This document shows, piece after piece, positions 1 through 64,000 of a stretch of 64,000 nt of DNA. The notes beneath the pieces are model-generated. The model had not been told where the DNA came from. It worked only from the letters and a program-made list of their open reading frames with translations, and searched no databases. The DNA is from Thermodesulfovibrionales bacterium (GTDB taxonomy: Bacteria > Nitrospirota > Thermodesulfovibrionia > Thermodesulfovibrionales > SM23-35). How positions within the stretch are numbered: the first letter of the stretch is position 1; every line of letters begins with the position of its first letter. The position numbers were made by a program, and so were the translations under genes. The DNA lies in assembly GCA_031082155.1 (NCBI GenBank), contig JAVHLL010000004.1, positions 1 through 64,000 of the forward strand, read 5' to 3'.

Positions 1-105
1 TACACCCTTTTATTTTTTACCTCAAGATTTTTACACAGAAGATTTTACGCTACCCCCTGGCAAAATTTGCTCTCTTTTTAAACTGAGTGAACCGGGCAAA
101 CTGTG

Positions 106-984
106 TTATGCCCTTGGATGATACTTCGAAAATACCTGTTTCAGTCTGTCTGTTGTCACTTTTGTATAGACCTGCGTTGTCGAGATGTCAGAGTGACCGA
201 GCATTTTCTGCACGGAACGGAGGTCAGCTCCTCCTTCAAGGAGATGCGTGGCAAAGGAATGTCTCATCACATGCGGCGAAAGTTCAATGCCAATTTTTCT
301 GCCAAATTTCCTCATAGTCTGCCAGAACCGCTGCCTCGTCATCGGTCTCCCCCTCCCGGTAACAAACAGATAGGGGGAGCGTTTCTTTTTGAGAATCGTA
401 CCCCTCTGGTTTGCTATGTACTGCTTTATTTTTTCTACTGCCTGAATATTTACCGGCACAATCCGCTCCTTCGATCCCTTCCCTATCACCCGGAGGAATC
501 CTGCTTCAAAATTGAAGTCCTCAAGCTTCAGCAACACAAGTTCGCTCACGCGCAGACCGGAAGAATACATCAGTTCGATCATCATTGCATCACGCACGAG
601 GATAGGATTACCCAGGCTGGAGGAGGCGCTCTCCTCAAGCAACGTTTTTATCTCGGTAAAACTCAGCGCCTTGGGCAGACGCTCCCACTTTTTCGGAGAC
701 TGGAGGTTTTCGGATGGGTCGTCTTCGCGCAGGTGTTCGGCAAGAAGGTACCTGCACAAACTCTTCACCGACGAAATGAACCTGCAGATGCTTGAGGTGG
801 CATAACGTTCTGTCCTGAGTTTTTGGATAAAATCAACTATATCGCTTCTTGAAAAAGAACCGGGCGCTTTCTCTTCTGCGGACAGGAACTCAAAAAATTT
901 TCTGAGGTCAAGCCGGTACGATTCGACTGTATTCCGGGAAAGCCCTTTCTCGGCTGAAAGGTATGTGAGAAAATTATTAAGCAT
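106..984 (-). CDS. xerD: Tyrosine recombinase XerD (XerC/XerD family)
   Basis: Site-specific tyrosine recombinase that resolves chromosome dimers at dif with a partner Xer protein at the division septum. The 292-residue length is the usual Xer size. An N-terminal SAM-like core-binding domain (about residues 1-85) is followed by the catalytic domain with the full active-site set: R145 (SSGLRVSELV), K169, H238 and R241 (HVMRH), H264 (LGHSD) and nucleophile Y273. The ATG is preceded by AGGGA on the minus strand. No phage or integron context is seen, which favours a housekeeping Xer. XerC and XerD are hard to separate by eye; XerD is slightly preferred. Confidence 0.9.
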   Translation of the reverse strand: MLNNFLTYLSAEKGLSRNTVESYRLDLRKFFEFLSAEEKAPGSFSRSDIVDFIQKLRTERYATSSICRFISSVKSLCRYLLAEHLREDDPSENLQSPKKWERLPKALSFTEIKTLLEESASSSLGNPILVRDAMMIELMYSSGLRVSELVLLKLEDFNFEAGFLRVIGKGSKERIVPVNIQAVEKIKQYIANQRGTILKKKRSPYLFVTGRGRPMTRQRFWQTMRKFGRKIGIELSPHVMRHSFATHLLEGGADLRSVQKMLGHSDISTTQVYTKVTTDRLKQVFSKYHPRA

Positions 985-1007
985 ATCGTCCCTGTCTTTT
1001 CATAATA

Positions 1008-1733
1008 TCAGGGATTAAATAATTTTTTCATTTCATTTGTATACTGATGCTGTTCATCATAAATATACAAGGGACTTGCAATCCTCATTCCCTGTCTGCC
1101 TCCTCTCACAGCCTCGAGCAGCACTATCTTCGCTTCCGAGTTTCTATCTGAATGCACGAAGCGCAGCCGTTTGGGTTCGATGCCTTTTCTCCCCAGGATA
1201 TCCATAAGTTCAACAAGCCTGTTGGGATGATGAACCACACAGAATCTTCCTTTCGGTTTGAGAATACAAGAGGCAGCTTCGACAAGTCCCATGAGGTTGA
1301 GCATGATTTCATGCCGCGCAATAGCCCTCTCTTCGTCAATATTGATACGGCCGCTTTTCCATTTTCTAAAGGGTGGATTCGCCACAACAAGATCGAACCC
1401 GGCGTGCGCTGACAGGAATGATTGATGAGACGACCAGTGGGTAATATCAGCGTTCACCACATTCATCCGGTCTTCCATGCTGTTGATCCTGATGTTCTGG
1501 CCCGCAAGAGAAGCAAGTCCCGGCTGAATTTCAAAAAGGGTGACGGTTGCATGAAGATATTTTTTGGCGAGAAGGATCCCGACGATGCCTGATCCCGCTC
1601 CGAGGTCTGCGATCGACCTTGCTGTTTTTAGATCGACAAAGTCGAACAGGAGGAGGGCGTCTACTGAAAAACGATACCCTGTCTTTGACTGATATATCTG
1701 TATGTCACGGATACTATCGAGCGTAACTTCCAT
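1008..1733 (-). CDS. tRNA1(Val) adenine-N6 methyltransferase-like protein (TrmN6/YfiC family)
   Basis: SAM-dependent N6-adenine methyltransferase, most like the enzyme that modifies A37 of tRNA-Val. It shows a Rossmann SAM-binding motif (DLGAGSG) and the catalytic NPPF motif (VVANPPFRKW), followed by a short basic segment typical of YfiC. The open frame extends upstream to 1805, but that stretch lies inside a terminator-like hairpin. The internal ATG at 1733 (MEVTLDSI) starts where the family normally begins and has a GGGAAGAG-like site upstream, so it is chosen. Substrate identity is inferred from family. Confidence 0.75.
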   Translation of the reverse strand: MEVTLDSIRDIQIYQSKTGYRFSVDALLLFDFVDLKTARSIADLGAGSGIVGILLAKKYLHATVTLFEIQPGLASLAGQNIRINSMEDRMNVVNADITHWSSHQSFLSAHAGFDLVVANPPFRKWKSGRINIDEERAIARHEIMLNLMGLVEAASCILKPKGRFCVVHHPNRLVELMDILGRKGIEPKRLRFVHSDRNSEAKIVLLEAVRGGRQGMRIASPLYIYDEQHQYTNEMKKLFNP

Positions 1734-1792
1734 GGGAAACTCTTCCCTATATTCCCCGGATGAAGTCAGGATATCCTCTCCCCGGAGAACAG

Positions 1793-1821
1793 AAAGGCCA
1801 TGCATTCTGCATGGCCTTTTT
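1793..1821 (-). terminator. Terminator-like hairpin after the atp operon
   Basis: A perfect 12-bp stem (AAAGGCCATGCA paired with TGCATGGCCTTT) with a 3-nt loop sits 33 bp downstream of the atpC stop. It has A/T flanks on both sides and the longer T run is on the plus strand. It probably ends the atp transcript; its strand preference is uncertain. Confidence 0.6.
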
Positions 1822-1853
1822 CGGTCTACTCTATCGTATGAAAATTTTTCTGT

Positions 1854-2264
1854 TTATCTGAATTTCTCGCCTATCTGCACCCTCGCGACTGCTCTTTCAA
1901 GAGACGACGAAGATCTTGCGAAATCAAATTCTTCTGCCTTCTTCAGTCTTTCATCCGCCCTTTTCATTGCAGCCTTGGCCCTCTCGACATCGATATCTTC
2001 CGATTTTTCTGCGCTGTCAGCAAGAACCATAACTTTATCAGGGCCAACTTCAGCGTATCCCCAGTTTACAAATACATATTTCGTCGTATTCCCTTTTTTA
2101 TATGCGAGCATGCCTATTTTGAGGGTCGTGAAGAAAGGCACATGTCCCGGGAGCACACCAAAGTCACCTTCACTGCCGGTGCAGGTCACTTCATCGACAT
2201 CCTCACTTAAAATAAGGCCGTAAGGGGTAACGATTTCGAGTTGCAATTTATTCTCTTTCTCCAT
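1854..2264 (-). CDS. atpC: ATP synthase F1 epsilon subunit
   Basis: Central-stalk subunit of F1 that couples rotation to catalysis and can inhibit ATP hydrolysis. The 136 residues show the N-terminal beta-sandwich (LEIVTPYGLILSEDVDEV, then GDFGVLPGHVPFFTTL) and a C-terminal helical hairpin rich in Lys and Glu (about residues 85-136). It is the last gene of the atp operon, 47 bp after atpD, with GGAGAG before the ATG. Length is normal. Confidence 0.95.
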   Translation of the reverse strand: MEKENKLQLEIVTPYGLILSEDVDEVTCTGSEGDFGVLPGHVPFFTTLKIGMLAYKKGNTTKYVFVNWGYAEVGPDKVMVLADSAEKSEDIDVERAKAAMKRADERLKKAEEFDFARSSSSLERAVARVQIGEKFR

Positions 2265-2311
2265 GAATAACTCTCCTGCCTAACCGTTTATTTCTTGTAT
2301 CCCTATCTGCT

Positions 2312-3739
<1,428 letters not shown>

Positions 3740-3764
3740 TTAAAATTCGCGAACCCTTAATTCC

Positions 3765-4643
3765 CTAATCCTTCAATGCCTCAACACCGCCGACAATATC
3801 CATCAGTTCTTTGGTAATGGATGCCTGCCTTACTTTATTTGCGAAGAGCGTGACTTTATTGATAAGCTCCGAACAGTTCTTTGTAGCATTTTCCATTGCA
3901 GCCATTCTCGCAGCTTCTTCCGCTGCTGAGGATTCAAGCAGTGATCTGTAAGCCTGTATTTCTATATACTTCGGCAGCAATCTCTCGAATATCGCCGCCC
4001 GCGTGGGCTCATACAGGTAGTCAGCCGTCATGGATTGCTCTTTCTGTCCCTCTTCCTCCGCTAAGGTACCGACAGGTAAAAGTTTTGTTACGGTAACCTG
4101 CTGGGCAATCATCGATTTAAATTCATTGTAGATAACAACAACTTCATCAAAGGTCTCGTTTGTATAATTTTCCACAAGATTCGCTGCAATCTCCTGGGCA
4201 TTGGCATAGGATATTCTTCCGGACAAACCAATCCATGTGTTTCTCATGGTGAAGTTTCTCCTGCGGAAAAAGTCGCGTGCCTTTCTTCCCACCACACTCA
4301 GAGACACCTCGATTCCCTCTTTTTTCAGTTCATCGATATATTTATATGCAGCCTTCAGAATATTTGTATTAAAAGCTCCGCAGAGACCCTTATCGGAGGT
4401 AATTACCAATACTTCTACCGTTTTTCTCGGTCTCAGGGCCAGAAGGGGGTGTATCTCACGTTCTGCAACTTTCGCAAGATCTGACAGGACTGTCTCCATC
4501 CTCTTTGCATAAGGCCTGAAGTTCAGCATGCGGTCCTGCACCTTCCGCATCTTTGCTGCGGCCACCATCTTCATGGCTGCAGTGATCTTTTTTGTACTCT
4601 GGATTGCTTTTAGTCTTTTTCTTATATCCCTTAAAGTTGGCAT
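3765..4643 (-). CDS. atpG: ATP synthase F1 gamma subunit
   Basis: Rotor shaft of F1. The 292 residues start with the conserved helix (LRDIRKRLKAIQSTKKITAAMKMV) and end with the matching C-terminal helix (NKVRQASITKELMDIVGG), which form the coiled coil inside alpha3beta3. It lies 24 bp after atpA. No truncation is seen. Confidence 0.95.
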   Translation of the reverse strand: MPTLRDIRKRLKAIQSTKKITAAMKMVAAAKMRKVQDRMLNFRPYAKRMETVLSDLAKVAEREIHPLLALRPRKTVEVLVITSDKGLCGAFNTNILKAAYKYIDELKKEGIEVSLSVVGRKARDFFRRRNFTMRNTWIGLSGRISYANAQEIAANLVENYTNETFDEVVVIYNEFKSMIAQQVTVTKLLPVGTLAEEEGQKEQSMTADYLYEPTRAAIFERLLPKYIEIQAYRSLLESSAAEEAARMAAMENATKNCSELINKVTLFANKVRQASITKELMDIVGGVEALKD

Positions 4644-4667
4644 TTATCCTCTCCTGTCAAAAACTTA

Positions 4668-6179
4668 TTATGCTGAGAAGGTTTTCTTGAAAGCTGTGAT
4701 TGCCTCGGTAAGTTTTGCTTTAAGGGCGTCATCCAGTGCCTTCTTTTCCATGATCTCTTTCTTCAGGTCCTGTTTTTCAGCCCTGATATATCTCATAAAT
4801 GCTTCCTCAAAGGATCTTACTTTATCAACCGGGATGTCATCGAGAAATCCCTGAGTTCCTGCAAAAATAACAATAATCTGATCGTCAACCGACATCGGAA
4901 CAAACTGGTCCTGTTTCAGGAGTTCAACCATCCTTTGTCCTCTCTGGATCTGGGCAAGGGTTGCCTTGTCGAGGTCAGACGCAAACTGAGCAAAGGCAGC
5001 AAGCTCCCTGTACTGGGCAAGGTCAAGCCTAAGCATACCGGCGACCTGTTTCATGGCTTTTATCTGGGCTGCGCCGCCGACACGGCTGACTGAAAGGCCC
5101 GCGTTCACTGCCGGTCTAATGCCGCCGTAAAAGAGTTCGGGCTCAAGATATATCTGTCCGTCAGTAATAGAGATAACGTTTGTCGGAATATATCCGGAAA
5201 CGTCACCAGCCTGTGTTTCAATAACAGGAATCGCTGTCAGTGAACCTGCTCCCATATCATCGCTCATCTTCGCTGCCCTTTCGAGAAGCCTTGAATGAAG
5301 ATAGAAGACGTCACCGGGATAAGCCTCACGTGAAGGAGGACGTCTCAGAATCAGGGAAAGCTGCCTGTAGGCCTGTGCCTGTTTGGTCAGATCATCATAT
5401 GCAATAAAGGCGGCCTTACCGCTATCCCTGAAATATTCACCCATCGTACAACCTACGTAAGGAGCAATATATTGTAGTGGTGCAGGCTCACTCGCTGTTG
5501 CAACAACAACGATTGTGTGCTCAAGCGCACCCATTTCTTCGAGTTTTTTGACGGTATTCACGACAGCGGGTCTCCGCTGTCCGACTGCAACGTATATGCA
5601 GGTAACATCCCCGCCTTTCTGATTGATAATTGTATCAATAAGGATGGCTGTCTTTCCGATCTGGCGGTCACCAATGCAAAGCTCTCTCTGTCCCCTTCCG
5701 ATCGGGATCATGGCATCGATTGCCTTAAGGCCTGTCTGGAGGGGCTCATGAACCGGTTTCCTCTTAATGATACCCGGTGCAACAACCTCCACCTTCCGGG
5801 TATTTTTTGCATTGAGCGGGCCCTTGCCGTCAATCGGCTGTCCGATTGCGTTGACAACTCTTCCCCTTAATTCCTCTCCGACCGGGACTTCCATAACCTT
5901 GCCGGTGCGTTTGACAATATCGCCTTCTTTGACCAGCTTGTCCTCACCAAAGAGAACAGCACCGACCGAATCCTCTTCCAGGTTTAATGCCATTCCGAAA
6001 ACACCGTTCGGGAACTCGAGCATCTCCATGGCCATGCAATTGTCGAGTCCATACACCTTTGCGACACCGTCACCGATATAGGTAACCGTACCGATTTCAC
6101 TGACGTCAACCTTCTTCTCAAAATCCGTGATCTGCTTCTTTAAAAGTGCACTTATTTCTTCTGTTTTGATTTCTGGCAT
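4668..6179 (-). CDS. atpA: ATP synthase F1 alpha subunit
   Basis: Non-catalytic nucleotide-binding subunit of F1. The 503 residues contain the P-loop GDRQIGKTA (about 170-178) and the conserved [13 protein letters not shown] and [14 protein letters not shown] blocks. It follows atpH by 4 bp, showing translational coupling. Standard length. Confidence 0.97.
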
Positions 6180-6183
6180 AATT

Positions 6184-6723
6184 TCACCCCTTTATTAGCT
6201 CATCTTTTAAAAGCCTTAACTGGCCCTTTATGCTGGTATCATACATGGTGCTCCCCATTTTGATGAGGATTCCTCCAAGAAGAGAAGGATCTATTACATA
6301 TTCCAGATCCACATCCCTGTCGGTCATTTTTTTGAGAGATGCTTTCAGTGTATTCTCACGGTCCTTACTGATTTCAATGGGAGTCATTACGACTGCTTTC
6401 GCCCTCTTCTGTTTTTCGAGATAGAGATTTGTGGCAATTCTGATAATATCAGAGAGCGCTGCGATAACCCCTACCTCTGTAATGTGCAGAACAAACCTGA
6501 CTGTACTTTCTGACAGTTTCAGTTTTTCTGTGAGAGATTTAATAACGGATGCCCTCTCCTCAGAGGTGAATGTCGGGTTAATTAAGAGACTTCTGAACTC
6601 CTTACTCCTGACCATAAGGTCATTAATTGAAATAAGTTCGGTAAGCGCCTGAGGTGCGTTTTCCATTCCGACGTTCCTCAGCAATGCCTTCGCATATCTG
6701 TTTGCTTCTTTTACTGGTTTCAA
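6184..6723 (-). CDS. atpH: ATP synthase F1 delta subunit
   Basis: Peripheral-stalk subunit joining the b/b' dimer to the top of F1 (OSCP homologue). 179 residues. It opens with the conserved ANRYAKALL helix and ends with the [21 protein letters not shown] signature. It overlaps atpF by 4 bp and ends 4 bp before atpA. Confidence 0.95.
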
Positions 6724-7310
6724 CCTCTGCCTCCTATCTTGACAAGAGAATCTTCAAGGAGCTTTTCCTGCTCTTCCTTTGTCATTTTCTCTTTCAGCTT
6801 CTTCTCAGCAAGTTCCATCGCCAGTTCAACAGCCTCTGCCTTGATCACTTCTTTGGCATGTTTCAGTTCAAACTCTATATTCGTTTTCGCCTGTTCAATT
6901 ATTTTAGCCTGAAGCCTGGCGCTCTCTTCTATTATCCTGGTCCTCTCCAGTTCACCGGACTTCTGGGCAGCTGCGACGATAGCTTTTATCTCTTCATCCT
7001 TTGTCTTCAGTTTTTGTTCGACTTCCTGCATCGCCTTAAGTGCAGCCTCTTTTGCCTCTTTTGCCTCTTTCAGGGTCTTTTCTATTAATTCTGTCCTCTG
7101 CCTGAGGGCATTCTGGACAGGCGTCTTGCCGAACTTCCAGAGGATAATGATGAGGACACCAAAATTGATAATCTTCCACATGTAATCTTTCCACAGCGGG
7201 GTATGGGCTTCTTCGCCGCTGCTTGCGAATGCTACCGCGGTAGTTGCGAGGGTAAAAACGCAAAAAGCAAAGAGGGGGAAAAGTTTGTTGTTCTTCTTCA
7301 TCTCTCTCAT
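6720..7310 (-). CDS. atpF: ATP synthase F0 b subunit, with signal-peptide-like N-terminus
   Basis: Peripheral-stalk subunit. The 196 residues begin with a cleavable-looking hydrophobic segment (about residues 9-29, ending AFASSGEE), then a second hydrophobic helix (IINFGVLIIILWKF) and a long charged coiled coil. This signal-plus-anchor layout is longer than the classic b subunit and is seen in lineages that encode b and b' separately. It overlaps both neighbours by 4 bp. A second ATG lies 9 bp inside. Confidence 0.9.
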   Translation of the reverse strand: MREMKKNNKLFPLFAFCVFTLATTAVAFASSGEEAHTPLWKDYMWKIINFGVLIIILWKFGKTPVQNALRQRTELIEKTLKEAKEAKEAALKAMQEVEQKLKTKDEEIKAIVAAAQKSGELERTRIIEESARLQAKIIEQAKTNIEFELKHAKEVIKAEAVELAMELAEKKLKEKMTKEEQEKLLEDSLVKIGGRG

Positions 7311-7726
7311 ACCTTCACCAGCTTTCTGACAATTTCATCTGAGAATTTATCCACATCAGCCCTTAACGCCTGCCTTGCCTTTTCAGCATCCGCCTTAATC
7401 TCCGCCTTTGCCTTCTCAAGGATGGAAACAGCTTCAGTCTCGGCAGCGGAGAGGACTTCTTTTTGCTTCTGAACCCCTTCTGTCCTGAGTACCTCAAAAG
7501 TCTCCTTGGCCTTGCTCCTGGCATCACCAAGCTCTTTATTGAGTCTTGCAATGTTTTCCTCCCGCTTGGTACTCATGTCCCTAGCGGCATCGAGGTCTCC
7601 CTTGACGGTATCATCTCTTTGCTTGAAGATCTTGAGGAGGGGCTGAAAAAGGATGGAATTTAAAATGAAGAGCAATACAAGAAAATTGATCAGCATGACA
7701 ATAAAAGTCCAATTAAGCTCTAGCAT
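7307..7726 (-). CDS. ATP synthase F0 b' subunit
   Basis: Second peripheral-stalk subunit, expected to dimerise with the b subunit encoded next. 139 residues: an N-terminal transmembrane helix (WTFIVMLINFLVLLFILNSILF) then an unbroken charged coiled coil. First gene of the atp operon, with GGAAGG before the ATG and a promoter 40 bp upstream. The F0 a and c genes (atpB, atpE) are not in this operon and must lie elsewhere. Confidence 0.9.
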   Translation of the reverse strand: MLELNWTFIVMLINFLVLLFILNSILFQPLLKIFKQRDDTVKGDLDAARDMSTKREENIARLNKELGDARSKAKETFEVLRTEGVQKQKEVLSAAETEAVSILEKAKAEIKADAEKARQALRADVDKFSDEIVRKLVKV

Positions 7727-7766
7727 ATTTCACCTTCCGTCTTGTAGTTTATAGAGAAGCGAAACC

Positions 7767-7796
7767 AGCATACCACAGCCAAAAAAAGATTGTCAA
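7767..7796 (-). promoter_or_regulatory. Promoter of the atp operon
   Basis: On the minus strand, a consensus -35 TTGACA (7791-7796) is separated by 18 bp from -10 TATGCT (7767-7772), giving a start about 30-35 nt before the first ATG. Part of the 225-bp divergent region shared with bioF. Confidence 0.7.
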
Positions 7797-7951
7797 GAGG
7801 TTTTTAAATTGGGAAAAAGGGCTTTGTAAATTTAAAAAATATACAAATCAGGCATTTTTATAGTGATAAGGATTATGCGTCGTTGCCTCCTCCTTTTCCC
7901 GTGCTTGCAACCACAATATCACAAGAAGGATGATGTGGTACAATATTTCTG

Positions 7952-9106
7952 ATGTTTCGGGCAAAACTCGAAATATTGAGAGAACACAACCTCATCAGGG
8001 AATTACGGGACAGAGAGTCACGGCAGGGACCCGTGATCCTGTTCCATAATAAACCGTACGTGAACTTTGCGTCCAACGACTATCTCGGTCTTTCCAGTCA
8101 TCCGTATCTCATTAAAAGAATAAAACAGTCTCTCGACTCTTTCGGGTTCGGGGCAGGTGCATCGAGGCTTCTCGGCGGAGGCACTCTCCTGCACCGCGAA
8201 CTTGAAATAAAAGTCGCCTCCTTCAAGGAGACCGAATCAGCACTCGTATTCAATTCAGGATACGCTGCAAATACCAGCCTCATCCCTGCACTTGCAGGCG
8301 AAGATACCGCGATCTTCAGCGACGAACTCAATCATGCAAGCATCGTTGACGGGTGCAGGCTCAGCAAAGCCGGTATCTTTGTTTTCAGGCACCGTGATAT
8401 TTCACATCTCGATGAATTAATAAAAAAAAATGCGGCGCAAAAGAACATAATCATAACCGATACCGTATTCAGCATGAACGGCGATCTTGCGCCCTTAAGA
8501 GACCTGTACGACCTCTGCCGCCGTTATACCTGTGATCTTCCCTCTCATAATTCTCTTCTTCTGTATCTGGATGAAGCGCACAGTACAGGAGTCCTCGGCA
8601 CAGGGAAAGGTGCACTAAATCACTTCGGACTGAAACCGGAACCATGGGTCATACAGATGGGCACGTTTTCAAAAGCCTTTGGCTCCTTCGGCGCGTTTGC
8701 CGCCGGCACAAAAGATATCATCCAATGGGCAGAAAACACCGCCCGCAGTTTCATCTATTCGACTGCATTGCCATCATGTGTCGTTGCTGCTTCACTCGCC
8801 TCATTTGACATCATCGCGAATGACACTTCATTATTAAAAAAACTGTGGTCAAACAGGGAAAAAATTGTTAAGGGTATTCAGGACTGCGGTTATGATACCG
8901 GGCAGAGTGAAACTCCAATTATTCCAATCATGACAGGAACGGTCGAAAATACCCTCCGCATATCGGAGCGCCTTTTCGAAAACGGAATTTACGCTCCGGC
9001 AATACGGCCGCCAACAGTAAGAGAACCAAGAATACGAGTTACCGTAACCGCCGCACATACTGACAAACATATTGAGAGACTGATTGAAGCACTGAAAAAA
9101 GCATAG
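7952..9106 (+). CDS. bioF: 8-amino-7-oxononanoate synthase
   Basis: PLP enzyme condensing pimeloyl thioester with L-alanine in biotin synthesis. 384 residues, the usual length. Visible are NDYLGLSSHP, GFGAGASRLLGG, DEAHSTGVLG and the PLP-lysine motif TFSKAFGSFG (Lys near residue 240). bioD lies 140 bp downstream. No Shine-Dalgarno precedes the ATG; TACAAT (7939-7944) ends 7 nt before it, so the mRNA may be leaderless. Confidence 0.93.
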   Translation: MFRAKLEILREHNLIRELRDRESRQGPVILFHNKPYVNFASNDYLGLSSHPYLIKRIKQSLDSFGFGAGASRLLGGGTLLHRELEIKVASFKETESALVFNSGYAANTSLIPALAGEDTAIFSDELNHASIVDGCRLSKAGIFVFRHRDISHLDELIKKNAAQKNIIITDTVFSMNGDLAPLRDLYDLCRRYTCDLPSHNSLLLYLDEAHSTGVLGTGKGALNHFGLKPEPWVIQMGTFSKAFGSFGAFAAGTKDIIQWAENTARSFIYSTALPSCVVAASLASFDIIANDTSLLKKLWSNREKIVKGIQDCGYDTGQSETPIIPIMTGTVENTLRISERLFENGIYAPAIRPPTVREPRIRVTVTAAHTDKHIERLIEALKKA

Positions 9107-9112
9107 GGCTAT

Positions 9113-9228
9113 GGAAATTCTAAATACTAATATCGAAATCCCAAACAAATTCAAAATTCAAATACCTAAAATTTTGAGATTATGAAATTCGGATTTGTTT
9201 AGAATTTAGCATTTAGGATTTCGTATTC
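9113..9228. repeat. AT-rich imperfect inverted repeat between bioF and bioD
   Basis: The gap contains an A/T-rich block whose left part (AATTCTAAATACTAATATCG, then CAAACAAATTC) is roughly the inverse of its right part (GGATTTGTTTAGAATTTAGC, then ATTTAGGATTTCG). It resembles dispersed AATTC/TTAGAATTT elements seen in many environmental genomes. No gene is seen in it. Confidence 0.5.
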
Positions 9229-9246
9229 TTCAAGGACGGGAATTTT

Positions 9247-9951
9247 ATGGCAAAGGGTTTCTTTATAACAGGCACAGACACAGGGGTAGGAAAAACTATC
9301 ATCACCGGCGCATTGATCCTGGGTCTCAGGCTCCTCGGCATCAAGGCATGCGGGATGAAGCCTGTAGAAACCGGGTGTCTCAGGGAAGGCGATGTCCTTG
9401 TACCGTCAGACGGAATGTTCATAAAAACCATCGCACATATGGATGAATCCGTTCATCTTGTCTCTCCCTGTTGCTTCGAAAAACCGCTCTCCCCTCTGAC
9501 AGCATCGCAGATTGAGGGGACACCGGTCGACCTCGCAAAAATAACAAAAGCATATGATCAACTTCGGGCAATATATGATGCAGTGGTCATCGAGGGTATC
9601 GGCGGACTCATGGTTCCGGTAAGGCAGGATTATTTGGTACTCGACCTTGCAAAAGAATTCGGTTTACCGGTGGTCGTTGTTTCAAGACCGGGACTCGGCA
9701 CACTGAACCACACGATGCTTACTGTTGACTGTGCAATCAAGGCAGGTCTTCCCGTTGCCGGGATCATCATCAATTACCATTACCCGCCCGAGGATACAAT
9801 TGCGGAAGAGACAAATCCCGAGACACTGCAGCAGATCAGCCCGGTACCAGTCATCGGCATCTTCCCCTATCTCCGGGACTTCGACATGAGAAGTATTGAA
9901 AAAGCGGTTGTAAAAAATCTAAACATGGAAATCATAAGGAAATATATATAA
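9247..9951 (+). CDS. bioD: Dethiobiotin synthetase
   Basis: ATP-dependent carboxylase closing the ureido ring of dethiobiotin, the penultimate step of biotin synthesis. 234 residues. The P-loop GTDTGVGKT is at about 9-17, with KPVETG and the EGIGGLMVPV segment as in the family. An AAGGACGGGAA site precedes the ATG. It ends inside a strong terminator stem. Confidence 0.95.
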   Translation: MAKGFFITGTDTGVGKTIITGALILGLRLLGIKACGMKPVETGCLREGDVLVPSDGMFIKTIAHMDESVHLVSPCCFEKPLSPLTASQIEGTPVDLAKITKAYDQLRAIYDAVVIEGIGGLMVPVRQDYLVLDLAKEFGLPVVVVSRPGLGTLNHTMLTVDCAIKAGLPVAGIIINYHYPPEDTIAEETNPETLQQISPVPVIGIFPYLRDFDMRSIEKAVVKNLNMEIIRKYI

Positions 9952-9986
9952 AAAGGGGAGATCATTCTAGATGGTCTCCCCTTTTT
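9950..9986. terminator. Bidirectional terminator between bioD and dapA
   Basis: A perfect 12-bp stem AAAAAGGGGAGA / TCTCCCCTTTTT with a 13-nt loop lies between the convergent ends of bioD and dapA. It has an A run on one side and a T run on the other, so it can serve both strands. Confidence 0.85.
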
Positions 9987-10013
9987 ATATTGCATTCCGT
10001 CTTCGATTGTCTA

Positions 10014-10886
10014 TTAAATCAGCTTGTAATCTTTCAGCACCTTCTTCAGTTTTTCTTTATTGGCGGGCGACATTTCACAGAGCGGAAGCCTAAACTCTTC
10101 CTGTATCTTCCCCATCATCGCAAGCGCTGTCTTTACGGGGATCGGGTTCGTCTCGATGAACATCGCCGCATTGAGAGGCTCAAGCATAAAATGTATCTCC
10201 CTGGCCTTGTCATACTGGCCTTTCAGCATATACGCGCACATCTTCGAGATCTCTTTCGGCATCACATTCGCAGATACCGAGATGGTACCCTTACCGCCGA
10301 GCGCCATGAGGGGAAGGGTAGTGAAGTCATCGCCGGATATGACAGTAATCTTCTTGCCGCAGAGCCTGATAACCTCGCTTACCTGTTTCATATCGCCTGT
10401 CGCCTCTTTGATTGCGACGATATTCTTTATCTCTGCAAGCCGCGCAACAGTGGAGGGCAGAATATTCACCGCCGTCCTGCCGGGAACATTATAAAGAACT
10501 AAGGGCATATCAATCTTTTCGGCGACAAGTTTGTAGTGCCGGTAAAGACCTTCCTGCGTCGGCTTATTATAATAGGGCGCCACAAGCAGAGCGGCATCAG
10601 CGCCTGATTTTTTCGCATGTGCTGTGATCTCGATCGTCTCATCAGTAGAATTTGCCCCGGTTCCTGCGATCACCGGGATCTTCTTGTTCACAACCTTGAC
10701 TGCAATCTCGATAACCCTGTAATGCTCTTTATAATCGAGGGTTGAAGCCTCGCCAGTTGTGCCGCAAGGGACTATCGCATTGGTGCCCTGGGATATATGC
10801 CATTCTATGAGGTCGCCGAATGCCTTTTCATCCACCTTCCCCTTCTTAAAAGGTGTTACGATTGCGACAATTGACCCTTTCAACAT
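10014..10886 (-). CDS. dapA: 4-hydroxy-tetrahydrodipicolinate synthase
   Basis: Condenses pyruvate with aspartate semialdehyde, the first committed step of lysine/DAP synthesis. 290 residues of TIM-barrel type. Schiff-base K160 (VAIKEATGD), Y132 (LYNVPGRT) and the T43-T44 pair (CGTTGEAS) are all present. It lies 216 bp after dapF on the same strand, so it may have its own promoter. Confidence 0.96.
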   Translation of the reverse strand: MLKGSIVAIVTPFKKGKVDEKAFGDLIEWHISQGTNAIVPCGTTGEASTLDYKEHYRVIEIAVKVVNKKIPVIAGTGANSTDETIEITAHAKKSGADAALLVAPYYNKPTQEGLYRHYKLVAEKIDMPLVLYNVPGRTAVNILPSTVARLAEIKNIVAIKEATGDMKQVSEVIRLCGKKITVISGDDFTTLPLMALGGKGTISVSANVMPKEISKMCAYMLKGQYDKAREIHFMLEPLNAAMFIETNPIPVKTALAMMGKIQEEFRLPLCEMSPANKEKLKKVLKDYKLI

Positions 10887-11007
10887 GACCGTCTCCTTTT
10901 TTGCATGTTTATACTTATTTCATCCCCTCCCGGTTTCCTATGGAATGACCTGTTTTCCGAAATCTGTTTTAGAGATGAAAGACCGCTTCTTCTTCCTACC
11001 AATTCTA

Positions 11008-11024
11008 TCAGAAGTCACTTCTGA
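11008..11024. promoter_or_regulatory. 17-bp perfect palindrome upstream of dapA
   Basis: TCAGAAGTCACTTCTGA is a perfect dyad of 8-bp arms around one central base, in the 216-bp gap between dapF and dapA. It could be an operator or a small hairpin. The rest of the gap shows no clear feature and no recognisable lysine riboswitch. Confidence 0.35.
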
Positions 11025-11102
11025 AAAGAAGTGTAAGGATATGTTCCCGCTGATTTTACAAAACCAGGCGCAATGTTCTTTGTAATTGGACGCCCTGCTG
11101 GT

Positions 11103-11951
11103 TCAGGAGCGAAAAACACCTTCGAATACCTCAACCGCAGGTCCGGTCATATACACACGATTATCACCTGCCCAGTCAAGCATGAGATCTCCTCCAAGCA
11201 GGTGCACAACAATATTTCTTCCTACAAGGCCTTTCAGATGCGCTGCGACCGCAGCAGCCGATGCGCCTGTACCGCATGCCATCGTCTCACCTGATCCGCG
11301 TTCCCATACACGCATCTTCACTGCAGAGGGATCGATGACTTCTATGAACTCGACATTCGTTCTTTTGGGAAACATCTGATGGTGCTCTATCATCGGTCCG
11401 TAATACGACACCGGGAATTCGTCGACATTGTCAATAAAGATGACCGCATGTGGGTTGCCCATAGATATGCACGTAATCCTGAATTCTTTATCCTCTATCT
11501 GCAGAGGATAATCGACAATCCCGCCCGAGGGATGAGGGATGAAGGATGAAGGATGAGCAAGATGAACCGGTATTTTCTCCGCGTCGAATACCGGTTCACC
11601 CATATCAACTTTTACCATATCTCCTGCCTTCTCCGGTCTGATGATACCTGCCAATGTTTCTATATCGAGGATGTCTTTTCGCGAAAGGTTTCTGTCCCAT
11701 ACGTACTTTGCGAGACAGCGGATGCCGTTCCCGCACATCTCGACCTCGCTCCCGTCCACGTTGAAGATCCTCATTCTGAAATCTGCGGCACCGGATTTTT
11801 CGAGCAGGAGAATCTGGTCAGCACCGATACCGAATCTTCGGTCGCACAATCTTTGTGCAAGGGCGGGGATATTTTCGAGACGGACTTCCCTTGAATCAAT
11901 CACGATGAAGTCATTGCCGAGGCCGTGCATCTTTGTGAACGGTATGTTCAT
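11103..11951 (-). CDS. dapF: Diaminopimelate epimerase
   Basis: Cofactor-independent racemase converting LL-DAP to meso-DAP. 282 residues. The catalytic cysteine pair is C73 (MCGNGIRC) and C226 (ACGTGAS). It overlaps lysA by 4 bp. An extra stretch at residues about 133-143 (HPSSFIPHPSG) is encoded by four tandem 7-bp repeats; it lies in a loop before the conserved SMGNPH segment and should not touch the active site. Confidence 0.95.
   Translation of the reverse strand: MNIPFTKMHGLGNDFIVIDSREVRLENIPALAQRLCDRRFGIGADQILLLEKSGAADFRMRIFNVDGSEVEMCGNGIRCLAKYVWDRNLSRKDILDIETLAGIIRPEKAGDMVKVDMGEPVFDAEKIPVHLAHPSSFIPHPSGGIVDYPLQIEDKEFRITCISMGNPHAVIFIDNVDEFPVSYYGPMIEHHQMFPKRTNVEFIEVIDPSAVKMRVWERGSGETMACGTGASAAAVAAHLKGLVGRNIVVHLLGGDLMLDWAGDNRVYMTGPAVEVFEGVFRS
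11529..11556. repeat. Four tandem 7-bp repeats inside dapF
   Basis: Plus-strand GGGATGA, GGGATGA, AGGATGA, AGGATGA in direct succession, 28 bp, inside the dapF reading frame. Four 7-bp units plus flanking bases keep the frame open. Confidence 0.8.
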
Positions 11952-13204
11952 TTCAGGAATTTGGGTATCCTGTTCCAGTTTGTAAGATCACTATATGTTT
12001 CCCGTACCCGTATCAGGGCATGTTCCCTGCCGTTCACCATCACCTCAGCAGCCCTCGGACGGCTGTTGTAGTTTGAACTCATGGAAAAACCATAGGCGCC
12101 GGCACTCATGACAGCAAGATATTCCCCCTGTTCTACTTTCTGGAGTTCTCTCTCCCGTGCGAGAAAATCCCCTGTCTCGCATATCGGGCCGACGACGTCA
12201 CAGAGGACCGTCTTCCTCCTTTTCTTTGCCACAGGAAGTATCTGATGATATGCGTCGTAAAACGAAGGCCTGATCAGGTCGTTCATCCCGGCATCAACGA
12301 TGACAAATTCCTTTTTTTCCCCTGTTTTCAGGTAGAGTACTTTCGTTACAAGAATGCCTGCGTTGCCTACGATCGACCTGCCCGGTTCCATGATCAGTGT
12401 CAACCCTCTTCCCTTCAAAAGAGGGATAAGGCTCTTCGCAAGGTCTTTCGGCACCGGTGGATCTTCGTCCCTGTACGGGATTCCGAGTCCGCCTCCGATG
12501 TCGAGGTATTGTATGCTGATCCCCTGTTCGTTGAGGTCGTCAATCAGGATAAGGACTCTTTTCAGTGCATCAACGAAAGGCGAAATTTTAGTTATCTGGG
12601 ACCCGATATGCTTGTGGACCCCGACAAGAGTGAGGTTTCTGAGCGTGGACGCAAACCTGTAGTACTCAAGGGCCTCTTCGATCGGTATCCCGAATTTATG
12701 TTTCTTCATCCCGGTTGCGATATAAGGGTGTGTTTCAGGATCGATATCAGGGTTAATCCGCAAAGCAACCGGCGCCTTTGTCTTCATCTTCCCCGCAACC
12801 CTGTCAATCTCCCGCAGTTCACGTTCAGACTCCACGTTGAACATAAGGATCTTCGATTTCAGGGCAAACCGTATCTCGTCTTCGGTTTTCCCGACCCCGG
12901 CGTAGACAATCTTTTTCACAGGGACTCCTGACTTAAGGGCAACAAACAGTTCTCCGCCTGAAACGATATCGGCGCCTCCGCCGTTCTTTGCAAATAATCT
13001 GATAACCGCGGGGTTCGGGTTGGCCTTTACCGCAAAACAGATGATGTGGGGATAATCATTGAATGCATCATCATACGCTTTGAAGTGCCTGAACAAGGTG
13101 CGATAACTATAAATATAGAGAGGCGTACCGTATTTTTCAGCGAGCTTTTTTACCGGCACGTCTTCAGCAAATAATTCCTCAGCACGGTACTTGAAAAAAT
13201 GCAT
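11948..13204 (-). CDS. lysA: Diaminopimelate decarboxylase
   Basis: PLP enzyme converting meso-DAP to lysine. 418 residues of alanine-racemase-like fold. PLP-lysine K60 (FAVKANPNP), the glycine loop DIGGGLGIPY, EPGRSIVGNAG and the C-terminal CETGD block are present. It precedes dapF with a 4-bp overlap and is divergent from the aconitase gene. Confidence 0.96.
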   Translation of the reverse strand: MHFFKYRAEELFAEDVPVKKLAEKYGTPLYIYSYRTLFRHFKAYDDAFNDYPHIICFAVKANPNPAVIRLFAKNGGGADIVSGGELFVALKSGVPVKKIVYAGVGKTEDEIRFALKSKILMFNVESERELREIDRVAGKMKTKAPVALRINPDIDPETHPYIATGMKKHKFGIPIEEALEYYRFASTLRNLTLVGVHKHIGSQITKISPFVDALKRVLILIDDLNEQGISIQYLDIGGGLGIPYRDEDPPVPKDLAKSLIPLLKGRGLTLIMEPGRSIVGNAGILVTKVLYLKTGEKKEFVIVDAGMNDLIRPSFYDAYHQILPVAKKRRKTVLCDVVGPICETGDFLARERELQKVEQGEYLAVMSAGAYGFSMSSNYNSRPRAAEVMVNGREHALIRVRETYSDLTNWNRIPKFLK

Positions 13205-13355
13205 CGGCGGTCTCCCTTTTTGTTATTTTTCTCTGAGTGCTGTATTTTAACGGATTATTCCTGTTATCTCAAGATATCCGGGAATTTGTATTTCATGCTT
13301 TCGGGTATGGTAAAGTTTTATAGAGAGCTTTTGAATTCAACCTTCGGAGGTAGCT

Positions 13356-15305
13356 TTGGGAAAAAACATCGTCGAAAAAGTATTCGAGGCACACAGGGCA
13401 TATGGAGATCTGAAACCGGATGCGCCGATCGGGGTCAAAATCGATCAGGTATATACTCAGGACGCAACAGGCACTATGACTTGGCTGCAGTTCGAAGCAA
13501 TCGGCATCGACCGGGTGCAAGTACCGCTCGCAGTCTCGTATGTAGACCACAATATGCTCCAGCAGAATTTTATGAATCCGGACGACCACCTGTTCCTTCA
13601 GACCGTTGCTGCCAGATACGGCGCGTATTTCTCGAGACCGGGGAATGGCATCTGTCATCAGGTCCATCTTGAGCAGTTCGCTGCTCCTGGCAAGATCGTT
13701 CTCGGCACTGACAGCCATACCCCTACGGGTGGCGGCATGGGAATGATCGCGATCGGCGTCGGAGGTCTGGATGCCGCGACAGTCATGGCCGGATCACCCT
13801 TCGAGGTAACTATGCCGAAGGTCGTGAAGATCAATCTGACCGGAAAGCTCCAGCGTCCATGGGTTACGGCTATGGATGTCATCCTTGAAATCCTGAGAAG
13901 GTTGACCGTCAAGGGCGGAGTCGGCAAGATATTCGAATATGGTGGCCCCGGAGTAAAAGACCTGAATGTCCCCGAGAGAGCAACCATTACCAACATGGGG
14001 GCTGAACTCGGAGCTACCACCTCCATATTTCCGAGTGATAAAAAAACAAAAGCCTATCTTGCTGCTGTCGACAGGGAGGCTGCCTGGATGGAACTCAAGG
14101 CTGATAAGGGTGCCAGGTACGCCGAAATTATCCAGGTAGATCTCAGCTTGGTCGAACCGATGATCGCACAACCCCACAGCCCGGATAATGTCGTACCGGT
14201 AAAAAGTCTCTGGGGAATGAAAGTGGATCAGGTCTGTATCGGCAGCTGCACGAATTCTTCCTATCAGGCCATGAAAACTGTGGCGTCGCTGCTAAAGGGC
14301 AATACCGTTGCGCAAGGGGTCAACCTTCTGATAAACCCAGGCTCGAAGCAGGTATATGAGATGATCGCAAAAGAGGGGCTCACCACCGATATGCTTTCTG
14401 CCGGGGCAAGAATGCTTGAATCATCATGTGGCCCGTGCATCGGTATGGGAGGGGCGCCGGGCAGCGGTCAGGTTTCCATACGCTCATACAACAGAAATTT
14501 CAAGGGCAGAAGCGGCACAAAGGACGCCTCTGTCTATCTCGCAAGCCCGGTATCCTGTGCGGTATTCGCGATAAAAGGAGAGATTGTCGATCCCCGCGAA
14601 ACAGGATTGCACATCAGCAATTTTAAAGAACCAAAAAAGTACCTTATAAACAGGAATTTCATTATTCCCCCGAAAACCGACACCTCCGAGGTGTCGGTTT
14701 TCAAGGGACCGAATATCAGGGAAATATCCGTAAAAGACCCCTTAAAGGACGCAATCGAAGCAGAAGTGCTCTTAACGCTCGGAGACAATATCACGACTGA
14801 CGATATCATGCCTGCCGGTTCCGCCGTGCTTCCCTATCGTTCGAATATCCCTGCAATCTCAGAATTTGTTTTCAGTAACATTGACAGCACATTCAGCAAA
14901 CGGGCCCGGGAGGCAAAATCAGCAGGGGGAGGAATTCTTATCGGAGGCGAAAACTACGGCCAGGGTTCATCCAGGGAACACGCAGCAATCGCACCGATGT
15001 TCCTCGGGATACAGGCAGTTATTGCAAAGTCCTTTGCACGGATTCACAGGTCGAACCTAATCAACTTTGGCATTTTGCCTCTTCTCTTCAGGAATGCAGA
15101 GGATGCTGAAAAAATTGAGCAGGGTAACAGGTTGGTCATGAAAGACCTAAAGAACACAGTGACCGGGAGTCAGTCCTACCACATTTACAACATGACCAAA
15201 GACTACACCTTTGAAGTCTATTCACAGCTGAATGAACGGGAAAAGGAGCTTATCATCTCCGGGGGCCTGCTGCCGAACACAAAAAAACATTTCCGGAACA
15301 TTTGA
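13356..15305 (+). CDS. Aconitate hydratase (short mitochondrial-type aconitase)
   Basis: [4Fe-4S] enzyme isomerising citrate and isocitrate. 649 residues, shorter than AcnA (about 890) and like the compact single-chain aconitases. Cluster cysteines are C298 (GSCTNSS), C358 and C361 (SSCGPCIGMGG); the swivel domain starts near residue 450. The start is TTG at 13356, supported by GGAGG at 13346-13350. A perfect 31-bp palindrome encodes the linker at about residues 439-449. Separately transcribed from the divergent lysA. Confidence 0.93.
   Translation: MGKNIVEKVFEAHRAYGDLKPDAPIGVKIDQVYTQDATGTMTWLQFEAIGIDRVQVPLAVSYVDHNMLQQNFMNPDDHLFLQTVAARYGAYFSRPGNGICHQVHLEQFAAPGKIVLGTDSHTPTGGGMGMIAIGVGGLDAATVMAGSPFEVTMPKVVKINLTGKLQRPWVTAMDVILEILRRLTVKGGVGKIFEYGGPGVKDLNVPERATITNMGAELGATTSIFPSDKKTKAYLAAVDREAAWMELKADKGARYAEIIQVDLSLVEPMIAQPHSPDNVVPVKSLWGMKVDQVCIGSCTNSSYQAMKTVASLLKGNTVAQGVNLLINPGSKQVYEMIAKEGLTTDMLSAGARMLESSCGPCIGMGGAPGSGQVSIRSYNRNFKGRSGTKDASVYLASPVSCAVFAIKGEIVDPRETGLHISNFKEPKKYLINRNFIIPPKTDTSEVSVFKGPNIREISVKDPLKDAIEAEVLLTLGDNITTDDIMPAGSAVLPYRSNIPAISEFVFSNIDSTFSKRAREAKSAGGGILIGGENYGQGSSREHAAIAPMFLGIQAVIAKSFARIHRSNLINFGILPLLFRNAEDAEKIEQGNRLVMKDLKNTVTGSQSYHIYNMTKDYTFEVYSQLNEREKELIISGGLLPNTKKHFRNI
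14672..14702. repeat. Perfect 31-bp palindrome inside the aconitase gene
   Basis: Two 15-bp arms (GAAAACCGACACCTC and its exact complement) flank one C. It encodes KTDTSEVSVF, and because of the symmetry the opposite strand encodes the same peptide. It falls at the linker before the swivel domain. Confidence 0.9.
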
Positions 15306-15331
15306 CAAGAAAACCTTTCAAAGGTTAAATT
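15302..15331 (+). promoter_or_regulatory. Probable promoter of the tRNA-Lys/tRNA-Glu unit
   Basis: TTGACA (15302-15307) overlaps the aconitase stop codon. With an 18-bp spacer it is followed by TAAATT (15326-15331), placing a start a few bases before tRNA-Lys. Confidence 0.5.
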
Positions 15332-15344
15332 AAGTATTACCTTC

Positions 15345-15420
15345 GGGCCGCTAGCTCAGTTGGTAGAGCAACGCCCTTTTAAGGCGTGGGTCGTTGGTTC
15401 GAATCCAACGCGGCTCACCA
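15345..15420 (+). tRNA. tRNA-Lys (UUU)
   Basis: Seven-bp acceptor GGGCCGC / GCGGCTC, D-arm TAGCTCAGTTGGTAGAGCA, anticodon stem ACGCC/GGCGT with loop CTTTTAA (anticodon TTT), T-loop GTTCGAATC and encoded CCA at 15418-15420. Confidence 0.97.
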
Positions 15421-15425
15421 TTTGC

Positions 15426-15503
15426 GTCCCTATCGTCTAGCCTGGCCTAGGACATCGCCCTTTCAAGGCGGTAACACGGGTTCAAATCCCGTTGGGGACG
15501 CCA
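15426..15503 (+). tRNA. tRNA-Glu (UUC)
   Basis: Acceptor GTCCCTA / TGGGGAC, anticodon loop CTTTCAA (anticodon TTC), T-loop GTTCAAATC, discriminator G and encoded CCA at 15501-15503. Five bases after tRNA-Lys, so probably co-transcribed. Confidence 0.96.
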
Positions 15504-15556
15504 TTTTTCTCTCTTTGTTGACATCATTCCCTTCCTTTGATAACGTATCTGCGGTT

Positions 15557-16513
15557 ATGAAGAAACTGTTGCTGTCAGTCATTGCCATTCTTATATTCCC
15601 GCTTATAGCTTCTGCATTTGATGGCCCTTTGCAGAGCAGGAATCAGTTTCCTCTTTTTGGTGTGGTGAATACACCGTATCTGGAAAAAGCAGGTATCGAA
15701 AATTCTTTCAGCGCAGTGATTTCATATTCAAGTGTCTATCTTGTGGATAATTCAGCAAAGTGGGGGATGGGGCTTGATATGGAGATAACCGAACTCAATC
15801 TCCGGGCGAAAAAGAACCTGAATGATTTCATGGAAATCGGGATTGAGTTGCCGATACTCGGGTTCAGTTCCGGTTTCATGGACGGCTTTCTCAACCGCTA
15901 TCATGATGTATTCGGTTTTCCTGATTACGGGAGAAGCAGGAGGCCTGAGAATGAATTCCTTTACGAGGTGCGGAGGGACAATACCCTGATCGTAAAGGGA
16001 AAGAACGGACGGATACAAATCGGAGACATCCGGCTTACATTGAAAAAACCCGTTCTGAAATCCGATCCGGCTGTCAGCGTCCAGGCGTCAATAGAGTTTC
16101 CTTCAGGTGATGCGAAGGCCGGATTCGGAAACGGCAGTCTTGATACAGGTCTTTCTGTCATGATGGAAAAGAATCTCGGTGATAAACTGAGTGCATACCT
16201 GAATTTCGGCATAGTATTTCCGGGCGATCTGAGAGGATATGAAAGGGTAACCCTCAGGGACTACCTCTATGGGGGAGCAGCAGTGGAGGTGGCTTTCTGG
16301 AAAGATATCAGCCTCTTAGGACAAATATTTATTCAGGGCTCCCCGTTACCCGAAACAGACATCCCTTCAATGGACGGGACTGCGGTGCTCCTCTCTTTGG
16401 GGGGAAGGTATTCTTCAGGGAAGAACACCTTAGAATTATCGCTTACAGAGGACCCCAATACCTCCGGAGCGCCTGATTTCACCATGAATTTTTCTTTCAG
16501 GAGATTGTTCTGA
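15557..16513 (+). CDS. DUF3187 family outer-membrane-like protein
   Basis: 318 residues. A classic signal peptide (MKKLLLSVIAILIFPLIASA) is followed by a beta-rich chain with alternating hydrophobic strands ending in FSFRRLF, a terminal-Phe pattern like outer-membrane barrels. The segment GPLQSRNQFPLF and the GDIRLTLKKP, ASIEFPSGDAK blocks fit DUF3187. The frame runs upstream through the tRNAs, but the signal peptide fixes the start at 15557. Function unknown; localisation inferred. Confidence 0.8.
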   Translation: MKKLLLSVIAILIFPLIASAFDGPLQSRNQFPLFGVVNTPYLEKAGIENSFSAVISYSSVYLVDNSAKWGMGLDMEITELNLRAKKNLNDFMEIGIELPILGFSSGFMDGFLNRYHDVFGFPDYGRSRRPENEFLYEVRRDNTLIVKGKNGRIQIGDIRLTLKKPVLKSDPAVSVQASIEFPSGDAKAGFGNGSLDTGLSVMMEKNLGDKLSAYLNFGIVFPGDLRGYERVTLRDYLYGGAAVEVAFWKDISLLGQIFIQGSPLPETDIPSMDGTAVLLSLGGRYSSGKNTLELSLTEDPNTSGAPDFTMNFSFRRLF

Positions 16514-16516
16514 ACC

Positions 16517-16546
16517 TTGTAAGCATCTTATTCTGTAGGCTATTAT
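16517..16546 (+). promoter_or_regulatory. Promoter of the dCMP deaminase gene
   Basis: TTGTAA (16517-16522), 18-bp spacer, TATTAT (16541-16546). The ATG follows after 7 nt with no Shine-Dalgarno, predicting a leaderless mRNA. Confidence 0.55.
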
Positions 16547-16553
16547 ACATATC

Positions 16554-17027
16554 ATGAAAAAATCAAAAAAACTGAGACCTGAATGGGACGAATATTTTAT
16601 AGGTATTGCAAAAGCTGTTTCGACCAGAGCCACCTGCTTGCGGAGGAAGTATGGGTCGGTGATCACCAAGGACAATATTATCGTCACCACCGGTTACAAC
16701 GGCGCTCCCCGGGGTATGAAAGACTGCCTTGATGCAGGCAAATGCACCCGGAAAGAACTCCAGATTCCTCACGGCGAGAGATATGAACTCTGTCACAGTG
16801 TACATGCCGAGGCCAATGCAATAATCCGTGCTTCTGTTGATGAACTGAGGGACGCCACGATCTATATTTCCGGTACCGATGAAAAGGGCCGCGAGTGCGA
16901 CTCCGAGCCCTGTATGATGTGCAAACGGATGATTCTGAACTCACAGATAATAAAAGTCGTTTACTCTGACGGGAACGGCGGATTCTCAGTCGTGAACCCG
17001 AAGAAGTGGCTCAAGAAAAGAGTGTAG
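16554..17027 (+). CDS. Deoxycytidylate (dCMP) deaminase family protein
   Basis: Zinc-dependent deaminase expected to turn dCMP into dUMP for thymidylate synthesis. 157 residues with the zinc/catalytic motif HAEANAI (H84, E86) and PCMMC (C120, C123), plus the upstream GYNGAPRGM substrate segment typical of dCMP deaminases and ComE-type proteins. Standalone gene. Confidence 0.9.
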   Translation: MKKSKKLRPEWDEYFIGIAKAVSTRATCLRRKYGSVITKDNIIVTTGYNGAPRGMKDCLDAGKCTRKELQIPHGERYELCHSVHAEANAIIRASVDELRDATIYISGTDEKGRECDSEPCMMCKRMILNSQIIKVVYSDGNGGFSVVNPKKWLKKRV

Positions 17028-17110
17028 CCCTTTAAATTCATAGATTCTCTTTATTCCGAGAACCCGTCGTCCATAAATCGTTTCGCTGATCTATGGTATT
17101 ATTAAATCTT

Positions 17111-17854
17111 ATGGAAAAAAGACTCCAGAAGATACTCTCCGAAATGGGGATAGCTTCGAGAAGAAAATCCGAAGAGCTGATCCTTGAGGGTCGGGTGACT
17201 GTCAACGGTCAGGTGGCCATGCTCGGCACCAAGGCGGACGCGGCAAAAGATCACATAAAGCTGAACGGAAAGCTTCTGATCAGGCCGGAACCGAAAGTGT
17301 ATCTCATGTTCCATAAACCAAGAGGTGTTGTTACGACCCTCAGTGACCCTGAAGGAAGGCCCACGGTCAAAGATTTCCTCAAGAAGGTAAAATACAGAGT
17401 TTTCCCTGTCGGACGGCTCGATTATGATTCTGAAGGGTTGCTGCTCCTGACCAATGATGGAGATTTCGCACAATCATTGCTCCACCCTTCGAAAAAGATA
17501 TTCAAGACATATCTTGTAAAGGCAAAAGGAGAACCGGACGAGGCGAAGATCCAGAAACTGAGGGAAGGGATTAAACTCATGGAAGGAGTAACCGCTCCTG
17601 CGAAAATAAAGAAACTGCGGAAGACTGAAAATAATACATGGTTCGAGATGACCATACATGAAGGCAAAAAGCGACAGATCAGAAGGATGTTCAAGGAGAT
17701 CAACCATCCCGTTCTGAAATTGACGAGAACAAAGTTTGGCGGTCTATCGCTCGGCGACCTGAAATCCGGAGGATACCGGTTCCTGACAGCCGAAGAAATA
17801 GAGAAATTAAAAAGAGAATTTGCAGCTGATCGGAGGACAGATGGTTCGCGATAA
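17111..17854 (+). CDS. rRNA pseudouridine synthase, RluB/RsuA family
   Basis: Modifies uridines in rRNA (RluB acts on 23S rRNA). 247 residues from this ATG: an N-terminal S4 RNA-binding domain ([21 protein letters not shown]) and a catalytic domain with [17 protein letters not shown] (catalytic D104). An ATG 18 bp upstream is possible, but the S4 domain normally starts at the one chosen. It overlaps aspS by 14 bp. RluB is favoured over RsuA or RluE by length; the target site is inference. Confidence 0.85.
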
Positions 17855-19634
17855 AGGGTGTGGTGAAATACTGGAATCTGAGATCGGCAAAGACCTCAGT
17901 CTCTGCGGCTGGGTATTCAGACGGAGAGACCACGGCGGCCTCATCTTTATAGACCTGAGGGACAGGAGCGGAGTGCTCCAGATCGTATTCAGCCCCGACG
18001 TCTCCGGGGCGGCACATGAACATGCACATGACCTGCGGAGTGAGTATGTGATCTCCGTGTCGGGAGAGATCAGGAAACGGCCTCAGGGGACAGAAAACCC
18101 CGCCATGGCCACCGGCATGGTCGAGATGTATGTAAAGAGACTTGATGTTTTGAATGAATCAGCTCCCTTGCCGTTCATGGTCGAGGATGCCGCCGATGCT
18201 TCGGAGCCGCTCAGGCTTAAACACCGGTATCTTGACCTGAGAAGGCCGGAGATGCAGCAGAATATCATCACGCGGCACCGGACAACCAAGCTTATAAGGG
18301 ATTATCTCGACGAGAAAGGATTTCTGGAGATCGAAACCCCCATGCTCACAAAATCTACCCCTGAAGGTGCGCGGGATTATCTCGTTCCAAGCCGTCTGAA
18401 CCCCGGACATTTCTATGCCCTGCCGCAGTCGCCCCAGATCTTCAAGCAGATATTAATGGTAGCCGGCCTCGAAAAATACTTCCAGGTCGTGAAGTGTTTC
18501 AGGGACGAAGACCTGCGTGCAGACAGGCAGCCTGAGTTCACCCAGGTCGATATGGAGATGTCGTTCGCCGATACGGCTGATGTAATCAATATAGTTGAAG
18601 GCATGATGCAAAAGCTCTTCAGGGAGATTCTCGGCGTAGACCTTGCCCTGCCTTTTCCTACTCTGGGCTTCCATGAGTCTATGGAAAGGTTCGGGAATGA
18701 CAAACCCGACCTCCGGTTTGGCCTTGAACTGAAAGAAATGGCTGACCTGGCAGAAAAAGGCACGTTCAAAGTCTTTCTCGATGCAAGAAAGTCTGGAGGA
18801 AGAGTCAAGGCGATTAATGGCAAGGGGATGGCCGGTCTTTCGAGAAAAGAGATCGAGATGCTGACCGAAGAGGCAATCTCATTCGGTGCAAAAGGCCTTG
18901 CATGGATCAAAGTGAAAAACGGATTTGAGTCCCCGATCGCGAAATTCTTTCCTGAAGAAATCCTGCGGCAGATGGCACAGCGTCTTGAAGCAGAAGAAGG
19001 CGATTTGATGCTCTTTGTTGCGGACAGTGAAAAAGTCGTTCACGATGTGCTGAGCAGAATGAGGCTGGAATTCGGTAGAAAATTAAATCTTATACAGCCC
19101 GGATATAAGTTCGCATGGATAACCGGCTTTCCGCTTTTGGAGTGGAATGACGAAGAAGGCCGGTTTGAGGCGATGCATCACCCGTTCACCTCGCCTGCCG
19201 ATGAAAACATCGAAACGCTTTCCTCATTGAATATCTCCGACCTCCAGACGCCGGCCTCCGACCTTTCCCGTATCAGGGCAAAAGCCTATGATATCGTGCT
19301 AAATGGTTACGAGATCGGAGGCGGGAGCATCCGTATACACCAGCGTGACGTCCAGAAAAAGATGTTCGAAATCCTCCGGATATCAGAGGAAGAGGCACAG
19401 ACGAAATTCGGGTTCCTTCTCGATGCGCTCGAATACGGCGCGCCTCCCCACGGCGGCATTGCGCTCGGTCTCGACAGGCTGGTAATGATTATGGTCGGTG
19501 CATCCTCCATTAGAGAGGTGATCGCGTTCCCGAAAACCCAAAAGGCTTATTGCCTTATGAGCGGCAGCCCGTCGCCGGTTGAACAGAAACAGTTGCGGGA
19601 ACTCTCCATCAAACTGAATCTGCCGGAAGTATAA
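17841..19634 (+). CDS. aspS: Aspartyl-tRNA synthetase
   Basis: Class II synthetase charging tRNA-Asp. 597 residues, bacterial type: N-terminal OB-fold anticodon-binding domain (about 1-110), motif 2 region [18 protein letters not shown], a GAD insertion domain (about 285-400) and motif 3 [11 protein letters not shown]. The frame extends 21 bp upstream, but ATG 17841 has a strong CGGAGG at the right spacing. Whether it also charges tRNA-Asn cannot be told from sequence alone. Confidence 0.96.
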
Positions 19635-19669
19635 CTAAATGGGTTTATTCCGGGCCCTGATTATTGCCA

Positions 19670-20512
19670 TTACAAATTTCCCGCATTAAAAGTATCCCCC
19701 CCGTTTAAATCACCTGAGCTGAATCCTTTATAAAACCATCGCTTCCTCTGCTCAGAAGTGCCATGGGTAAAACTATCCGGCACAACGTATCCTTGAATGC
19801 TTTTTTGAATGCGGTCATCACCGACTGCGCTGGCCGCATTTAATGCTTCGTCAATATCTCCCTCTTCAAGTAAATTCATTCTCTGAACATAATGAGCCCA
19901 CACCCCGGCAAAATAGTCTGCTTGTAATTCAAGACGAATGAGATATTTATTAAACTCTTTCTCGCCGAGTCTTGAACGGAGAGACATCACCTTCTCATTG
20001 ATCCCGAGAAGTGTTTGCACATGGTGTCCCACTTCGTGAGCAACCACATACGCCATAGCAAAATCACCCGGCGCCTGAAATCTTTGCTGCAGCTCGTCAT
20101 AAAAACTCAAATCAATATACAGCTTATAATCACCGGGGCAATAAAACGGACCGGTAGCTGCACCGGAAAATCCACACGCAGATTGAACACTCCCGGAATA
20201 AAGAACCAGTTTCGGATATTTATACTCCAATCCTTCCTTACGGAATAACTCCGTCCATACCTCTTCAGTTTCTGCAAGCACCACAGATACAAATTGTGCA
20301 AGTTCATTTTCCTCTGCTGTTCCGGTATAGGATGAAGTGGTCTGTGAATCGTTCAGCTGCGCATTGTTCAAAAGTTGTGTTGGATCACCGCCTAACAGAT
20401 AAATTGCAAGTGCGAGAATTACTGTTCCGATTCCGCCACCCACCATAACTTTCCCAGAACGACCACGGTGGTCTTCAACGTTTGAACTTTGTCTTCTCCC
20501 TTTCCAGAGCAT
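19670..20512 (-). CDS. Neutral zinc metallopeptidase, YpfJ family
   Basis: 280 residues. A transmembrane helix at about 23-41 anchors a periplasmic domain with the zinc motif HEVGHH (H159, E160, H163) and a downstream ELQADYFAG (E196) that supplies the third ligand. This is the putative-neutral-zinc-metallopeptidase (YpfJ) family; substrates are unknown. Convergent with aspS. No partner gene suggests a specific role. Confidence 0.85.
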   Translation of the reverse strand: MLWKGRRQSSNVEDHRGRSGKVMVGGGIGTVILALAIYLLGGDPTQLLNNAQLNDSQTTSSYTGTAEENELAQFVSVVLAETEEVWTELFRKEGLEYKYPKLVLYSGSVQSACGFSGAATGPFYCPGDYKLYIDLSFYDELQQRFQAPGDFAMAYVVAHEVGHHVQTLLGINEKVMSLRSRLGEKEFNKYLIRLELQADYFAGVWAHYVQRMNLLEEGDIDEALNAASAVGDDRIQKSIQGYVVPDSFTHGTSEQRKRWFYKGFSSGDLNGGDTFNAGNL

Positions 20513-20542
20513 AGTATTCTCCTGATTGGTTAATTAAATCGA

Positions 20543-20848
20543 TTATTCCATATGGGACTTCGCTGTTTTGATAGCAAGGTCTTTATCTTTTGTAAATAAC
20601 CTCCACTCCATTCCTGAAGCGTGAATCCCAGCTTTCTTGTCTTGTCCCCGACAAAAATACCAGTGTCCAAAACGCTCGACAGTAGAAAATGGGTGATTGC
20701 CCTGGCAGAGGAACCCGCAAGGATTGATCTCTTCAAAAAAAACAGTCTCTTCCGGGTCTTCGTCGAAAGACAGGTCATCAGGCAATACTATTTGAGATAC
20801 ATCAACCCCTTCCGCTTCCCTTTCATCTAACCATTCTGAAATTGTCAT
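20543..20848 (-). CDS. Small acidic protein of unknown function
   Basis: 101 residues from this ATG; a TTG 15 bp upstream would add 5. No domain is recognised. The N-terminal half is strongly acidic (DEREAEGVDVSQ, SFDEDPEE); the C-terminal half holds two Cys (NPCGFLCQG), a FGHWYFCRG segment and a lysine-rich tail. No signal peptide or membrane helix is seen. It lies 30 bp upstream of the metallopeptidase on the same strand, so the two may be co-transcribed. Coding status rests on the open frame and tight spacing. Confidence 0.5.
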   Translation of the reverse strand: MTISEWLDEREAEGVDVSQIVLPDDLSFDEDPEETVFFEEINPCGFLCQGNHPFSTVERFGHWYFCRGQDKKAGIHASGMEWRLFTKDKDLAIKTAKSHME

Positions 20849-21038
20849 TAAAATAACACTCAAATAAGTCTGGCTTTCTGCCGTCCATATTTTTTCAAGA
20901 TTTAAGCCTAACCTAACAAGTTATTCTCTTGGACAAGTATTAGAGCATGTAGAGCCAAATCAACTACCAAATATATTATTTATAGTATAGCAGATCCTAA
21001 ATCAGAAAATATTTCTTTGGAACAGAGAACCAGGCAGG

Positions 21039-22277
21039 TTAAAACTTCCTTACATACTCCATATATGAATCGTAATTGCGACGTGTTTCACCCATGCTGT
21101 CACCGCCGAATTTTTCGAGGAAGGCTTCCGCGATTGTAAGGGCAACCATTGCCTCTCCGATCACGCCGGCTGCGGGGACAGCACAGATATCAGAGCGTTC
21201 ATAGGCTGCTTCGATGGACTTTTTTGTAATGATATCGACAGAACGGAGCGGTTTTCTCTGTGTCGGTATGGGTTTCATGACAGCACGTACGATTATCGGC
21301 ATACCGTTGGTGATGCCTCCTTCGATCCCGCCGGCGAAATTGGTTTTTCTGGAAAAGCAGGTCCCCACGTCTCCGGATACCTTACCTCCCCTTCTTCCCC
21401 CCTTGGCAAGAGGAGGATTAAGGGGGGTATACAGTATCTCATCCATGACCTCGGACCCTAATTTCCTGCCCATCTCGAACCCGAGCCCAATCTCAACACC
21501 TTTCATCGCCTGTATACTCATAACAGCCTGTGTAATCTTTCCGTCAAGTCTGCGGTCCCACTGGATATGGCTCCCGAGACCTGCGGGGACACCGGTGACA
21601 AAGACTTCGAATGTCCCGCCGAGTGAATTGCCCTCTTTCATTGCCCGGGCTATGAGCCTGGCCATCTTTTTCGAAACCGCTTCATCAGGACATCTGACGA
21701 CCGATTTCTCTGCTTTGGCGAACGTTTTCAGGAGTTCTTTTTCGTTCATATCATGAATTTTTACCGCTGTTTTTTGGTTTCCGATCCGAATGACAAAACT
21801 GCCAACCGATATCCCAAATTCAGATAAAAATCTTTTTGTGACGGCGCCGAGCGCAACCCTCATTGCAGTCTCGCGTGCACTCGAACGTTCCAGAATGTTC
21901 CTTATGTCCTGCTGATCATATTTCATCGCACCCGCGAGATCGGCATGTCCTGGCCTCGGCCGCGTTACGGCCGGGATTGAGCCCTCTGCCTCCGCAAGAG
22001 GCGACATCCCTTCATGCCAGTTTTTATAATCCTTATTTTCGATCATGAGCGCGACCGGCGAGCCGATGGTTTTCCCCCATCTGACGCCAGAAAGTATTGC
22101 CGCGCGGTCTGACTCGATCTTCATCCTCCCGCCTCTGCCGTAGCCACCCTGTCTTCGCTTCAGATCCCCGTCAATATCGTCCGACGAAATCTTAAGCCCT
22201 GAAGGAATGCCTTCAAGGATTCCGGTTAAAGCCTTTCCATGTGATTCACCTGCGGTTATGTAACGTAATGTGCTCAT
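21039..22277 (-). CDS. aroC: Chorismate synthase, with a repeat-encoded insertion
   Basis: FMN-dependent enzyme making chorismate from EPSP, the last shikimate step. 412 residues against the usual 360-390. Family blocks are present: GESHGKALTGILEGIPSG, RRQGGYGRGGRM, RPGHADLAGAMKY, SSARETAMRV and RKTNFAGGIEGGITNG. The extra length includes about 19 residues (about 282-300) reading LNPPLAKGGRRGG, encoded by a C/G-tract inverted repeat just before the RKTN block. The frame is intact, so the enzyme is probably functional. Confidence 0.93.
   Translation of the reverse strand: MSTLRYITAGESHGKALTGILEGIPSGLKISSDDIDGDLKRRQGGYGRGGRMKIESDRAAILSGVRWGKTIGSPVALMIENKDYKNWHEGMSPLAEAEGSIPAVTRPRPGHADLAGAMKYDQQDIRNILERSSARETAMRVALGAVTKRFLSEFGISVGSFVIRIGNQKTAVKIHDMNEKELLKTFAKAEKSVVRCPDEAVSKKMARLIARAMKEGNSLGGTFEVFVTGVPAGLGSHIQWDRRLDGKITQAVMSIQAMKGVEIGLGFEMGRKLGSEVMDEILYTPLNPPLAKGGRRGGKVSGDVGTCFSRKTNFAGGIEGGITNGMPIIVRAVMKPIPTQRKPLRSVDIITKKSIEAAYERSDICAVPAAGVIGEAMVALTIAEAFLEKFGGDSMGETRRNYDSYMEYVRKF
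21379..21432. repeat. C/G-tract inverted repeat inserted in aroC
   Basis: CCCCCCTT (21397-21404) pairs with AAGGGGGG (21420-21427), flanked by CCTCCCC. It encodes the proline/glycine-rich LNPPLAKGGRRGG segment absent from ordinary chorismate synthases. Confidence 0.75.
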
Positions 22278-22377
22278 GGTTATCGATTGTTTTGTGAAAG
22301 TATACCATAGTTTTTATGGAATTTTTCCCCGTCCGGGAGATAATATACTAGGGATATTCTAAGGTTATGAAATATCC

Positions 22378-22917
22378 ATGAACAGGAAAACTATACCCGG
22401 GTATTGTATCGTTCTGGTCCTCTCGTTTCTCCTCCATGCACTGAGTCCTGCAAAAATGTATATCCACCTGATGCTTCCTGTTTTTCTGCTGCTCTATCCG
22501 ATCATCACGGGCTACAGGGTAAAGATCAGCTTTTCTCCGAAGAATATCGTGTTCGGGCTTGCCGTAACACTGGCCATTCTTGTTCCTTATGGAATTGCCT
22601 TCAGGGCACGGATAACTGACCTTGCTCCTTATTTTATAGCGTTCCAGTTTATCAGCGTTGCGTTCCCTGAAGAATTTTTCTTCAGGGGGTTCATTCAGGA
22701 CTCGCTGGGGAAGAATTACAAATCTGTCGTTCTCGCAAGCCTCTTGTTTGCGCTTGCCCATCTCCCGAAGACGGTATTCGGTGGCGACTGGATTGTGCTC
22801 CTCAGTTTTTTCCCCTCACTGGTTATGGGATGGCTTTACCTGAAGACAAACAATATACTGCCCGGGGTCATATTTCACTGGCTTGCGAATCTGATACAAC
22901 AATCGACACCCGGTTAA
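22378..22917 (+). CDS. CPBP-family (glutamic-type) intramembrane protease; candidate sorting protease
   Basis: 179 residues, almost entirely hydrophobic, with about five or six membrane helices. Motif 1 is PEEFFFRG (E98, E99, R103), motif 2 FALAHLP (H128) and motif 3 FHWLAN (H167), the glutamic-type active site of the CAAX/CPBP family (ABI). Short CPBP proteins of this kind include the processing enzymes of C-terminal sorting signals (myxosortase and the JDVT-CTERM protease). It converges on a T2SS/subtilase operon, 173 bp away, whose subtilase has a matching C-terminal tail. The sorting role is inference; a bacteriocin-immunity or unrelated role is possible. Confidence 0.8.
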   Translation: MNRKTIPGYCIVLVLSFLLHALSPAKMYIHLMLPVFLLLYPIITGYRVKISFSPKNIVFGLAVTLAILVPYGIAFRARITDLAPYFIAFQFISVAFPEEFFFRGFIQDSLGKNYKSVVLASLLFALAHLPKTVFGGDWIVLLSFFPSLVMGWLYLKTNNILPGVIFHWLANLIQQSTPG

Positions 22918-22989
22918 AGAGGATAACCATTCCCTAGGCACATTATTGATTCCTGCATAATTAATGCCCTATGCAATTTGCTCGTAATC

Positions 22990-23061
22990 TGTCACTCCCG
23001 CTTGTCGGTCCCGAAAGCTTTCGGGATTCTGAAGAAAGATTCCGGGCAAGCCGGAATGACA
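22990..23061. repeat. Dispersed palindromic repeat, copy 1
   Basis: Begins TGTCACTCCCGCTTGTCGG and ends GCAAGCCGGAATGACA, with an internal CCGAAAGCTTTCGG palindrome. It lies between the convergent ends of the CPBP protease and subtilase genes, where its hairpin could end transcription. Confidence 0.75.
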
Positions 23062-23089
23062 AAATAGGACATTACTTTTGCATCTTTCG

Positions 23090-25393
23090 CTAATTACGAA
23101 ACAGCTTATTCGACCCTTTCCTTCTCAGAAGATACACAATGATGAGTGGAAGAACCAGCAGAAGGGTATCTGCTATCGCTGTCTGATAGGAACCAGTCCC
23201 CCCGATTGCACACCCGCCGCCGCCTCCTCCATTGCCGGAGGAAGATTTCTGCGTTGTTGCCTGTGCCTCATTCGAATACGCTGAATAACCGGCTGCGTTA
23301 TACGCGCGCACGCGATAGAAGTAAGTTGTAGACGGACTCAATCCGGTGTCACCGTAACTTAAACTGTTCATTCCTGTCTGTGCTATTTCTCCAAATATTC
23401 CGCTCTCTCCCGTCTTTCTCTCTATGCTGAATCCGGTTTCAGAGGAGACTTCCGTCCAGGCAAGATCGATGCGGCTTGATGAAACAGCAGTTGCTGCAAG
23501 ATTTGATGGGGCAGCCGGGGCCATGCCTCTTAACGCTGCAAAGGCATTCAGCCTCCCCCCTGAAACTGAAGTCCCGGTAAGGAAAAGCTTCTTATCCACG
23601 TTGTTAAGGAGAATGTTTTTTACATCCGAGAATGCGAATGAAGGATTCGCAGATAAGACCAGTCCTGCTGCGCCACTCACATACGGAGCAGCAAGAGAGG
23701 TGCCGCTCCATGCCTGCGATGCATATGAATAGTTGCCTATACTCAGCGGTTGCCTCTGCACAGTAACGTCATCAATATACACACCTTCCTGATGAAGGAC
23801 CCCGTCTGATTGCAGACCGAAACCGACAGAGAATCTGTCATAGAGATCGCCTGCTTCCGTGATTAAGTCAGTAGAAATCGGAACAAAATTACCTCCTGTA
23901 TTTCCGTCTGTCCAGGCAACGGTTTCCCAGAATTTGCCGTCTGGAGAGTAATTAAACTGGAAATAATCAAGGCTAAATGAATCAATGTGCCCTTTCCAGA
24001 CACAGGACAAAACATAACGGTTATTTTTCACGGATGGCAGAAAGGTCAGATAGCCCGCCCAGGAATGTGTATTTGGCAGATAGGTTCCTCCCGGACTGTC
24101 TTCAAGGCTGTTTGTTCCGTTCACCCCGGTGCCCGCTGTTACCGCCCATGATGCGTTCACTCCACCCTGGGCCCATCCAAGCAGTGGAAGCAGCCCTGAT
24201 GCACTGTCAAAGTTCTCACTGTAAACAGTAACCGGCGCACCCGGTAAAATAACAGGGACCGTGCTGTAGATCACCACTCCGGGGGCAGCCAGATCAACAG
24301 ATGTTGCTCCATAGTTCGAAAAATACGCGAGGTTGTCCATGCTGTCGGAAGCAGCAACTGATATGATATTGTCGAGGGTAAATCCTGAAGGATAGAATGG
24401 AGAGAAATCATTGTTCTGAGCCTCATTCCCGGCAGCGGCAACAAAGAGCACCCCTTTGGATCGTGCATAGCTGATAGCATTATAGAGAGTATTTGAGTAA
24501 TCGTAACCACCCCAGCTTGCATTGATAATCCGTGCTCCATTGTCGGCAGCATAGATAATTGCCCTGGCTGCATTCCCCACATCACCTGACCCGCTCACCC
24601 CTAAAAAGCGGAGGGCCATGATTCCGGCTGACCACATAACACCGGATCCGCCAGCCCCATTATTGCCCTGTGACGCAATAATACCCGCGACATGAGTTCC
24701 GTGCGAGTCCAGGTCCTCAGGATACCCGTCATTATCAATGAAATCCCATCCATTCACATCATCGACATATCCGTTCCCGTCGTCATCTATGCCATTCGCC
24801 GGAATTTCTTTCGTATTCCGCCAGACATTTGCTGTAAGGTCCGGATGGCCATATGCCACTCCTGTATCGATTACAGCGATGAGAATAGCGTTTGACCCGG
24901 TGGTGATGTCCCACGCTTCCGGAGCATCGATATCTGCATCAATGCTCCCGCCGGTCTGTCCGGTATTGGAGAGCCCCCACTCCTGAGTGAATCCGGGGTC
25001 ATTTGGGATGACCGCCTTTCGCACAATATAATTTGGTTCTGCATATTCAACATCGGCATTCGATCGATAGGAGGCAAGCGTCTCTTGAAGGTCCATGGCA
25101 TCTGACAAGAAAATCCGTTGCACTCCGATCTGCTTTAGTTCCCTGACAGTTGCCGCACCCATTGCGTAATTAAGCGTATTTATTGTGTGACTTGGAGTTC
25201 CTGTTTTGAATTTCACAAGAATTTCTCCGGGAAGATACCGGGGCAACTGTAACACCATCCCGCCGGGGGGACCTCCCTGTGTATGTACAGCGACAGAGTC
25301 AGAATTCGTTGTGTTTTGAGTGATCCGGGGTTGTCCTTCAGCGCCGCACCCTGCAAGAGCCAGCACAAGAATCATACAAATGAAATATCTCAT
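23090..25393 (-). CDS. Lipoprotein subtilase (S8) with inserted beta domain, Fn3 and C-terminal sorting tail
   Basis: 767 residues. Lipobox LAGC (C16); I9-type prodomain about 54-123, opening GEILVKFKTG and ending VEYAEPNYI; catalytic S8 domain with D176 (AVIDTG), H231 (SHGTHVAG), oxyanion N323 and S566 (GTSLAAP). A beta-rich block of about 170-180 residues (381-560) is inserted between N323 and S566. One Fn3 domain (about 627-715) leads to a tail with GGGGGGC (C728)-AIGG, a membrane helix (741-756) and RRK. The gene starts 10 bp after gspN with a strong AGGAGG, so it is the last gene of the T2SS operon and a probable T2SS substrate. Confidence 0.9.
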   Translation of the reverse strand: MRYFICMILVLALAGCGAEGQPRITQNTTNSDSVAVHTQGGPPGGMVLQLPRYLPGEILVKFKTGTPSHTINTLNYAMGAATVRELKQIGVQRIFLSDAMDLQETLASYRSNADVEYAEPNYIVRKAVIPNDPGFTQEWGLSNTGQTGGSIDADIDAPEAWDITTGSNAILIAVIDTGVAYGHPDLTANVWRNTKEIPANGIDDDGNGYVDDVNGWDFIDNDGYPEDLDSHGTHVAGIIASQGNNGAGGSGVMWSAGIMALRFLGVSGSGDVGNAARAIIYAADNGARIINASWGGYDYSNTLYNAISYARSKGVLFVAAAGNEAQNNDFSPFYPSGFTLDNIISVAASDSMDNLAYFSNYGATSVDLAAPGVVIYSTVPVILPGAPVTVYSENFDSASGLLPLLGWAQGGVNASWAVTAGTGVNGTNSLEDSPGGTYLPNTHSWAGYLTFLPSVKNNRYVLSCVWKGHIDSFSLDYFQFNYSPDGKFWETVAWTDGNTGGNFVPISTDLITEAGDLYDRFSVGFGLQSDGVLHQEGVYIDDVTVQRQPLSIGNYSYASQAWSGTSLAAPYVSGAAGLVLSANPSFAFSDVKNILLNNVDKKLFLTGTSVSGGRLNAFAALRGMAPAAPSNLAATAVSSSRIDLAWTEVSSETGFSIERKTGESGIFGEIAQTGMNSLSYGDTGLSPSTTYFYRVRAYNAAGYSAYSNEAQATTQKSSSGNGGGGGGCAIGGTGSYQTAIADTLLLVLPLIIVYLLRRKGSNKLFRN

Positions 25394-25403
25394 AGTAACC
25401 TCC

Positions 25404-26183
25404 TCATAGGTGAAGGTTACCCTTCACCGGTATTACAAAATAACCGGGAGAAACTTTATATTGCTCAAGTTCCGCGAGCAGAAAGGGATTTTCCGCAAAT
25501 GACCTGCCCGGCATGATTTCCATGGCAAGATCCATCACAGCGTTCTGAATTTTGCCCTTGAGTCTCGCGAACACTTCTTCTCCCTCGAATGAAACTGACA
25601 GGATATGTATCGTATCACCTTGTATGTCGAGCGCTCCTGTAATAGCTCGAAACATATTCAAGGGCACCCTTCTTCCCGAATAGGTCGCAGGTTCAAACCG
25701 GGCGTCCCTGGAAACAAACTCAACATGACCTTCTGCATCGGTTATTGCTACTGTTCCGGACAGGGTGCCTTTTCCTGTTAATCCGATTCTTTTCAGAAAC
25801 ACTATCTCGCTGATACCGACTTTGTTCAGAGAAAAATCCATCTCCTGCCTGTCCTTCGTAAATTTCATTTTGCCGGAAATAGTCCCTCCGTATACCTCTC
25901 CGTCGATCACCCCGCGCAGACTGGAGAGGAAGAGACTGGCCGGGTGAATACGGAGGGAGATATTATGCAAAGAAATCAGTTCATGGCTGTTCCGCCTCAG
26001 GACAGCTGTATCAACATATATAGTATACAACAACCCTTTCTTCAGCCCATGCAATTCAATGTCAATTCTGTGTGCCGAGAAGGAATCTTCGATAATGGCC
26101 TGCAGCGTGTTGGGAGAGAAAACAAACCATGGTCCGAAGATAATCAGGACCAGCGCACATATGAGGATGAGGAAAATCTTCAC
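25404..26183 (-). CDS. gspN: Type II secretion protein GspN
   Basis: 259 residues: an N-terminal membrane helix (IFLILICALVLIIFGPWFVF), then a periplasmic beta-rich domain with AsmA-like repeats (HNISLRIHPASLF, IDGEVYGGTISGKM). It fits the GspN family of non-enterobacterial T2SS loci. It overlaps gspM by 4 bp. Identification rests on weak motifs plus position at the end of gspC-M. Confidence 0.75.
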   Translation of the reverse strand: MKIFLILICALVLIIFGPWFVFSPNTLQAIIEDSFSAHRIDIELHGLKKGLLYTIYVDTAVLRRNSHELISLHNISLRIHPASLFLSSLRGVIDGEVYGGTISGKMKFTKDRQEMDFSLNKVGISEIVFLKRIGLTGKGTLSGTVAITDAEGHVEFVSRDARFEPATYSGRRVPLNMFRAITGALDIQGDTIHILSVSFEGEEVFARLKGKIQNAVMDLAMEIMPGRSFAENPFLLAELEQYKVSPGYFVIPVKGNLHL

Positions 26184-26683
26184 TTTGTCTTTAAGAAGGA
26201 GAGGACAAGGGAGATATTCATCAGTTCGGGATTCTCAAAAGACTTCTTTATGGTAACCTTTTTCATGGTAAGGACCATGGGCGCATTCTCGATTCTGTAA
26301 AGGATATTCACCGTCTCGTTCATATTCACTTTCTCTATAGTGAGATCGGCATCCTCTTCAAATCCGTCCCTGATCTCTTTCTTTCCTGTGGATTTCAGAG
26401 TTTTTATCTTGTCTTTCAAGCCCATGGACAGAAAGACTTCATCGACTGCCTGGACAATGCCCTGAGGGCCGGACCGGCCCTTCCTGCCTTCCACGGAATC
26501 TATTTTCTGTTTCAGCGAGATGTATTCATCTTGCAGCAGGAGCAGTTCGTTCCGTTGTCCTTTGAGCATGGCAAGTTCTTTTTTTGATGATGAGAGCTGA
26601 TACATTCCGGATAGGAAGAGAAAAAAAACAATGATCAGACCGACAAAAAAAACAACGGCCCCCCTGTTTTTTAAAAACGTCAT
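26180..26683 (-). CDS. gspM: Type II secretion protein GspM
   Basis: 167 residues: one N-terminal membrane helix (about 11-29), a coiled-coil stretch and a ferredoxin-like periplasmic domain. Inner-membrane platform partner of GspL. It touches gspL (1-bp overlap) and gspN (4-bp overlap). Sequence is divergent, as usual for this family; order in the operon decides the call. Confidence 0.78.
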   Translation of the reverse strand: MTFLKNRGAVVFFVGLIIVFFLFLSGMYQLSSSKKELAMLKGQRNELLLLQDEYISLKQKIDSVEGRKGRSGPQGIVQAVDEVFLSMGLKDKIKTLKSTGKKEIRDGFEEDADLTIEKVNMNETVNILYRIENAPMVLTMKKVTIKKSFENPELMNISLVLSFLKTK

Positions 26684-27747
26684 CAGGATTTCCTCTCCCT
26701 AGCTGTTATGGTGAATAGCATCCTGTCCTGTGCAGAAGACTTCGAGTCTGATATGGCGACCCCTTCGAAAAGACCATCCAGGCTGTCCTTCATCTTCTGC
26801 ACGTCACTCAGCGTCGGCGCTTCGCCCTTCAGAATCATGTTCTCCCTGTCAATGGTTATCTCATGAAACACCACGCCCTGCCTGTCAGTATCCGATATCC
26901 TGAGGATGGTTGCAAGAGGGCTGATCCCTAAGTAGAGTCCCTCATCGGTTTTCAGTTCTTTCATATGGGACTTCATCTGATGGAGCTCGTTGATGATATT
27001 TTTTTCTCCGGGGAACGCTTCCTGATATTTTTTTCTCATATCATTCTTTACTGCTGCAATTTCTGAGCGGACAGAGAGAATATTCAGCAGTATACCTGCC
27101 GCAAACATAAGCGCGATGAATATCGCGAGAAGCGCAGTCCACCTGAGCGACCTCTTTGTCTTATCGATTTCACGGGTATATGCAAATTCGTCCCTGCGGA
27201 GGTTGACGGTCGGAGTGTTCATCTCTTCAATCGCAAGAGATACCCTTTCCTGCGCCTCCAACTGCACAGGAGCGAGAAGTTTTTCCGACGAAAACCCCCG
27301 GATCACTTTGCTCAGCTCAAGCGATGTTACGCAGAAAGGGTCTGCATTGTATGTTTTCAGTTTTCTGAGGAGGTCTCCGATAGTCTGTTTCCCGGCATAC
27401 ACTGCAAGCACCTGAGTTGCGTTCCCGGAATTATTGAGCGGAACGCCATCAAACACTACCTTCTCAGATCCTCCGAGGATGATAGTGTCAAGTTCGAAGG
27501 GAAGGACATTCCGGACCTTGTCTTTCTGCACAAACGGGAGGTCTACGACCCTGAAATTGAGGCTGCTCAGAGGAAGGCTTACATAGGTATTCTCTATAGA
27601 ACCCGGAACGGGATCGAGGGAAAAATCCAGGTTGCCGGATAGGGGATATGTTTTCCGCTCCCTGAGAGTATAGGCTCCTCTTCCGGAATCGAAAATATAG
27701 GTTTCGACTTCTGAGTCCCTGATATCAATAAAGAGTACTGTCGCCAT
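26683..27747 (-). CDS. gspL: Type II secretion protein GspL
   Basis: 354 residues. An actin-like, PilM-related cytoplasmic domain (about 1-195, with VSLPLSSLNFRVVDLPF), a single membrane helix (about 208-228), then a PilN-like periplasmic ferredoxin domain. It links the GspE ATPase to the membrane platform. Overlaps gspK and gspM by 1 bp each. Confidence 0.85.
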   Translation of the reverse strand: MATVLFIDIRDSEVETYIFDSGRGAYTLRERKTYPLSGNLDFSLDPVPGSIENTYVSLPLSSLNFRVVDLPFVQKDKVRNVLPFELDTIILGGSEKVVFDGVPLNNSGNATQVLAVYAGKQTIGDLLRKLKTYNADPFCVTSLELSKVIRGFSSEKLLAPVQLEAQERVSLAIEEMNTPTVNLRRDEFAYTREIDKTKRSLRWTALLAIFIALMFAAGILLNILSVRSEIAAVKNDMRKKYQEAFPGEKNIINELHQMKSHMKELKTDEGLYLGISPLATILRISDTDRQGVVFHEITIDRENMILKGEAPTLSDVQKMKDSLDGLFEGVAISDSKSSAQDRMLFTITARERKS

Positions 27748-28664
27748 TAATATTCCTTCCAGTACTCAATTCTGTTTTTCGTAGTATTCAATACCATGTC
27801 AATAATTCTTTTCACACCACCTGATGTAGCAGTAGAAGTTATAGAAAAGTATTGTCCTTCTGCAGTCAAAAAAACCCCTGATTCAGTTGCAAATCCGTTC
27901 ACAATACCTTGAAGCTGTCCTACAATTTGCCATGGTTCACCATTAAAAGGGCTAAGATTCCGGTGATTAATTATTCTCTCTGCATCCTGCTCTTTCACCG
28001 AATCTGCTACGCTCCTGATAACGGGAATACCTGCTCTATTAATATTAACATAGAGCATTCCCTTTGACCCGCACACGGTAATATAAGGGACTAACGTATC
28101 ATAATCTTGTTTGGTAATCCCACGCATTAAGAGAAGTTCGTCAGTACTATCCAAAAAAGTATTTTTCGCCCCAATTTCTCCCCCTGAGATTTTCACCTCA
28201 CTATTTTCATCGATCCAGTCAACGATTCTGTCTGCTATCCTCTCATCGAGTGAGAGCACACTGAGAAGCCTCTTCAGTGCATTGTATGCTCCCATATTCA
28301 CAGCCCGATCACCACCTTCACGAACAAGAGAGTTAAGATTGAATTTGGCAGTTTCGTCCTCTACACTGATTTTTATATTCCCCTGAAAGTCCTTAAAAGG
28401 ATTTTCAACAGGCATCTCAATATGATTCTGTGTCTTATACTCTGTTGCGTTCGCAATATCTTTAAGCATCCTGGCAGTCACATTCACGCCTGATTTTGCC
28501 ATAAGAGAGAGGCGCTGTGCATCCCGCCAGTTATAGAGATTGTTCGTACCTATATAGACGCCATAGGAGAATTCCACTACCATTGCGGTCAAGAGAACAA
28601 TGACAAGCAGCGTTATGACCAATGCCATACCGTGCTCATTCTTTACTAATACTAAGTTTCTCAT
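27747..28664 (-). CDS. gspK: Type II secretion minor pseudopilin GspK
   Basis: 305 residues. Prepilin leader of 12 residues, cleavage G12/M13 (HGMALVITLLVIVLL), with no Glu at position 5, as is usual for GspK, which caps the pseudopilus tip. The long helical insertion with GspK-type segments (DERIADRIVDWIDEN, LLLMRGITKQDYD) is present. Confidence 0.9.
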   Translation of the reverse strand: MRNLVLVKNEHGMALVITLLVIVLLTAMVVEFSYGVYIGTNNLYNWRDAQRLSLMAKSGVNVTARMLKDIANATEYKTQNHIEMPVENPFKDFQGNIKISVEDETAKFNLNSLVREGGDRAVNMGAYNALKRLLSVLSLDERIADRIVDWIDENSEVKISGGEIGAKNTFLDSTDELLLMRGITKQDYDTLVPYITVCGSKGMLYVNINRAGIPVIRSVADSVKEQDAERIINHRNLSPFNGEPWQIVGQLQGIVNGFATESGVFLTAEGQYFSITSTATSGGVKRIIDMVLNTTKNRIEYWKEY

Positions 28665-28673
28665 AAGGGGTAT

Positions 28674-29336
28674 CTATACCTGATTTCCTATCCTCGGCTT
28701 TGCGATATCATTGAGCGTAATCGTGTGCCCTTGAATGTTCATGGTCATGCCTATCCTCAGTTCCTCGGGTTTTGCTTTATTTATTGCTGCATCCCAGGTC
28801 CTTACCCAGGTATCATTATATTTTGCTTCGACGGCAAAACCTTCAAGATCTTCTATAATGTCAATGCCCTCTGATTCTTCCCTGCCGTACGGCGATTCCA
28901 CCTTTTTGAAGAGACTCAGTTTTCCCTCTTTCTCCTCAACATAATATGAAATCTTCGAAAGCCCGGGGCGTAACGTAGAGAACGCAGTGAAATCAAGCTG
29001 CGTAGTCTGCTTGCCGTAGACATCCCTGTCCTCAATTCTGAACAAAGTAGCTGCGTCCTGTTCATTCTGATAGGCCGATTCAAGTTCACACCTGAGGATG
29101 TCGATAGCCCTTCTTGCCTCCTGAAGTTTTGTCAAAGATTCATCCATTCCTTCCATGGCCCTGTAGCTCATGAAAAATGTGCTGTAGAGTGCGGCAAGAA
29201 TGACAGAGAGGATTGACACTGCGATAAGCACCTCCAGGAGCGTAAAACCGGCTTCTCTCCGGGATGGAGGAAATCCGGACTTATTCTCCCCTGCGAAATG
29301 GGAGAGGGGATATATCTTATTGAATAACAAACTCAT
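28674..29336 (-). CDS. gspJ: Type II secretion minor pseudopilin GspJ with an unusually long leader
   Basis: 220 residues. The prepilin site is G30/F31 (EAGFTLLEVLIAVSIL), so the leader is 30 residues instead of the usual 5-15. The extra leader is encoded by repeat-like DNA (CTCCCCTG...GGGAGAGG). AGGTG precedes the ATG and no internal ATG is available. It overlaps gspI by 20 bp. Tip-complex partner of GspI and GspK. Confidence 0.85.
   Translation of the reverse strand: MSLLFNKIYPLSHFAGENKSGFPPSRREAGFTLLEVLIAVSILSVILAALYSTFFMSYRAMEGMDESLTKLQEARRAIDILRCELESAYQNEQDAATLFRIEDRDVYGKQTTQLDFTAFSTLRPGLSKISYYVEEKEGKLSLFKKVESPYGREESEGIDIIEDLEGFAVEAKYNDTWVRTWDAAINKAKPEELRIGMTMNIQGHTITLNDIAKPRIGNQV
29255..29310. 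repeat. Repeat-like G/C-tract block encoding the gspJ leader
   Basis: TCTCTCCGGGATGGAGG followed after about 15 bp by TTCTCCCCTGCGAAATGGGA and GAGGGG, a pair of short inverted C/G tracts. It lies exactly where the prepilin leader is expanded. Confidence 0.45.
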
Positions 29337-29649
29337 TCAGTTTCACCTCTTCACTCCCTGCTTTTACCACAACGATAATTTCTGAAACCCCGATATACGG
29401 TGAAGCATTCACAAAAGTCTCGAAGGAGTAATGCTCATGGGGAGCATCAAACTCTCCCTTGCTGCTGGCAGGATCTTTTTCGAGATCCGCCATCTTGCTC
29501 TTGGCGAGCAGGGTTGCGACCGTAATAGTCTCCTGCCTCTCGATGAGTCCCAACTGGTAGTTCACTGAATAGATGAGGGTGATAAGCAGGCTGCTGAGTA
29601 TAGCCAGTACAATCAGGACCTCGAGAAGCGTAAAGCCTTTATCCTTCAT
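29317..29649 (-). CDS. gspI: Type II secretion minor pseudopilin GspI
   Basis: 110 residues. Short leader MKDKG, then FTLLEVLIVLAILSSLLITL with Glu at +5. The GspI-type body (LLAKSKMADLE) follows. It overlaps gspH by 11 bp and gspJ by 20 bp. Confidence 0.9.
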   Translation of the reverse strand: MKDKGFTLLEVLIVLAILSSLLITLIYSVNYQLGLIERQETITVATLLAKSKMADLEKDPASSKGEFDAPHEHYSFETFVNASPYIGVSEIIVVVKAGSEEVKLNEFVIQ

Positions 29650-30136
29650 CCTGCGTCTCTATTTTCACCCTGCCGCTCAGATGGTTCAGTGTGATTTTCA
29701 TGTGGCTGTCTCCCCGCTTCATGTAAACAACGAGATTCTCCCGGGCTCCGAGAGGTTCAAAGAAAAGAGTCAGTTCACCACTTGACACAAGACCTCTCGA
29801 TTGTATCTCGACACCGGTAAGACCATCAAAAGACCGTGTTTTATTCCCTCCGGGTTCACTCCAGACAACCATGTTTTTCCCAAGATCGAATTTAAGAAAG
29901 AACGTCTCTTTTCTCGACACCGCATTGTCATTCACGTATCTCAGGATTGAGGCCATCTCCCGTGCTTCGGCCTTAAGCCTGCTCTCTCCGAAACCGGAGA
30001 AGGTCGGCAAAACAATCGCAAGGACCAGAGACAGGACGAAGAGTACGACAATCAGCTCGATAAGCGAAAACCCGGTGCTATTGGATGTCCCAGTTCTTGA
30101 TCTCCGCATCTTTCCCTTCACCGCCCTCTTTCCCAT
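29639..30136 (-). CDS. gspH: Type II secretion minor pseudopilin GspH
   Basis: 165 residues. Prepilin site G22/F23 (STGFSLIELIVVLFVLSL) with Glu at +5. Two starts have ribosome sites: ATG 30136 (GGAG) and ATG 30109 (AAGGGA), the latter giving a 12-residue leader. Both lie inside the end of gspG, so translation is coupled. Body typical of GspH (ASILRYVNDNAVSRKE). Confidence 0.88.
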   Translation of the reverse strand: MGKRAVKGKMRRSRTGTSNSTGFSLIELIVVLFVLSLVLAIVLPTFSGFGESRLKAEAREMASILRYVNDNAVSRKETFFLKFDLGKNMVVWSEPGGNKTRSFDGLTGVEIQSRGLVSSGELTLFFEPLGARENLVVYMKRGDSHMKITLNHLSGRVKIETQDEG

Positions 30137-30509
30137 CTGCTCCGTAGCTCAAGATATCAAAGTCTCCATAGATACCGGGTGAGATATAAACATAGGGATT
30201 GTTCCAGGGGTCAAGCGGGATTTTTCTCTGTTCAAGATAACCACCATCACGGTATTTATGGGGTATTTGCCCGACAGTGGGCTTCTCGATAAGTGAGTCA
30301 AGCCCCTGTTCCGTAGCCGGATAAAATCCGTTGTCGAGCTTGAAGAGTTTCAGTGCAGTCTCAAAATTCCTTATCTGAACCTTTGCCTCTGCAATCCGTG
30401 CATCATCGGTCCGCCCTATGATCTTCGGCGCCACAATCGCCACAAGGAGACTGAGGATGAAGACCACTACAATGATTTCAAGCAGGGTAAAGCCTTTCTT
30501 GTTCTTCAT
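30078..30509 (-). CDS. gspG: Type II secretion major pseudopilin GspG
   Basis: 143 residues. Leader MKNKKG, then FTLLEIIVVVFILSLLVAIV. The family hallmarks GFYPATEQGLDSL, PLDPWNNPYVYISPG and YGADGKEGGEGKDAEI (calcium-binding loop) are present, so this is the major pseudopilin that forms the T2SS piston. The gap to gspF holds a dispersed repeat. Confidence 0.95.
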   Translation of the reverse strand: MKNKKGFTLLEIIVVVFILSLLVAIVAPKIIGRTDDARIAEAKVQIRNFETALKLFKLDNGFYPATEQGLDSLIEKPTVGQIPHKYRDGGYLEQRKIPLDPWNNPYVYISPGIYGDFDILSYGADGKEGGEGKDAEIKNWDIQ

Positions 30510-30531
30510 GATTCCTCCGTTCTGTGGTATT

Positions 30532-30598
30532 TGTCATGCCGGCTTGTCCGGCATCTTTCTTCAAAACAAGAAGGATTCCCGACAAGCGGGAATGATGA
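30532..30598. repeat. Dispersed palindromic repeat, copy 2
   Basis: Starts TGTCATGCCGGCTTGTCCGG and ends CCCGACAAGCGGGAATGATG, between gspF and gspG within the T2SS operon. Confidence 0.8.
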
Positions 30599-30661
30599 CT
30601 GTTCTATTCTCTTATGTGCTACGGTAAAACAAATTGGCAAATTTTTGTTCATTGATTTTTC

Positions 30662-31837
30662 TCATTTTATCAACTGGTTTAACTGGAATATCGGCAGAAG
30701 GACTGCGAGGACGATGAGTCCCACCAGAAAGCCCATGCAGAGAATCATCACCGGTTCAAGGAGTGAAAGGGCTTTGTCCACCCTGCGGGAAAACTCTTCC
30801 TCGTAGGAACGCGCGGCATTTTTCAGAACCTCTACCAGTTGTCCGCTCCTCTCCCCAGTCGAAATCAATTGGAGAAGCACCGGGGGAAAGCCAGCGAGCG
30901 ATGCAGAAAGCCGCGCACCCTCCGACACCCTTTTCCCGGATTCCAGAACGTTCATCTCGATCACTTTATTCCCGATAGACTTTGCAGAAAGTTCGAGAGA
31001 ATTCAGCATAGGGAGCCCCCCCTCAAGAAGGAACCCCAATGTCCGGGCGAAACGCCCGAAGTAAAGACTCTGGAGGATATTCCCGGGAATGCGCAATAAC
31101 ATCCTGTCGAGGAATACGCGTTTTTTCTCCCTCATTTTTCTAAGCAAATACAAGCCGCCGAGCAGGAATCCCATAAGGAGCCACCAGTAGCGCTGAAAAA
31201 TCTCACTCACCCAGATAAGGACCACGGTAAGCAAGGGGAGGGCACTCTGGGTGTCTTTATATATTCTGGTAATTTTCGGCATCACAAAGGCGAAAAGAAA
31301 AGAGAGCACGATAAAACTTATGCAGATCATGAAAACAGGGTAGACCATCGATGTCCTTACTTTGGATTTCAGGCTGTCCTGAGCCTCCAGAAAATCAGCA
31401 ATGCGGATGAGAATATTGTCCAGATTTCCACTTGCCTCTCCGGCGGCAACCATATTGATATAGAATTCGGGAAATATTTTCGGATACTCTTCCAGCGCCT
31501 TTGAGAAACCCGATCCGGCAGCAATCCGTTCTCTTATGCCCACCAGCATGGTTTTCCAGGAACCTTTCTGTTCGTCGGAAAGAGACCGGAGTGCCTCAAG
31601 AAGCGGAACGCCGGAGGAGATAAGTGTTGACAGTTGACGTGTCACAGAGGGGAGGAGGGTTACGTCGTGCCGGTTGAACAGAGAGAACCATCTTTTCTCT
31701 GAAGCCCCTGCTACGTTCCTTGGATAGAGTCCGGACTCTTTAAGCCTGAGCGCTGCCTCCTTCTGGCTTGCTGCCTCGATCGTGCCCGCGACCTCCGAAC
31801 CGTCAGGTCTGTATCCCTTATATTGAAATATCGGCAT
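30662..31837 (-). CDS. gspF: Type II secretion inner-membrane platform protein GspF
   Basis: 391 residues. Two T2SSF domains (about 60-185 and 265-385), each with the conserved helical core, and three membrane helices. It anchors the pseudopilus assembly platform. It overlaps gspE by 20 bp. Length is close to the usual 400. Confidence 0.95.
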   Translation of the reverse strand: MPIFQYKGYRPDGSEVAGTIEAASQKEAALRLKESGLYPRNVAGASEKRWFSLFNRHDVTLLPSVTRQLSTLISSGVPLLEALRSLSDEQKGSWKTMLVGIRERIAAGSGFSKALEEYPKIFPEFYINMVAAGEASGNLDNILIRIADFLEAQDSLKSKVRTSMVYPVFMICISFIVLSFLFAFVMPKITRIYKDTQSALPLLTVVLIWVSEIFQRYWWLLMGFLLGGLYLLRKMREKKRVFLDRMLLRIPGNILQSLYFGRFARTLGFLLEGGLPMLNSLELSAKSIGNKVIEMNVLESGKRVSEGARLSASLAGFPPVLLQLISTGERSGQLVEVLKNAARSYEEEFSRRVDKALSLLEPVMILCMGFLVGLIVLAVLLPIFQLNQLIK

Positions 31838-33383
31838 AATCCTTCTGTGTTACCCGCAGAACCTCTTCAAGGGTTGTTATCCCCTGAATCACCTTCTCAA
31901 GTCCATCCTGCCGAAGTGTTTTCATGCCCTGCGAAACCGCCTGGTTCTTTATTCTCTGAGAATCCATCCGTTCGGTGATCATAGGCCGTATCTCATTGCT
32001 GATCTCGAGCAGTTCGAAAATGCCCAGCCTCCCGATATATCCCTTTCCCTTGCATTTGTCACATCCTTTGCCCTTGAAAAGAAGAAGCGTGCCACCCTCC
32101 CCCCTTGAGGGGGAGTGAGGGGTGGGGGGTGCATGCATCTGCATGAAATACGATTTCTCGACTTCAGAAGGCTCATAGGCGATCTTGCACTGCGGACAGA
32201 TCGTCCGTACCAGCCTTTGCGCCAACACAAGGGCCAATGACGAAGCAACGAGGAAGGGCTCGATTCCCATGTCTATGAGCCTCACCAATGCACTCGGTGC
32301 ATCATTTGTATGAAGGGTACTGAGAACGAGATGTCCTGTAAGCGATGCCTGCATGGCTATTTCGGCCGTCTCCAGGTCTCTTATTTCGCCGATCATAATG
32401 ACGTCGGGGTCCTGTCTCAGAATAGACCTGAGCCCTGAGGCAAAGGTAAGCCGTATTTTAGGGTTCACCTGCACCTGTCCGACACCTTTCAGCTGATATT
32501 CGATCGGGTCCTCAACCGTGATAATATTCTTTTCTTCTGTATGAATCCTGTTGAGCGCAGCGTACAGGGTCGTCGTTTTTCCGCTCCCGGTGGGACCGGT
32601 AACCAGGATGATCCCATCCGGTCTCCTCAGATGGTCCTCCATCTTCTTTTCGTCATCCCTGTTAAATCCGACCTCCCAGAGACCCAGCAGGCCCTGCTTT
32701 CTGTCAAGGAGCCGCAAGACCGCTCTCTCCCCATGTGAAGTGGGTATGACCGACACCCTGATATCGATATCCCTTCCCCCGAGAAGAAGCCGTATCCTTC
32801 CATCCTGCGGGAGCCGCTTTTCAGCGATATCGAGGTTCGACATGATCTTGATTCTGCTGATTAACGCGTCCTGAATGATTTTCGGCGGGGTCAAAACCCT
32901 GTGCAGTACCCCGTCTATTCTCAATCTCACATCAAGTTCTTTCTCATACGGCTCGATGTGGATATCACTTGCTCTCTCTTTTACCGCCTGGAGAAGGAGA
33001 GCGTTGAGGAGACGGATTATAGGAGCCTCCTCGGTCAGTTCGAGCAGATCTTTCGGGGCTTCGAATTCAGTCGCAACAGAGGAAAGGTCCTCTCCGGTTA
33101 TGGTATCCATAACCTCCTCTGCCGAACCCAACTGCCCGTAAAACCTGTTGATTGCATCGAGGATGACCCCTGAACCTGCCTTGAAGGGTCTGGGCTTTAA
33201 TCCCAATGTTTTAGCGACTTCCGAAAGTGCCAGCACCCCCCTGTCGTCTGCAACGGCGCCTGAAAGTTCTTCGCCATTCCGACTGAACGGGAATATCTGG
33301 TTGTTCTTCACGAAGCTGAGAGGAATATTCTTGAGAAGGGAAATTTCTACATCCTCATCCTTTATAACATCGATCGTTTCCAT
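31818..33383 (-). CDS. gspE: Type II secretion ATPase GspE with a repeat-encoded loop
   Basis: 521 residues. Hexameric cytoplasmic ATPase powering pseudopilus assembly. N1 domain about 1-120; Walker A GPTGSGKTTT (about 260-270); Asp box and Walker B (PDVIMIGEIRD); a zinc-binding C4 motif made of CPQC and CDKC. The loop between the two cysteine pairs has an extra stretch (residues about 413-431, PPTPHSPSRGEGG) encoded by a G/C-tract repeat. The enzyme core is intact. Confidence 0.95.
   Translation of the reverse strand: METIDVIKDEDVEISLLKNIPLSFVKNNQIFPFSRNGEELSGAVADDRGVLALSEVAKTLGLKPRPFKAGSGVILDAINRFYGQLGSAEEVMDTITGEDLSSVATEFEAPKDLLELTEEAPIIRLLNALLLQAVKERASDIHIEPYEKELDVRLRIDGVLHRVLTPPKIIQDALISRIKIMSNLDIAEKRLPQDGRIRLLLGGRDIDIRVSVIPTSHGERAVLRLLDRKQGLLGLWEVGFNRDDEKKMEDHLRRPDGIILVTGPTGSGKTTTLYAALNRIHTEEKNIITVEDPIEYQLKGVGQVQVNPKIRLTFASGLRSILRQDPDVIMIGEIRDLETAEIAMQASLTGHLVLSTLHTNDAPSALVRLIDMGIEPFLVASSLALVLAQRLVRTICPQCKIAYEPSEVEKSYFMQMHAPPTPHSPSRGEGGTLLLFKGKGCDKCKGKGYIGRLGIFELLEISNEIRPMITERMDSQRIKNQAVSQGMKTLRQDGLEKVIQGITTLEEVLRVTQKDYADISI
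32093..32131. repeat. G/C-tract inverted repeat inserted in gspE
   Basis: CACCCTCCCCCCTTGAGGGG followed by GAGTGAGGGGTGGGGGGTG: C tracts and G tracts in near-mirror order. It encodes the HAPPTPHSPSRGEGG loop between the two zinc cysteine pairs. Confidence 0.75.
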
Positions 33384-33389
33384 CTGTAT

Positions 33390-33617
33390 TCATTGTATCT
33401 TCATAATATAATTGGGTTCTGCATATTCCACTTCCTGACAGGCAGTGAAAATCTTGACCGCATCTTTCACATCCTGGTTTTTTTTCAACTCTATCCGGTA
33501 GAGCCCTTTCGGTTGTAACGGGGACAGGATAGCAGCGCCTTCCCGAGAAAGTATCTCCATTATTCTCTCTTCTGAAGTCTCTCCCCTGAATTTCACGAGC
33601 AACTCGCCCTCTTTGTA
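33390..33617 (-). other. Subtilase I9-like prodomain module at the GspD C-terminus
   Basis: The last 75 codons of gspD. The start (YKEGELLVKFRG) and end (VEYAEPNYI) match residues 52-63 and 115-123 of the 37-kb subtilase and the equivalent part of the 23-kb subtilase. The middle also fits the fold spacing (KDAVKIFT against KDAVMQYM). The protein stops 4 residues after YI, exactly where the catalytic domain would begin in the proteases. PilQ, the other secretin here, lacks it. Confidence 0.85.
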
Positions 33618-35708
33618 CCTTTCCTCCATCCTTGCAAATTGCAACTGTTTTTCACCGGTCAGTTTTTCAAGCTGATCGGGTTCTCTCACAATATGGGGTG
33701 TTAAAAATATGAGCAGGTTTGTCTTCTTTTTTTCCATAGATTTATTCTTGAACAACCAGCCCAGGAGGGGGATGTCGCCCAAGAGAGGTATTTTATTCAC
33801 TGTTTCTTCCTCCCGCTCTTCCATGAGCCCCCCTATTACAACTGTCTGGTTATCCTTGACAAGAACAGACGTTTTTGTCGAACGTTTCGTTGTGCTCGGT
33901 CCCACGGTAAGCACCACCGTGGTCGATTCCTGCTTCAGGGCTGATATCTCCTCATAGATATCGAGTTTCACATGGTTCCCTTCGGTAATCTGCGGAGTGA
34001 TCCTCAGGGTAATTCCGACGTCTTTTCTTTCAATCGAGGTAAAAACTGATTGCGGTCGCGCGGGGTCCGATTCTTTCTGAGCTATGAACGGGACATTTTC
34101 CCCCACAATGATTTCCGCTTCCTTGTTGTCTGAAGTCAGGATCTGTGGGGTGGAAAGGACATTTACTGCGTCCTTGAATTCGTTCAGGCTGAAAAGTGCA
34201 GCAAATCCCGGGACTGTGAGTATCGAGGTCACAACTGATCCGTCCGAACCGGTTGTCGTAATCGGAACATCAAGAAAGTTTCCCATGCCACCGGCTGTCA
34301 TTCCGGTGAGTCCGTAGAGAATACCCTGCATTGAGGTAGAGTCGATCTGGCCGAACCCTCCGACCGCTACCGGTTCTCCGTTCTTCTCGGCGATGATCCG
34401 CCACTTGGACCCGAGTTCCTGCAATCTGTCTATTGATGCTTCAACGATCATCGCCTCCACGTATACCTGCCTTCTCTTCTTGTCAAGCTGCCTTATTACC
34501 TGGACAAGGTTCTGATAATCTGCAGGAGAGGCGACAATGACGAGAGAGTTGGTCGCCTTGTCCGGAGAAATAATGAGCCTTCCTCCCGGTTCAAAGGGGC
34601 TTTTCTGGGCCTGCCCCTGCTGTCCCGCCTGCCCTGCCCTTGCCTGTGCAGAAATCCCTGTAATCATCGTATCAAGGACCTTGGAGAGTTCTGTTGCGTC
34701 TGCGTATTCAAGGAAATAGACGTTGATCTTGCTTGTTGCATCGGGAAGCGGGATATCGAGGAGGGATATGATCCTCTTTATGGCCTCTTTTTCCTGCTTA
34801 TCCGCGATAAGTATAATGGCATTCAGGCGGGTATCTGCAAAAACCGACGATTTGGATTCTTCGACAGACGCTGCCGGCACCGGTTCACCCGGCCTCAGCC
34901 CGCGCATCGCGGAGGGTTGCCCTTTGCTGCTCAGAACCAGTGTCTCGGTGAGGATCTTCACAACATCATCCGCATTTGCATACTTCAGCAGGATAATTTC
35001 CGCTTCCTCTATGCCCGGTTTGTCTATCACTTCAAGGATCTCCAGTATCCGCTGGATATTCATTGCAGAGTCCACAACCATAAGCATATTTCCAGGGCCG
35101 AAAGAAGAGATATGTCCGTCCCTTGAGACAAGGGGTTGGAGGAAATTCATCGCCTTTGTAGATGATATCGCCCTCAGTTGTATAAGCCTTGTGATATACG
35201 CGTCGCCCACCGGCACAACCTCTTCTTTCTGGAGCTCGGCCCCAGTCTGCTTTGCCTGAGTAGTCGGCAGGATCTTATACACTTTCCCTGACGGGATGAT
35301 GGTGAATCCCTTCAGTTCCAGTACTGAGGTGAAGAGATGGAATGCGTCCTCCACAGAAAGTCTGGACGGAGCAATGATGGTTATTGTACCTTTTACTCTC
35401 TCATCGAATACAAAGTTTTTGCCTGTTACTTCACTGATAAACTTCACAACAACCGGTATGTCCACATCAACAAAATTAAAAGCGACTTTTTTCTCCCTGC
35501 CTTTTTGTTTTCCAGTCTGTTTTAGTTCCTGCTGAGGATTATCCCCTGGTTGTGCTGTGGTGACAGGCTGATCCTCTTGAACAGTAATATCGGTCGGGTT
35601 TTCTTCAGCGAAGAGACATTCATGGATGAGGATAGATGAGACAAAAAATCCAATTAACATCAGCATAGCGAAGACATTAATAATGTCTGATGATCGTTGT
35701 TTATTCAT
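33390..35708 (-). CDS. gspD: Type II secretion secretin GspD with a C-terminal subtilase-prodomain module
   Basis: 772 residues. Signal peptide about 1-35; N0 domain about 75-145; N1-N3 about 168-410; secretin barrel domain about 410-672 (VPFIAQK, VIGGLMEE, IPLLGDIPLLGWLF, LLIFLTPHIV). Where a pilotin-binding S domain is usual, residues 698-772 instead form a module starting GELLVKFRG and ending VEYAEPNYI, matching the prodomains of the two subtilases at this locus. It forms the outer-membrane channel of the T2SS. GAGAGGAA precedes the ATG. Confidence 0.95.
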   Translation of the reverse strand: MNKQRSSDIINVFAMLMLIGFFVSSILIHECLFAEENPTDITVQEDQPVTTAQPGDNPQQELKQTGKQKGREKKVAFNFVDVDIPVVVKFISEVTGKNFVFDERVKGTITIIAPSRLSVEDAFHLFTSVLELKGFTIIPSGKVYKILPTTQAKQTGAELQKEEVVPVGDAYITRLIQLRAISSTKAMNFLQPLVSRDGHISSFGPGNMLMVVDSAMNIQRILEILEVIDKPGIEEAEIILLKYANADDVVKILTETLVLSSKGQPSAMRGLRPGEPVPAASVEESKSSVFADTRLNAIILIADKQEKEAIKRIISLLDIPLPDATSKINVYFLEYADATELSKVLDTMITGISAQARAGQAGQQGQAQKSPFEPGGRLIISPDKATNSLVIVASPADYQNLVQVIRQLDKKRRQVYVEAMIVEASIDRLQELGSKWRIIAEKNGEPVAVGGFGQIDSTSMQGILYGLTGMTAGGMGNFLDVPITTTGSDGSVVTSILTVPGFAALFSLNEFKDAVNVLSTPQILTSDNKEAEIIVGENVPFIAQKESDPARPQSVFTSIERKDVGITLRITPQITEGNHVKLDIYEEISALKQESTTVVLTVGPSTTKRSTKTSVLVKDNQTVVIGGLMEEREEETVNKIPLLGDIPLLGWLFKNKSMEKKKTNLLIFLTPHIVREPDQLEKLTGEKQLQFARMEERYKEGELLVKFRGETSEERIMEILSREGAAILSPLQPKGLYRIELKKNQDVKDAVKIFTACQEVEYAEPNYIMKIQ

Positions 35709-36016
35709 TTCCTCTCGCTGTTTTTCATCTCTTCAATCTATTGTGGCTTGAGTTGAGCAATCTCCTCTAGGAGGTCTATTCTGTATCACTGTTTATTTTA
35801 GCATCAAACACTAGTTACAGCCAGTATTAAAGGTTTTATTAAGGTTCTCATAATAGTGTGGACATAAAATTCAGTGCATTTACTTTGTCATGCTGGCTTG
35901 TCCAGCATCTTTCTTCGCAACAAGAAGGATTCCCGACAAGCGGGAATGACAGTTACGTATACTTTATTCGGCATAATTTATGTCTCTCTGTATACTATGC
36001 GCTTTTTATTCATTTC
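35709..36016. other. Intergenic region between gspC and gspD
   Basis: 308 bp. It holds one dispersed repeat copy (35886-35951) and otherwise A/T-rich DNA without a supported gene. No consensus promoter for gspD was recognised. Confidence 0.6.
35886..35951. repeat. Dispersed palindromic repeat, copy 3
   Basis: Starts TGTCATGCTGGCTTGTCCAG and ends CCCGACAAGCGGGAATGACA. The substituted bases in the first stem keep pairing (TGCTGG with CCAGCA), showing that the hairpin is maintained. Confidence 0.85.
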
Positions 36017-36892
36017 TTACTTTATCTGATACGTCATAGTCATCCGTGCACCCGACCGGATCATGTCAATCTGCACCCTGTCGAGACCTCTCAGCGCATT
36101 AAATGCCTGCAGCGCTCTTTCAGGATTCGAAATATCATATTCATTTATCCGGAGTAGTACATCACTGTCCTGAAGGCCCAGGCTGTGGTATATCCCCCCC
36201 GGTTTCACCTCACTTAGGACAAACCCTTCCTCCTTGCCGTTTGCAACGTTTGGTTTCAGCCGTGCGTCAGTCATCATCTGGCCCGGATTGGCGATTGCGT
36301 GCTGGAGTTTATTCTGATCAACGATGTATAAACCCGTCCCCACCCTCTGGGCAAATGCGGAAAGTTGTGGACTGCCTGCAATGCCTGGTTTGCTGATCTC
36401 TTTTATTTTGACATCATCGAGGGGGATTTCTATTTCTTTTCCGCTCTGTCTGAGCATGACCTTTTCTTTCTCTACACGAGAGAGTTTCCCGACGCCAAAG
36501 ACCTGTTCGCCGATTTTAAATACTTCCTGAATTCCCGTTTTGTCTCTAAAAACCCCGAAACTCAGTTCCTTCGGTCCCACTACCGTACCAATAAGTGCAA
36601 TATCAGATGACTGCGACTGGCTTGTTGCAGAACCAGTCAACAGTTTCAGTTCTCCTCCGGCAAATCCAAAAGGATTGTTTGTGAGAATCCCGGAGTACTC
36701 TATAAATTGCGTCTTTTTCGCACCCGCTTCTTTATCGGCCGGCAAAGTGGATCCCGTCCTTATGGTCTTTCCCTGTCCAAAATACAATGTCATCGCATCC
36801 CTCGCGAGAAAAAATACCGCAAAAAGGAGGAGGATGCTGAGGATGACATTCAGGAAAAAAATATTTCTCTTTATAAGAAGTCCGGTAATCAA
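36017..36892 (-). CDS. gspC: Type II secretion protein GspC with PDZ-like domain
   Basis: 291 residues from a TTG start with AGGA at proper spacing. Membrane helix about 10-30; homology-region domain about 95-165 (IALIGTVVGPKELSFGVF) that contacts the secretin N0 domain; C-terminal PDZ domain about 205-291 (PGGIYHSLGLQDSDVLLRIN) for substrate or partner contact. First gene of the T2SS run. A TATAAT lies on this strand about 75 bp upstream (36967-36972). Confidence 0.88.
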   Translation of the reverse strand: MITGLLIKRNIFFLNVILSILLLFAVFFLARDAMTLYFGQGKTIRTGSTLPADKEAGAKKTQFIEYSGILTNNPFGFAGGELKLLTGSATSQSQSSDIALIGTVVGPKELSFGVFRDKTGIQEVFKIGEQVFGVGKLSRVEKEKVMLRQSGKEIEIPLDDVKIKEISKPGIAGSPQLSAFAQRVGTGLYIVDQNKLQHAIANPGQMMTDARLKPNVANGKEEGFVLSEVKPGGIYHSLGLQDSDVLLRINEYDISNPERALQAFNALRGLDRVQIDMIRSGARMTMTYQIK

Positions 36893-37014
36893 TGGTTATC
36901 CTGGTTTAAATGCAAATTCATCTCGTGTACCGTTCCCTAAACAAGTGGTCTTATTAAAGCTGATTTATTATACAAAGCGTCATAAATCTTTGCTTATACC
37001 ATACTCGCATAAAC

Positions 37015-37099
37015 TGTCATTCCGGCTTGTCCGGAATCTTTCCTGGCTTCTCGGAAGGATTCCCGACTCCCGAACGCTTTCGGGATTGCGGGAATGACA
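37015..37099. repeat. Dispersed palindromic repeat, copy 4
   Basis: Starts TGTCATTCCGGCTTGTCCGG and ends GATTGCGGGAATGACA, with a middle segment CCCGAACGCTTTCGGG instead of the short arm of copies 2 and 3. Confidence 0.85.
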
Positions 37100-37175
37100 T
37101 CCCTTTTGATCCGCTCATAACACCAATCGTTTGCAGGACCACTACAGAAGAACAACAACAAACATCCAAAAACAC

Positions 37176-37201
37176 ACAACCCCGAACAAGTTCGGGGTTG
37201 T
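37176..37201 (-). terminator. Terminator after the 37-kb subtilase gene
   Basis: Perfect 12-bp stem ACAACCCCGAAC / GTTCGGGGTTGT with a 2-nt centre; on the minus strand it is followed by GTGTTTTTG. Located 28 bp after the subtilase stop, so subtilase 2 and gspC are separate transcripts. Confidence 0.8.
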
Positions 37202-37229
37202 ATTGAAAATTTATAGGCTGTGCTTACCC

Positions 37230-39332
37230 TTAACTCCTCCGTCTTATGAGTGCGAGTACGATTGCAGGCATCAGCAGCATCAGGAGATCTGCAAATGCTG
37301 TCGGTGTATTCTGCGGCCCTCCGACAGAACATCCTCCGCTTCCGCCGTGCTCCTTCGTGTTCCCACCTGAAGTAAGCGTGGTCCCTGAAATTTCATTGGA
37401 ATATGCAGAGTATCCCGCAACCGGATTAAATGCTCTCACCCTGTACCAGTATGTTGTTGCCGGACTGAGTCCCGTATCGGTGAATGTTGAGGTGTTCTGT
37501 GCCACCTGACCTACCTGAGCAAAATCAGTGTTCGATGTACGCCTTTCGATCAAATAGTTCTGTTCAGTCAACGAATTGTCCGACCAGGCAAGTTGGATCT
37601 GAGTGCTCGATGCACTTACCACCCGCAGGTTTGTCGGCGGATTGAGGGGGGTAAAAGCAGTCGCTTCAGTCCCTTGCTGCACAGGCGATTCACCGATATC
37701 ATTATACGCCCTCACCCTGTAATAATATCTCGTCCCGTCTATGAGGCCTGCATCCGAGTAAAACGATCCATTCACACCGATTGCGGCTATCTGCAGATAA
37801 GAAATCCCGTCCGTTCCTCTATAAATCCTGTAGCCGATTTCGTCCGTAGCCCGGTCAGTCCATGCCAGATCCATCTGTAATGAAGATACAGGCGTCGCAG
37901 TAAGATCATATGTCGCCCATAGTGATTTCAGGGCTCTGTCTGCGTTGATCCTTCCGCCAGTGAGTATCCAGCCGTTCATCGTGGGTAGCACATCGACATA
38001 TCTCAGTATCATTGTCCGGATTTGGCTGTGGGTAAAATGAGCATAATAAGCGCTTACAAGGCCAGCGAGTCCTGTAACATGCGGAGCTGCCATAGACGTG
38101 CCATCGAACATCTCAAAATGGCCATATCCATAATACATCGTCCACCAGTTTGGGACTGTACTGAAAATATAGGTCCCTGGTGCAGCCACGTCAACAGATG
38201 TCGGGCCGAAATTGCTGAATGAGACCCTTCTGTCATCCTGGTCAGTCGCTGCGACAGAAATGATATTTGGCAAGTTATAGCTTGCAGGATACATTGGCAT
38301 TACATCATTGTTGTCCCCGACTCCGTCACCCCCGCCGTTCCCTGCAGAAGCTACAAAGAGGATTCCCGCCACATTTGCCCGGTCTATAGCCTGATATTCA
38401 GAGGTCGAAAAATTACCGCCGCCGAAGCTGGCATTCATGGCTCTTACATTCACCCCATGGTTATTTTTCATGGTAATAGCATAATCGATGGCTGCGATTT
38501 CAGCCCCGACATCACAGGAACCATTCACGTCGCATACCTTTAACGCCATCATGTTTGTCAGCCACATAACGCCCGCAATGCCTGTACTGTTATTCCCTTT
38601 GGCCCCGATGACTCCTGCCACGTGCGTCCCGTGTCCATAGTCATCCATTGGATCATTATTATTATCGATAAAGTTCCATCCTGTACAGTCGTTCAGGTAT
38701 CCATTTCCGTCATTATCAACAGCATCGGTACAACTCATCTCGCCCAGATTCCTCCATATGTTCCAGACAAGGTCATTGTGGCCGTAATCAATTCCTGTAT
38801 CAAGCACCGCAATAGTTATGTCACCGCTGCCGATGGTGACATCCCATCCTGCCGCCATTTTGATATCGGCTCCTGCTGTCCCATATGCATATTGTCCGGT
38901 GTTCCAGAAAGACCACTGGTTTGCGAAATAGGTGTCATTCGGGATTATTGTTTCTGTCTTCCTTATATAGTTCGGCTCTGCATATTCAACATTCTGGTTT
39001 GCCATATACTGCATGACTGCATCTTTTACAGAAAGTCCCTTGGGGAGTTTAACGTGCTCAAGCGTCGGGATGATTGTATATTTCCTGACCACAGAGGCGC
39101 CGACTGTCTTATGCACAGCGGAAGACGATGCAGCTTTGACCCCTGATTTGAATTTCACAAGCAGTTCCCCATCTTTGTACTGGCCGCCATTCTCGATCTC
39201 TGCAAGAATGGACTGCGCAGAGAGCTTAATGCTGCCTGAGGACCCTGAAGTATCTGAAGAGATATTCGTGGAAGACTGGCTGCCGCAGGCGACAAGAAAC
39301 ACGCATATTATCAAATATAAATATTTCCTCAT
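37230..39332 (-). CDS. Lipoprotein subtilase (S8) with two Fn3 domains and C-terminal sorting tail
   Basis: 700 residues. Lipobox LVAC (C16); I9-type prodomain about 52-123 (GELLVKFKSG to VEYAEPNYI); S8 catalytic domain with D178 (AVLDTG), H234 (GHGTHVAG), N332 and S413 (GTSMAAP), without the insertion found in the 23-kb paralogue; two Fn3 domains (about 473-560 and 565-654); tail GGSGGC (C668)-SVGG, membrane helix about 679-696, RRRS. The tail and prodomain match the 23-kb subtilase. Its own terminator and the terminator upstream make it a single-gene unit. Likely exported by the neighbouring T2SS (inference). Confidence 0.92.
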   Translation of the reverse strand: MRKYLYLIICVFLVACGSQSSTNISSDTSGSSGSIKLSAQSILAEIENGGQYKDGELLVKFKSGVKAASSSAVHKTVGASVVRKYTIIPTLEHVKLPKGLSVKDAVMQYMANQNVEYAEPNYIRKTETIIPNDTYFANQWSFWNTGQYAYGTAGADIKMAAGWDVTIGSGDITIAVLDTGIDYGHNDLVWNIWRNLGEMSCTDAVDNDGNGYLNDCTGWNFIDNNNDPMDDYGHGTHVAGVIGAKGNNSTGIAGVMWLTNMMALKVCDVNGSCDVGAEIAAIDYAITMKNNHGVNVRAMNASFGGGNFSTSEYQAIDRANVAGILFVASAGNGGGDGVGDNNDVMPMYPASYNLPNIISVAATDQDDRRVSFSNFGPTSVDVAAPGTYIFSTVPNWWTMYYGYGHFEMFDGTSMAAPHVTGLAGLVSAYYAHFTHSQIRTMILRYVDVLPTMNGWILTGGRINADRALKSLWATYDLTATPVSSLQMDLAWTDRATDEIGYRIYRGTDGISYLQIAAIGVNGSFYSDAGLIDGTRYYYRVRAYNDIGESPVQQGTEATAFTPLNPPTNLRVVSASSTQIQLAWSDNSLTEQNYLIERRTSNTDFAQVGQVAQNTSTFTDTGLSPATTYWYRVRAFNPVAGYSAYSNEISGTTLTSGGNTKEHGGSGGCSVGGPQNTPTAFADLLMLLMPAIVLALIRRRS

Positions 39333-39398
39333 AGTTTCACTCCTTTATTGAGATCATTCACACTCATCATCTCCATTCAGAATCCTTCAATGTATTAT

Positions 39399-39425
39399 AA
39401 GGGGGCAGATTTTATCCGCCCCCTT
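39399..39425 (-). terminator. Terminator after the pil operon lipoprotein genes
   Basis: Stem AAGGGGGC / GCCCCCTT (8 bp, 11-nt loop) followed on the minus strand by TATAATAC. It lies just beyond the stop of the Ig-like lipoprotein and upstream of subtilase 2. Confidence 0.7.
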
Positions 39426-39439
39426 ATTTATTTCTTTGC

Positions 39440-41032
39440 TTATGGACGTGTCACTGTTAATGTTATTGTCCCATGCTGAGGAGTGGGCGCACTATCTGTT
39501 ACTATTATGGCCACAGCCGTGCTGCTGGGATCTGCGAATAACGGACAGGCTGTAGTTGCTGTAAAAAAACCACCCGCAGGAATTGGGTTGCCGGCAATTA
39601 TTACACCACCATGTGTTGAGATTGCGGTGTACGGAGCAATCCCGCCTGAGACAAAGAATGTAACTACCGCTCCACTGCAGCTTGCAGTTGCAGTTGGAGG
39701 CAGGAACACTAGTGGTGTTACCTCAATAGCGATTGTCAGCGTTACAGTGACCGGTGGTCTTCCAGAACTATCTGTGATCGTAATCTCCACATCTGTATCT
39801 GCCGTTGGTAATGCTGCAACCGTTGCAGTCAATGTTGTGCCTGCAACTCCAACGGTAACCAGCGCGGTATTATTTGAGGTTGCATTATAAGGCGCAACGC
39901 CACCTGATATTGCATAGGTAGCTGTATCGCCAACTGCAGGATTTGTGAGCGTCTGCGAGTCCGGCGTAACAGCAAATTCTGTTGTTACCACAATATCAGC
40001 AGTAGCAGTGAAGTTAGCGATGGAAGCGGTAACCGTTGCAGTCCCTGTTTGTGTATCAGAAGGGGTGAAGACTGCTGATGCCACCCCATTACTGGTAAGC
40101 GCAACAACCGGGGATACTGTCCCCAAAGTCACAGGATTGACACTGAATTGTACCGCAAGATCGTCCGGGATTGTGCCGGCGCTTGTCGTAATGGTAGCAG
40201 TAATAGCAGATGTTTCTCCTGCAATAACTCCTGTGGGAGTTGCATTCAGTAGAATCCCGGTGATAAAAACCGGCTGGAGGAATATGGTTATGCTATCTGC
40301 GGAACCGTTCGCTCCTACGGCCTGGATAAGGAGAGAGGTCTCCTGTCCGACAACAGAGGTCGGAGAAACTTTCAGGTAAGCGAATGCCTGACCGGCTGAA
40401 TTGGTCATGAATGTATCCCCCAGCGGGAACGATGCGCCTGAGTCACCACTGAATGTTACACTCATGCCTACAATCCGTTTGCCAAATTCATCATATGCAG
40501 TAGCCCGTAATGTCGCATTATCATCGGTTGGTATTTCAAAGAAATTAAAATCACTTGTCTCATTATAAATTCCGTCGTTATCAGCGTCTATATCAAGAAC
40601 AATGGTTGGCTGCGGCCACATGAGGGCGAAATTAGAGTAATAGATGATTATCCTGTCCCTCACCTGGTTTAACCCTTCGTCGACCTCTGCCTGAATCGTT
40701 GCAAAGCCGACTTCATGGGAGTGCAGGGTAACAGTGGCAATACCATTTGCATCAGTTTTATCAGTAATCTTATCCAGAACCCCAACCGGTGAAAGGTTGG
40801 TGAACCTGACAGGCTTGTTTTTGACAGGGTTGCCGTTCCCGTCCAGAACCTTTGCATGCAAGGTGATATCGCTGTTCGTATGTGAGACAAAGTGAGAAGG
40901 CGTTAATTCAACAAGTGTAGCTTTACCGGGATTCTCACCTTTCGGTGAATCCATTGACCCGCCTCCCCCACCGCAGCCGGCAAATGAGAGTGCAAAAGCA
41001 AGTAACGCCATTATTATGAAGACTTTTTTCAT
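39440..41032 (-). CDS. Lipoprotein with bacterial Ig-like (Big_1/invasin-type) domains
   Basis: 530 residues from ATG 41032, which has GGAGGATAAG directly upstream (a TTG 12 bp earlier lies inside that site). Lipobox FAGC then a Gly/Ser linker. At least three Big_1-like domains are visible: about 45-140 (LVELTPSHF, NGIATVTLHS), about 165-255 (LRATAYDEFGKRI, AGQAFAYLKV) and about 265-355 (AVQFSVNPVTLG, NGVASAVFTP), then two more divergent beta repeats. Surface or periplasmic adhesion scaffold by family. It follows pilMNOPQ and another lipoprotein on the same strand. Partner unknown. Confidence 0.8.
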   Translation of the reverse strand: MKKVFIIMALLAFALSFAGCGGGGGSMDSPKGENPGKATLVELTPSHFVSHTNSDITLHAKVLDGNGNPVKNKPVRFTNLSPVGVLDKITDKTDANGIATVTLHSHEVGFATIQAEVDEGLNQVRDRIIIYYSNFALMWPQPTIVLDIDADNDGIYNETSDFNFFEIPTDDNATLRATAYDEFGKRIVGMSVTFSGDSGASFPLGDTFMTNSAGQAFAYLKVSPTSVVGQETSLLIQAVGANGSADSITIFLQPVFITGILLNATPTGVIAGETSAITATITTSAGTIPDDLAVQFSVNPVTLGTVSPVVALTSNGVASAVFTPSDTQTGTATVTASIANFTATADIVVTTEFAVTPDSQTLTNPAVGDTATYAISGGVAPYNATSNNTALVTVGVAGTTLTATVAALPTADTDVEITITDSSGRPPVTVTLTIAIEVTPLVFLPPTATASCSGAVVTFFVSGGIAPYTAISTHGGVIIAGNPIPAGGFFTATTACPLFADPSSTAVAIIVTDSAPTPQHGTITLTVTRP

Positions 41033-41068
41033 CTTATCCTCCAAAACTGTAATTGCTCACACTACTGA

Positions 41069-41704
41069 CTAACAGTTATCAAACCACCCAATCTGGAAAT
41101 TCATCTGTGTCTTGACGGTAAAAGCTTCGCCATATTCATTTTTTCCATAGAAAGTAAAAATAGCTGTATAGTTGTTAATATATGCAAGGTGAGAATCATA
41201 ACGGCCCGATAAAACATCATCTCCATACTTCTCTTTTCTGGGCAGGTCAATAAGCGCTATGGTCCATATAAGGCTCGTAGTACCGTTCCCTGAAAGGGGA
41301 GGGGAAATGATGATAGTCTCAAAACGGGTATCCTTTTCGATCGGCGGAGCCCCGAGTGAATCATTCGAACGTTTGTATTCTATGGTATATTTATCGATAT
41401 AAAGCGTCCCTGGCTTTATGGTAGGGTTTGGGTTTATGAGGGACGCGGTGAACGTCACTTCTGCCTGATGATCAGTAAAAACTTCATACTTAGGAGGGGG
41501 CCCAGGATCGCATAGATCCTGAAAAACATCCACAGAATTTGTGCTTGCTCCAAGATACACACCGTTCACGACCGCACTTAGTTGAACGCCGGTATCTTCG
41601 ATCCCTTTACTACCCGGTGCCCCGGCGCCGCTGCCGCATCCATATAAAGCCACTGACATGACCAAAATATAAAGCAAAAAGAGTAAGAAAAATCGTTTTT
41701 TCAT
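41069..41704 (-). CDS. Lipoprotein of unknown function downstream of pilQ
   Basis: 211 residues from ATG 41704, chosen because AGGGGGC lies just upstream and the signal peptide starts there. Lipobox VALYGC then GSGAGAPG. The rest is beta-rich and hydrophilic (EVTFTASLINPNPTIKPGTL, TIEYKRSNDS); no family recognised. It lies 55 bp after pilQ and 36 bp before the Ig-like lipoprotein, so it may act with the pilus or its secretin. Confidence 0.75.
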   Translation of the reverse strand: MKKRFFLLFLLYILVMSVALYGCGSGAGAPGSKGIEDTGVQLSAVVNGVYLGASTNSVDVFQDLCDPGPPPKYEVFTDHQAEVTFTASLINPNPTIKPGTLYIDKYTIEYKRSNDSLGAPPIEKDTRFETIIISPPLSGNGTTSLIWTIALIDLPRKEKYGDDVLSGRYDSHLAYINNYTAIFTFYGKNEYGEAFTVKTQMNFQIGWFDNC

Positions 41705-41759
41705 TTTGCCCCCTGTTTTTCTCTTATTCCACAATAATCATTTCCTGGTAAATTTACCT

Positions 41760-43985
41760 TCATTGAGATGTAATAATCCGGGGTGTTACAAAAATCAATA
41801 ATTCATTCGTAGATGTTTGCTCCCTCTTCGATTTAAATAACCAGCCGAGAACAGGGATGTTCATCAAGCCAGGGACACCGGTTTCAGCATCATTGGTAGC
41901 GATTTTGTACAATCCCCCGATAACAATAGTCTCTCCATCTTTGATAATTACATTGGTACTTGCTTCTTTCTTATCCGTTCCCGGCACACCTTCAACCGAG
42001 GGAACAGTTGGATCCAGCTCTTCTTTTTTGATTTCAATAACCATCGATATTGATTTATCGGGTGTTATATGGGGAGTTACGATTAAATCAAGCGTAACAT
42101 CTTTGTATTCGGTTGATACGGTTCCTTCTGTCGTCAGTTTTCTTACCGGGATGCTCTTGCCCTGTTTGATCATAGCCTTGCCGTTATCTACCGTCAGAAT
42201 TTTCGGATTCGAGACCACCTTGAGTTTACCCAAAGTTTCTATGGCAGAAAGCTGCATGTCAAGTCCTATCGTCCTTGAAGGGTCCAGGACGCCAAATGTA
42301 ATACCTGAACCTGACAACGGACCGGCACTTTTAGAAGGCAAATCAACCATATAGTGTCCACCCGTAACCGGGCCCGTTAAAACGTTCGGAACCCCTGACA
42401 GGCCGCCTAAGGCAGCAAGTCCGTTTGCGCTCACTGCATTAATTCCCCATTGGATACCCAACTCCTGGGTATTATCGGTGTTCACCTCTACTATCCGCGC
42501 CTCAACCAGTACCTGCGGCGTTGGTTTATCAAGGGTGGCAAGGAGATTTTCGATTTCAGGGAAAACTGATGCTATGTCCTTTACAAGCATTGTACTCGTC
42601 CGCTTGTCCAGGTTCAAACTTCCCCTTGGCGAAAGAATCTTTGCGTTCCTCACTGCAGTTTCTACCAGACCCACCTCAGCATAGCTGACACTGAAGACCC
42701 TTGTTTCAAGGGGCTCCGCTCTCATTCCTGCTTCCTGGACTTTTGTCTTTTCGTCGCTTTCCCTTGCAAATACAGTATTGGGTGCAATCCTGATGATATT
42801 TCCCTGGATGTCCTTATCAAGGCTGAAGGTTTTCAGGATCGTGTCGAGAGCCTGATCCCAGGGTACATCCCTGAATTTCATGGTAGCTTTCCCTTTAACG
42901 TCGGGATGTATGAAGAGGTTGCATCCGCTGATATCAGCGAATAACCTTAAAATCGGCACAATGTCCTGATCCTGGAAATCAAAATTCACGGTCTCTTTCC
43001 CTGCAAGATACGACCCGCACTTGGTTCCCGTCAGTTTTTCGTGCCGCTGGATGGCATCGGTTGATGCCGGGGACGTCTCTTCTGAAACTGTTTCCAGGGA
43101 AGCCAATCCGGCAGGTTCATTCTCATCTCTTTTCAGACTAATCACGATAGAGTCACCGATGGATGCGACATCAAAATTCGTCTTCTCCTTGAGATCAAGA
43201 ACAAGCCGCACTTTCTCGTCATGTTTGCCCGCCCGCATTCCCTTGACCGGGGAGACGACTGAAAGCGGAATCAGGGCATTCAATGTGACGTCAGGGATAT
43301 CGATTACCAGTCGGTCTTCCAGCGGGAAAACATTCGGAAGCATGGAGCCGTTCCCTTTAATCAGGACTTTTACCCCCTCAACGGAAGGTTCAAATGAAAT
43401 CTCGTTGATCTCGGTAGCTTTCGGCAGAGGGCCCCGCATTGCAGGCATCGTCGCCGGTTCTTCCATTTTCTTTACCTGCACAACAGGGAGGGGCTCTTCC
43501 CTTTTTACTGCATCTTGCCTGATCTTAATCGTCAGGACATTATTATTGTAATCCTGGTCGATTGAACCAGGGGTTTGAAGCAGCATTTCGAACCGGGCCA
43601 GGAGGGAAGGGGATTCAATCTGGGAAGGCATTATTTCTGTAATGCCGGGTTTCTGGGATACGATTTTTGCGTTGAAAGCTCCCAGAGAAACATCAGGCAT
43701 GTCGAGCACTATCTTATATGGATCGCCGGGTTTATACATAGTATAGATAAATGGTTTATTCGCTGTTATGGTTACCATGTTATCCTGTACGCTGATACCG
43801 GTTATAACCGCAGGTTCCTGTATCTGCATCGCTTCTTTGTCCTTGCTTTTTGTCCCGGCACAACCAGCAACAACAGCAATAAATGAGCAGATAAGAAATA
43901 GAGAAAGGGCATAAGAGATAAATGGTGCTCCGTTATGCTTTTTATCCCTCAATTTTTGTTTATTAAGTGTTAAGTTCTGATTCAT
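41760..43985 (-). CDS. pilQ: Type IV pilus secretin PilQ
   Basis: 741 residues. Lipobox-like AVVAGC (C42) after a charged N-terminus; two AMIN domains (about 60-150 and 190-280) for peptidoglycan binding; STN/N0 domain (about 330-400, VNFDFQDQDIVPILRLFADI); N1; secretin domain (about 510-741, PGLMNIPVLGWLFKS, ELLIFVTPRIITSQ). Outer-membrane gate of the type IV pilus. It ends right after the secretin domain, with no prodomain tail. It overlaps pilP by 1 bp. Confidence 0.95.
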   Translation of the reverse strand: MNQNLTLNKQKLRDKKHNGAPFISYALSLFLICSFIAVVAGCAGTKSKDKEAMQIQEPAVITGISVQDNMVTITANKPFIYTMYKPGDPYKIVLDMPDVSLGAFNAKIVSQKPGITEIMPSQIESPSLLARFEMLLQTPGSIDQDYNNNVLTIKIRQDAVKREEPLPVVQVKKMEEPATMPAMRGPLPKATEINEISFEPSVEGVKVLIKGNGSMLPNVFPLEDRLVIDIPDVTLNALIPLSVVSPVKGMRAGKHDEKVRLVLDLKEKTNFDVASIGDSIVISLKRDENEPAGLASLETVSEETSPASTDAIQRHEKLTGTKCGSYLAGKETVNFDFQDQDIVPILRLFADISGCNLFIHPDVKGKATMKFRDVPWDQALDTILKTFSLDKDIQGNIIRIAPNTVFARESDEKTKVQEAGMRAEPLETRVFSVSYAEVGLVETAVRNAKILSPRGSLNLDKRTSTMLVKDIASVFPEIENLLATLDKPTPQVLVEARIVEVNTDNTQELGIQWGINAVSANGLAALGGLSGVPNVLTGPVTGGHYMVDLPSKSAGPLSGSGITFGVLDPSRTIGLDMQLSAIETLGKLKVVSNPKILTVDNGKAMIKQGKSIPVRKLTTEGTVSTEYKDVTLDLIVTPHITPDKSISMVIEIKKEELDPTVPSVEGVPGTDKKEASTNVIIKDGETIVIGGLYKIATNDAETGVPGLMNIPVLGWLFKSKREQTSTNELLIFVTPRIITSQ

Positions 43986-44497
43986 TATTCTTCCCCCTTG
44001 TGGAGTTTCAAAATCGAATCCCTTGGTTTTATCTCACCCCTATAATCCTTAATATATTCTCTGATAAGTACGGTATTATTCGTGATCTTTTCTACCTTTC
44101 CTCCCTGGAGTCCAAGGGCCATCCCTTCGGTGATTGTATATGTCTTCCTGTCCGGAAGCATTACCAGTGCGTAGAATTTGTCTTTGTCCCATGCAATCGC
44201 CAGAAGACTGAGTTCGTCAATACCATAGCTTTCTATCGGACTGGCCCCTGCCTTCTTTTTTGGTTTTTCTTTTGACACTTGTATGAGGGGAAGGAACGGA
44301 TCTCGTCTGCCCCTCGCATCATAGGTAACTGTTTCCTGCGAGGATTTTGCAGCCTCAGTGGCGGCCTTCTCTTCTGTTTTTGCATCTGGCTGGGCCATCT
44401 TTTCCGCAGTAGCTTTTTGGGGTGGAGGCTGCTCTTTTCCGCAGCCGGCGAACAATACAAACATTGAAACAAAGATGCCTAAAAGAATGCTTCTCAT
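43985..44497 (-). CDS. pilP: Type IV pilus assembly lipoprotein PilP
   Basis: 170 residues. Lipobox LFAGC (C19), a disordered Ala/Glu/Lys-rich linker, then the PilP beta-sandwich (YDARGRRDPFLPLI, MALGLQGGKVEKI). It joins the inner-membrane PilNO complex to PilQ. Overlaps pilO by 4 bp. Confidence 0.93.
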   Translation of the reverse strand: MRSILLGIFVSMFVLFAGCGKEQPPPQKATAEKMAQPDAKTEEKAATEAAKSSQETVTYDARGRRDPFLPLIQVSKEKPKKKAGASPIESYGIDELSLLAIAWDKDKFYALVMLPDRKTYTITEGMALGLQGGKVEKITNNTVLIREYIKDYRGEIKPRDSILKLHKGEE

Positions 44498-45120
44498 TGT
44501 TGCCCGCCCTGAGCAGAAGCAGCTTTTTCTTTCTGGATATCTTCCTCCGGCACTGACGAAAAGGTCGTCGCAGTGAATGCTATTTTCATGACAGCCAAGC
44601 CTTTGTCCGGCTTTGGGTCTGAAAGTCTGACATCAGAAATATTGACTATGCGGTTAAGTTTCGTGATGCTCCCAAAGAAATACCCCAATTTGTGATAACT
44701 GCCTGAAAGTTCAACCTTGACAGGGATTTCAAACACAATTCCGCTCGAATGGGTCTTTTTCTGCGCCGGCTGCCATAATTGCACTTTCTGTCCCGAACTA
44801 ATACAAAGGTCAGAGACCTGTTTCAGCAGAGTTGATACTTCCTTTTCCTCAGGCAACTGCTGTTTTAATTCTTCGAGCCTTTTTCTCAGCCGTTCATTTT
44901 CCAATGTCAGTTCAGGTAATTTTGCCACTTTTACCTGGTCTGCGGCGATCTCATTTTCCTGAACAGCGATTTTCTTCTCAAGGGCTTTGATTTCTTTATT
45001 TTTCGGCAGGACAAACAAAAAAAGGACAATCGCAATAATAAGAATAGCGGGGGCTATTGCAATAAGAACCTTGACCGGGAGGGGAAGATTCTTCATATTA
45101 ATGTTTAATTTCAGTGCCAT
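44494..45120 (-). CDS. pilO: Type IV pilus inner-membrane protein PilO
   Basis: 208 residues. Membrane helix about 16-36, coiled coil about 40-90 (ALEKKIAVQENEIAADQ), then the periplasmic ferredoxin-like domain (VKVELSGSYHKLGYFFGSI). Partner of PilN in the alignment complex. Confidence 0.93.
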   Translation of the reverse strand: MALKLNINMKNLPLPVKVLIAIAPAILIIAIVLFLFVLPKNKEIKALEKKIAVQENEIAADQVKVAKLPELTLENERLRKRLEELKQQLPEEKEVSTLLKQVSDLCISSGQKVQLWQPAQKKTHSSGIVFEIPVKVELSGSYHKLGYFFGSITKLNRIVNISDVRLSDPKPDKGLAVMKIAFTATTFSSVPEEDIQKEKAASAQGGQQ

Positions 45121-45121
45121 C

Positions 45122-45664
45122 TCATCCTTTTATTTTAAAGCTCAATTTAAACGCATAGAGAGGAATTTTTTCTATTTCGACGCTTTTCGATTCCTTGAGA
45201 TACACTTCGGTAAACAGCGGTGATTTTTTCAAGTTGTCCACATAGGCAACAATGTCCGTGTTGGTGAACCCGAGTCCCTCGATATCGATGCTGCCGGTTC
45301 CTGACATTTGCATGTCTTTTAACCAGATGCCGTTGGGAATTAGCAGATTGATTTCGTCCAGCACTTTTACCGGTACGCTCCTGTTTTTGCCCAATTGTTC
45401 TATGACGTCATTCCTTTGTTTGAAGTTTTTGTTCCGCTGCTCAAAGTCCTCAACTGCCTTTATCTGCTGTTTAAGTTCCTCGATTTTCCTTTCATTGTTT
45501 GCAAAATCAGATTTCCGTGTGTTCAGGCGTGAAGTAAAAAAGAAAGTGAGATATGCCATAATGAGCGCTGCTGCGACTGTAGCCAGAATTGTGGAAAGCA
45601 GCAAGGTCGGCAGTGGTTTTGCTTTCTTTTTCCTTTTAACCGGCAGAAGGTTTACTTTTATCAT
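45122..45664 (-). CDS. pilN: Type IV pilus inner-membrane protein PilN
   Basis: 180 residues. The cytoplasmic N-terminus IKVNLLPVKRKKK is the PilM-binding motif (IxxINLLP), followed by a membrane helix (about 21-43), coiled coil and periplasmic domain. Overlaps pilM by 4 bp. Confidence 0.94.
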   Translation of the reverse strand: MIKVNLLPVKRKKKAKPLPTLLLSTILATVAAALIMAYLTFFFTSRLNTRKSDFANNERKIEELKQQIKAVEDFEQRNKNFKQRNDVIEQLGKNRSVPVKVLDEINLLIPNGIWLKDMQMSGTGSIDIEGLGFTNTDIVAYVDNLKKSPLFTEVYLKESKSVEIEKIPLYAFKLSFKIKG

Positions 45665-46698
45665 CTGTCGCCCGGTCTCCTGAGCGCCAATCCAGCCGCA
45701 ACCGCTGCTATCGGCGCCATTTCTTCAATATAGGTAACATCAAATTTTTTCGGTATCTTGATATTTTTGAACGTCTGTATGACCTTTGTCTCCACTCCTA
45801 CCTTTTCCGCGAGAAGCTTGGGGAAATCCCTGATGAGACCGCAGCCTCCGCTCAGTATTACTTCGTTGATCTCCTCATGGAAGTATTCCAGGGAACGGTT
45901 CACTTCACCGATTATCTCTTCAGAGGCAAGTTCCATTACAGAATGTGCATCCTGAGGGGACACGTTCTCAACGGGCTCGCCCCGTTTCAGCCTTTCCGCT
46001 ACTTCGTACGTAAGGTTAAATTCCCTCTGAAGGACTTCGGTGTGGAGATTGCTGCCGACTGCGCTGTCTCTTGTAAACACTGAAACTCCGCCCTTGAGAA
46101 TATTCATATTAATTGTGCTCGCGCCGATGTTGACAAGCGCGATATTCTTCCCTGGTTCGATTTCGTAATTCACTTCATAGATATTTTCAAGAGCAAATGG
46201 GTTGACGTCTACAATGATACAGTTAAAGCCTGCGTCTTTTATCACGGTGAGATACTCGTTAATAATATCTTTTTTTACCGCAACCAGGATAACATCCATC
46301 TGGCCGGGTTCTTCCTTTGGTCCGAGGATCTGGAAATCAAGGTTCACATCTTCGATATCAAATGGTATGTATTGCTCGGCTTCGAATTTTATGGACTCTG
46401 CGAGTTCTTCTTCAGACATATCCGGGAGAGAAACCCGTTTGATGATGACCGAAGAATGACCAGCCATGCTGATAACGACATCCTTTGTTTTTATCCTGGC
46501 CTTTCGGATGAGCTCCTTGAGCGAATCAACAAGCCTCAGGGAGTCTATAACCGAGCCGTCTACAATAAGTTCCGGGGGTAGCGGAAGGATATCGAAAAGC
46601 TCAAGCTCATATCCACCTTTAATATCCTTGAGCTGAACAATCTTCAGGTACCCTGAGCCGATATCCAACCCTATAGTGCTTTTTCCACCAAGAAACAT
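45661..46698 (-). CDS. pilM: Type IV pilus actin-like protein PilM
   Basis: 345 residues. Actin/FtsA-like ATPase on the cytoplasmic side of the pilus machine: phosphate-1 STIGLDIGSGYLKIVQL, phosphate-2 ALVNIGASTINM, adenosine motif VILSGGCGLIRDFP. First gene of the pilMNOPQ run. The ATG has no Shine-Dalgarno and lies where transcription should start, so the mRNA may be leaderless. Confidence 0.95.
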   Translation of the reverse strand: MFLGGKSTIGLDIGSGYLKIVQLKDIKGGYELELFDILPLPPELIVDGSVIDSLRLVDSLKELIRKARIKTKDVVISMAGHSSVIIKRVSLPDMSEEELAESIKFEAEQYIPFDIEDVNLDFQILGPKEEPGQMDVILVAVKKDIINEYLTVIKDAGFNCIIVDVNPFALENIYEVNYEIEPGKNIALVNIGASTINMNILKGGVSVFTRDSAVGSNLHTEVLQREFNLTYEVAERLKRGEPVENVSPQDAHSVMELASEEIIGEVNRSLEYFHEEINEVILSGGCGLIRDFPKLLAEKVGVETKVIQTFKNIKIPKKFDVTYIEEMAPIAAVAAGLALRRPGDR

Positions 46699-46704
46699 GA
46701 CATA

Positions 46705-46733
46705 TGAATAACAAAAAAAAACTATCTTGTCAA
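46705..46733 (-). promoter_or_regulatory. Promoter of the pilMNOPQ operon
   Basis: Minus-strand -35 TTGACA (46728-46733), 17-bp spacer, -10 TATTCA (46705-46710). The ATG of pilM follows 6 nt after the -10 box. Confidence 0.7.
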
Positions 46734-46779
46734 GCTTTTTTTATTTAATATCAGACAATTTCAATCTAACACTGAGAAA

Positions 46780-47640
46780 TTAGTTTAACAATCTTTCTAT
46801 TCTTATCTCGTCTTGTTCAATCTTCCCGATACCGAAAAAAACATTTTCGGGGCTTTTTAATCTGATATATTGAGAAACTGAAAAATCCTGGTGGGCTTTG
46901 ATTGGAAGGCCTTTCCCTACCCTCATGAATTCCTGATCGCTGAGGATTATACCCGGCAGGTGGGACAGTGCGAAGTCCATCGGATAGCACAGGTTGCTTC
47001 CCTGCTCCAATCCGCTGAACATTACTGCTTCTTCGATCCGGAACTTTCCGATGGCGGTCCTCTGCAAGGAAGTCATGTGAGCGCCGGCGCCAAGAACTGC
47101 GCCAAGATCATCGCATAAACTTCTCACATATGTTCCCTTAGAGCATGCAACACGCAAGTCGATAAAGGGAGGATCAAACCCGATGAGTTCCAGTTCGTGA
47201 ATAGAGACAGTTCTCTCCGGGATTTGAACATCTGTTATTCCCTTGCGGGCAAGGTTATACAGGCGTTGTCCTCCGACCTTAATTGCGGAAAAGAGAGGTG
47301 GCACCTGTTTTACCCTGCCGGTGAAGTTTTCAAGAGCATGGCGAACGTCTGACTCCTGAATGAAATGGTAATCCTTTCTTGCAAGAACGGTCCCGGTTGA
47401 ATCATAGGTATCGGTTCTTTCGCCAAGTTTCATGCGGAAGATATATTCCTTATCGAGATCGGACAGAAATCGTGCTATCTTGGTCGCCTTGTTCAGGCAG
47501 ACAAGAAGTACCCCTGTTGCAATCGGATCAAGCGTCCCTGCATGGCCGGCTTTCTTTACCGCAAGGAGTTTTTTTACCTTTGTGACCGCATGCTGTGAAG
47601 ATATGTTTTCAGGCTTATCGAGGTTTATTATACAGTTCAT
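46780..47640 (-). CDS. truB: tRNA pseudouridine(55) synthase TruB
   Basis: Forms pseudouridine 55 in the tRNA T-loop. 286 residues. Catalytic D38 lies in GHAGTLDPIATGVLLVCL; KQVPPLFSAIKVGGQRLY and CSKGTYVRSLCDDLG blocks follow, with a PUA-like C-terminus. Its ATG starts 3 nt beyond a tRNA-Arg 3' remnant and has no ribosome site, so its leader was probably replaced. It is not beside rbfA or rpsO here. Confidence 0.95.
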   Translation of the reverse strand: MNCIINLDKPENISSQHAVTKVKKLLAVKKAGHAGTLDPIATGVLLVCLNKATKIARFLSDLDKEYIFRMKLGERTDTYDSTGTVLARKDYHFIQESDVRHALENFTGRVKQVPPLFSAIKVGGQRLYNLARKGITDVQIPERTVSIHELELIGFDPPFIDLRVACSKGTYVRSLCDDLGAVLGAGAHMTSLQRTAIGKFRIEEAVMFSGLEQGSNLCYPMDFALSHLPGIILSDQEFMRVGKGLPIKAHQDFSVSQYIRLKSPENVFFGIGKIEQDEIRIERLLN

Positions 47641-48006
47641 AAGGGCGCGCCCAGGAGGATTTGAACCTCCGGCCTGATGATTCGTAAATATATCAATGGG
47701 TTACACAATCCATTCCGGTTTCTACCTCAATGCTTCTGATTATTCCCTCTCTAAAGAAGTTCCCGGGACAGGTGTTCCCTATTTTAGGGGTATACCTGTC
47801 CCATGTCTACTATACAAAACTAGACAGCTATTAGAAAGGAGGGGTTGATTATTCAGACCCTTTTTGTTTTGCATACCTTCAACAAACGTTTTCGGGTATA
47901 TCGAGGTTTGATCAATTCCTTTCACAACTTGACATCATGGAATGCTGCACGGGAAGTCAAACTATGTCTGCCAATATACGGGAGAATCATTCAGCAAGAG
48001 AAACAA
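47641..48006. other. Intergenic region upstream of truB
   Basis: 366 bp. The first 47 bp are the tRNA-Arg 3' remnant; the rest is A/T-rich and holds no supported gene or promoter for truB that I could recognise. Confidence 0.6.
47644..47687 (-). repeat. tRNA-Arg 3' remnant (possible attachment site)
   Basis: Matches 52184-52227 of the intact tRNA-Arg from the anticodon loop to the second C of CCA: 24 identical bases at the 3' end, then about five mismatches. The T-stem is kept paired (GGAGG / CCTCC). No D-arm or acceptor 5' half follows, so it is not a working tRNA. Confidence 0.75.
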
Positions 48007-48504
48007 TTACTGAGAATTGAAATAACGGTTGGCACTGTTTAGATTGTTTATGAAAGATACCATCTCATTCTCTTTGATCTGAAAAGGCTGTTTTAAATGT
48101 TTTTTTATATCTATTTTTGAGCCGCCATCTTCACACAATAAATTGGCAATCGCTTTTGTTGCTGATCCTTTTCGAATATCATACCAATGTATATCATTAT
48201 CAGACATTATTTTTGTAATATGACCTTCTGCATCATATCTTATATCTTCTTGAACAAGTGCAGTTTCAAAATGGCAATTTATAGTACATCTTTTTTTAGC
48301 TCTTACCTTTGCAGTTGATATGTCCATTTTTATCACCCAAAAAGTTATTGCCGTATAGTTTGTAATAATACTGTCTGAATCAATAAAGTAATAATTTTTT
48401 GTTGTCGTTGTTACAAAATTCCAGTCTGTTGCATGCAGAGGAACTGAAAACATAAAAACTATGCTTAAAAGAAAACCGAACACGATGATTATTTTTATTG
48501 TCAT
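48007..48504 (-). CDS. Exported protein resembling surface-adhesin E family
   Basis: 165 residues from ATG 48504 (a TTG 18 bp upstream is possible). Signal peptide ending SVPLHATD. The mature part opens WNFVTTTTKNYYFIDSDSII, then AITFWVIKMDIS, and carries two Cys (RCTINCHFET): the layout of Adhesin_E-type domains (W...YYDxDSI...VWV). These are small periplasmic or surface beta proteins of unclear role. A/T-rich and within the putative island. Confidence 0.6.
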   Translation of the reverse strand: MTIKIIIVFGFLLSIVFMFSVPLHATDWNFVTTTTKNYYFIDSDSIITNYTAITFWVIKMDISTAKVRAKKRCTINCHFETALVQEDIRYDAEGHITKIMSDNDIHWYDIRKGSATKAIANLLCEDGGSKIDIKKHLKQPFQIKENEMVSFINNLNSANRYFNSQ

Positions 48505-48881
48505 TGATTTTCGTTGTTCCAAGTACTTATGCTCTCGTTCTTTTTTATCTATATCACATAAAATTTAAGCATTATGCTTTTGATTTCATTATTTAACTAA
48601 AACGATAGGCAGTCAATCCTACCTGAGTAGGGGATAGCAAAAATTAAATAGTGCTATTTATCAGTTGAAATGTTACCTTGAGGGAGCAAATATAAGAATG
48701 GCCCTTACAGGAAGGATACTTGCCTCTCGGACCTCTTTTGAATAAAGTGCCTCTTTCGCCCCGTAATACGTATACCATTTTTCTCAGAGACACCTACACA
48801 CAGAGACTTTCAGGAAGTTTGAAATTTTATTGATATCTTCATCAAATGTTGATTTAGGTTTCCTAAAATTAACTTGCAGTT
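48505..48881. other. Intergenic region between the adhesin-E-like and PAS/GAF genes
   Basis: 377 bp, A/T-rich. A small palindrome AAGCATAATGCTT occurs near 48570. No gene, terminator or strong promoter was recognised. Confidence 0.5.
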
Positions 48882-51626
48882 TTACTGATTCTTTTTCTTT
48901 TCTAAATCTTTTTTTAATCTTTCTATTTCATTCTTCAATTCTACCATCCTCAATTCTCTTCCAACAGCCATATTATAAAATTCCTCAAGTTCTTCCACTC
49001 TCTTTTGAAGTTCCTTTTCATTCTTCTTTAGTTCATCCTCAGCTTTCTTTCGCTCAGTTATATCTCTGAAACTCCATACTCTTCCTAAAATATTCCCTTC
49101 TATCTCCTGTGGTTGTGAATAACGCTCAAAGTATCTCCCATCTTTAAACTCTATAACGTCGTAACTTGTTTCATTTGGATGAGCATATAATTCTTCTACT
49201 TTTGACAAGAAACTTTCAGGATTTTTGAGTTGTTCAAGCACGAATGACAGAGACTGAGCGTCATCTCTCGAATCTATAACATTTCGAGGAATGTGCCACA
49301 TTTCCAGGAACTTTTGATTGAAACTGACTATTTTGCCCCGCCTGTCTACCACAAGGATTCCATCAGCAGTTGATTCTATGGTAGATTTTTGTAATGAAAG
49401 TGCATATTTAATATCATCCTCTTTTCGTTTTTGCTCTGTTCTGTCACTAAAAATTCCTTGAACTAATAGTTTGCCGGCATATGCTATGAGGCTACCGGTG
49501 ATATCGACTGGAATGGTTGTTCCGTCTTTTCTCAAAATAATGCTATCCTTGAAATAGATGCGTCCTTTTAAAATTATTTCAGCGAAGGCATCGGATATTC
49601 GCTCAAGTTCTTCCATTGGATGAATCATTGAATAATGCATTGCAGTCAGTTCTTCCTTTGTATAACCAAGAAGTTCCTGCGCTTTTTTATTGACCTCCTG
49701 GAGGTTCCCGTCCAGATCGGCAAGGAGTATCATATCACCTGCGTTGTCTATGGCACTGTGGTACTTCTCTTCCGAATACCTTAATGCCTCCCCCACACGC
49801 TTTTGCTTGATAATTTTCCACATTCCGTCCATCAGCAGTGTTAATTGTCGTATATCAGATTCTTCATATGGGTATTCCTTGTTCCCTACACCTGCCACTA
49901 ACACAATACTGGCACCGTCAAAAAGCGGTATGTTCATATGGCGTTTAACATGCACATGACCTTTGGGATAACCCTTCTTGAAGGGGTTGGGAGCCTGATA
50001 ATCGTTAGTAATAAGCGGTTTTCTCTGACGGACCGGTTCACCCCAAAGACCTGTCGTTTCAACCGGATAGACAATCGGCTTTTTTTCGATCATGCATTCC
50101 TGCATTGCCTGCCTGGACCATGAATACATGGTCAATACTGTTTCGTCTTCATTCATGAACGCAAGATAGCCTATAGTACTGTGTGTCAGTTCTATGGCTT
50201 TTTCAAGGGCAAAGTCTGTTAGCATCTGATCAGGTTGGTTTGTCATACGGCTGAGCTCAAGAAGTGCAGAAATGCGGGATTCATTTAATCTCTGCGCTTG
50301 CTCTGCCCGCTTACGTTTGGTGATATCGAGAGCAGTAAATGTGACCCCTTTTGAGAGATCATTTAAATCTAATGGGGTAGAAGCAAGAATGACATCAATT
50401 ATGGTTCCATCTTTTTTCATCCACCTTGTTTCGACAACTCCGGTTCCTCTCTCGGCAATCTGACGATATTTCTCAGTTCCAACATATTCAAAGTCTTTTT
50501 GTGTTGGATAAAATATTCTTGCACTTTTTCCCAAGAGTTCTTCTTTTCCATATCCGGTCATTTCACAAATACGCAGGTTAACATCAAGCAGGATTCTGTC
50601 TCTCACAAGTCCAATGCCTGTCGGAGCAACACGAAAGATGCTTTGCAGCTTCTCCTCGCGCTCCCGCTTCGCCTCCTCCGACCGTTTGTGCTCAATAATC
50701 TCCCATACGACATCTGCCATGAATGAAACAATTTCAACGTCTTTCTTGGTATAGTTTTTAGGCTTATTGCCAATGCCGAGGACAGCAACGATCCGATCCG
50801 CACGCATGATCGGAACGACCAGTTCACGGATAACGGCTGCATGTCCTTCGGGCAATCCTTTCCGATGCGGCAGCGAGTGGTAGTCATTGTGAATCACGGG
50901 CCTTCGCTGATGGATGCAGTCCACCCATACCCCTGCCTGGTCAATGCCGTAGTGCATCCCTTTCCCTTTCACCATACAGAATTCTTTCATCGTTCTCGTT
51001 GACCATGCCTGCAGCGAAAGTGTTTTCTGGTCTGGCTCTACAAAATGATAGAAACCAATGGGGCTGTCGATTAGAGCGCCGACTTCGTCTAGCGTCCTCT
51101 GGAGCAATTCTTCAAGTGAGTGAGTGCTCGCATACTGCATTAGCTCCAGTCGCAGATGCATCAAAGCCTCAGTCCGCTTTTGTTCGGTGATGTCTATAGC
51201 TATGTGAATTATTTTTTGAATATTGCCTTTTTCATCAAAGACAGGTGTGCATGAGACGAGAAACACTCCGTCAAGTGCTTCTACTTCCATTTCGTTCGCT
51301 TCAGGTTTTGTTGAGGCAAGCATTTTTATCAACGGGCAGTTTTCTGGCGGTTTAGTGCTATTATGAAAAATTTCATAGCATTTCCTGTAGATCAGTTCTT
51401 TCGCGGAAATTGCTCCTACTGCTTTTACCGTAGCCCTGTTTACAGAGATGATATTATATTGTACGTCGAGTATTATTGTTGGATGATTTATGGCCTGAAA
51501 GATATTCTCCCCTTCTTGGCGGATGTGCATTATATTTTTCTTAATTTTTTTACGTTTATCTATTTGCTTGCGCAGCTTTTCATTTTCTGTTATAAGATCT
51601 TTTTTTGTCTTCGTTTGGTCTTTCAT
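48882..51626 (-). CDS. Multi-domain PAS/GAF sensory protein without a kinase domain
   Basis: 914 residues. Order read from motifs: coiled coil about 1-35; PAS (about 40-150); GAF (about 155-325, ending DVVWEIIEHKRSEE); PAS (about 330-450); GAF (about 455-640); PAS (about 645-765); PAS (about 770-885); coiled coil to the end (KNEKELQKRVEELEEF). The two GAF domains are similar and each contains HNDYHSLP- or NDYQAPNP-like segments. No HisKA, HATPase, GGDEF or methyl-accepting region follows, so output must go through a partner. A promoter lies about 140 bp upstream. Ligand unknown. Confidence 0.8.
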   Translation of the reverse strand: MKDQTKTKKDLITENEKLRKQIDKRKKIKKNIMHIRQEGENIFQAINHPTIILDVQYNIISVNRATVKAVGAISAKELIYRKCYEIFHNSTKPPENCPLIKMLASTKPEANEMEVEALDGVFLVSCTPVFDEKGNIQKIIHIAIDITEQKRTEALMHLRLELMQYASTHSLEELLQRTLDEVGALIDSPIGFYHFVEPDQKTLSLQAWSTRTMKEFCMVKGKGMHYGIDQAGVWVDCIHQRRPVIHNDYHSLPHRKGLPEGHAAVIRELVVPIMRADRIVAVLGIGNKPKNYTKKDVEIVSFMADVVWEIIEHKRSEEAKREREEKLQSIFRVAPTGIGLVRDRILLDVNLRICEMTGYGKEELLGKSARIFYPTQKDFEYVGTEKYRQIAERGTGVVETRWMKKDGTIIDVILASTPLDLNDLSKGVTFTALDITKRKRAEQAQRLNESRISALLELSRMTNQPDQMLTDFALEKAIELTHSTIGYLAFMNEDETVLTMYSWSRQAMQECMIEKKPIVYPVETTGLWGEPVRQRKPLITNDYQAPNPFKKGYPKGHVHVKRHMNIPLFDGASIVLVAGVGNKEYPYEESDIRQLTLLMDGMWKIIKQKRVGEALRYSEEKYHSAIDNAGDMILLADLDGNLQEVNKKAQELLGYTKEELTAMHYSMIHPMEELERISDAFAEIILKGRIYFKDSIILRKDGTTIPVDITGSLIAYAGKLLVQGIFSDRTEQKRKEDDIKYALSLQKSTIESTADGILVVDRRGKIVSFNQKFLEMWHIPRNVIDSRDDAQSLSFVLEQLKNPESFLSKVEELYAHPNETSYDVIEFKDGRYFERYSQPQEIEGNILGRVWSFRDITERKKAEDELKKNEKELQKRVEELEEFYNMAVGRELRMVELKNEIERLKKDLEKKKNQ

Positions 51627-51766
51627 CTAAGGCTCTTGAATGAATTTAGATTGAGTTAGTAAGAAAACAAGACCTTCTACAAGGCAAGATAATTGAGTGA
51701 GTGTAAATTCTGTATAAGGTCATAGTGATCTTCTTTACCCCCTACAGAAGTATAGCCCTGATTTTG

Positions 51767-51794
51767 ATTATACCATCAGTAAAACATATTGCAA
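51767..51794 (-). promoter_or_regulatory. Probable promoter of the PAS/GAF gene
   Basis: Minus-strand TTGCAA (51789-51794), 16-bp spacer, perfect TATAAT (51767-51772), giving a leader of about 135 nt. Confidence 0.5.
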
Positions 51795-52106
51795 ATGCAG
51801 TGCAGATTTCCAAGATGGGCGAATAGTATCTGATAAAAATATTCGCTGTTTGCCTTGTCTTCAGAAAATTCGGAAATCTTTAAGTCTCACCCGCATAGAT
51901 TTGCTCAGTTCTTTTTGTACTTTGCAAAATTATACCCTGTACAAGAGGGGTCTATTCCAGGAAGTTAGTCGCAGAGCGTTTTACGATTTAAAAGAAACAA
52001 CCGGCGTCTCACTCAGTGGGTGGCAAGGACTATGGAACAGGTAGGGATGAGTCCAAGGTTAGGCTGTAGATATAATGGATAACGCCTTGAACGCGGGACC
52101 AACTAT

Positions 52107-52149
52107 AAAAAAAAGAGGCTGCAAGCCATGTCTAAGACTTACAACCTCT
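52107..52149 (-). terminator. Terminator downstream of tRNA-Arg
   Basis: On the minus strand AGAGGTTGTAAG pairs with CTTGCAGCCTCT (two G-T type pairs) around a 12-nt loop, followed by eight T. Intrinsic terminator of the tRNA-Arg transcript. Confidence 0.85.
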
Positions 52150-52182
52150 CTTTTAAGCTATTGAATTTATTTGATAATTCAG

Positions 52183-52259
52183 TGGCGCGCCCAGGAGGAT
52201 TTGAACCCCCGACCTGCGGATTCGTAGTCCGTCGCTCTATCCAGCTGAGCTATGGGCGC
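52183..52259 (-). tRNA. tRNA-Arg (ACG)
   Basis: Acceptor GCGCCCA / TGGGCGC, D-arm TAGCTCAGCTGGATAGAGC, anticodon loop CTACGAA (anticodon ACG), T-arm GGGGGTTCAAATCCTCC, discriminator G and encoded CCA. Its 3' half is repeated at 47644-47687. Confidence 0.95.
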
Positions 52260-52274
52260 AGTCTTGACTCTTTT

Positions 52275-52916
52275 TTATCCTTTCTTAATACCTTCTTTTA
52301 AGGTAATCCCATACTTCGGATGTTCGAAAGGATGTATTGACGGCACCTTGGAAAACAACCACCCCCACTGTCTTCCCGGAGCAGGGAATATCTGCTTACC
52401 GTTCTCAAAAACCTTCATGCTGAGAGCAGGATTTTTCGGCTGGTTCGATGACGAGGTAAGCGCAAGCCCGTCCATTTTGAAATCCGGGAGAAAATCGCCA
52501 ACATGGATTTTCAGCGCCGAATTCGGCACTACAAAATCACTGTTCAGCTTGACCGTGTATTCTTGCTTCGTCTTTGAGACCTTGTCCTCAAACACTATCT
52601 TCGCAGCTTCCCACTTTCCCTTCACAGCAGCAGGAATGATGACCTGAGTTTTCCCCATCGGCATCGTGCCCGGCTTTGCCATCTGTTGCGATCCGCCCGG
52701 CGGCATCATTCCCGGAGGCACTTGCCCTGACGGCATCATGCCCGGAGTCGTGGAGCCGGGAGGCATTTGTCCCGGAGATATCGGACCAGAGGGCATCTGC
52801 CCCGGCATCATCTGCCCCGGAGTCTGGGGAACCGGTGGCTGCTCTTCCTTCTTCTTACACGCTTGCAATGAAAAGAGCAATAAAAGACATATGGTGAGCA
52901 ACAAACCTTTCTTCAT
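52275..52916 (-). CDS. Lipoprotein with Pro/Gly/Met repeats and DUF2155 domain
   Basis: 213 residues. Lipobox LQAC (C20); a low-complexity stretch about 30-88 made of irregular PGQMPPG-like units; then a DUF2155 domain (about 100-213: KWEAAKIVFEDKVSKTK, then GWLFSKVPSIHPFEHPKYG). DUF2155 proteins are periplasmic and of unknown role. The gene sits between tRNA-Ser and tRNA-Arg on one strand, so all three may share a transcript. The repeat tract could span the periplasm or bind peptidoglycan (inference). Confidence 0.82.
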   Translation of the reverse strand: MKKGLLLTICLLLLFSLQACKKKEEQPPVPQTPGQMMPGQMPSGPISPGQMPPGSTTPGMMPSGQVPPGMMPPGGSQQMAKPGTMPMGKTQVIIPAAVKGKWEAAKIVFEDKVSKTKQEYTVKLNSDFVVPNSALKIHVGDFLPDFKMDGLALTSSSNQPKNPALSMKVFENGKQIFPAPGRQWGWLFSKVPSIHPFEHPKYGITLKEGIKKG

Positions 52917-52970
52917 GATTGTCTCCTTCTTTAGATTTTGGCTTCTTACTTTTCACTCTTAACTTTGTAA

Positions 52971-53063
52971 TGGCGGAGAGGCAGGGATTCGAACCCTGGG
53001 TGGAGTGTTACCCCCACAACCGCTTAGCAGGCGGCTGCCTTCGACCGGCTCGGCCACCTCTCC
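52971..53063 (-). tRNA. tRNA-Ser (GCU)
   Basis: 93 nt with the long variable arm of class II tRNAs. Acceptor GGAGAGG / CCTCTCC, anticodon GCT in a CTGCTAA loop, T-loop GTTCGAATC, discriminator G and encoded CCA. Confidence 0.96.
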
Positions 53064-53098
53064 CGGACAGACTTATATACTAACAGCTTGCGATCAAT

Positions 53099-53944
53099 TC
53101 AGGCAATATCCCTGTGGACTACACTCAGCTCTGCCGGATATTTTTTAAGATATACCCTGAGCCTCTCAACAATCGCCGGGGACCGGTGATTTCCGCCTGT
53201 ACACCCGACGCCGATGGTCAGATAAGCTCTTCCCTCTTTGATATAGTTAGGGATAAGGAAATCCAGCAGGTCTTTAATCTTGTTCACATATGTCTTCGCT
53301 ACCCTTCCCCGGAAAACATACTCTGCCACCTTTTTGTCAGTCCCTCTCAGGGCTTTGAGTTCAGGAACAAAGTTTGGATTAGGAAGAAACCTCGCATCAA
53401 AGAGCAGGTCAATATTCTGCGGAGCACCGAACTTGAAACCGAACGATATCAGCGCAATGGTCAGTGCTTTTTTCCCGGTTTTCATGGCATAGAGTGATAT
53501 TACAAGCTCTCTCAGCTGGTGGGGAGTATACGAGGAAGTATCAATGATCCGGTCAGCTGAATCTTTAAGGAGGGAGAGCCTTTCTCTCTCCATTGCGATT
53601 GCCTCCTCCACGTTTCCGCCGAGAGGGTGGGGGCGGCGTGTTTCCTTGAATCTTCTCACCAGCACGTCTTTCTCGGCATCAAGAAACAGCACCTCTGTCT
53701 GGCGCTGCTTCCTGAGAATTTTGAGGACGCCGCTGATTTCGGTCAGGAAACACTTTTCCCGTATATCAATGCCGATGGCAATCTTTCCAATATCTTTCTG
53801 GCGGGTAATGGTAGTGACGAAAGATTCGATGAGGGCAACCGGCAGATTGTCTACACAATAATAATCGCAGTCCTCAAGAGAACGCAAAGCCACTGTCTTG
53901 CCGGAACCTGAAAGGCCGGTCAGTATAACAATGATCGGTTTCAA
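53099..53944 (-). CDS. rapZ: RNase adapter / nucleotide-binding protein RapZ (YvcJ)
   Basis: 281 residues. Walker A GLSGSGKT (about 10-17), then EDCDYYCVDNLP and a C-terminal GCTGGNHRSPAIVE block. In E. coli RapZ directs RNase E to the GlmZ small RNA to control glucosamine-6-phosphate synthesis; in other lineages it is a GTP/ATP-binding protein of less clear role. It lies 8 bp after hpf in the conserved rpoN cluster, without ptsN between them. Confidence 0.93.
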   Translation of the reverse strand: MKPIIVILTGLSGSGKTVALRSLEDCDYYCVDNLPVALIESFVTTITRQKDIGKIAIGIDIREKCFLTEISGVLKILRKQRQTEVLFLDAEKDVLVRRFKETRRPHPLGGNVEEAIAMERERLSLLKDSADRIIDTSSYTPHQLRELVISLYAMKTGKKALTIALISFGFKFGAPQNIDLLFDARFLPNPNFVPELKALRGTDKKVAEYVFRGRVAKTYVNKIKDLLDFLIPNYIKEGRAYLTIGVGCTGGNHRSPAIVERLRVYLKKYPAELSVVHRDIA

Positions 53945-53952
53945 ATCGCTCT

Positions 53953-54477
53953 CTATCTTACCGGCTCGATGAGACCGAAATTCCCGTCTCTTCTCCGATA
54001 GATCACATTGATTTCACCACTGGTGTCGTTTGTAAACACAAAAAAATCCTTGTCAAGAAGTTCCATCTGCATCGCAGCCTCGTCAGGACTCATCGGTTTG
54101 AGTTCGAACCGTTTGTTCTTAATAATCGTACCGACCTCAGGAGGTAATGCAGTCTCCTGAACTTCTGTCCCTGCCTTCCCTTCGACTTTTCTGTGTGAAA
54201 CCAGTTTTTCCTTGTATTTCTTTGTCTGCCGTTCGAGTTTTTCCGCGACTTCGTCTATAGACGAATACACGTCGCTGGTAATTGCCTCAGCCTGTATTAA
54301 CACTCCGTTTACCTTCAGGAGAACCTCGGCTTTATGCCGGTATTTCTCGACCGTAAGAGTGACATTGGCTTCGGAAATATTCGTAATATATCGGTCAAAT
54401 CTTTTTATCTTCTTTTCCACATAGGTTTTTAAAGCATCAGTAACTTCCAGGTGTCTTCCGGTAATAATGATATTCAT
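53953..54477 (-). CDS. hpf: Ribosome hibernation promoting factor, long form
   Basis: 174 residues. N-terminal S30AE domain (about 1-100: NIIITGRHLEVTDALKTYVE) that binds the 30S decoding site, a linker, and the C-terminal dimerisation domain (about 115-174: KRFELKPMSPDEAAMQMELL, DFFVFTND) that makes 100S ribosome dimers without RMF. Next to rpoN, as in many proteobacteria. Confidence 0.95.
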   Translation of the reverse strand: MNIIITGRHLEVTDALKTYVEKKIKRFDRYITNISEANVTLTVEKYRHKAEVLLKVNGVLIQAEAITSDVYSSIDEVAEKLERQTKKYKEKLVSHRKVEGKAGTEVQETALPPEVGTIIKNKRFELKPMSPDEAAMQMELLDKDFFVFTNDTSGEINVIYRRRDGNFGLIEPVR

Positions 54478-54490
54478 GAAATCCTCCTTT

Positions 54491-55933
54491 TTATTTGGTC
54501 AGTTTCCTTCTCTGCGTTTGCGACGGGATGCCCAGTTCTTCTCTGTATTTTGCCACAGTCCTCCTCGCAATTTCGATCCCCTGCTGTTGCAGCATCTCGG
54601 CAATCTTCTGATCGCTGAAAGGTTTCTGCATATCTTCTTCAGTCGCAATCTTTCTGATCATATTCTTGACTGACGTGGAGGAAATATCCCCCATGTCGCT
54701 GCTGAGGGCGCTGCTGAAAAGAAACCGGAAGCCAAGGATTCCGTACTCGCATGCGAGGTATTTATTCGAGGTAACCCTGCTCACCGTGCTCTCGTGCAGG
54801 CTGAGGGTGGAAGCAACGTCCCTGAGCGTCAGGGGCTTCAGATATTCGACGCCATGGTCGAAGAACTGCCGCTGGAGGTCAAGGAGCGTCTCGGTCACAC
54901 GGTATATCGTACGGTTCCGCTGGTCAAGACTTTTCAGGAGTCCGACCGCAGAGCGCCATTTCTCAACAAGAAAATTTTTTTCTTCTTTCGGGAAGTCGTT
55001 GTCCTGCTGAATCAGTTTCCGGTAAAAGCTGCTCACGTTCAGCTTCGGAACTCCCTCATCGTTGAGGATAATCTGATACCCCTCTGCTGTTTTGATAAGA
55101 TATACATCCGGCACGATATAATGCGGCGCTGTGCTCGAAAAATTGCGGCCGGGTTTCGGCTCAAGACCTTCAATAACCTTTACCGCAGCCATAATTTCTC
55201 CGACAGAAACAGTGTAGTGCTGTGCGAGCACGGTATATTTTTTTTTCTCGAGTTCCTCTATGTTATTGAGAATGATCTTCTCAATGATTGTCCCGTTAAG
55301 ACCCAGTGCGGATACCTGGAGAAGCAGGCACTCCTGTATATTCCGTGCGCCAACTCCCGGCGGATCGAATCCCTGTATCATCCTGAGGGCTTTTTCTGCG
55401 GTCGCCTCATCAGTCTCCGCCCCATTCATAATCTCTTTAGGAGAAGCAGCGAGATATCCGTTTTCATCGATATTCCCGATGATTATTTCTCCCACCTTCC
55501 TTATTTCATCAGGAACGTGGGAAAGACGTAGTTGCCACAGGAGATGATCGGCAAGGTCGGGTTCTCTGGTAAGAAACTGCTCAAAAGACGGCGGGGTAAC
55601 AGTCCCCGGGGTGAAGTATCCAAGGTCCCGGCCGTCAGAACTTCTCTCTTCAAAGTATTCATCCACAGTGAGATTCATAAGCTTCTCGACCGGAGCCTCT
55701 GTATCTTCATGCTCGACTTCCCTTTCGGCATTTTCCCGCTCTTCGGCGCTGAGTTCCTCCGGCGGAACTTCTTCGTCTGCCTCCTCGAGGAAAGGGTTCT
55801 CCATGAGTTCCTGATTGAGAAACTCGGAAAGCTCAAGATGGGGCAACTGGAGCAGTTTTATTGCCTGTTGCAACTGCGGTGTCAGGATCAATTTCTGGGA
55901 TAGCCTGAGTTCAAGTCTGCTCTCGAGTGCCAT
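54491..55933 (-). CDS. rpoN: RNA polymerase sigma-54 factor
   Basis: 480 residues. Region I Gln/Leu-rich activator domain (LRLSQKLILTPQLQQAIKLLQL), acidic region II, core-binding and HTH domains (ESTVSRVTSNKYLACEYG), ending with the RpoN box ARRTVAKYREELGIPSQ. Its gene abuts lptB (1-bp overlap). It implies sigma-54-dependent promoters and enhancer-binding activators elsewhere in the genome. Confidence 0.97.
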   Translation of the reverse strand: MALESRLELRLSQKLILTPQLQQAIKLLQLPHLELSEFLNQELMENPFLEEADEEVPPEELSAEERENAEREVEHEDTEAPVEKLMNLTVDEYFEERSSDGRDLGYFTPGTVTPPSFEQFLTREPDLADHLLWQLRLSHVPDEIRKVGEIIIGNIDENGYLAASPKEIMNGAETDEATAEKALRMIQGFDPPGVGARNIQECLLLQVSALGLNGTIIEKIILNNIEELEKKKYTVLAQHYTVSVGEIMAAVKVIEGLEPKPGRNFSSTAPHYIVPDVYLIKTAEGYQIILNDEGVPKLNVSSFYRKLIQQDNDFPKEEKNFLVEKWRSAVGLLKSLDQRNRTIYRVTETLLDLQRQFFDHGVEYLKPLTLRDVASTLSLHESTVSRVTSNKYLACEYGILGFRFLFSSALSSDMGDISSTSVKNMIRKIATEEDMQKPFSDQKIAEMLQQQGIEIARRTVAKYREELGIPSQTQRRKLTK

Positions 55934-56655
55934 TAGAGACGAAACTCCTCTCCGAGGAATACTTCTCTGACCCGTGGGTCTGAGACAAGGGTATCCGGAC
56001 TGCCTTCCTGGAGGATTGCCCCGCTGCTTATGATATATGCTCTGTCGGTGATCGAAAGCGTATCCCGGACATTATGATCTGTAATCAGGATTCCGAGCCC
56101 TTTGTTTTTCAGGTATCTCAACATCTTTTTCAGTTCAATGATCGCGATAGGGTCTATCCCTGCAAACGGTTCATCGAATAAGAGGAAGGTGGGTTTTACC
56201 GCAATCGCCCGCGCTATTTCTGTCTTCCTCCGTTCACCTCCGGAAAGTTTGTATCCCTCCTTGTTCGCAAGTTCCGTGAGATTGAATTCCTTCAATAACC
56301 GCTCGACCTCGCTTGTAATCTCATTCTTGCCAAGGCCCCTTATTTCCAACACAGCCCTGAGATTGTCTTCAACCGAGAGTTTTCTGAAAATCGAAGGTTC
56401 CTGGGGGAGGTAACTGATCCCCCTGAGAGCCCGCTGGTACATGGGCGTTCTTGTAAGGTCCTCGTCGTCAATGACGATATGCCCGCTGTCGGGTCTTATG
56501 AGACCGACCATCATATAAAAGGTAGTCGTTTTCCCTGCACCGTTTGGGCCGAGCAGCCCCACAATCTCGCCGTTCATTACCGAGAGGCTGAGACCCTGAA
56601 CAACATGCCTCTTGCCGTAATGTTTTGAAAGTCCTTTTGCTTCAAGGAGATGCAC
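55933..56655 (-). CDS. lptB: LPS export ABC transporter ATPase LptB
   Basis: 240 residues. Walker A GPNGAGKTTT, signature LSGGERRKTEIARA, Walker B FLLFDEPFAGID and the H-loop ITDHNVRDTL. Drives LPS extraction from the inner membrane together with LptF and LptG (not in the window). Confidence 0.96.
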   Translation of the reverse strand: MHLLEAKGLSKHYGKRHVVQGLSLSVMNGEIVGLLGPNGAGKTTTFYMMVGLIRPDSGHIVIDDEDLTRTPMYQRALRGISYLPQEPSIFRKLSVEDNLRAVLEIRGLGKNEITSEVERLLKEFNLTELANKEGYKLSGGERRKTEIARAIAVKPTFLLFDEPFAGIDPIAIIELKKMLRYLKNKGLGILITDHNVRDTLSITDRAYIISSGAILQEGSPDTLVSDPRVREVFLGEEFRL

Positions 56656-56669
56656 TGCGTTTCCCGTCC

Positions 56670-57158
56670 TTATTTTTCCCTGGAAGAGATAAAAACCTTG
56701 CTACCCTCGACGATGAACCGATCTTCTTTCATGAGGTATGTCATTGTTTGTCCGGTAATCACCTTTTCACCTTCCGCAGCCCTTGGCTCACCGGTAAAGA
56801 CGACCTTTTCCTCCCCCGAGAAATAGGTTGCTTCCCTGGCGGTGATCACCCGCTTCTCTTTCATTACGCTTACGTTTCCCTGAGCGTTGATACGGCTAAC
56901 ATTGCCCGTATTGCTGTCATACGCGACACTCATCCGGTCTGCCCATATGGTCATATCAGGGGTGCGTGCAACGACAGAATGCTCAAAAACAGCCGAGTGT
57001 GTCTTGCTGTCGGCAGTGAGTTTCTGGGAAGTGATAACCACCGGGCCCTGAATCTTTTTCGTCTCTTCAGCAAAGGCGGGTGCCGAGAGCAGAAAGACGA
57101 GGATAAGGGCGCCGCCATAATGGCAGAGATTACTTATGAAATGTCGCCTTGACATCAT
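56670..57158 (-). CDS. lptA: LPS transport periplasmic protein LptA
   Basis: About 162 residues from ATG 57158. Signal peptide (LCHYGGALILVFLLSAPAFAEE), then an OstA-like beta-jellyroll (VITSQKLTADSKTHSAVFEH, MSVAYDSNTGNVSRINAQGN). The frame extends to 57299, but the signal peptide places the start near 57158, overlapping the end of lptC. It bridges inner and outer membrane LPS transport. Confidence 0.88.
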   Translation of the reverse strand: MMSRRHFISNLCHYGGALILVFLLSAPAFAEETKKIQGPVVITSQKLTADSKTHSAVFEHSVVARTPDMTIWADRMSVAYDSNTGNVSRINAQGNVSVMKEKRVITAREATYFSGEEKVVFTGEPRAAEGEKVITGQTMTYLMKEDRFIVEGSKVFISSREK

Positions 57159-57639
57159 TGAGAACATTGACTTTCTGTTCCGAGTCTGCCTGCATGCCTG
57201 TGCCTTCAATGCTGAATCCTTTCCCCTCCACCCTGATTTTTCCATCGGTTCTGATCTTTCCCGAAGCAACGTCATAATCGAGTGAATCTGCTGAGACACG
57301 AATGTCTTTCCCGGAGACTTTCACCGTTTCATCTGTGGAAAAGCTCTGGCTCGAAAGATCATATACTCCTCTGTCTGCATGGAGTATCATGCCGTTTTTC
57401 TCTATGCGGAGTTCTATATCACTCAGTTCCGCCCTTTGTTCTCCTTCCCGGAAATCAGCCTTGCTTGCCGTGAGAGTCCATGTGGTGACGCCGTCCTTCT
57501 TTTGCACAATCCGGATATCTTCGAGAAAAGAATCCGTCCTTGTCCGTATATCCCCGACCATTTCCTTCCCGCTTCTCAGCATGAAGAAAAGACTGCTGAA
57601 AAACAAGACAGAAAGCCCTATCAGTAAAAATTTCCTCAT
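57130..57639 (-). CDS. lptC: LPS export protein LptC
   Basis: 169 residues. N-terminal membrane anchor (KFLLIGLSVLFFSSLFFML), then the LptC beta-jellyroll (TWTLTASKADFREGEQRAEL, LHADRGVYDLSSQSF). It hands LPS from LptBFG to LptA. First of the lptC-lptA-lptB-rpoN-hpf-rapZ run. Confidence 0.9.
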   Translation of the reverse strand: MRKFLLIGLSVLFFSSLFFMLRSGKEMVGDIRTRTDSFLEDIRIVQKKDGVTTWTLTASKADFREGEQRAELSDIELRIEKNGMILHADRGVYDLSSQSFSTDETVKVSGKDIRVSADSLDYDVASGKIRTDGKIRVEGKGFSIEGTGMQADSEQKVNVLNDVKATFHK

Positions 57640-57706
57640 TCAAAATTCTATCACACAGGATGCCCTATGTAAACCCGTTGCTGAAAAAGCATACGGAAAG
57701 ATTCCC

Positions 57707-57735
57707 TTGAAAAAATATTGCTGCCGTTCAATAAT
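57707..57735 (+). promoter_or_regulatory. Promoter of the tRNA-binding protein gene
   Basis: TTGAAA (57707-57712), 17-bp spacer, AATAAT (57730-57735). The ATG is 6 nt later with no Shine-Dalgarno, predicting a leaderless mRNA. Confidence 0.5.
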
Positions 57736-57741
57736 AGAGCC

Positions 57742-58062
57742 ATGATTTCTTTTGAAGATTTCAAGAAACTGGACATCAGAATCGGAAAAATCATTGCCGC
57801 CGAGAGAGTCCAGGATACCGAAAAATTGCTGAAGATCGAGATCGATCTCGGCACCGAAAAAAGACAGCTTGTCGCAGGGATTGCACAGAGCTATGAACCT
57901 GATGCGCTTATCGGGAAAGAAATCCCGGTTCTTCTCAATCTGGAACCGCGAACCATCAGGGGAGTTGAAAGCCATGGCATGATACTCGCCGCGGTTTCGG
58001 ATGGGAAGGCAGTCCTCATGCATCCCGACAAAGAAGTCCCTCCGGGAAGTATCATCAGATAA
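57742..58062 (+). CDS. Standalone tRNA-binding (MetRS-beta/CsaA-like) protein
   Basis: 106 residues forming a single tRNA-binding OB fold (FEDFKKLDIRIGKIIAAERV, KLLKIEIDLG, VLLNLEPRTIRGVESHGMIL). This is the domain found at the C-terminus of some methionyl-tRNA synthetases, in Arc1p/Trbp111 and in CsaA. It probably binds tRNA or acts as an export chaperone (CsaA). No metG is adjacent. The frame extends 24 bp upstream, but ATG 57742 fits the family start. Confidence 0.85.
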   Translation: MISFEDFKKLDIRIGKIIAAERVQDTEKLLKIEIDLGTEKRQLVAGIAQSYEPDALIGKEIPVLLNLEPRTIRGVESHGMILAAVSDGKAVLMHPDKEVPPGSIIR

Positions 58063-58179
58063 GCTTGCACGGGGAATTCACCGGAGAAGCAAGGAGACTG
58101 TCTGATTTTGGACGGTTCTGATTGGCACATTTTTCCCCCTGCTTGTCTCATGGAATAAGAATGCAGTTAAGGTAAGAGA

Positions 58180-59190
58180 ATGATCCCCCGGAAAGAACAA
58201 TTCAGCGGATGTCTGATCGGCCAGTGCCTCGGCGATGCGACAGGCTTTGTTGTTGAAGGGTATTCCCCTGCTGCATGCAGGCGGTATGTTGAGGATTTTT
58301 TAAAAACTGACAAGACAGAGCAATTCGGAGGGCATTTCCCCTTCCCTTTCGGGCAGTATTCCGACGACTCACAACTTGCCCGCGAACTGATGCAGAGCTA
58401 TGCTGCCTGCAGAAAATTTGATCCTGCTGATTATGCTGAGCGGTTGAAGATGATTTTTATCGAGAAAAGAATCGTTGCCTTCGGGTATTCGACAAAAGAG
58501 GCCGTAAAAAGATTATGCCTCGGAACACCATGGGAGGAGTCCGGGGCGCCGCCTCCGGCAGCGGGGAATGGAAGCGCCATGCGGGCAGCGCCCATCGGCC
58601 TGTTCTTCTATGACAATCCCGATATACTCATTCAGGCCGCCCACGATCAGGGGAAGATCACTCACCGGGACCCGAGGAGTTCTGCAGGGGCAGTTGCAGT
58701 AAGTGGCGCAGTAGCGTTCGCACTGCAGGAGAAGCCAATCAGGCCTGACAGGTTGCTCGCAACACTTGGAGACTGGACCGGCAGGGTATCTCCGGTATTC
58801 GCCGCAGAAGTGGCAAAACTCCAGGAATGGCTTCCCCTCCCGCCTGCAGAGGCAGCAGAAGTCATTGCTGATGCAGGGTTTGATGCCGAGTATATTGATG
58901 ACGATGAATGGAAGGGCATATCCGGATATGTCATCAGCAGTGTACTCTGGAGCCTCTATTCCTTCCTCAGAACACCCGAAGATTACTGGGAAACCATCTG
59001 CACTGCTATCTCTGGAGGCGGTGATACGGATACAACAGCAGCGATGGCGGGTGCAATCAGCGGCGCCTATTTGGGGCTTGGGGGTATCCCTGCACATCGT
59101 CCCCGGCAGCTTACAGACAGGCAGACCTGGAAATACGATGAACTGGTTGCATTGGCGCATCAGTGCTATGAAATAAAAATGAGGACATAA
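58180..59190 (+). CDS. ADP-ribosylglycohydrolase family protein
   Basis: 336 residues. Di-magnesium DraG-like fold: CLIGQCLGDATGF at the start, metal site 1 YSDDSQLARE (S61, D62, D63), GNGSAMRAAPIG, HRDPRSSAGAVAV and metal site 2 GGGDTDTTAAMAG (about 280-290). It removes ADP-ribose from a protein or small molecule. No DraT or other ADP-ribosyltransferase lies nearby, so it is not tied to nitrogenase here. Confidence 0.9.
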   Translation: MIPRKEQFSGCLIGQCLGDATGFVVEGYSPAACRRYVEDFLKTDKTEQFGGHFPFPFGQYSDDSQLARELMQSYAACRKFDPADYAERLKMIFIEKRIVAFGYSTKEAVKRLCLGTPWEESGAPPPAAGNGSAMRAAPIGLFFYDNPDILIQAAHDQGKITHRDPRSSAGAVAVSGAVAFALQEKPIRPDRLLATLGDWTGRVSPVFAAEVAKLQEWLPLPPAEAAEVIADAGFDAEYIDDDEWKGISGYVISSVLWSLYSFLRTPEDYWETICTAISGGGDTDTTAAMAGAISGAYLGLGGIPAHRPRQLTDRQTWKYDELVALAHQCYEIKMRT

Positions 59191-59192
59191 AC

Positions 59193-59312
59193 ACCCTCCC
59201 CTTTATCCCCTCCCATCAAGGGATGGGAAAGAGTCAAAATCTTTTGCATTCCGGAATAAGAGAGAATGTACAAATACCCTCTTTCCTGATGGGAGAGGGT
59301 AAGGGAGAGGAG
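59193..59312. repeat. Inverted C/G-tract repeat before the DUF72 gene
   Basis: Left arm 59194-59220 (CCCTCCCCTTTATCCCCTCC...) is the approximate complement of right arm 59286-59310 (CTGATGGGAGAGGGTAAGGG...). The right arm adjoins the GGAGGGA ribosome site of the next gene. Same general class as the blocks inside aroC and gspE. Confidence 0.65.
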
Positions 59313-59322
59313 GGACTGAAAA

Positions 59323-60219
59323 ATGATCTCGATCGGCACATGCTCCTGGACCGAGAAAACGCTTATTCAGAGCGGAGAATTCTATCCTGGAGAGGTTAAG
59401 ACCGCCGAAGGCCGCCTCAGGTATTATGCCGGCCACTTTGATACGGTAGAAGTTGATGCCACCTATTATGCAATTCCTGACAGAAAGAATACTTCTCTCT
59501 GGGCCGAGAGAACACCTGAAGATTTTATTTTTCACATAAAAGCATATGGCGCATTCACAGGCCACGGGATTGATCCGAAAACCCTGCCAAAGGATATGCA
59601 TTCCCTCCTTCCGGAAAAAGACAAGTCGGCAAACTATGCATACGTAAAAGAACCCTCGCTGCTCGGTCTCATGGCAGAACGGTTCAGGGACTCCCTGACC
59701 CCCCTCATACAGGCGAAAAAACTCGGCGTGCTCGTCTTTCAGTTCCCTCCCTGGTTTCAATACAGAAAATCGAATTTTGATTCTATCCTGAAATACAGGG
59801 AACTGATGCAGGGACTGCCGATGGCTGTCGAGTTCAGACATGGAAGCTGGCTCACCCCTGATGTACAGCAATCCGTCTTTCAGTTTCTGGAAATGACCGG
59901 ACTGACCTACATCGCCGCAGACGAACCTCAATATGGTTCGCTGGCAACAGTCCCCTTTATCCCCCGGACCACTTCAGATATCGCCTATTTCAGATTTCAT
60001 GGGAGGAACAAAGAGACATGGCTGAAGAAAGGCGCAGAGACTGCGCTCCGGTACAGTTATCTCTATTCAGATCAGGAACTCCGGGAATTTGTCCCTCCCC
60101 TTCGCTCAGCGGGCAAAAAGGCAAAAGTCACGTACGCCATGTTCAACAACTGTCACGGGGGATTTGCGATGCGGAATGCCCTGAGATTGAAGGAACTGAC
60201 AGGGCAGAAGATACAATAA
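59323..60219 (+). CDS. DUF72 domain-containing protein (YecE-like)
   Basis: 298 residues. TIM-barrel DUF72 family: GTCSWTEKTLIQSGEFYPGE start, FDTVEVDATYY, FQFPPWFQY, AVEFRHGSW and YAMFNNCHGGFAMRNA. Function unknown; homologues occur widely in bacteria and archaea. A strong GGAGGGA ribosome site at 59309-59315 fixes the start. Confidence 0.9.
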   Translation: MISIGTCSWTEKTLIQSGEFYPGEVKTAEGRLRYYAGHFDTVEVDATYYAIPDRKNTSLWAERTPEDFIFHIKAYGAFTGHGIDPKTLPKDMHSLLPEKDKSANYAYVKEPSLLGLMAERFRDSLTPLIQAKKLGVLVFQFPPWFQYRKSNFDSILKYRELMQGLPMAVEFRHGSWLTPDVQQSVFQFLEMTGLTYIAADEPQYGSLATVPFIPRTTSDIAYFRFHGRNKETWLKKGAETALRYSYLYSDQELREFVPPLRSAGKKAKVTYAMFNNCHGGFAMRNALRLKELTGQKIQ

Positions 60220-60279
60220 ATCCCTTCCTTTTGTTCCTATGGAGAGTCTATCTATAAGCTATCAAGAAAATCAAAAGAC

Positions 60280-60366
60280 TGTCATTCCCGCAATCCCGAA
60301 AGCTTTCGGGAGTCGGGAATCCTTCCCGGAAACCATCGGAAAGATTCCGGACAAGCCGGAATGACA
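60280..60366. repeat. Dispersed palindromic repeat, copy 5
   Basis: Starts TGTCATTCCCGCAATCCCG and ends GACAAGCCGGAATGACA; contains CCCGAAAGCTTTCGGG. It is the reverse orientation of copy 4 in its internal segment. Confidence 0.85.
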
Positions 60367-60416
60367 AATGAACATTAAAAAATTCGCATTTATAAATAGA
60401 CACTATTGAACACTGC

Positions 60417-60451
60417 TTGACAAACCCATATTTTTAGTATACATTTGTATA
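60417..60451 (+). promoter_or_regulatory. lexA promoter overlapping a putative LexA operator
   Basis: TTGACA (60417-60422) is followed at 15-17 bp by a palindrome TATACATTTGTATA (60438-60451, 6-bp arms, 2-bp centre) covering the -10 position. A related half, ATATATTTGTATT, lies just before the ATG (60544-60556). The position fits autorepression. The sequence is not the E. coli or Gram-positive SOS box, so the assignment is inference. Confidence 0.5.
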
Positions 60452-60556
60452 TATATTCTCCCCACTTTCTGAGGAGAGGTTGGGCGGGGATCCGGGAACC
60501 ACGCTTTTCCCGAACCTGCCCGGCTTCTTCCGATCCAAGAGGGATATATTTGTATT

Positions 60557-61156
60557 ATGAAAGCCATTACGGATAAACAGAAACGCATCCTCGATTTTCT
60601 CAGGGAATATACGAAAGGCCACGGCTATCCGCCGACGGTCAGGGAAATCGGCGAACACTTCAGGTTCCTCTGGGCTGCAGCGCGGGTGCATCTCAAGGCG
60701 CTTGAGAAGAAAGGGTTCATAAAAGTGAACCCGTCAAAATCCAGGGGCATAGAGATCCCTGGGTTAATGCCTTCCGACGGTGTAATGCTTCCGGTTGCAG
60801 GAAAGATACGCGCGGGCAAACCGATACTGGCGAGAGAAGACATCGATGCACACATTCTGATCGACAGGTCCCTGTTCCCCCACGATGATTCATTCTCTTT
60901 AACGGTCACAGGGGACAGCATGATCGAAGCAGGGATATTGGACGGCGATTACGTGATCGTAAGACCACAGAGGAGCCTCGAAAACGGGGAGATCGGGGTA
61001 GTCCTGCTGGAAGACGAAGCAACGGTAAAAAGGGTATATCGGAACAAGAATAAAATAGTCCTGAAGCCTGAGAACAGAACTATGCAACCGACAGCACATA
61101 GTCCCCACGAAGTAACCATTATCGGGAAAGTTGTCGGGGTCATAAGGAAAATGTAA
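60557..61156 (+). CDS. lexA: LexA-type SOS repressor
   Basis: 199 residues. N-terminal winged helix (about 1-65) with an unusual recognition segment (HFRFLWAAARVHLKALEKKG); peptidase S24 domain with cleavage site A81-G82 (LPVAGKIRAG), catalytic S121 (GDSMIEAGILDGD) and K158 (ATVKRVY). Activated RecA would trigger self-cleavage. dinB lies 1.5 kb downstream on the same strand. Confidence 0.92.
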   Translation: MKAITDKQKRILDFLREYTKGHGYPPTVREIGEHFRFLWAAARVHLKALEKKGFIKVNPSKSRGIEIPGLMPSDGVMLPVAGKIRAGKPILAREDIDAHILIDRSLFPHDDSFSLTVTGDSMIEAGILDGDYVIVRPQRSLENGEIGVVLLEDEATVKRVYRNKNKIVLKPENRTMQPTAHSPHEVTIIGKVVGVIRKM

Positions 61157-61176
61157 TGACGGCTTATACAATTGGT

Positions 61177-61204
61177 CATTGCGAGTGAAACGAAGCAATC
61201 TTCT
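61177..61204. repeat. Fragment of a second dispersed repeat
   Basis: GTCATTGCGAGTGAAACGAAGCAATCTTCT resembles a common short element (CATTGCGAGCGAAGCGAAGCAATC) found in many environmental genomes. Only one copy is seen here. Confidence 0.5.
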
Positions 61205-61224
61205 ATTTTGGCTAAACATTATCC

Positions 61225-61464
61225 ATGGACATCGGAGAAACCATAAGCGTCGTCGCCTCCTTCGGAATGCCGTACAAAATAAGGCCGGTGAAGTTCAGGT
61301 GGAACGGCAAAGTCTTTGAGGTGAAGGACATTACCTATGCATGGCAGACAAAAGAGGGGCAGACAAGGATATACCATTTCTCCCTAACGGATGAAAATAC
61401 CTTGTACGAATTGAGCTTCGATACCGTATCGCTTGTGTGGAGGCTGGAGCGGTTGGAGGTATAA
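61225..61464 (+). CDS. Small protein of unknown function (DUF6504-like)
   Basis: 79 residues. A short beta-rich domain: PVKFRWNGKVFEVKDITYAW, a hinge (QTKEGQTRI), YHFSLTDENTLYELSFDT and VWRLERLEV. This layout resembles small DUF6504-type proteins found near Y-family polymerases in actinobacteria; here it sits between lexA and dinB. No membrane segment. The family match is by eye only. Confidence 0.6.
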   Translation: MDIGETISVVASFGMPYKIRPVKFRWNGKVFEVKDITYAWQTKEGQTRIYHFSLTDENTLYELSFDTVSLVWRLERLEV

Positions 61465-61724
61465 GAAAAGTTTCACTTTTTCCAAAGGGAAGAAAGAAGG
61501 GTAATGTTATTCAAAAACCTCCTCATTCCAAGGTGAGATCAGGTGAGGGTTTGAATTGCAAAATAGATGAGTCGGGGATACAATGTTTTAGAAAACAGAC
61601 AGATAACGTAGTAATCTCACAGTATCTGTGTTTATAATTCCCTGACCAGCAGGTTAATTGGGCCTTGCATCCGCAACAACAACGCGTGGTCCAGAGAAAA
61701 TGGAGAGGAACGGGTGATCCGTTC

Positions 61725-62546
61725 ATGACGAATAAGGATACGACAATTATGGAACCTTTTTTTACCGGCAACTCGTACGACACCCCGGATAATGCACCGC
61801 GTTTTCTTGGGGACCGTCTCGCTCTGAATACCCGGTGGTATTTTGCCGGGAAGTATATACGTGAAGTATTCAGGTCCCGCGCGATAGCGCTCAGTGGCCT
61901 GTACGACAGGAAAGCCTGGGCAGAGTCTTCTTACAGAGTTTTAAAAATAATAGAAGGGTGCGGCGGACGTTTCCACCTGAGGGGGTTGGACAACCTGCGT
62001 TCCTGTCAGGGGCCCGTAGTTTTTATCAGCAACCATATGAGCACCCTGGAAACCATGACACTTCCCTGTATAATCGCACCTTTTATAAAGGTTACCTTTG
62101 TAGTCAAGGAAAGTCTGGCGACACACCCCCTGTTCGGACCAGTAATGCGCGCCAGGGCCCCTATCCTTGTGAGCAGGAAAAATCCCCGTGAAGATTTTCA
62201 GACCGTTATGACCAAAGGGAAAGAATTATTGGCCAAAGGGACTTCAATCATCATTTTCCCCCAGAGCACCAGGAGCGCAGTATTTGTACCGGAAGAATTT
62301 AATTCTTTGGGCGTCAAACTTGCCAGGGCTGCCGGGGTACAGGTTATACCTGTAGCCGTCAAGACAGATTTCTGGGCAAACGGCAAATATCTCAAAGACC
62401 TGGGAACTGTCACCCGCAGCAAACCCATCCATATGGTATTCAGCCAACCCTTTTCGATTCATGGGACCGGCAAGGATGAACAGAAAAAGATTATCGATTT
62501 CATAATCGGTCATCTCCGGCAATGGGGAGGAATCATTAAGGCATAA
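61725..62546 (+). CDS. 1-acyl-sn-glycerol-3-phosphate acyltransferase family protein (PlsC-like)
   Basis: 273 residues from ATG 61725 (other starts are 61665 and 61749). Acyltransferase block: ISNHMSTLETM has H-x4-E in place of the usual H-x4-D; VTFVVKESLATHPLFGPVMR; IFPQSTRS in place of FPEGTRS; GVKLARAAGVQVIPVAVKTD. It probably acylates lysophosphatidate or a similar lysolipid at the inner membrane. The altered catalytic signature suggests a distinct subfamily. Confidence 0.82.
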   Translation: MTNKDTTIMEPFFTGNSYDTPDNAPRFLGDRLALNTRWYFAGKYIREVFRSRAIALSGLYDRKAWAESSYRVLKIIEGCGGRFHLRGLDNLRSCQGPVVFISNHMSTLETMTLPCIIAPFIKVTFVVKESLATHPLFGPVMRARAPILVSRKNPREDFQTVMTKGKELLAKGTSIIIFPQSTRSAVFVPEEFNSLGVKLARAAGVQVIPVAVKTDFWANGKYLKDLGTVTRSKPIHMVFSQPFSIHGTGKDEQKKIIDFIIGHLRQWGGIIKA

Positions 62547-62580
62547 AACCACGTACAACTGCGCTGGAACATATCAAATC

Positions 62581-62676
62581 TGTCATTCCGGCTCGTCCGG
62601 AATCTTTCTTCAACAACCTTCTTGATCATATTTTCTCATTAGGCTAAAGAAGGATTCCCGACAAGCGGGAATGACA
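62581..62676. repeat. Dispersed palindromic repeat, copy 6
   Basis: Starts TGTCATTCCGGCTCGTCCGG and ends CCCGACAAGCGGGAATGACA. It has a longer centre than copies 2 and 3 and lies between the acyltransferase gene and dinB. Confidence 0.85.
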
Positions 62677-62704
62677 GGTATCCCCCGTGGAGGTCGGGGA
62701 ATAA

Positions 62705-63937
62705 GTGTGTGGAGCAATCTCTAAAATAATCCTCTGTATAGACATGGACGCATTTTTTGCCTCAGTGGAGCAGCAGTCCAATCCGAAGCTCCGGGGCAAA
62801 CCGATTGCGGTTATCGGTTCCGGCGGGAGAACGGTCATCACAACCCGTTCCTACGAGGCAAGGAAATACGGCGTAAAAACAGGCATGAACCTATATGAGG
62901 CAAAGAAGCTATGCCCCCGTCTCATTTTTGTGCCCGGGAACAACGAGAAATATACCCATACCTGCAGGGAACTGCAGAAGATATATCTCCGGTTTACCCC
63001 TGAGGTTGAGGTGTATTCCATCGATGAAGCGTTTCTCGATGTCACCGCCTCACACCATCTTTTTGGCGGACCTGAAGCAATCGGAAATACCATCAAAAGA
63101 GAGATCAAAAAACAGATCGGTATCAACTGTACAGTTGGGATTGCTCCGAATATCCTTCTCGCAAAGCTTGCGAGTGATATTGCAAAGCCCGACGGCCTGA
63201 AGTGGATCAGGCCTGAAGATGCAGGGTCCGTACTTGAATGTCTTCCTGTAAAAGAACTCTGGGGCATCGGCTCCCGGCTCTCGGCAAAACTTGACGCCAT
63301 GGGAATCAAAACCTGCGGTGACCTGGGAAGGACCCCGGCAAGTCTTCTGCGGAATAAATTCGGCATCATCGGTGAACATCTCAAGGCCATGGGCATGGGT
63401 ATATGTAACAGGCTGCTCTCTGTGCACGAGGAGGACCCAAAATCCATCGTCCACAGCATGACCTTCGATAGGAACCTCTCTCAGAGGAATGCGATAGAGG
63501 CGGAGATGCTCAAGCTGAGCGATATGGTAGGGAGACGGGCACGGAAATATGGGTTCATCGGAAGAAAAGTAACGCTCACCGTGAGATATCCTGACTTTGA
63601 AACGTTTTCAAAGCAGACAACACTCGCCGAGCACACAAACCATACTCACGAGATTTACCGGAATGCTGTCTCCATCCTGAATACCCTTATGCTGAAAGAC
63701 AGCGTAAGATTGCTCGGCGTATCTCTTGCAAGCCTTGTCAGAGACCAGGGTCAGGTGCTGTTATTTGCGGAGCAGAGAAAAGAGAAGGCCCTCCTTCAGA
63801 CAATTGATGGGGTAAATGACCGATATGGTGACTTTAAGCTCATATGGGCGTCGTATCTCAGGAACATTGCCCCGCCCCGCGTCATCTCGCCTGCGTGGAA
63901 ACCTTCAGGGGTCCGGCACATAGGCGTGAAGAGTTAA
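62705..63937 (+). CDS. dinB: DNA polymerase IV (Y-family, DinB)
   Basis: 410 residues from GTG 62705 (GGAGG about 11 nt upstream). Translesion polymerase. Palm motifs CIDMDAFFASVEQ and YSIDEAFLDV carry the catalytic acidic residues; helix-hairpin-helix ELWGIGSRLSAKLDAMGI; little-finger domain about 240-350. Usually SOS-induced; no copy of the lexA-type palindrome is seen upstream. The C-terminus lacks an obvious beta-clamp motif by eye. Confidence 0.95.
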   Translation: MCGAISKIILCIDMDAFFASVEQQSNPKLRGKPIAVIGSGGRTVITTRSYEARKYGVKTGMNLYEAKKLCPRLIFVPGNNEKYTHTCRELQKIYLRFTPEVEVYSIDEAFLDVTASHHLFGGPEAIGNTIKREIKKQIGINCTVGIAPNILLAKLASDIAKPDGLKWIRPEDAGSVLECLPVKELWGIGSRLSAKLDAMGIKTCGDLGRTPASLLRNKFGIIGEHLKAMGMGICNRLLSVHEEDPKSIVHSMTFDRNLSQRNAIEAEMLKLSDMVGRRARKYGFIGRKVTLTVRYPDFETFSKQTTLAEHTNHTHEIYRNAVSILNTLMLKDSVRLLGVSLASLVRDQGQVLLFAEQRKEKALLQTIDGVNDRYGDFKLIWASYLRNIAPPRVISPAWKPSGVRHIGVKS

Positions 63938-64000
63938 AGCTGAATTTTCGTAAATACCCCATGGAGTTTCTTTGGCGGAAAATTATAGAACCGCACAAAG

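Follow-up and report, generated by a model that had tools for sequence, protein, structure and literature searches.

The window, i.e., the whole 64,000-nucleotide stretch of DNA analysed here, harbors a cluster of gsp genes which is predicted to specify a type II secretion system (T2SS) and which is flanked by two genes encoding S8 subtilases, here termed S8a and S8b. The features on which the analysis draws are as follows:

22378 to 22917, plus strand: Myxosortase/MrtS-like CPBP intramembrane protease (PF02517, E value of 2.7e-21; NF040914 Mrt_core, 70.7 bits, and NF040589 MrtS, 75.4 bits, both below cut-off)
23090 to 25393, minus strand: S8a subtilase, with a PF22148 prodomain, Peptidase_S8, fn3 and a GGC-type sorting tag
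23093 to 23230, minus strand: GGC-type sorting tag of S8a
25013 to 25237, minus strand: PF22148 prodomain of S8a (residues 52 to 121)
25404 to 33383, minus strand: gspN-like, gspM, L, K, J, I, H, G, F and E, open reading frames between gspD and S8a (letters assigned from gene order and motifs)
33390 to 35708, minus strand: gspD, T2SS secretin of 772 amino acids, comprising N0, Secretin_N repeats, the Secretin domain and then the tail (PF21305, PF03958, PF00263, PF22148)
33390 to 33392, minus strand: stop codon of gspD
33393 to 33617, minus strand: C-terminal PF22148 prodomain-like module of GspD (residues 698 to 772, Y698 to Q772; defined by profile, AF2 model and Foldseek)
36017 to 36892, minus strand: gspC with a PDZ domain (PF11356; NF041515, 142 bits, just below the cut-off of 150)
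37230 to 39332, minus strand: S8b subtilase, with a signal, a PF22148 prodomain, Peptidase_S8, fn3 and a GGC-type C-terminal sorting tag
37233 to 37346, minus strand: GGC-type sorting tag of S8b
38955 to 39179, minus strand: PF22148 prodomain of S8b (residues 46 to 121)

The gsp genes and both subtilase genes are co-directional, with S8a starting 10 bp past the last gsp gene, and the gsp gene order is common to relatives, as determined by phmmer. The catalytic motifs are present in both subtilases (DTGV/HGTH/GTSLA in S8a and DTGI/HGTH/GTSMA in S8b), and flanking S8 genes recur in the genomes G003, G006, G010, G012, G014, G015 and G018. In the source genome and its family, the flanking subtilases end in a GGC-type tripartite sorting tag, for which the CPBP protease encoded next to S8a is a candidate processor; together, protease and tagged subtilases probably represent a new variant of the CTERM sorting pair. 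The JDVT-CTERM model scored 18 bits on S8b, below its cut-off of 27. MYXO-CTERM proteins are thought to be lipidated and to become surface bound through the T2SS (PMC11980579), and by analogy with these proteins the flanking subtilases are likely T2SS clients. The source genome encodes a third S8 protein (G000:C23:9870-10613, locus L188), which does not carry a PF22148 prodomain. Two in-frame low-complexity inserts, TPLNPPLAKGGRRGG in chorismate synthase (21384 to 21428, within the aroC-like open reading frame at 21039 to 22277) and TPHSPSRGEGG in GspE (32091 to 32123), look like intragenic palindromic repeat insertions.

The assignment of GspD as a T2SS secretin is based on its match to TIGR02517 across residues 77 to 684 (E value of 1e-167; 559 bits against an equivalog cut-off of 351) and on the gspC to gspN genes which surround it. 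Beyond the secretin domain, a profile search of the full-length protein detected PF22148 at residues 689 to 766 with 49.8 bits (E value of 4.6e-13; gathering cut-off, 21 bits), while the excised tail with a short linker scored 53.4 bits (E value of 3.4e-14). Only three copies of PF22148 are present in the whole genome (2.65 Mb), and all of these are located in the gsp/subtilase cluster, i.e., in GspD and in the two subtilases. The GspD copy is not N-terminal to an S8 catalytic domain, as the chain ends six residues past N766. The original prediction that the secretin ends in a subtilase prodomain, resembling those of both flanking subtilases and stopping where a catalytic domain would start, is thus upheld by the profile match, the fold model and conservation, by the presence of PF22148 in all three proteins, and by an end point which coincides with the residue matching the prodomain cleavage site. 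The family to which it had been ascribed requires correction, since the prodomain belongs to PF22148 (Fervidolysin_NPro-like) rather than PF05922. When the tail was compared with plasmid records by tblastn, 15 records were retrieved, and among the matches listed 10 of 10 were annotated S8 peptidases. No description of a GspD with a propeptide or I9-type domain was found in the open-access literature searched.

Structural prediction agreed with the profile search. The AF2 model of the module displayed pLDDT values of 91 to 95 across the domain, and Foldseek comparison with the PDB identified the subtilisin BPN' prosegment (1spb_P) as the top match, followed by other pro-subtilisins. Matches to 1spb_P, 1r6v (fervidolysin) and 1scj_B were obtained with a probability of 1.00 and with E values of 3e-3 or weaker, modest values of this kind being expected for a small domain. 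Further matches included the furin-bound PC1/3 prodomain (TM score of 0.84 by target) and, lower, ORF2 (3wqb); RRM-like folds were also among the matches, and prosubtilisins were found, weakly, by profile at the sequence level. The module has its family, predicted fold, cap residues and C-terminal strand in common with the fervidolysin-type prodomain (PF22148; 1R6V) and the broader S8/I9 propeptide fold (1SPB), from which it differs in being secretin borne, in having no catalytic domain after it and in forming its own subfamily marked by Y737 and E759.

Subtilase propeptides employ a Glu and an Asp/Asn residue to cap two helices of the catalytic domain, these being Glu69 and Asp71 in BPN' and Glu146 and Asn148 in the free inhibitor SUB1-ProM (PMC6993865), and their C-terminus occupies the active-site cleft in a product-like manner (PMC10580911). 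The corresponding segment of GspD, defined by alignment with 1SPB, conservation and PMC6993865, is as follows:

33393 to 33419, minus strand: E764-P-N766-Y-IMKIQ772 of GspD, comprising the helix-cap pair E764/N766 and the C-terminal strand to the P1-equivalent Q772

In the alignment, E764 and N766 are the equivalents of BPN' Glu69 and Asp71. Across 81 tails, E764 is conserved in 93%, P765 in 96% and Y767 in 94%, and position 766 is N in 79% and D in 11% (N/D in 90%). Six residues separate N766 from the C-terminus, which is the commonest spacing across the tails and also that between D71 and P1 Tyr77 of BPN'; the P1-equivalent residue of GspD tails is Q or K. At the level of sequence, the GspD tail thus possesses both the cap pair and the cleft-type C-terminus of a trans-acting propeptide inhibitor. 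The tail is extended beyond this usual end in some lineages, one of them with a SPOR domain: in the GspD at L139:1239-3734 and in similar proteins of G254, G330 and G376, a long linker connects the prodomain-like tail to a downstream SPOR domain. In L151 and L152 (G369 and G275), an insertion of approximately 30 residues with two cysteines precedes the second helix of the tail.

The present GspD resembles PulD, EpsD and ExeD (TIGR02517) in its N0, Secretin_N repeats, Secretin domain and gspCDEFGHIJKLM(N) cluster, whereas those proteins have an S domain at the end where the present GspD has PF22148. In known GspD proteins, the terminal S domain either binds a pilotin or is flexible (PMC6532946), and the tail had originally been noted to occupy the position of the pilotin-binding type. 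Its location after the secretin domain agrees with this; however, neither pilotin family was detected above cut-off in 61 genomes (PF16549, 0/61; PF09691, 0/61), while the Escherichia coli control was positive for both. A canonical S domain with a known pilotin was consequently rejected, given the absence of PulS/OutS and AspS pilotins, and replacement of the S domain is to be understood as a matter of position only. The GspD proteins of Desulfobulbus-type loci (L092, L097 and L115) seem, by eye, to end in TPR-like repeats.

These observations introduce a strong rival explanation, namely, a purely structural recycling of the fold, whereby a prodomain-derived module would now serve secretin biogenesis (targeting, multimer stability or lipoprotein binding) in the place of the S domain and would not bind subtilases, which we regard as a real, if somewhat doubtful, possibility. 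It is favored by the S-domain position of the module, by the other domains that GspD proteins append there (SPOR after the tail in L139 and TPR-like repeats in the Desulfobulbus-type loci) and by Y737 and E759, which are conserved in tails and not in S8 prodomains. The absence of known pilotins argues against it, as does the approximately 90% conservation of E764 and N766, which are docking residues in subtilases.

Among 101 genomes of Thermodesulfovibrionales (Nitrospirota), an orthologous GspD (E value below 1e-100) was present in 63, of which 60 carry the tail; the three tail-less proteins (G031, G086 and G087) indicate that the tail is dispensable for a secretin of this family, which is a further argument against structural recycling. 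The tail is also present in other orders of the class, while the rest of the phylum mostly matches the secretin part alone. Of the 395 genomes from the phylum to which G406 (labelled Desulfobacteraceae) belongs, 2 possess it, suggesting sporadic transfer. The original prediction was correct in its observation of the tail and missed its conservation throughout the class. A chance match or an assembly artefact was rejected on the basis of the profile score, purifying selection and the recovery of the tail, in open frames, from dozens of independent assemblies; on the same evidence, these two explanations and that of a recent private fusion have a practically negligible probability. In a FastTree phylogeny, 43 of 43 S8 prodomains split from 85 of 86 tails and free-standing relatives, with a support of 0.41 for the separating branch. 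In this phylogeny, at that branch support, the tail domain is of one main origin and constitutes an ancient subfamily apart from the neighboring S8 prodomains; a recent copy of a neighboring prodomain is not supported, the tails forming their own subfamily (branch support only 0.41). The GspD module is a real, old and selected domain whose propeptide docking surface looks intact, and it is the product of neither chance nor a local fusion.

S8 proteases were found in 45 of 60 tail-bearing genomes as opposed to 10 of 38 GspD-less genomes (P value of 3e-6), an association which is not assignable to the tail rather than to the T2SS because the two are nearly coextensive. No S8 match at an E value of 1e-10 or lower was obtained in 15 of the 60 tail-bearing genomes, or in 13 of 54 at a completeness of at least 90%, and a permissive search in 14 of the 15 returned fragments or sub-threshold matches only. 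Conversely, the three genomes with a tail-less GspD all have S8. In G008, both flanking subtilase genes are gone while the gsp cluster is intact and the tail complete, the contig extending past both ends of the cluster. Relaxed selection was looked for by dN/dS on the tails of S8-less lineages and was not seen; the ratio is approximately 0.2 in S8-less pairs also, indicative of purifying selection. Tails in genomes without S8 proteases had been named at the outset as evidence against a subtilase partner, and this applies in part, i.e., to the 13 of 54 genomes. The suggestion that the tail captures or gates a subtilase retains the indirect support of the cap residues, the P1-type end and the S8-adjacent relatives, while an exclusive role of this kind is weakened by those 13 genomes and by G008.

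As lineages that lost S8 keep the tail, the module probably has a second, S8-independent role, in secretin assembly or stability, and its retention under purifying selection in S8-less genomes is also what structural recycling would entail. In family f4, the cap Glu is absent in six genomes, four of which are S8-less (Fisher P value of 0.044; counted by eye from tail sequences). In the four S8-less genomes, this position is occupied by Lys or Arg, a substitution which is what the loss of a partner would lead to and which likewise favors structural recycling; however, the two S8-bearing f4 relatives also have no Glu. As all cases come from this one family, the tracking of S8 loss by cap-Glu loss is only suggestive. 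Retention of the tail where no S8 gene resides would also be explained if it inhibited or bound another envelope target, such as a protease of a different class or a subtilase of foreign or predator origin, instead of the S8 clients of the cell. We consider this improbable, given that the selectivity of known propeptides for the cognate enzyme can be high, as for pernisine (PMC10580911), and that the loci examined yielded no candidate target.

A further line of evidence was provided by family f29 (probably Nitrospira), in which the tail subfamily occurs as a free-standing reading frame of 131 to 167 amino acids with a lipobox-like signal (by eye), an S8 gene being located directly downstream of each of the 13 copies examined. 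The f29 products at L179 to L183 and L208 to L212 are predicted lipoproteins with PF22148 only, mostly ending in AEPNYxYxxxK and with an apparent overlap with the S8 gene, while the S8 partners of the f29 domains carry their own prodomain and a GGC-type tag. The f29 lipoproteins and the GspD tails form one subfamily in the FastTree phylogeny, and Y737 and E759 are present in most free-standing relatives. As the domain is a separate protein in one lineage and part of the secretin in another, a link is established between secretin, domain and subtilase. The pairing of lipoprotein and S8 genes supports a trans-acting propeptide role, and the position of these closest free-standing relatives beside S8 genes, with no secretin attached, stands against structural recycling. 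The retained cap residues, the end at a P1-equivalent residue and these S8-adjacent relatives indirectly support the competence of the GspD tail to dock onto a subtilase.

Trans-acting propeptide folds have precedents in SUB1-ProM, TgMIC5, POIA1 and YIB2, the first of which has an E/N cap pair; unlike the GspD tail, these are free standing and not fused to an export channel. The ORF2 chaperone/inhibitor (3WQB) of the Aeromonas sobria serine protease (ASP), whose carboxyl-terminal Lys lies at the catalytic center (PMC5638518), shares the propeptide-like fold according to Foldseek. ORF2 is, however, a separate, free polypeptide required for ASP maturation, whereas the GspD module is tethered and its candidate clients have their own prodomains.

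We tentatively propose, at slightly less than an even chance, that the secretin carries, in the form of the GspD tail, a fused subtilase propeptide which acts in trans and whose most likely action would be to bind exported subtilases at their catalytic face, from the periplasmic side of the channel. The tail would sit on the periplasmic side of the outer membrane channel, at the S-domain position of solved secretins, and up to 15 copies may dock via their sheet face on the catalytic domain of T2SS-exported, lipid-tagged subtilases, with the free C-terminus placed in the active-site cleft like that of a cleaved propeptide. A processed or prodomain-stripped protease would thereby be kept inactive next to the envelope machinery until exported. 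In its fullest form, the proposal is rather unlikely: the secretin would be a tethered propeptide for the proteases which it exports, with up to 15 copies arranged in a ring that captures autoprocessed subtilases on the periplasmic side by active-site docking and releases them during export. If true, the T2SS channel would be exit and safety catch at once. Counting against a trans-acting propeptide, both flanking subtilases keep their own prodomain, and neither is known to need the tail for folding.

It has long been an open question how the T2SS recognizes clients that are already folded, and how cells withstand the proteases that they export. A secretin which, throughout a class, bears a domain known to partner with the catalytic face of a client protease connects channel and cargo directly and in a testable way. 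Exported proteases may be kept in check by the channel, although the domain persists in several genomes that lost these proteases. The lipoprotein carriers, together with the anti-sigma-like carriers described below, suggest that subtilase propeptides are used more widely, in a so far undescribed manner, as regulators anchored in the envelope.

Among the three genomes with a tail-less GspD, a free-standing domain that might compensate was found in G031 only, where a secreted PF22148 protein (L177:529-960) is encoded just upstream of a giant subtilase; this protein groups with the S8 prodomains. In a Thermodesulfovibrio-like lineage without GspD, genes for an ECF sigma factor and an anti-sigma-like membrane protein lie in the co-directional gene run of the S8 protein, the order in L202 being ECF sigma gene, anti-sigma-like gene and then S8 subtilase. 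The anti-sigma-like proteins (L202:1956-8932, L203:2283-11720, L204:3602-4213 and L205:2477-3109) are single-pass membrane proteins with a C-terminal, weakly PF22148-like extracytoplasmic domain, which scored above cut-off in L205 only, and they may constitute a protease-sensing sigma switch.
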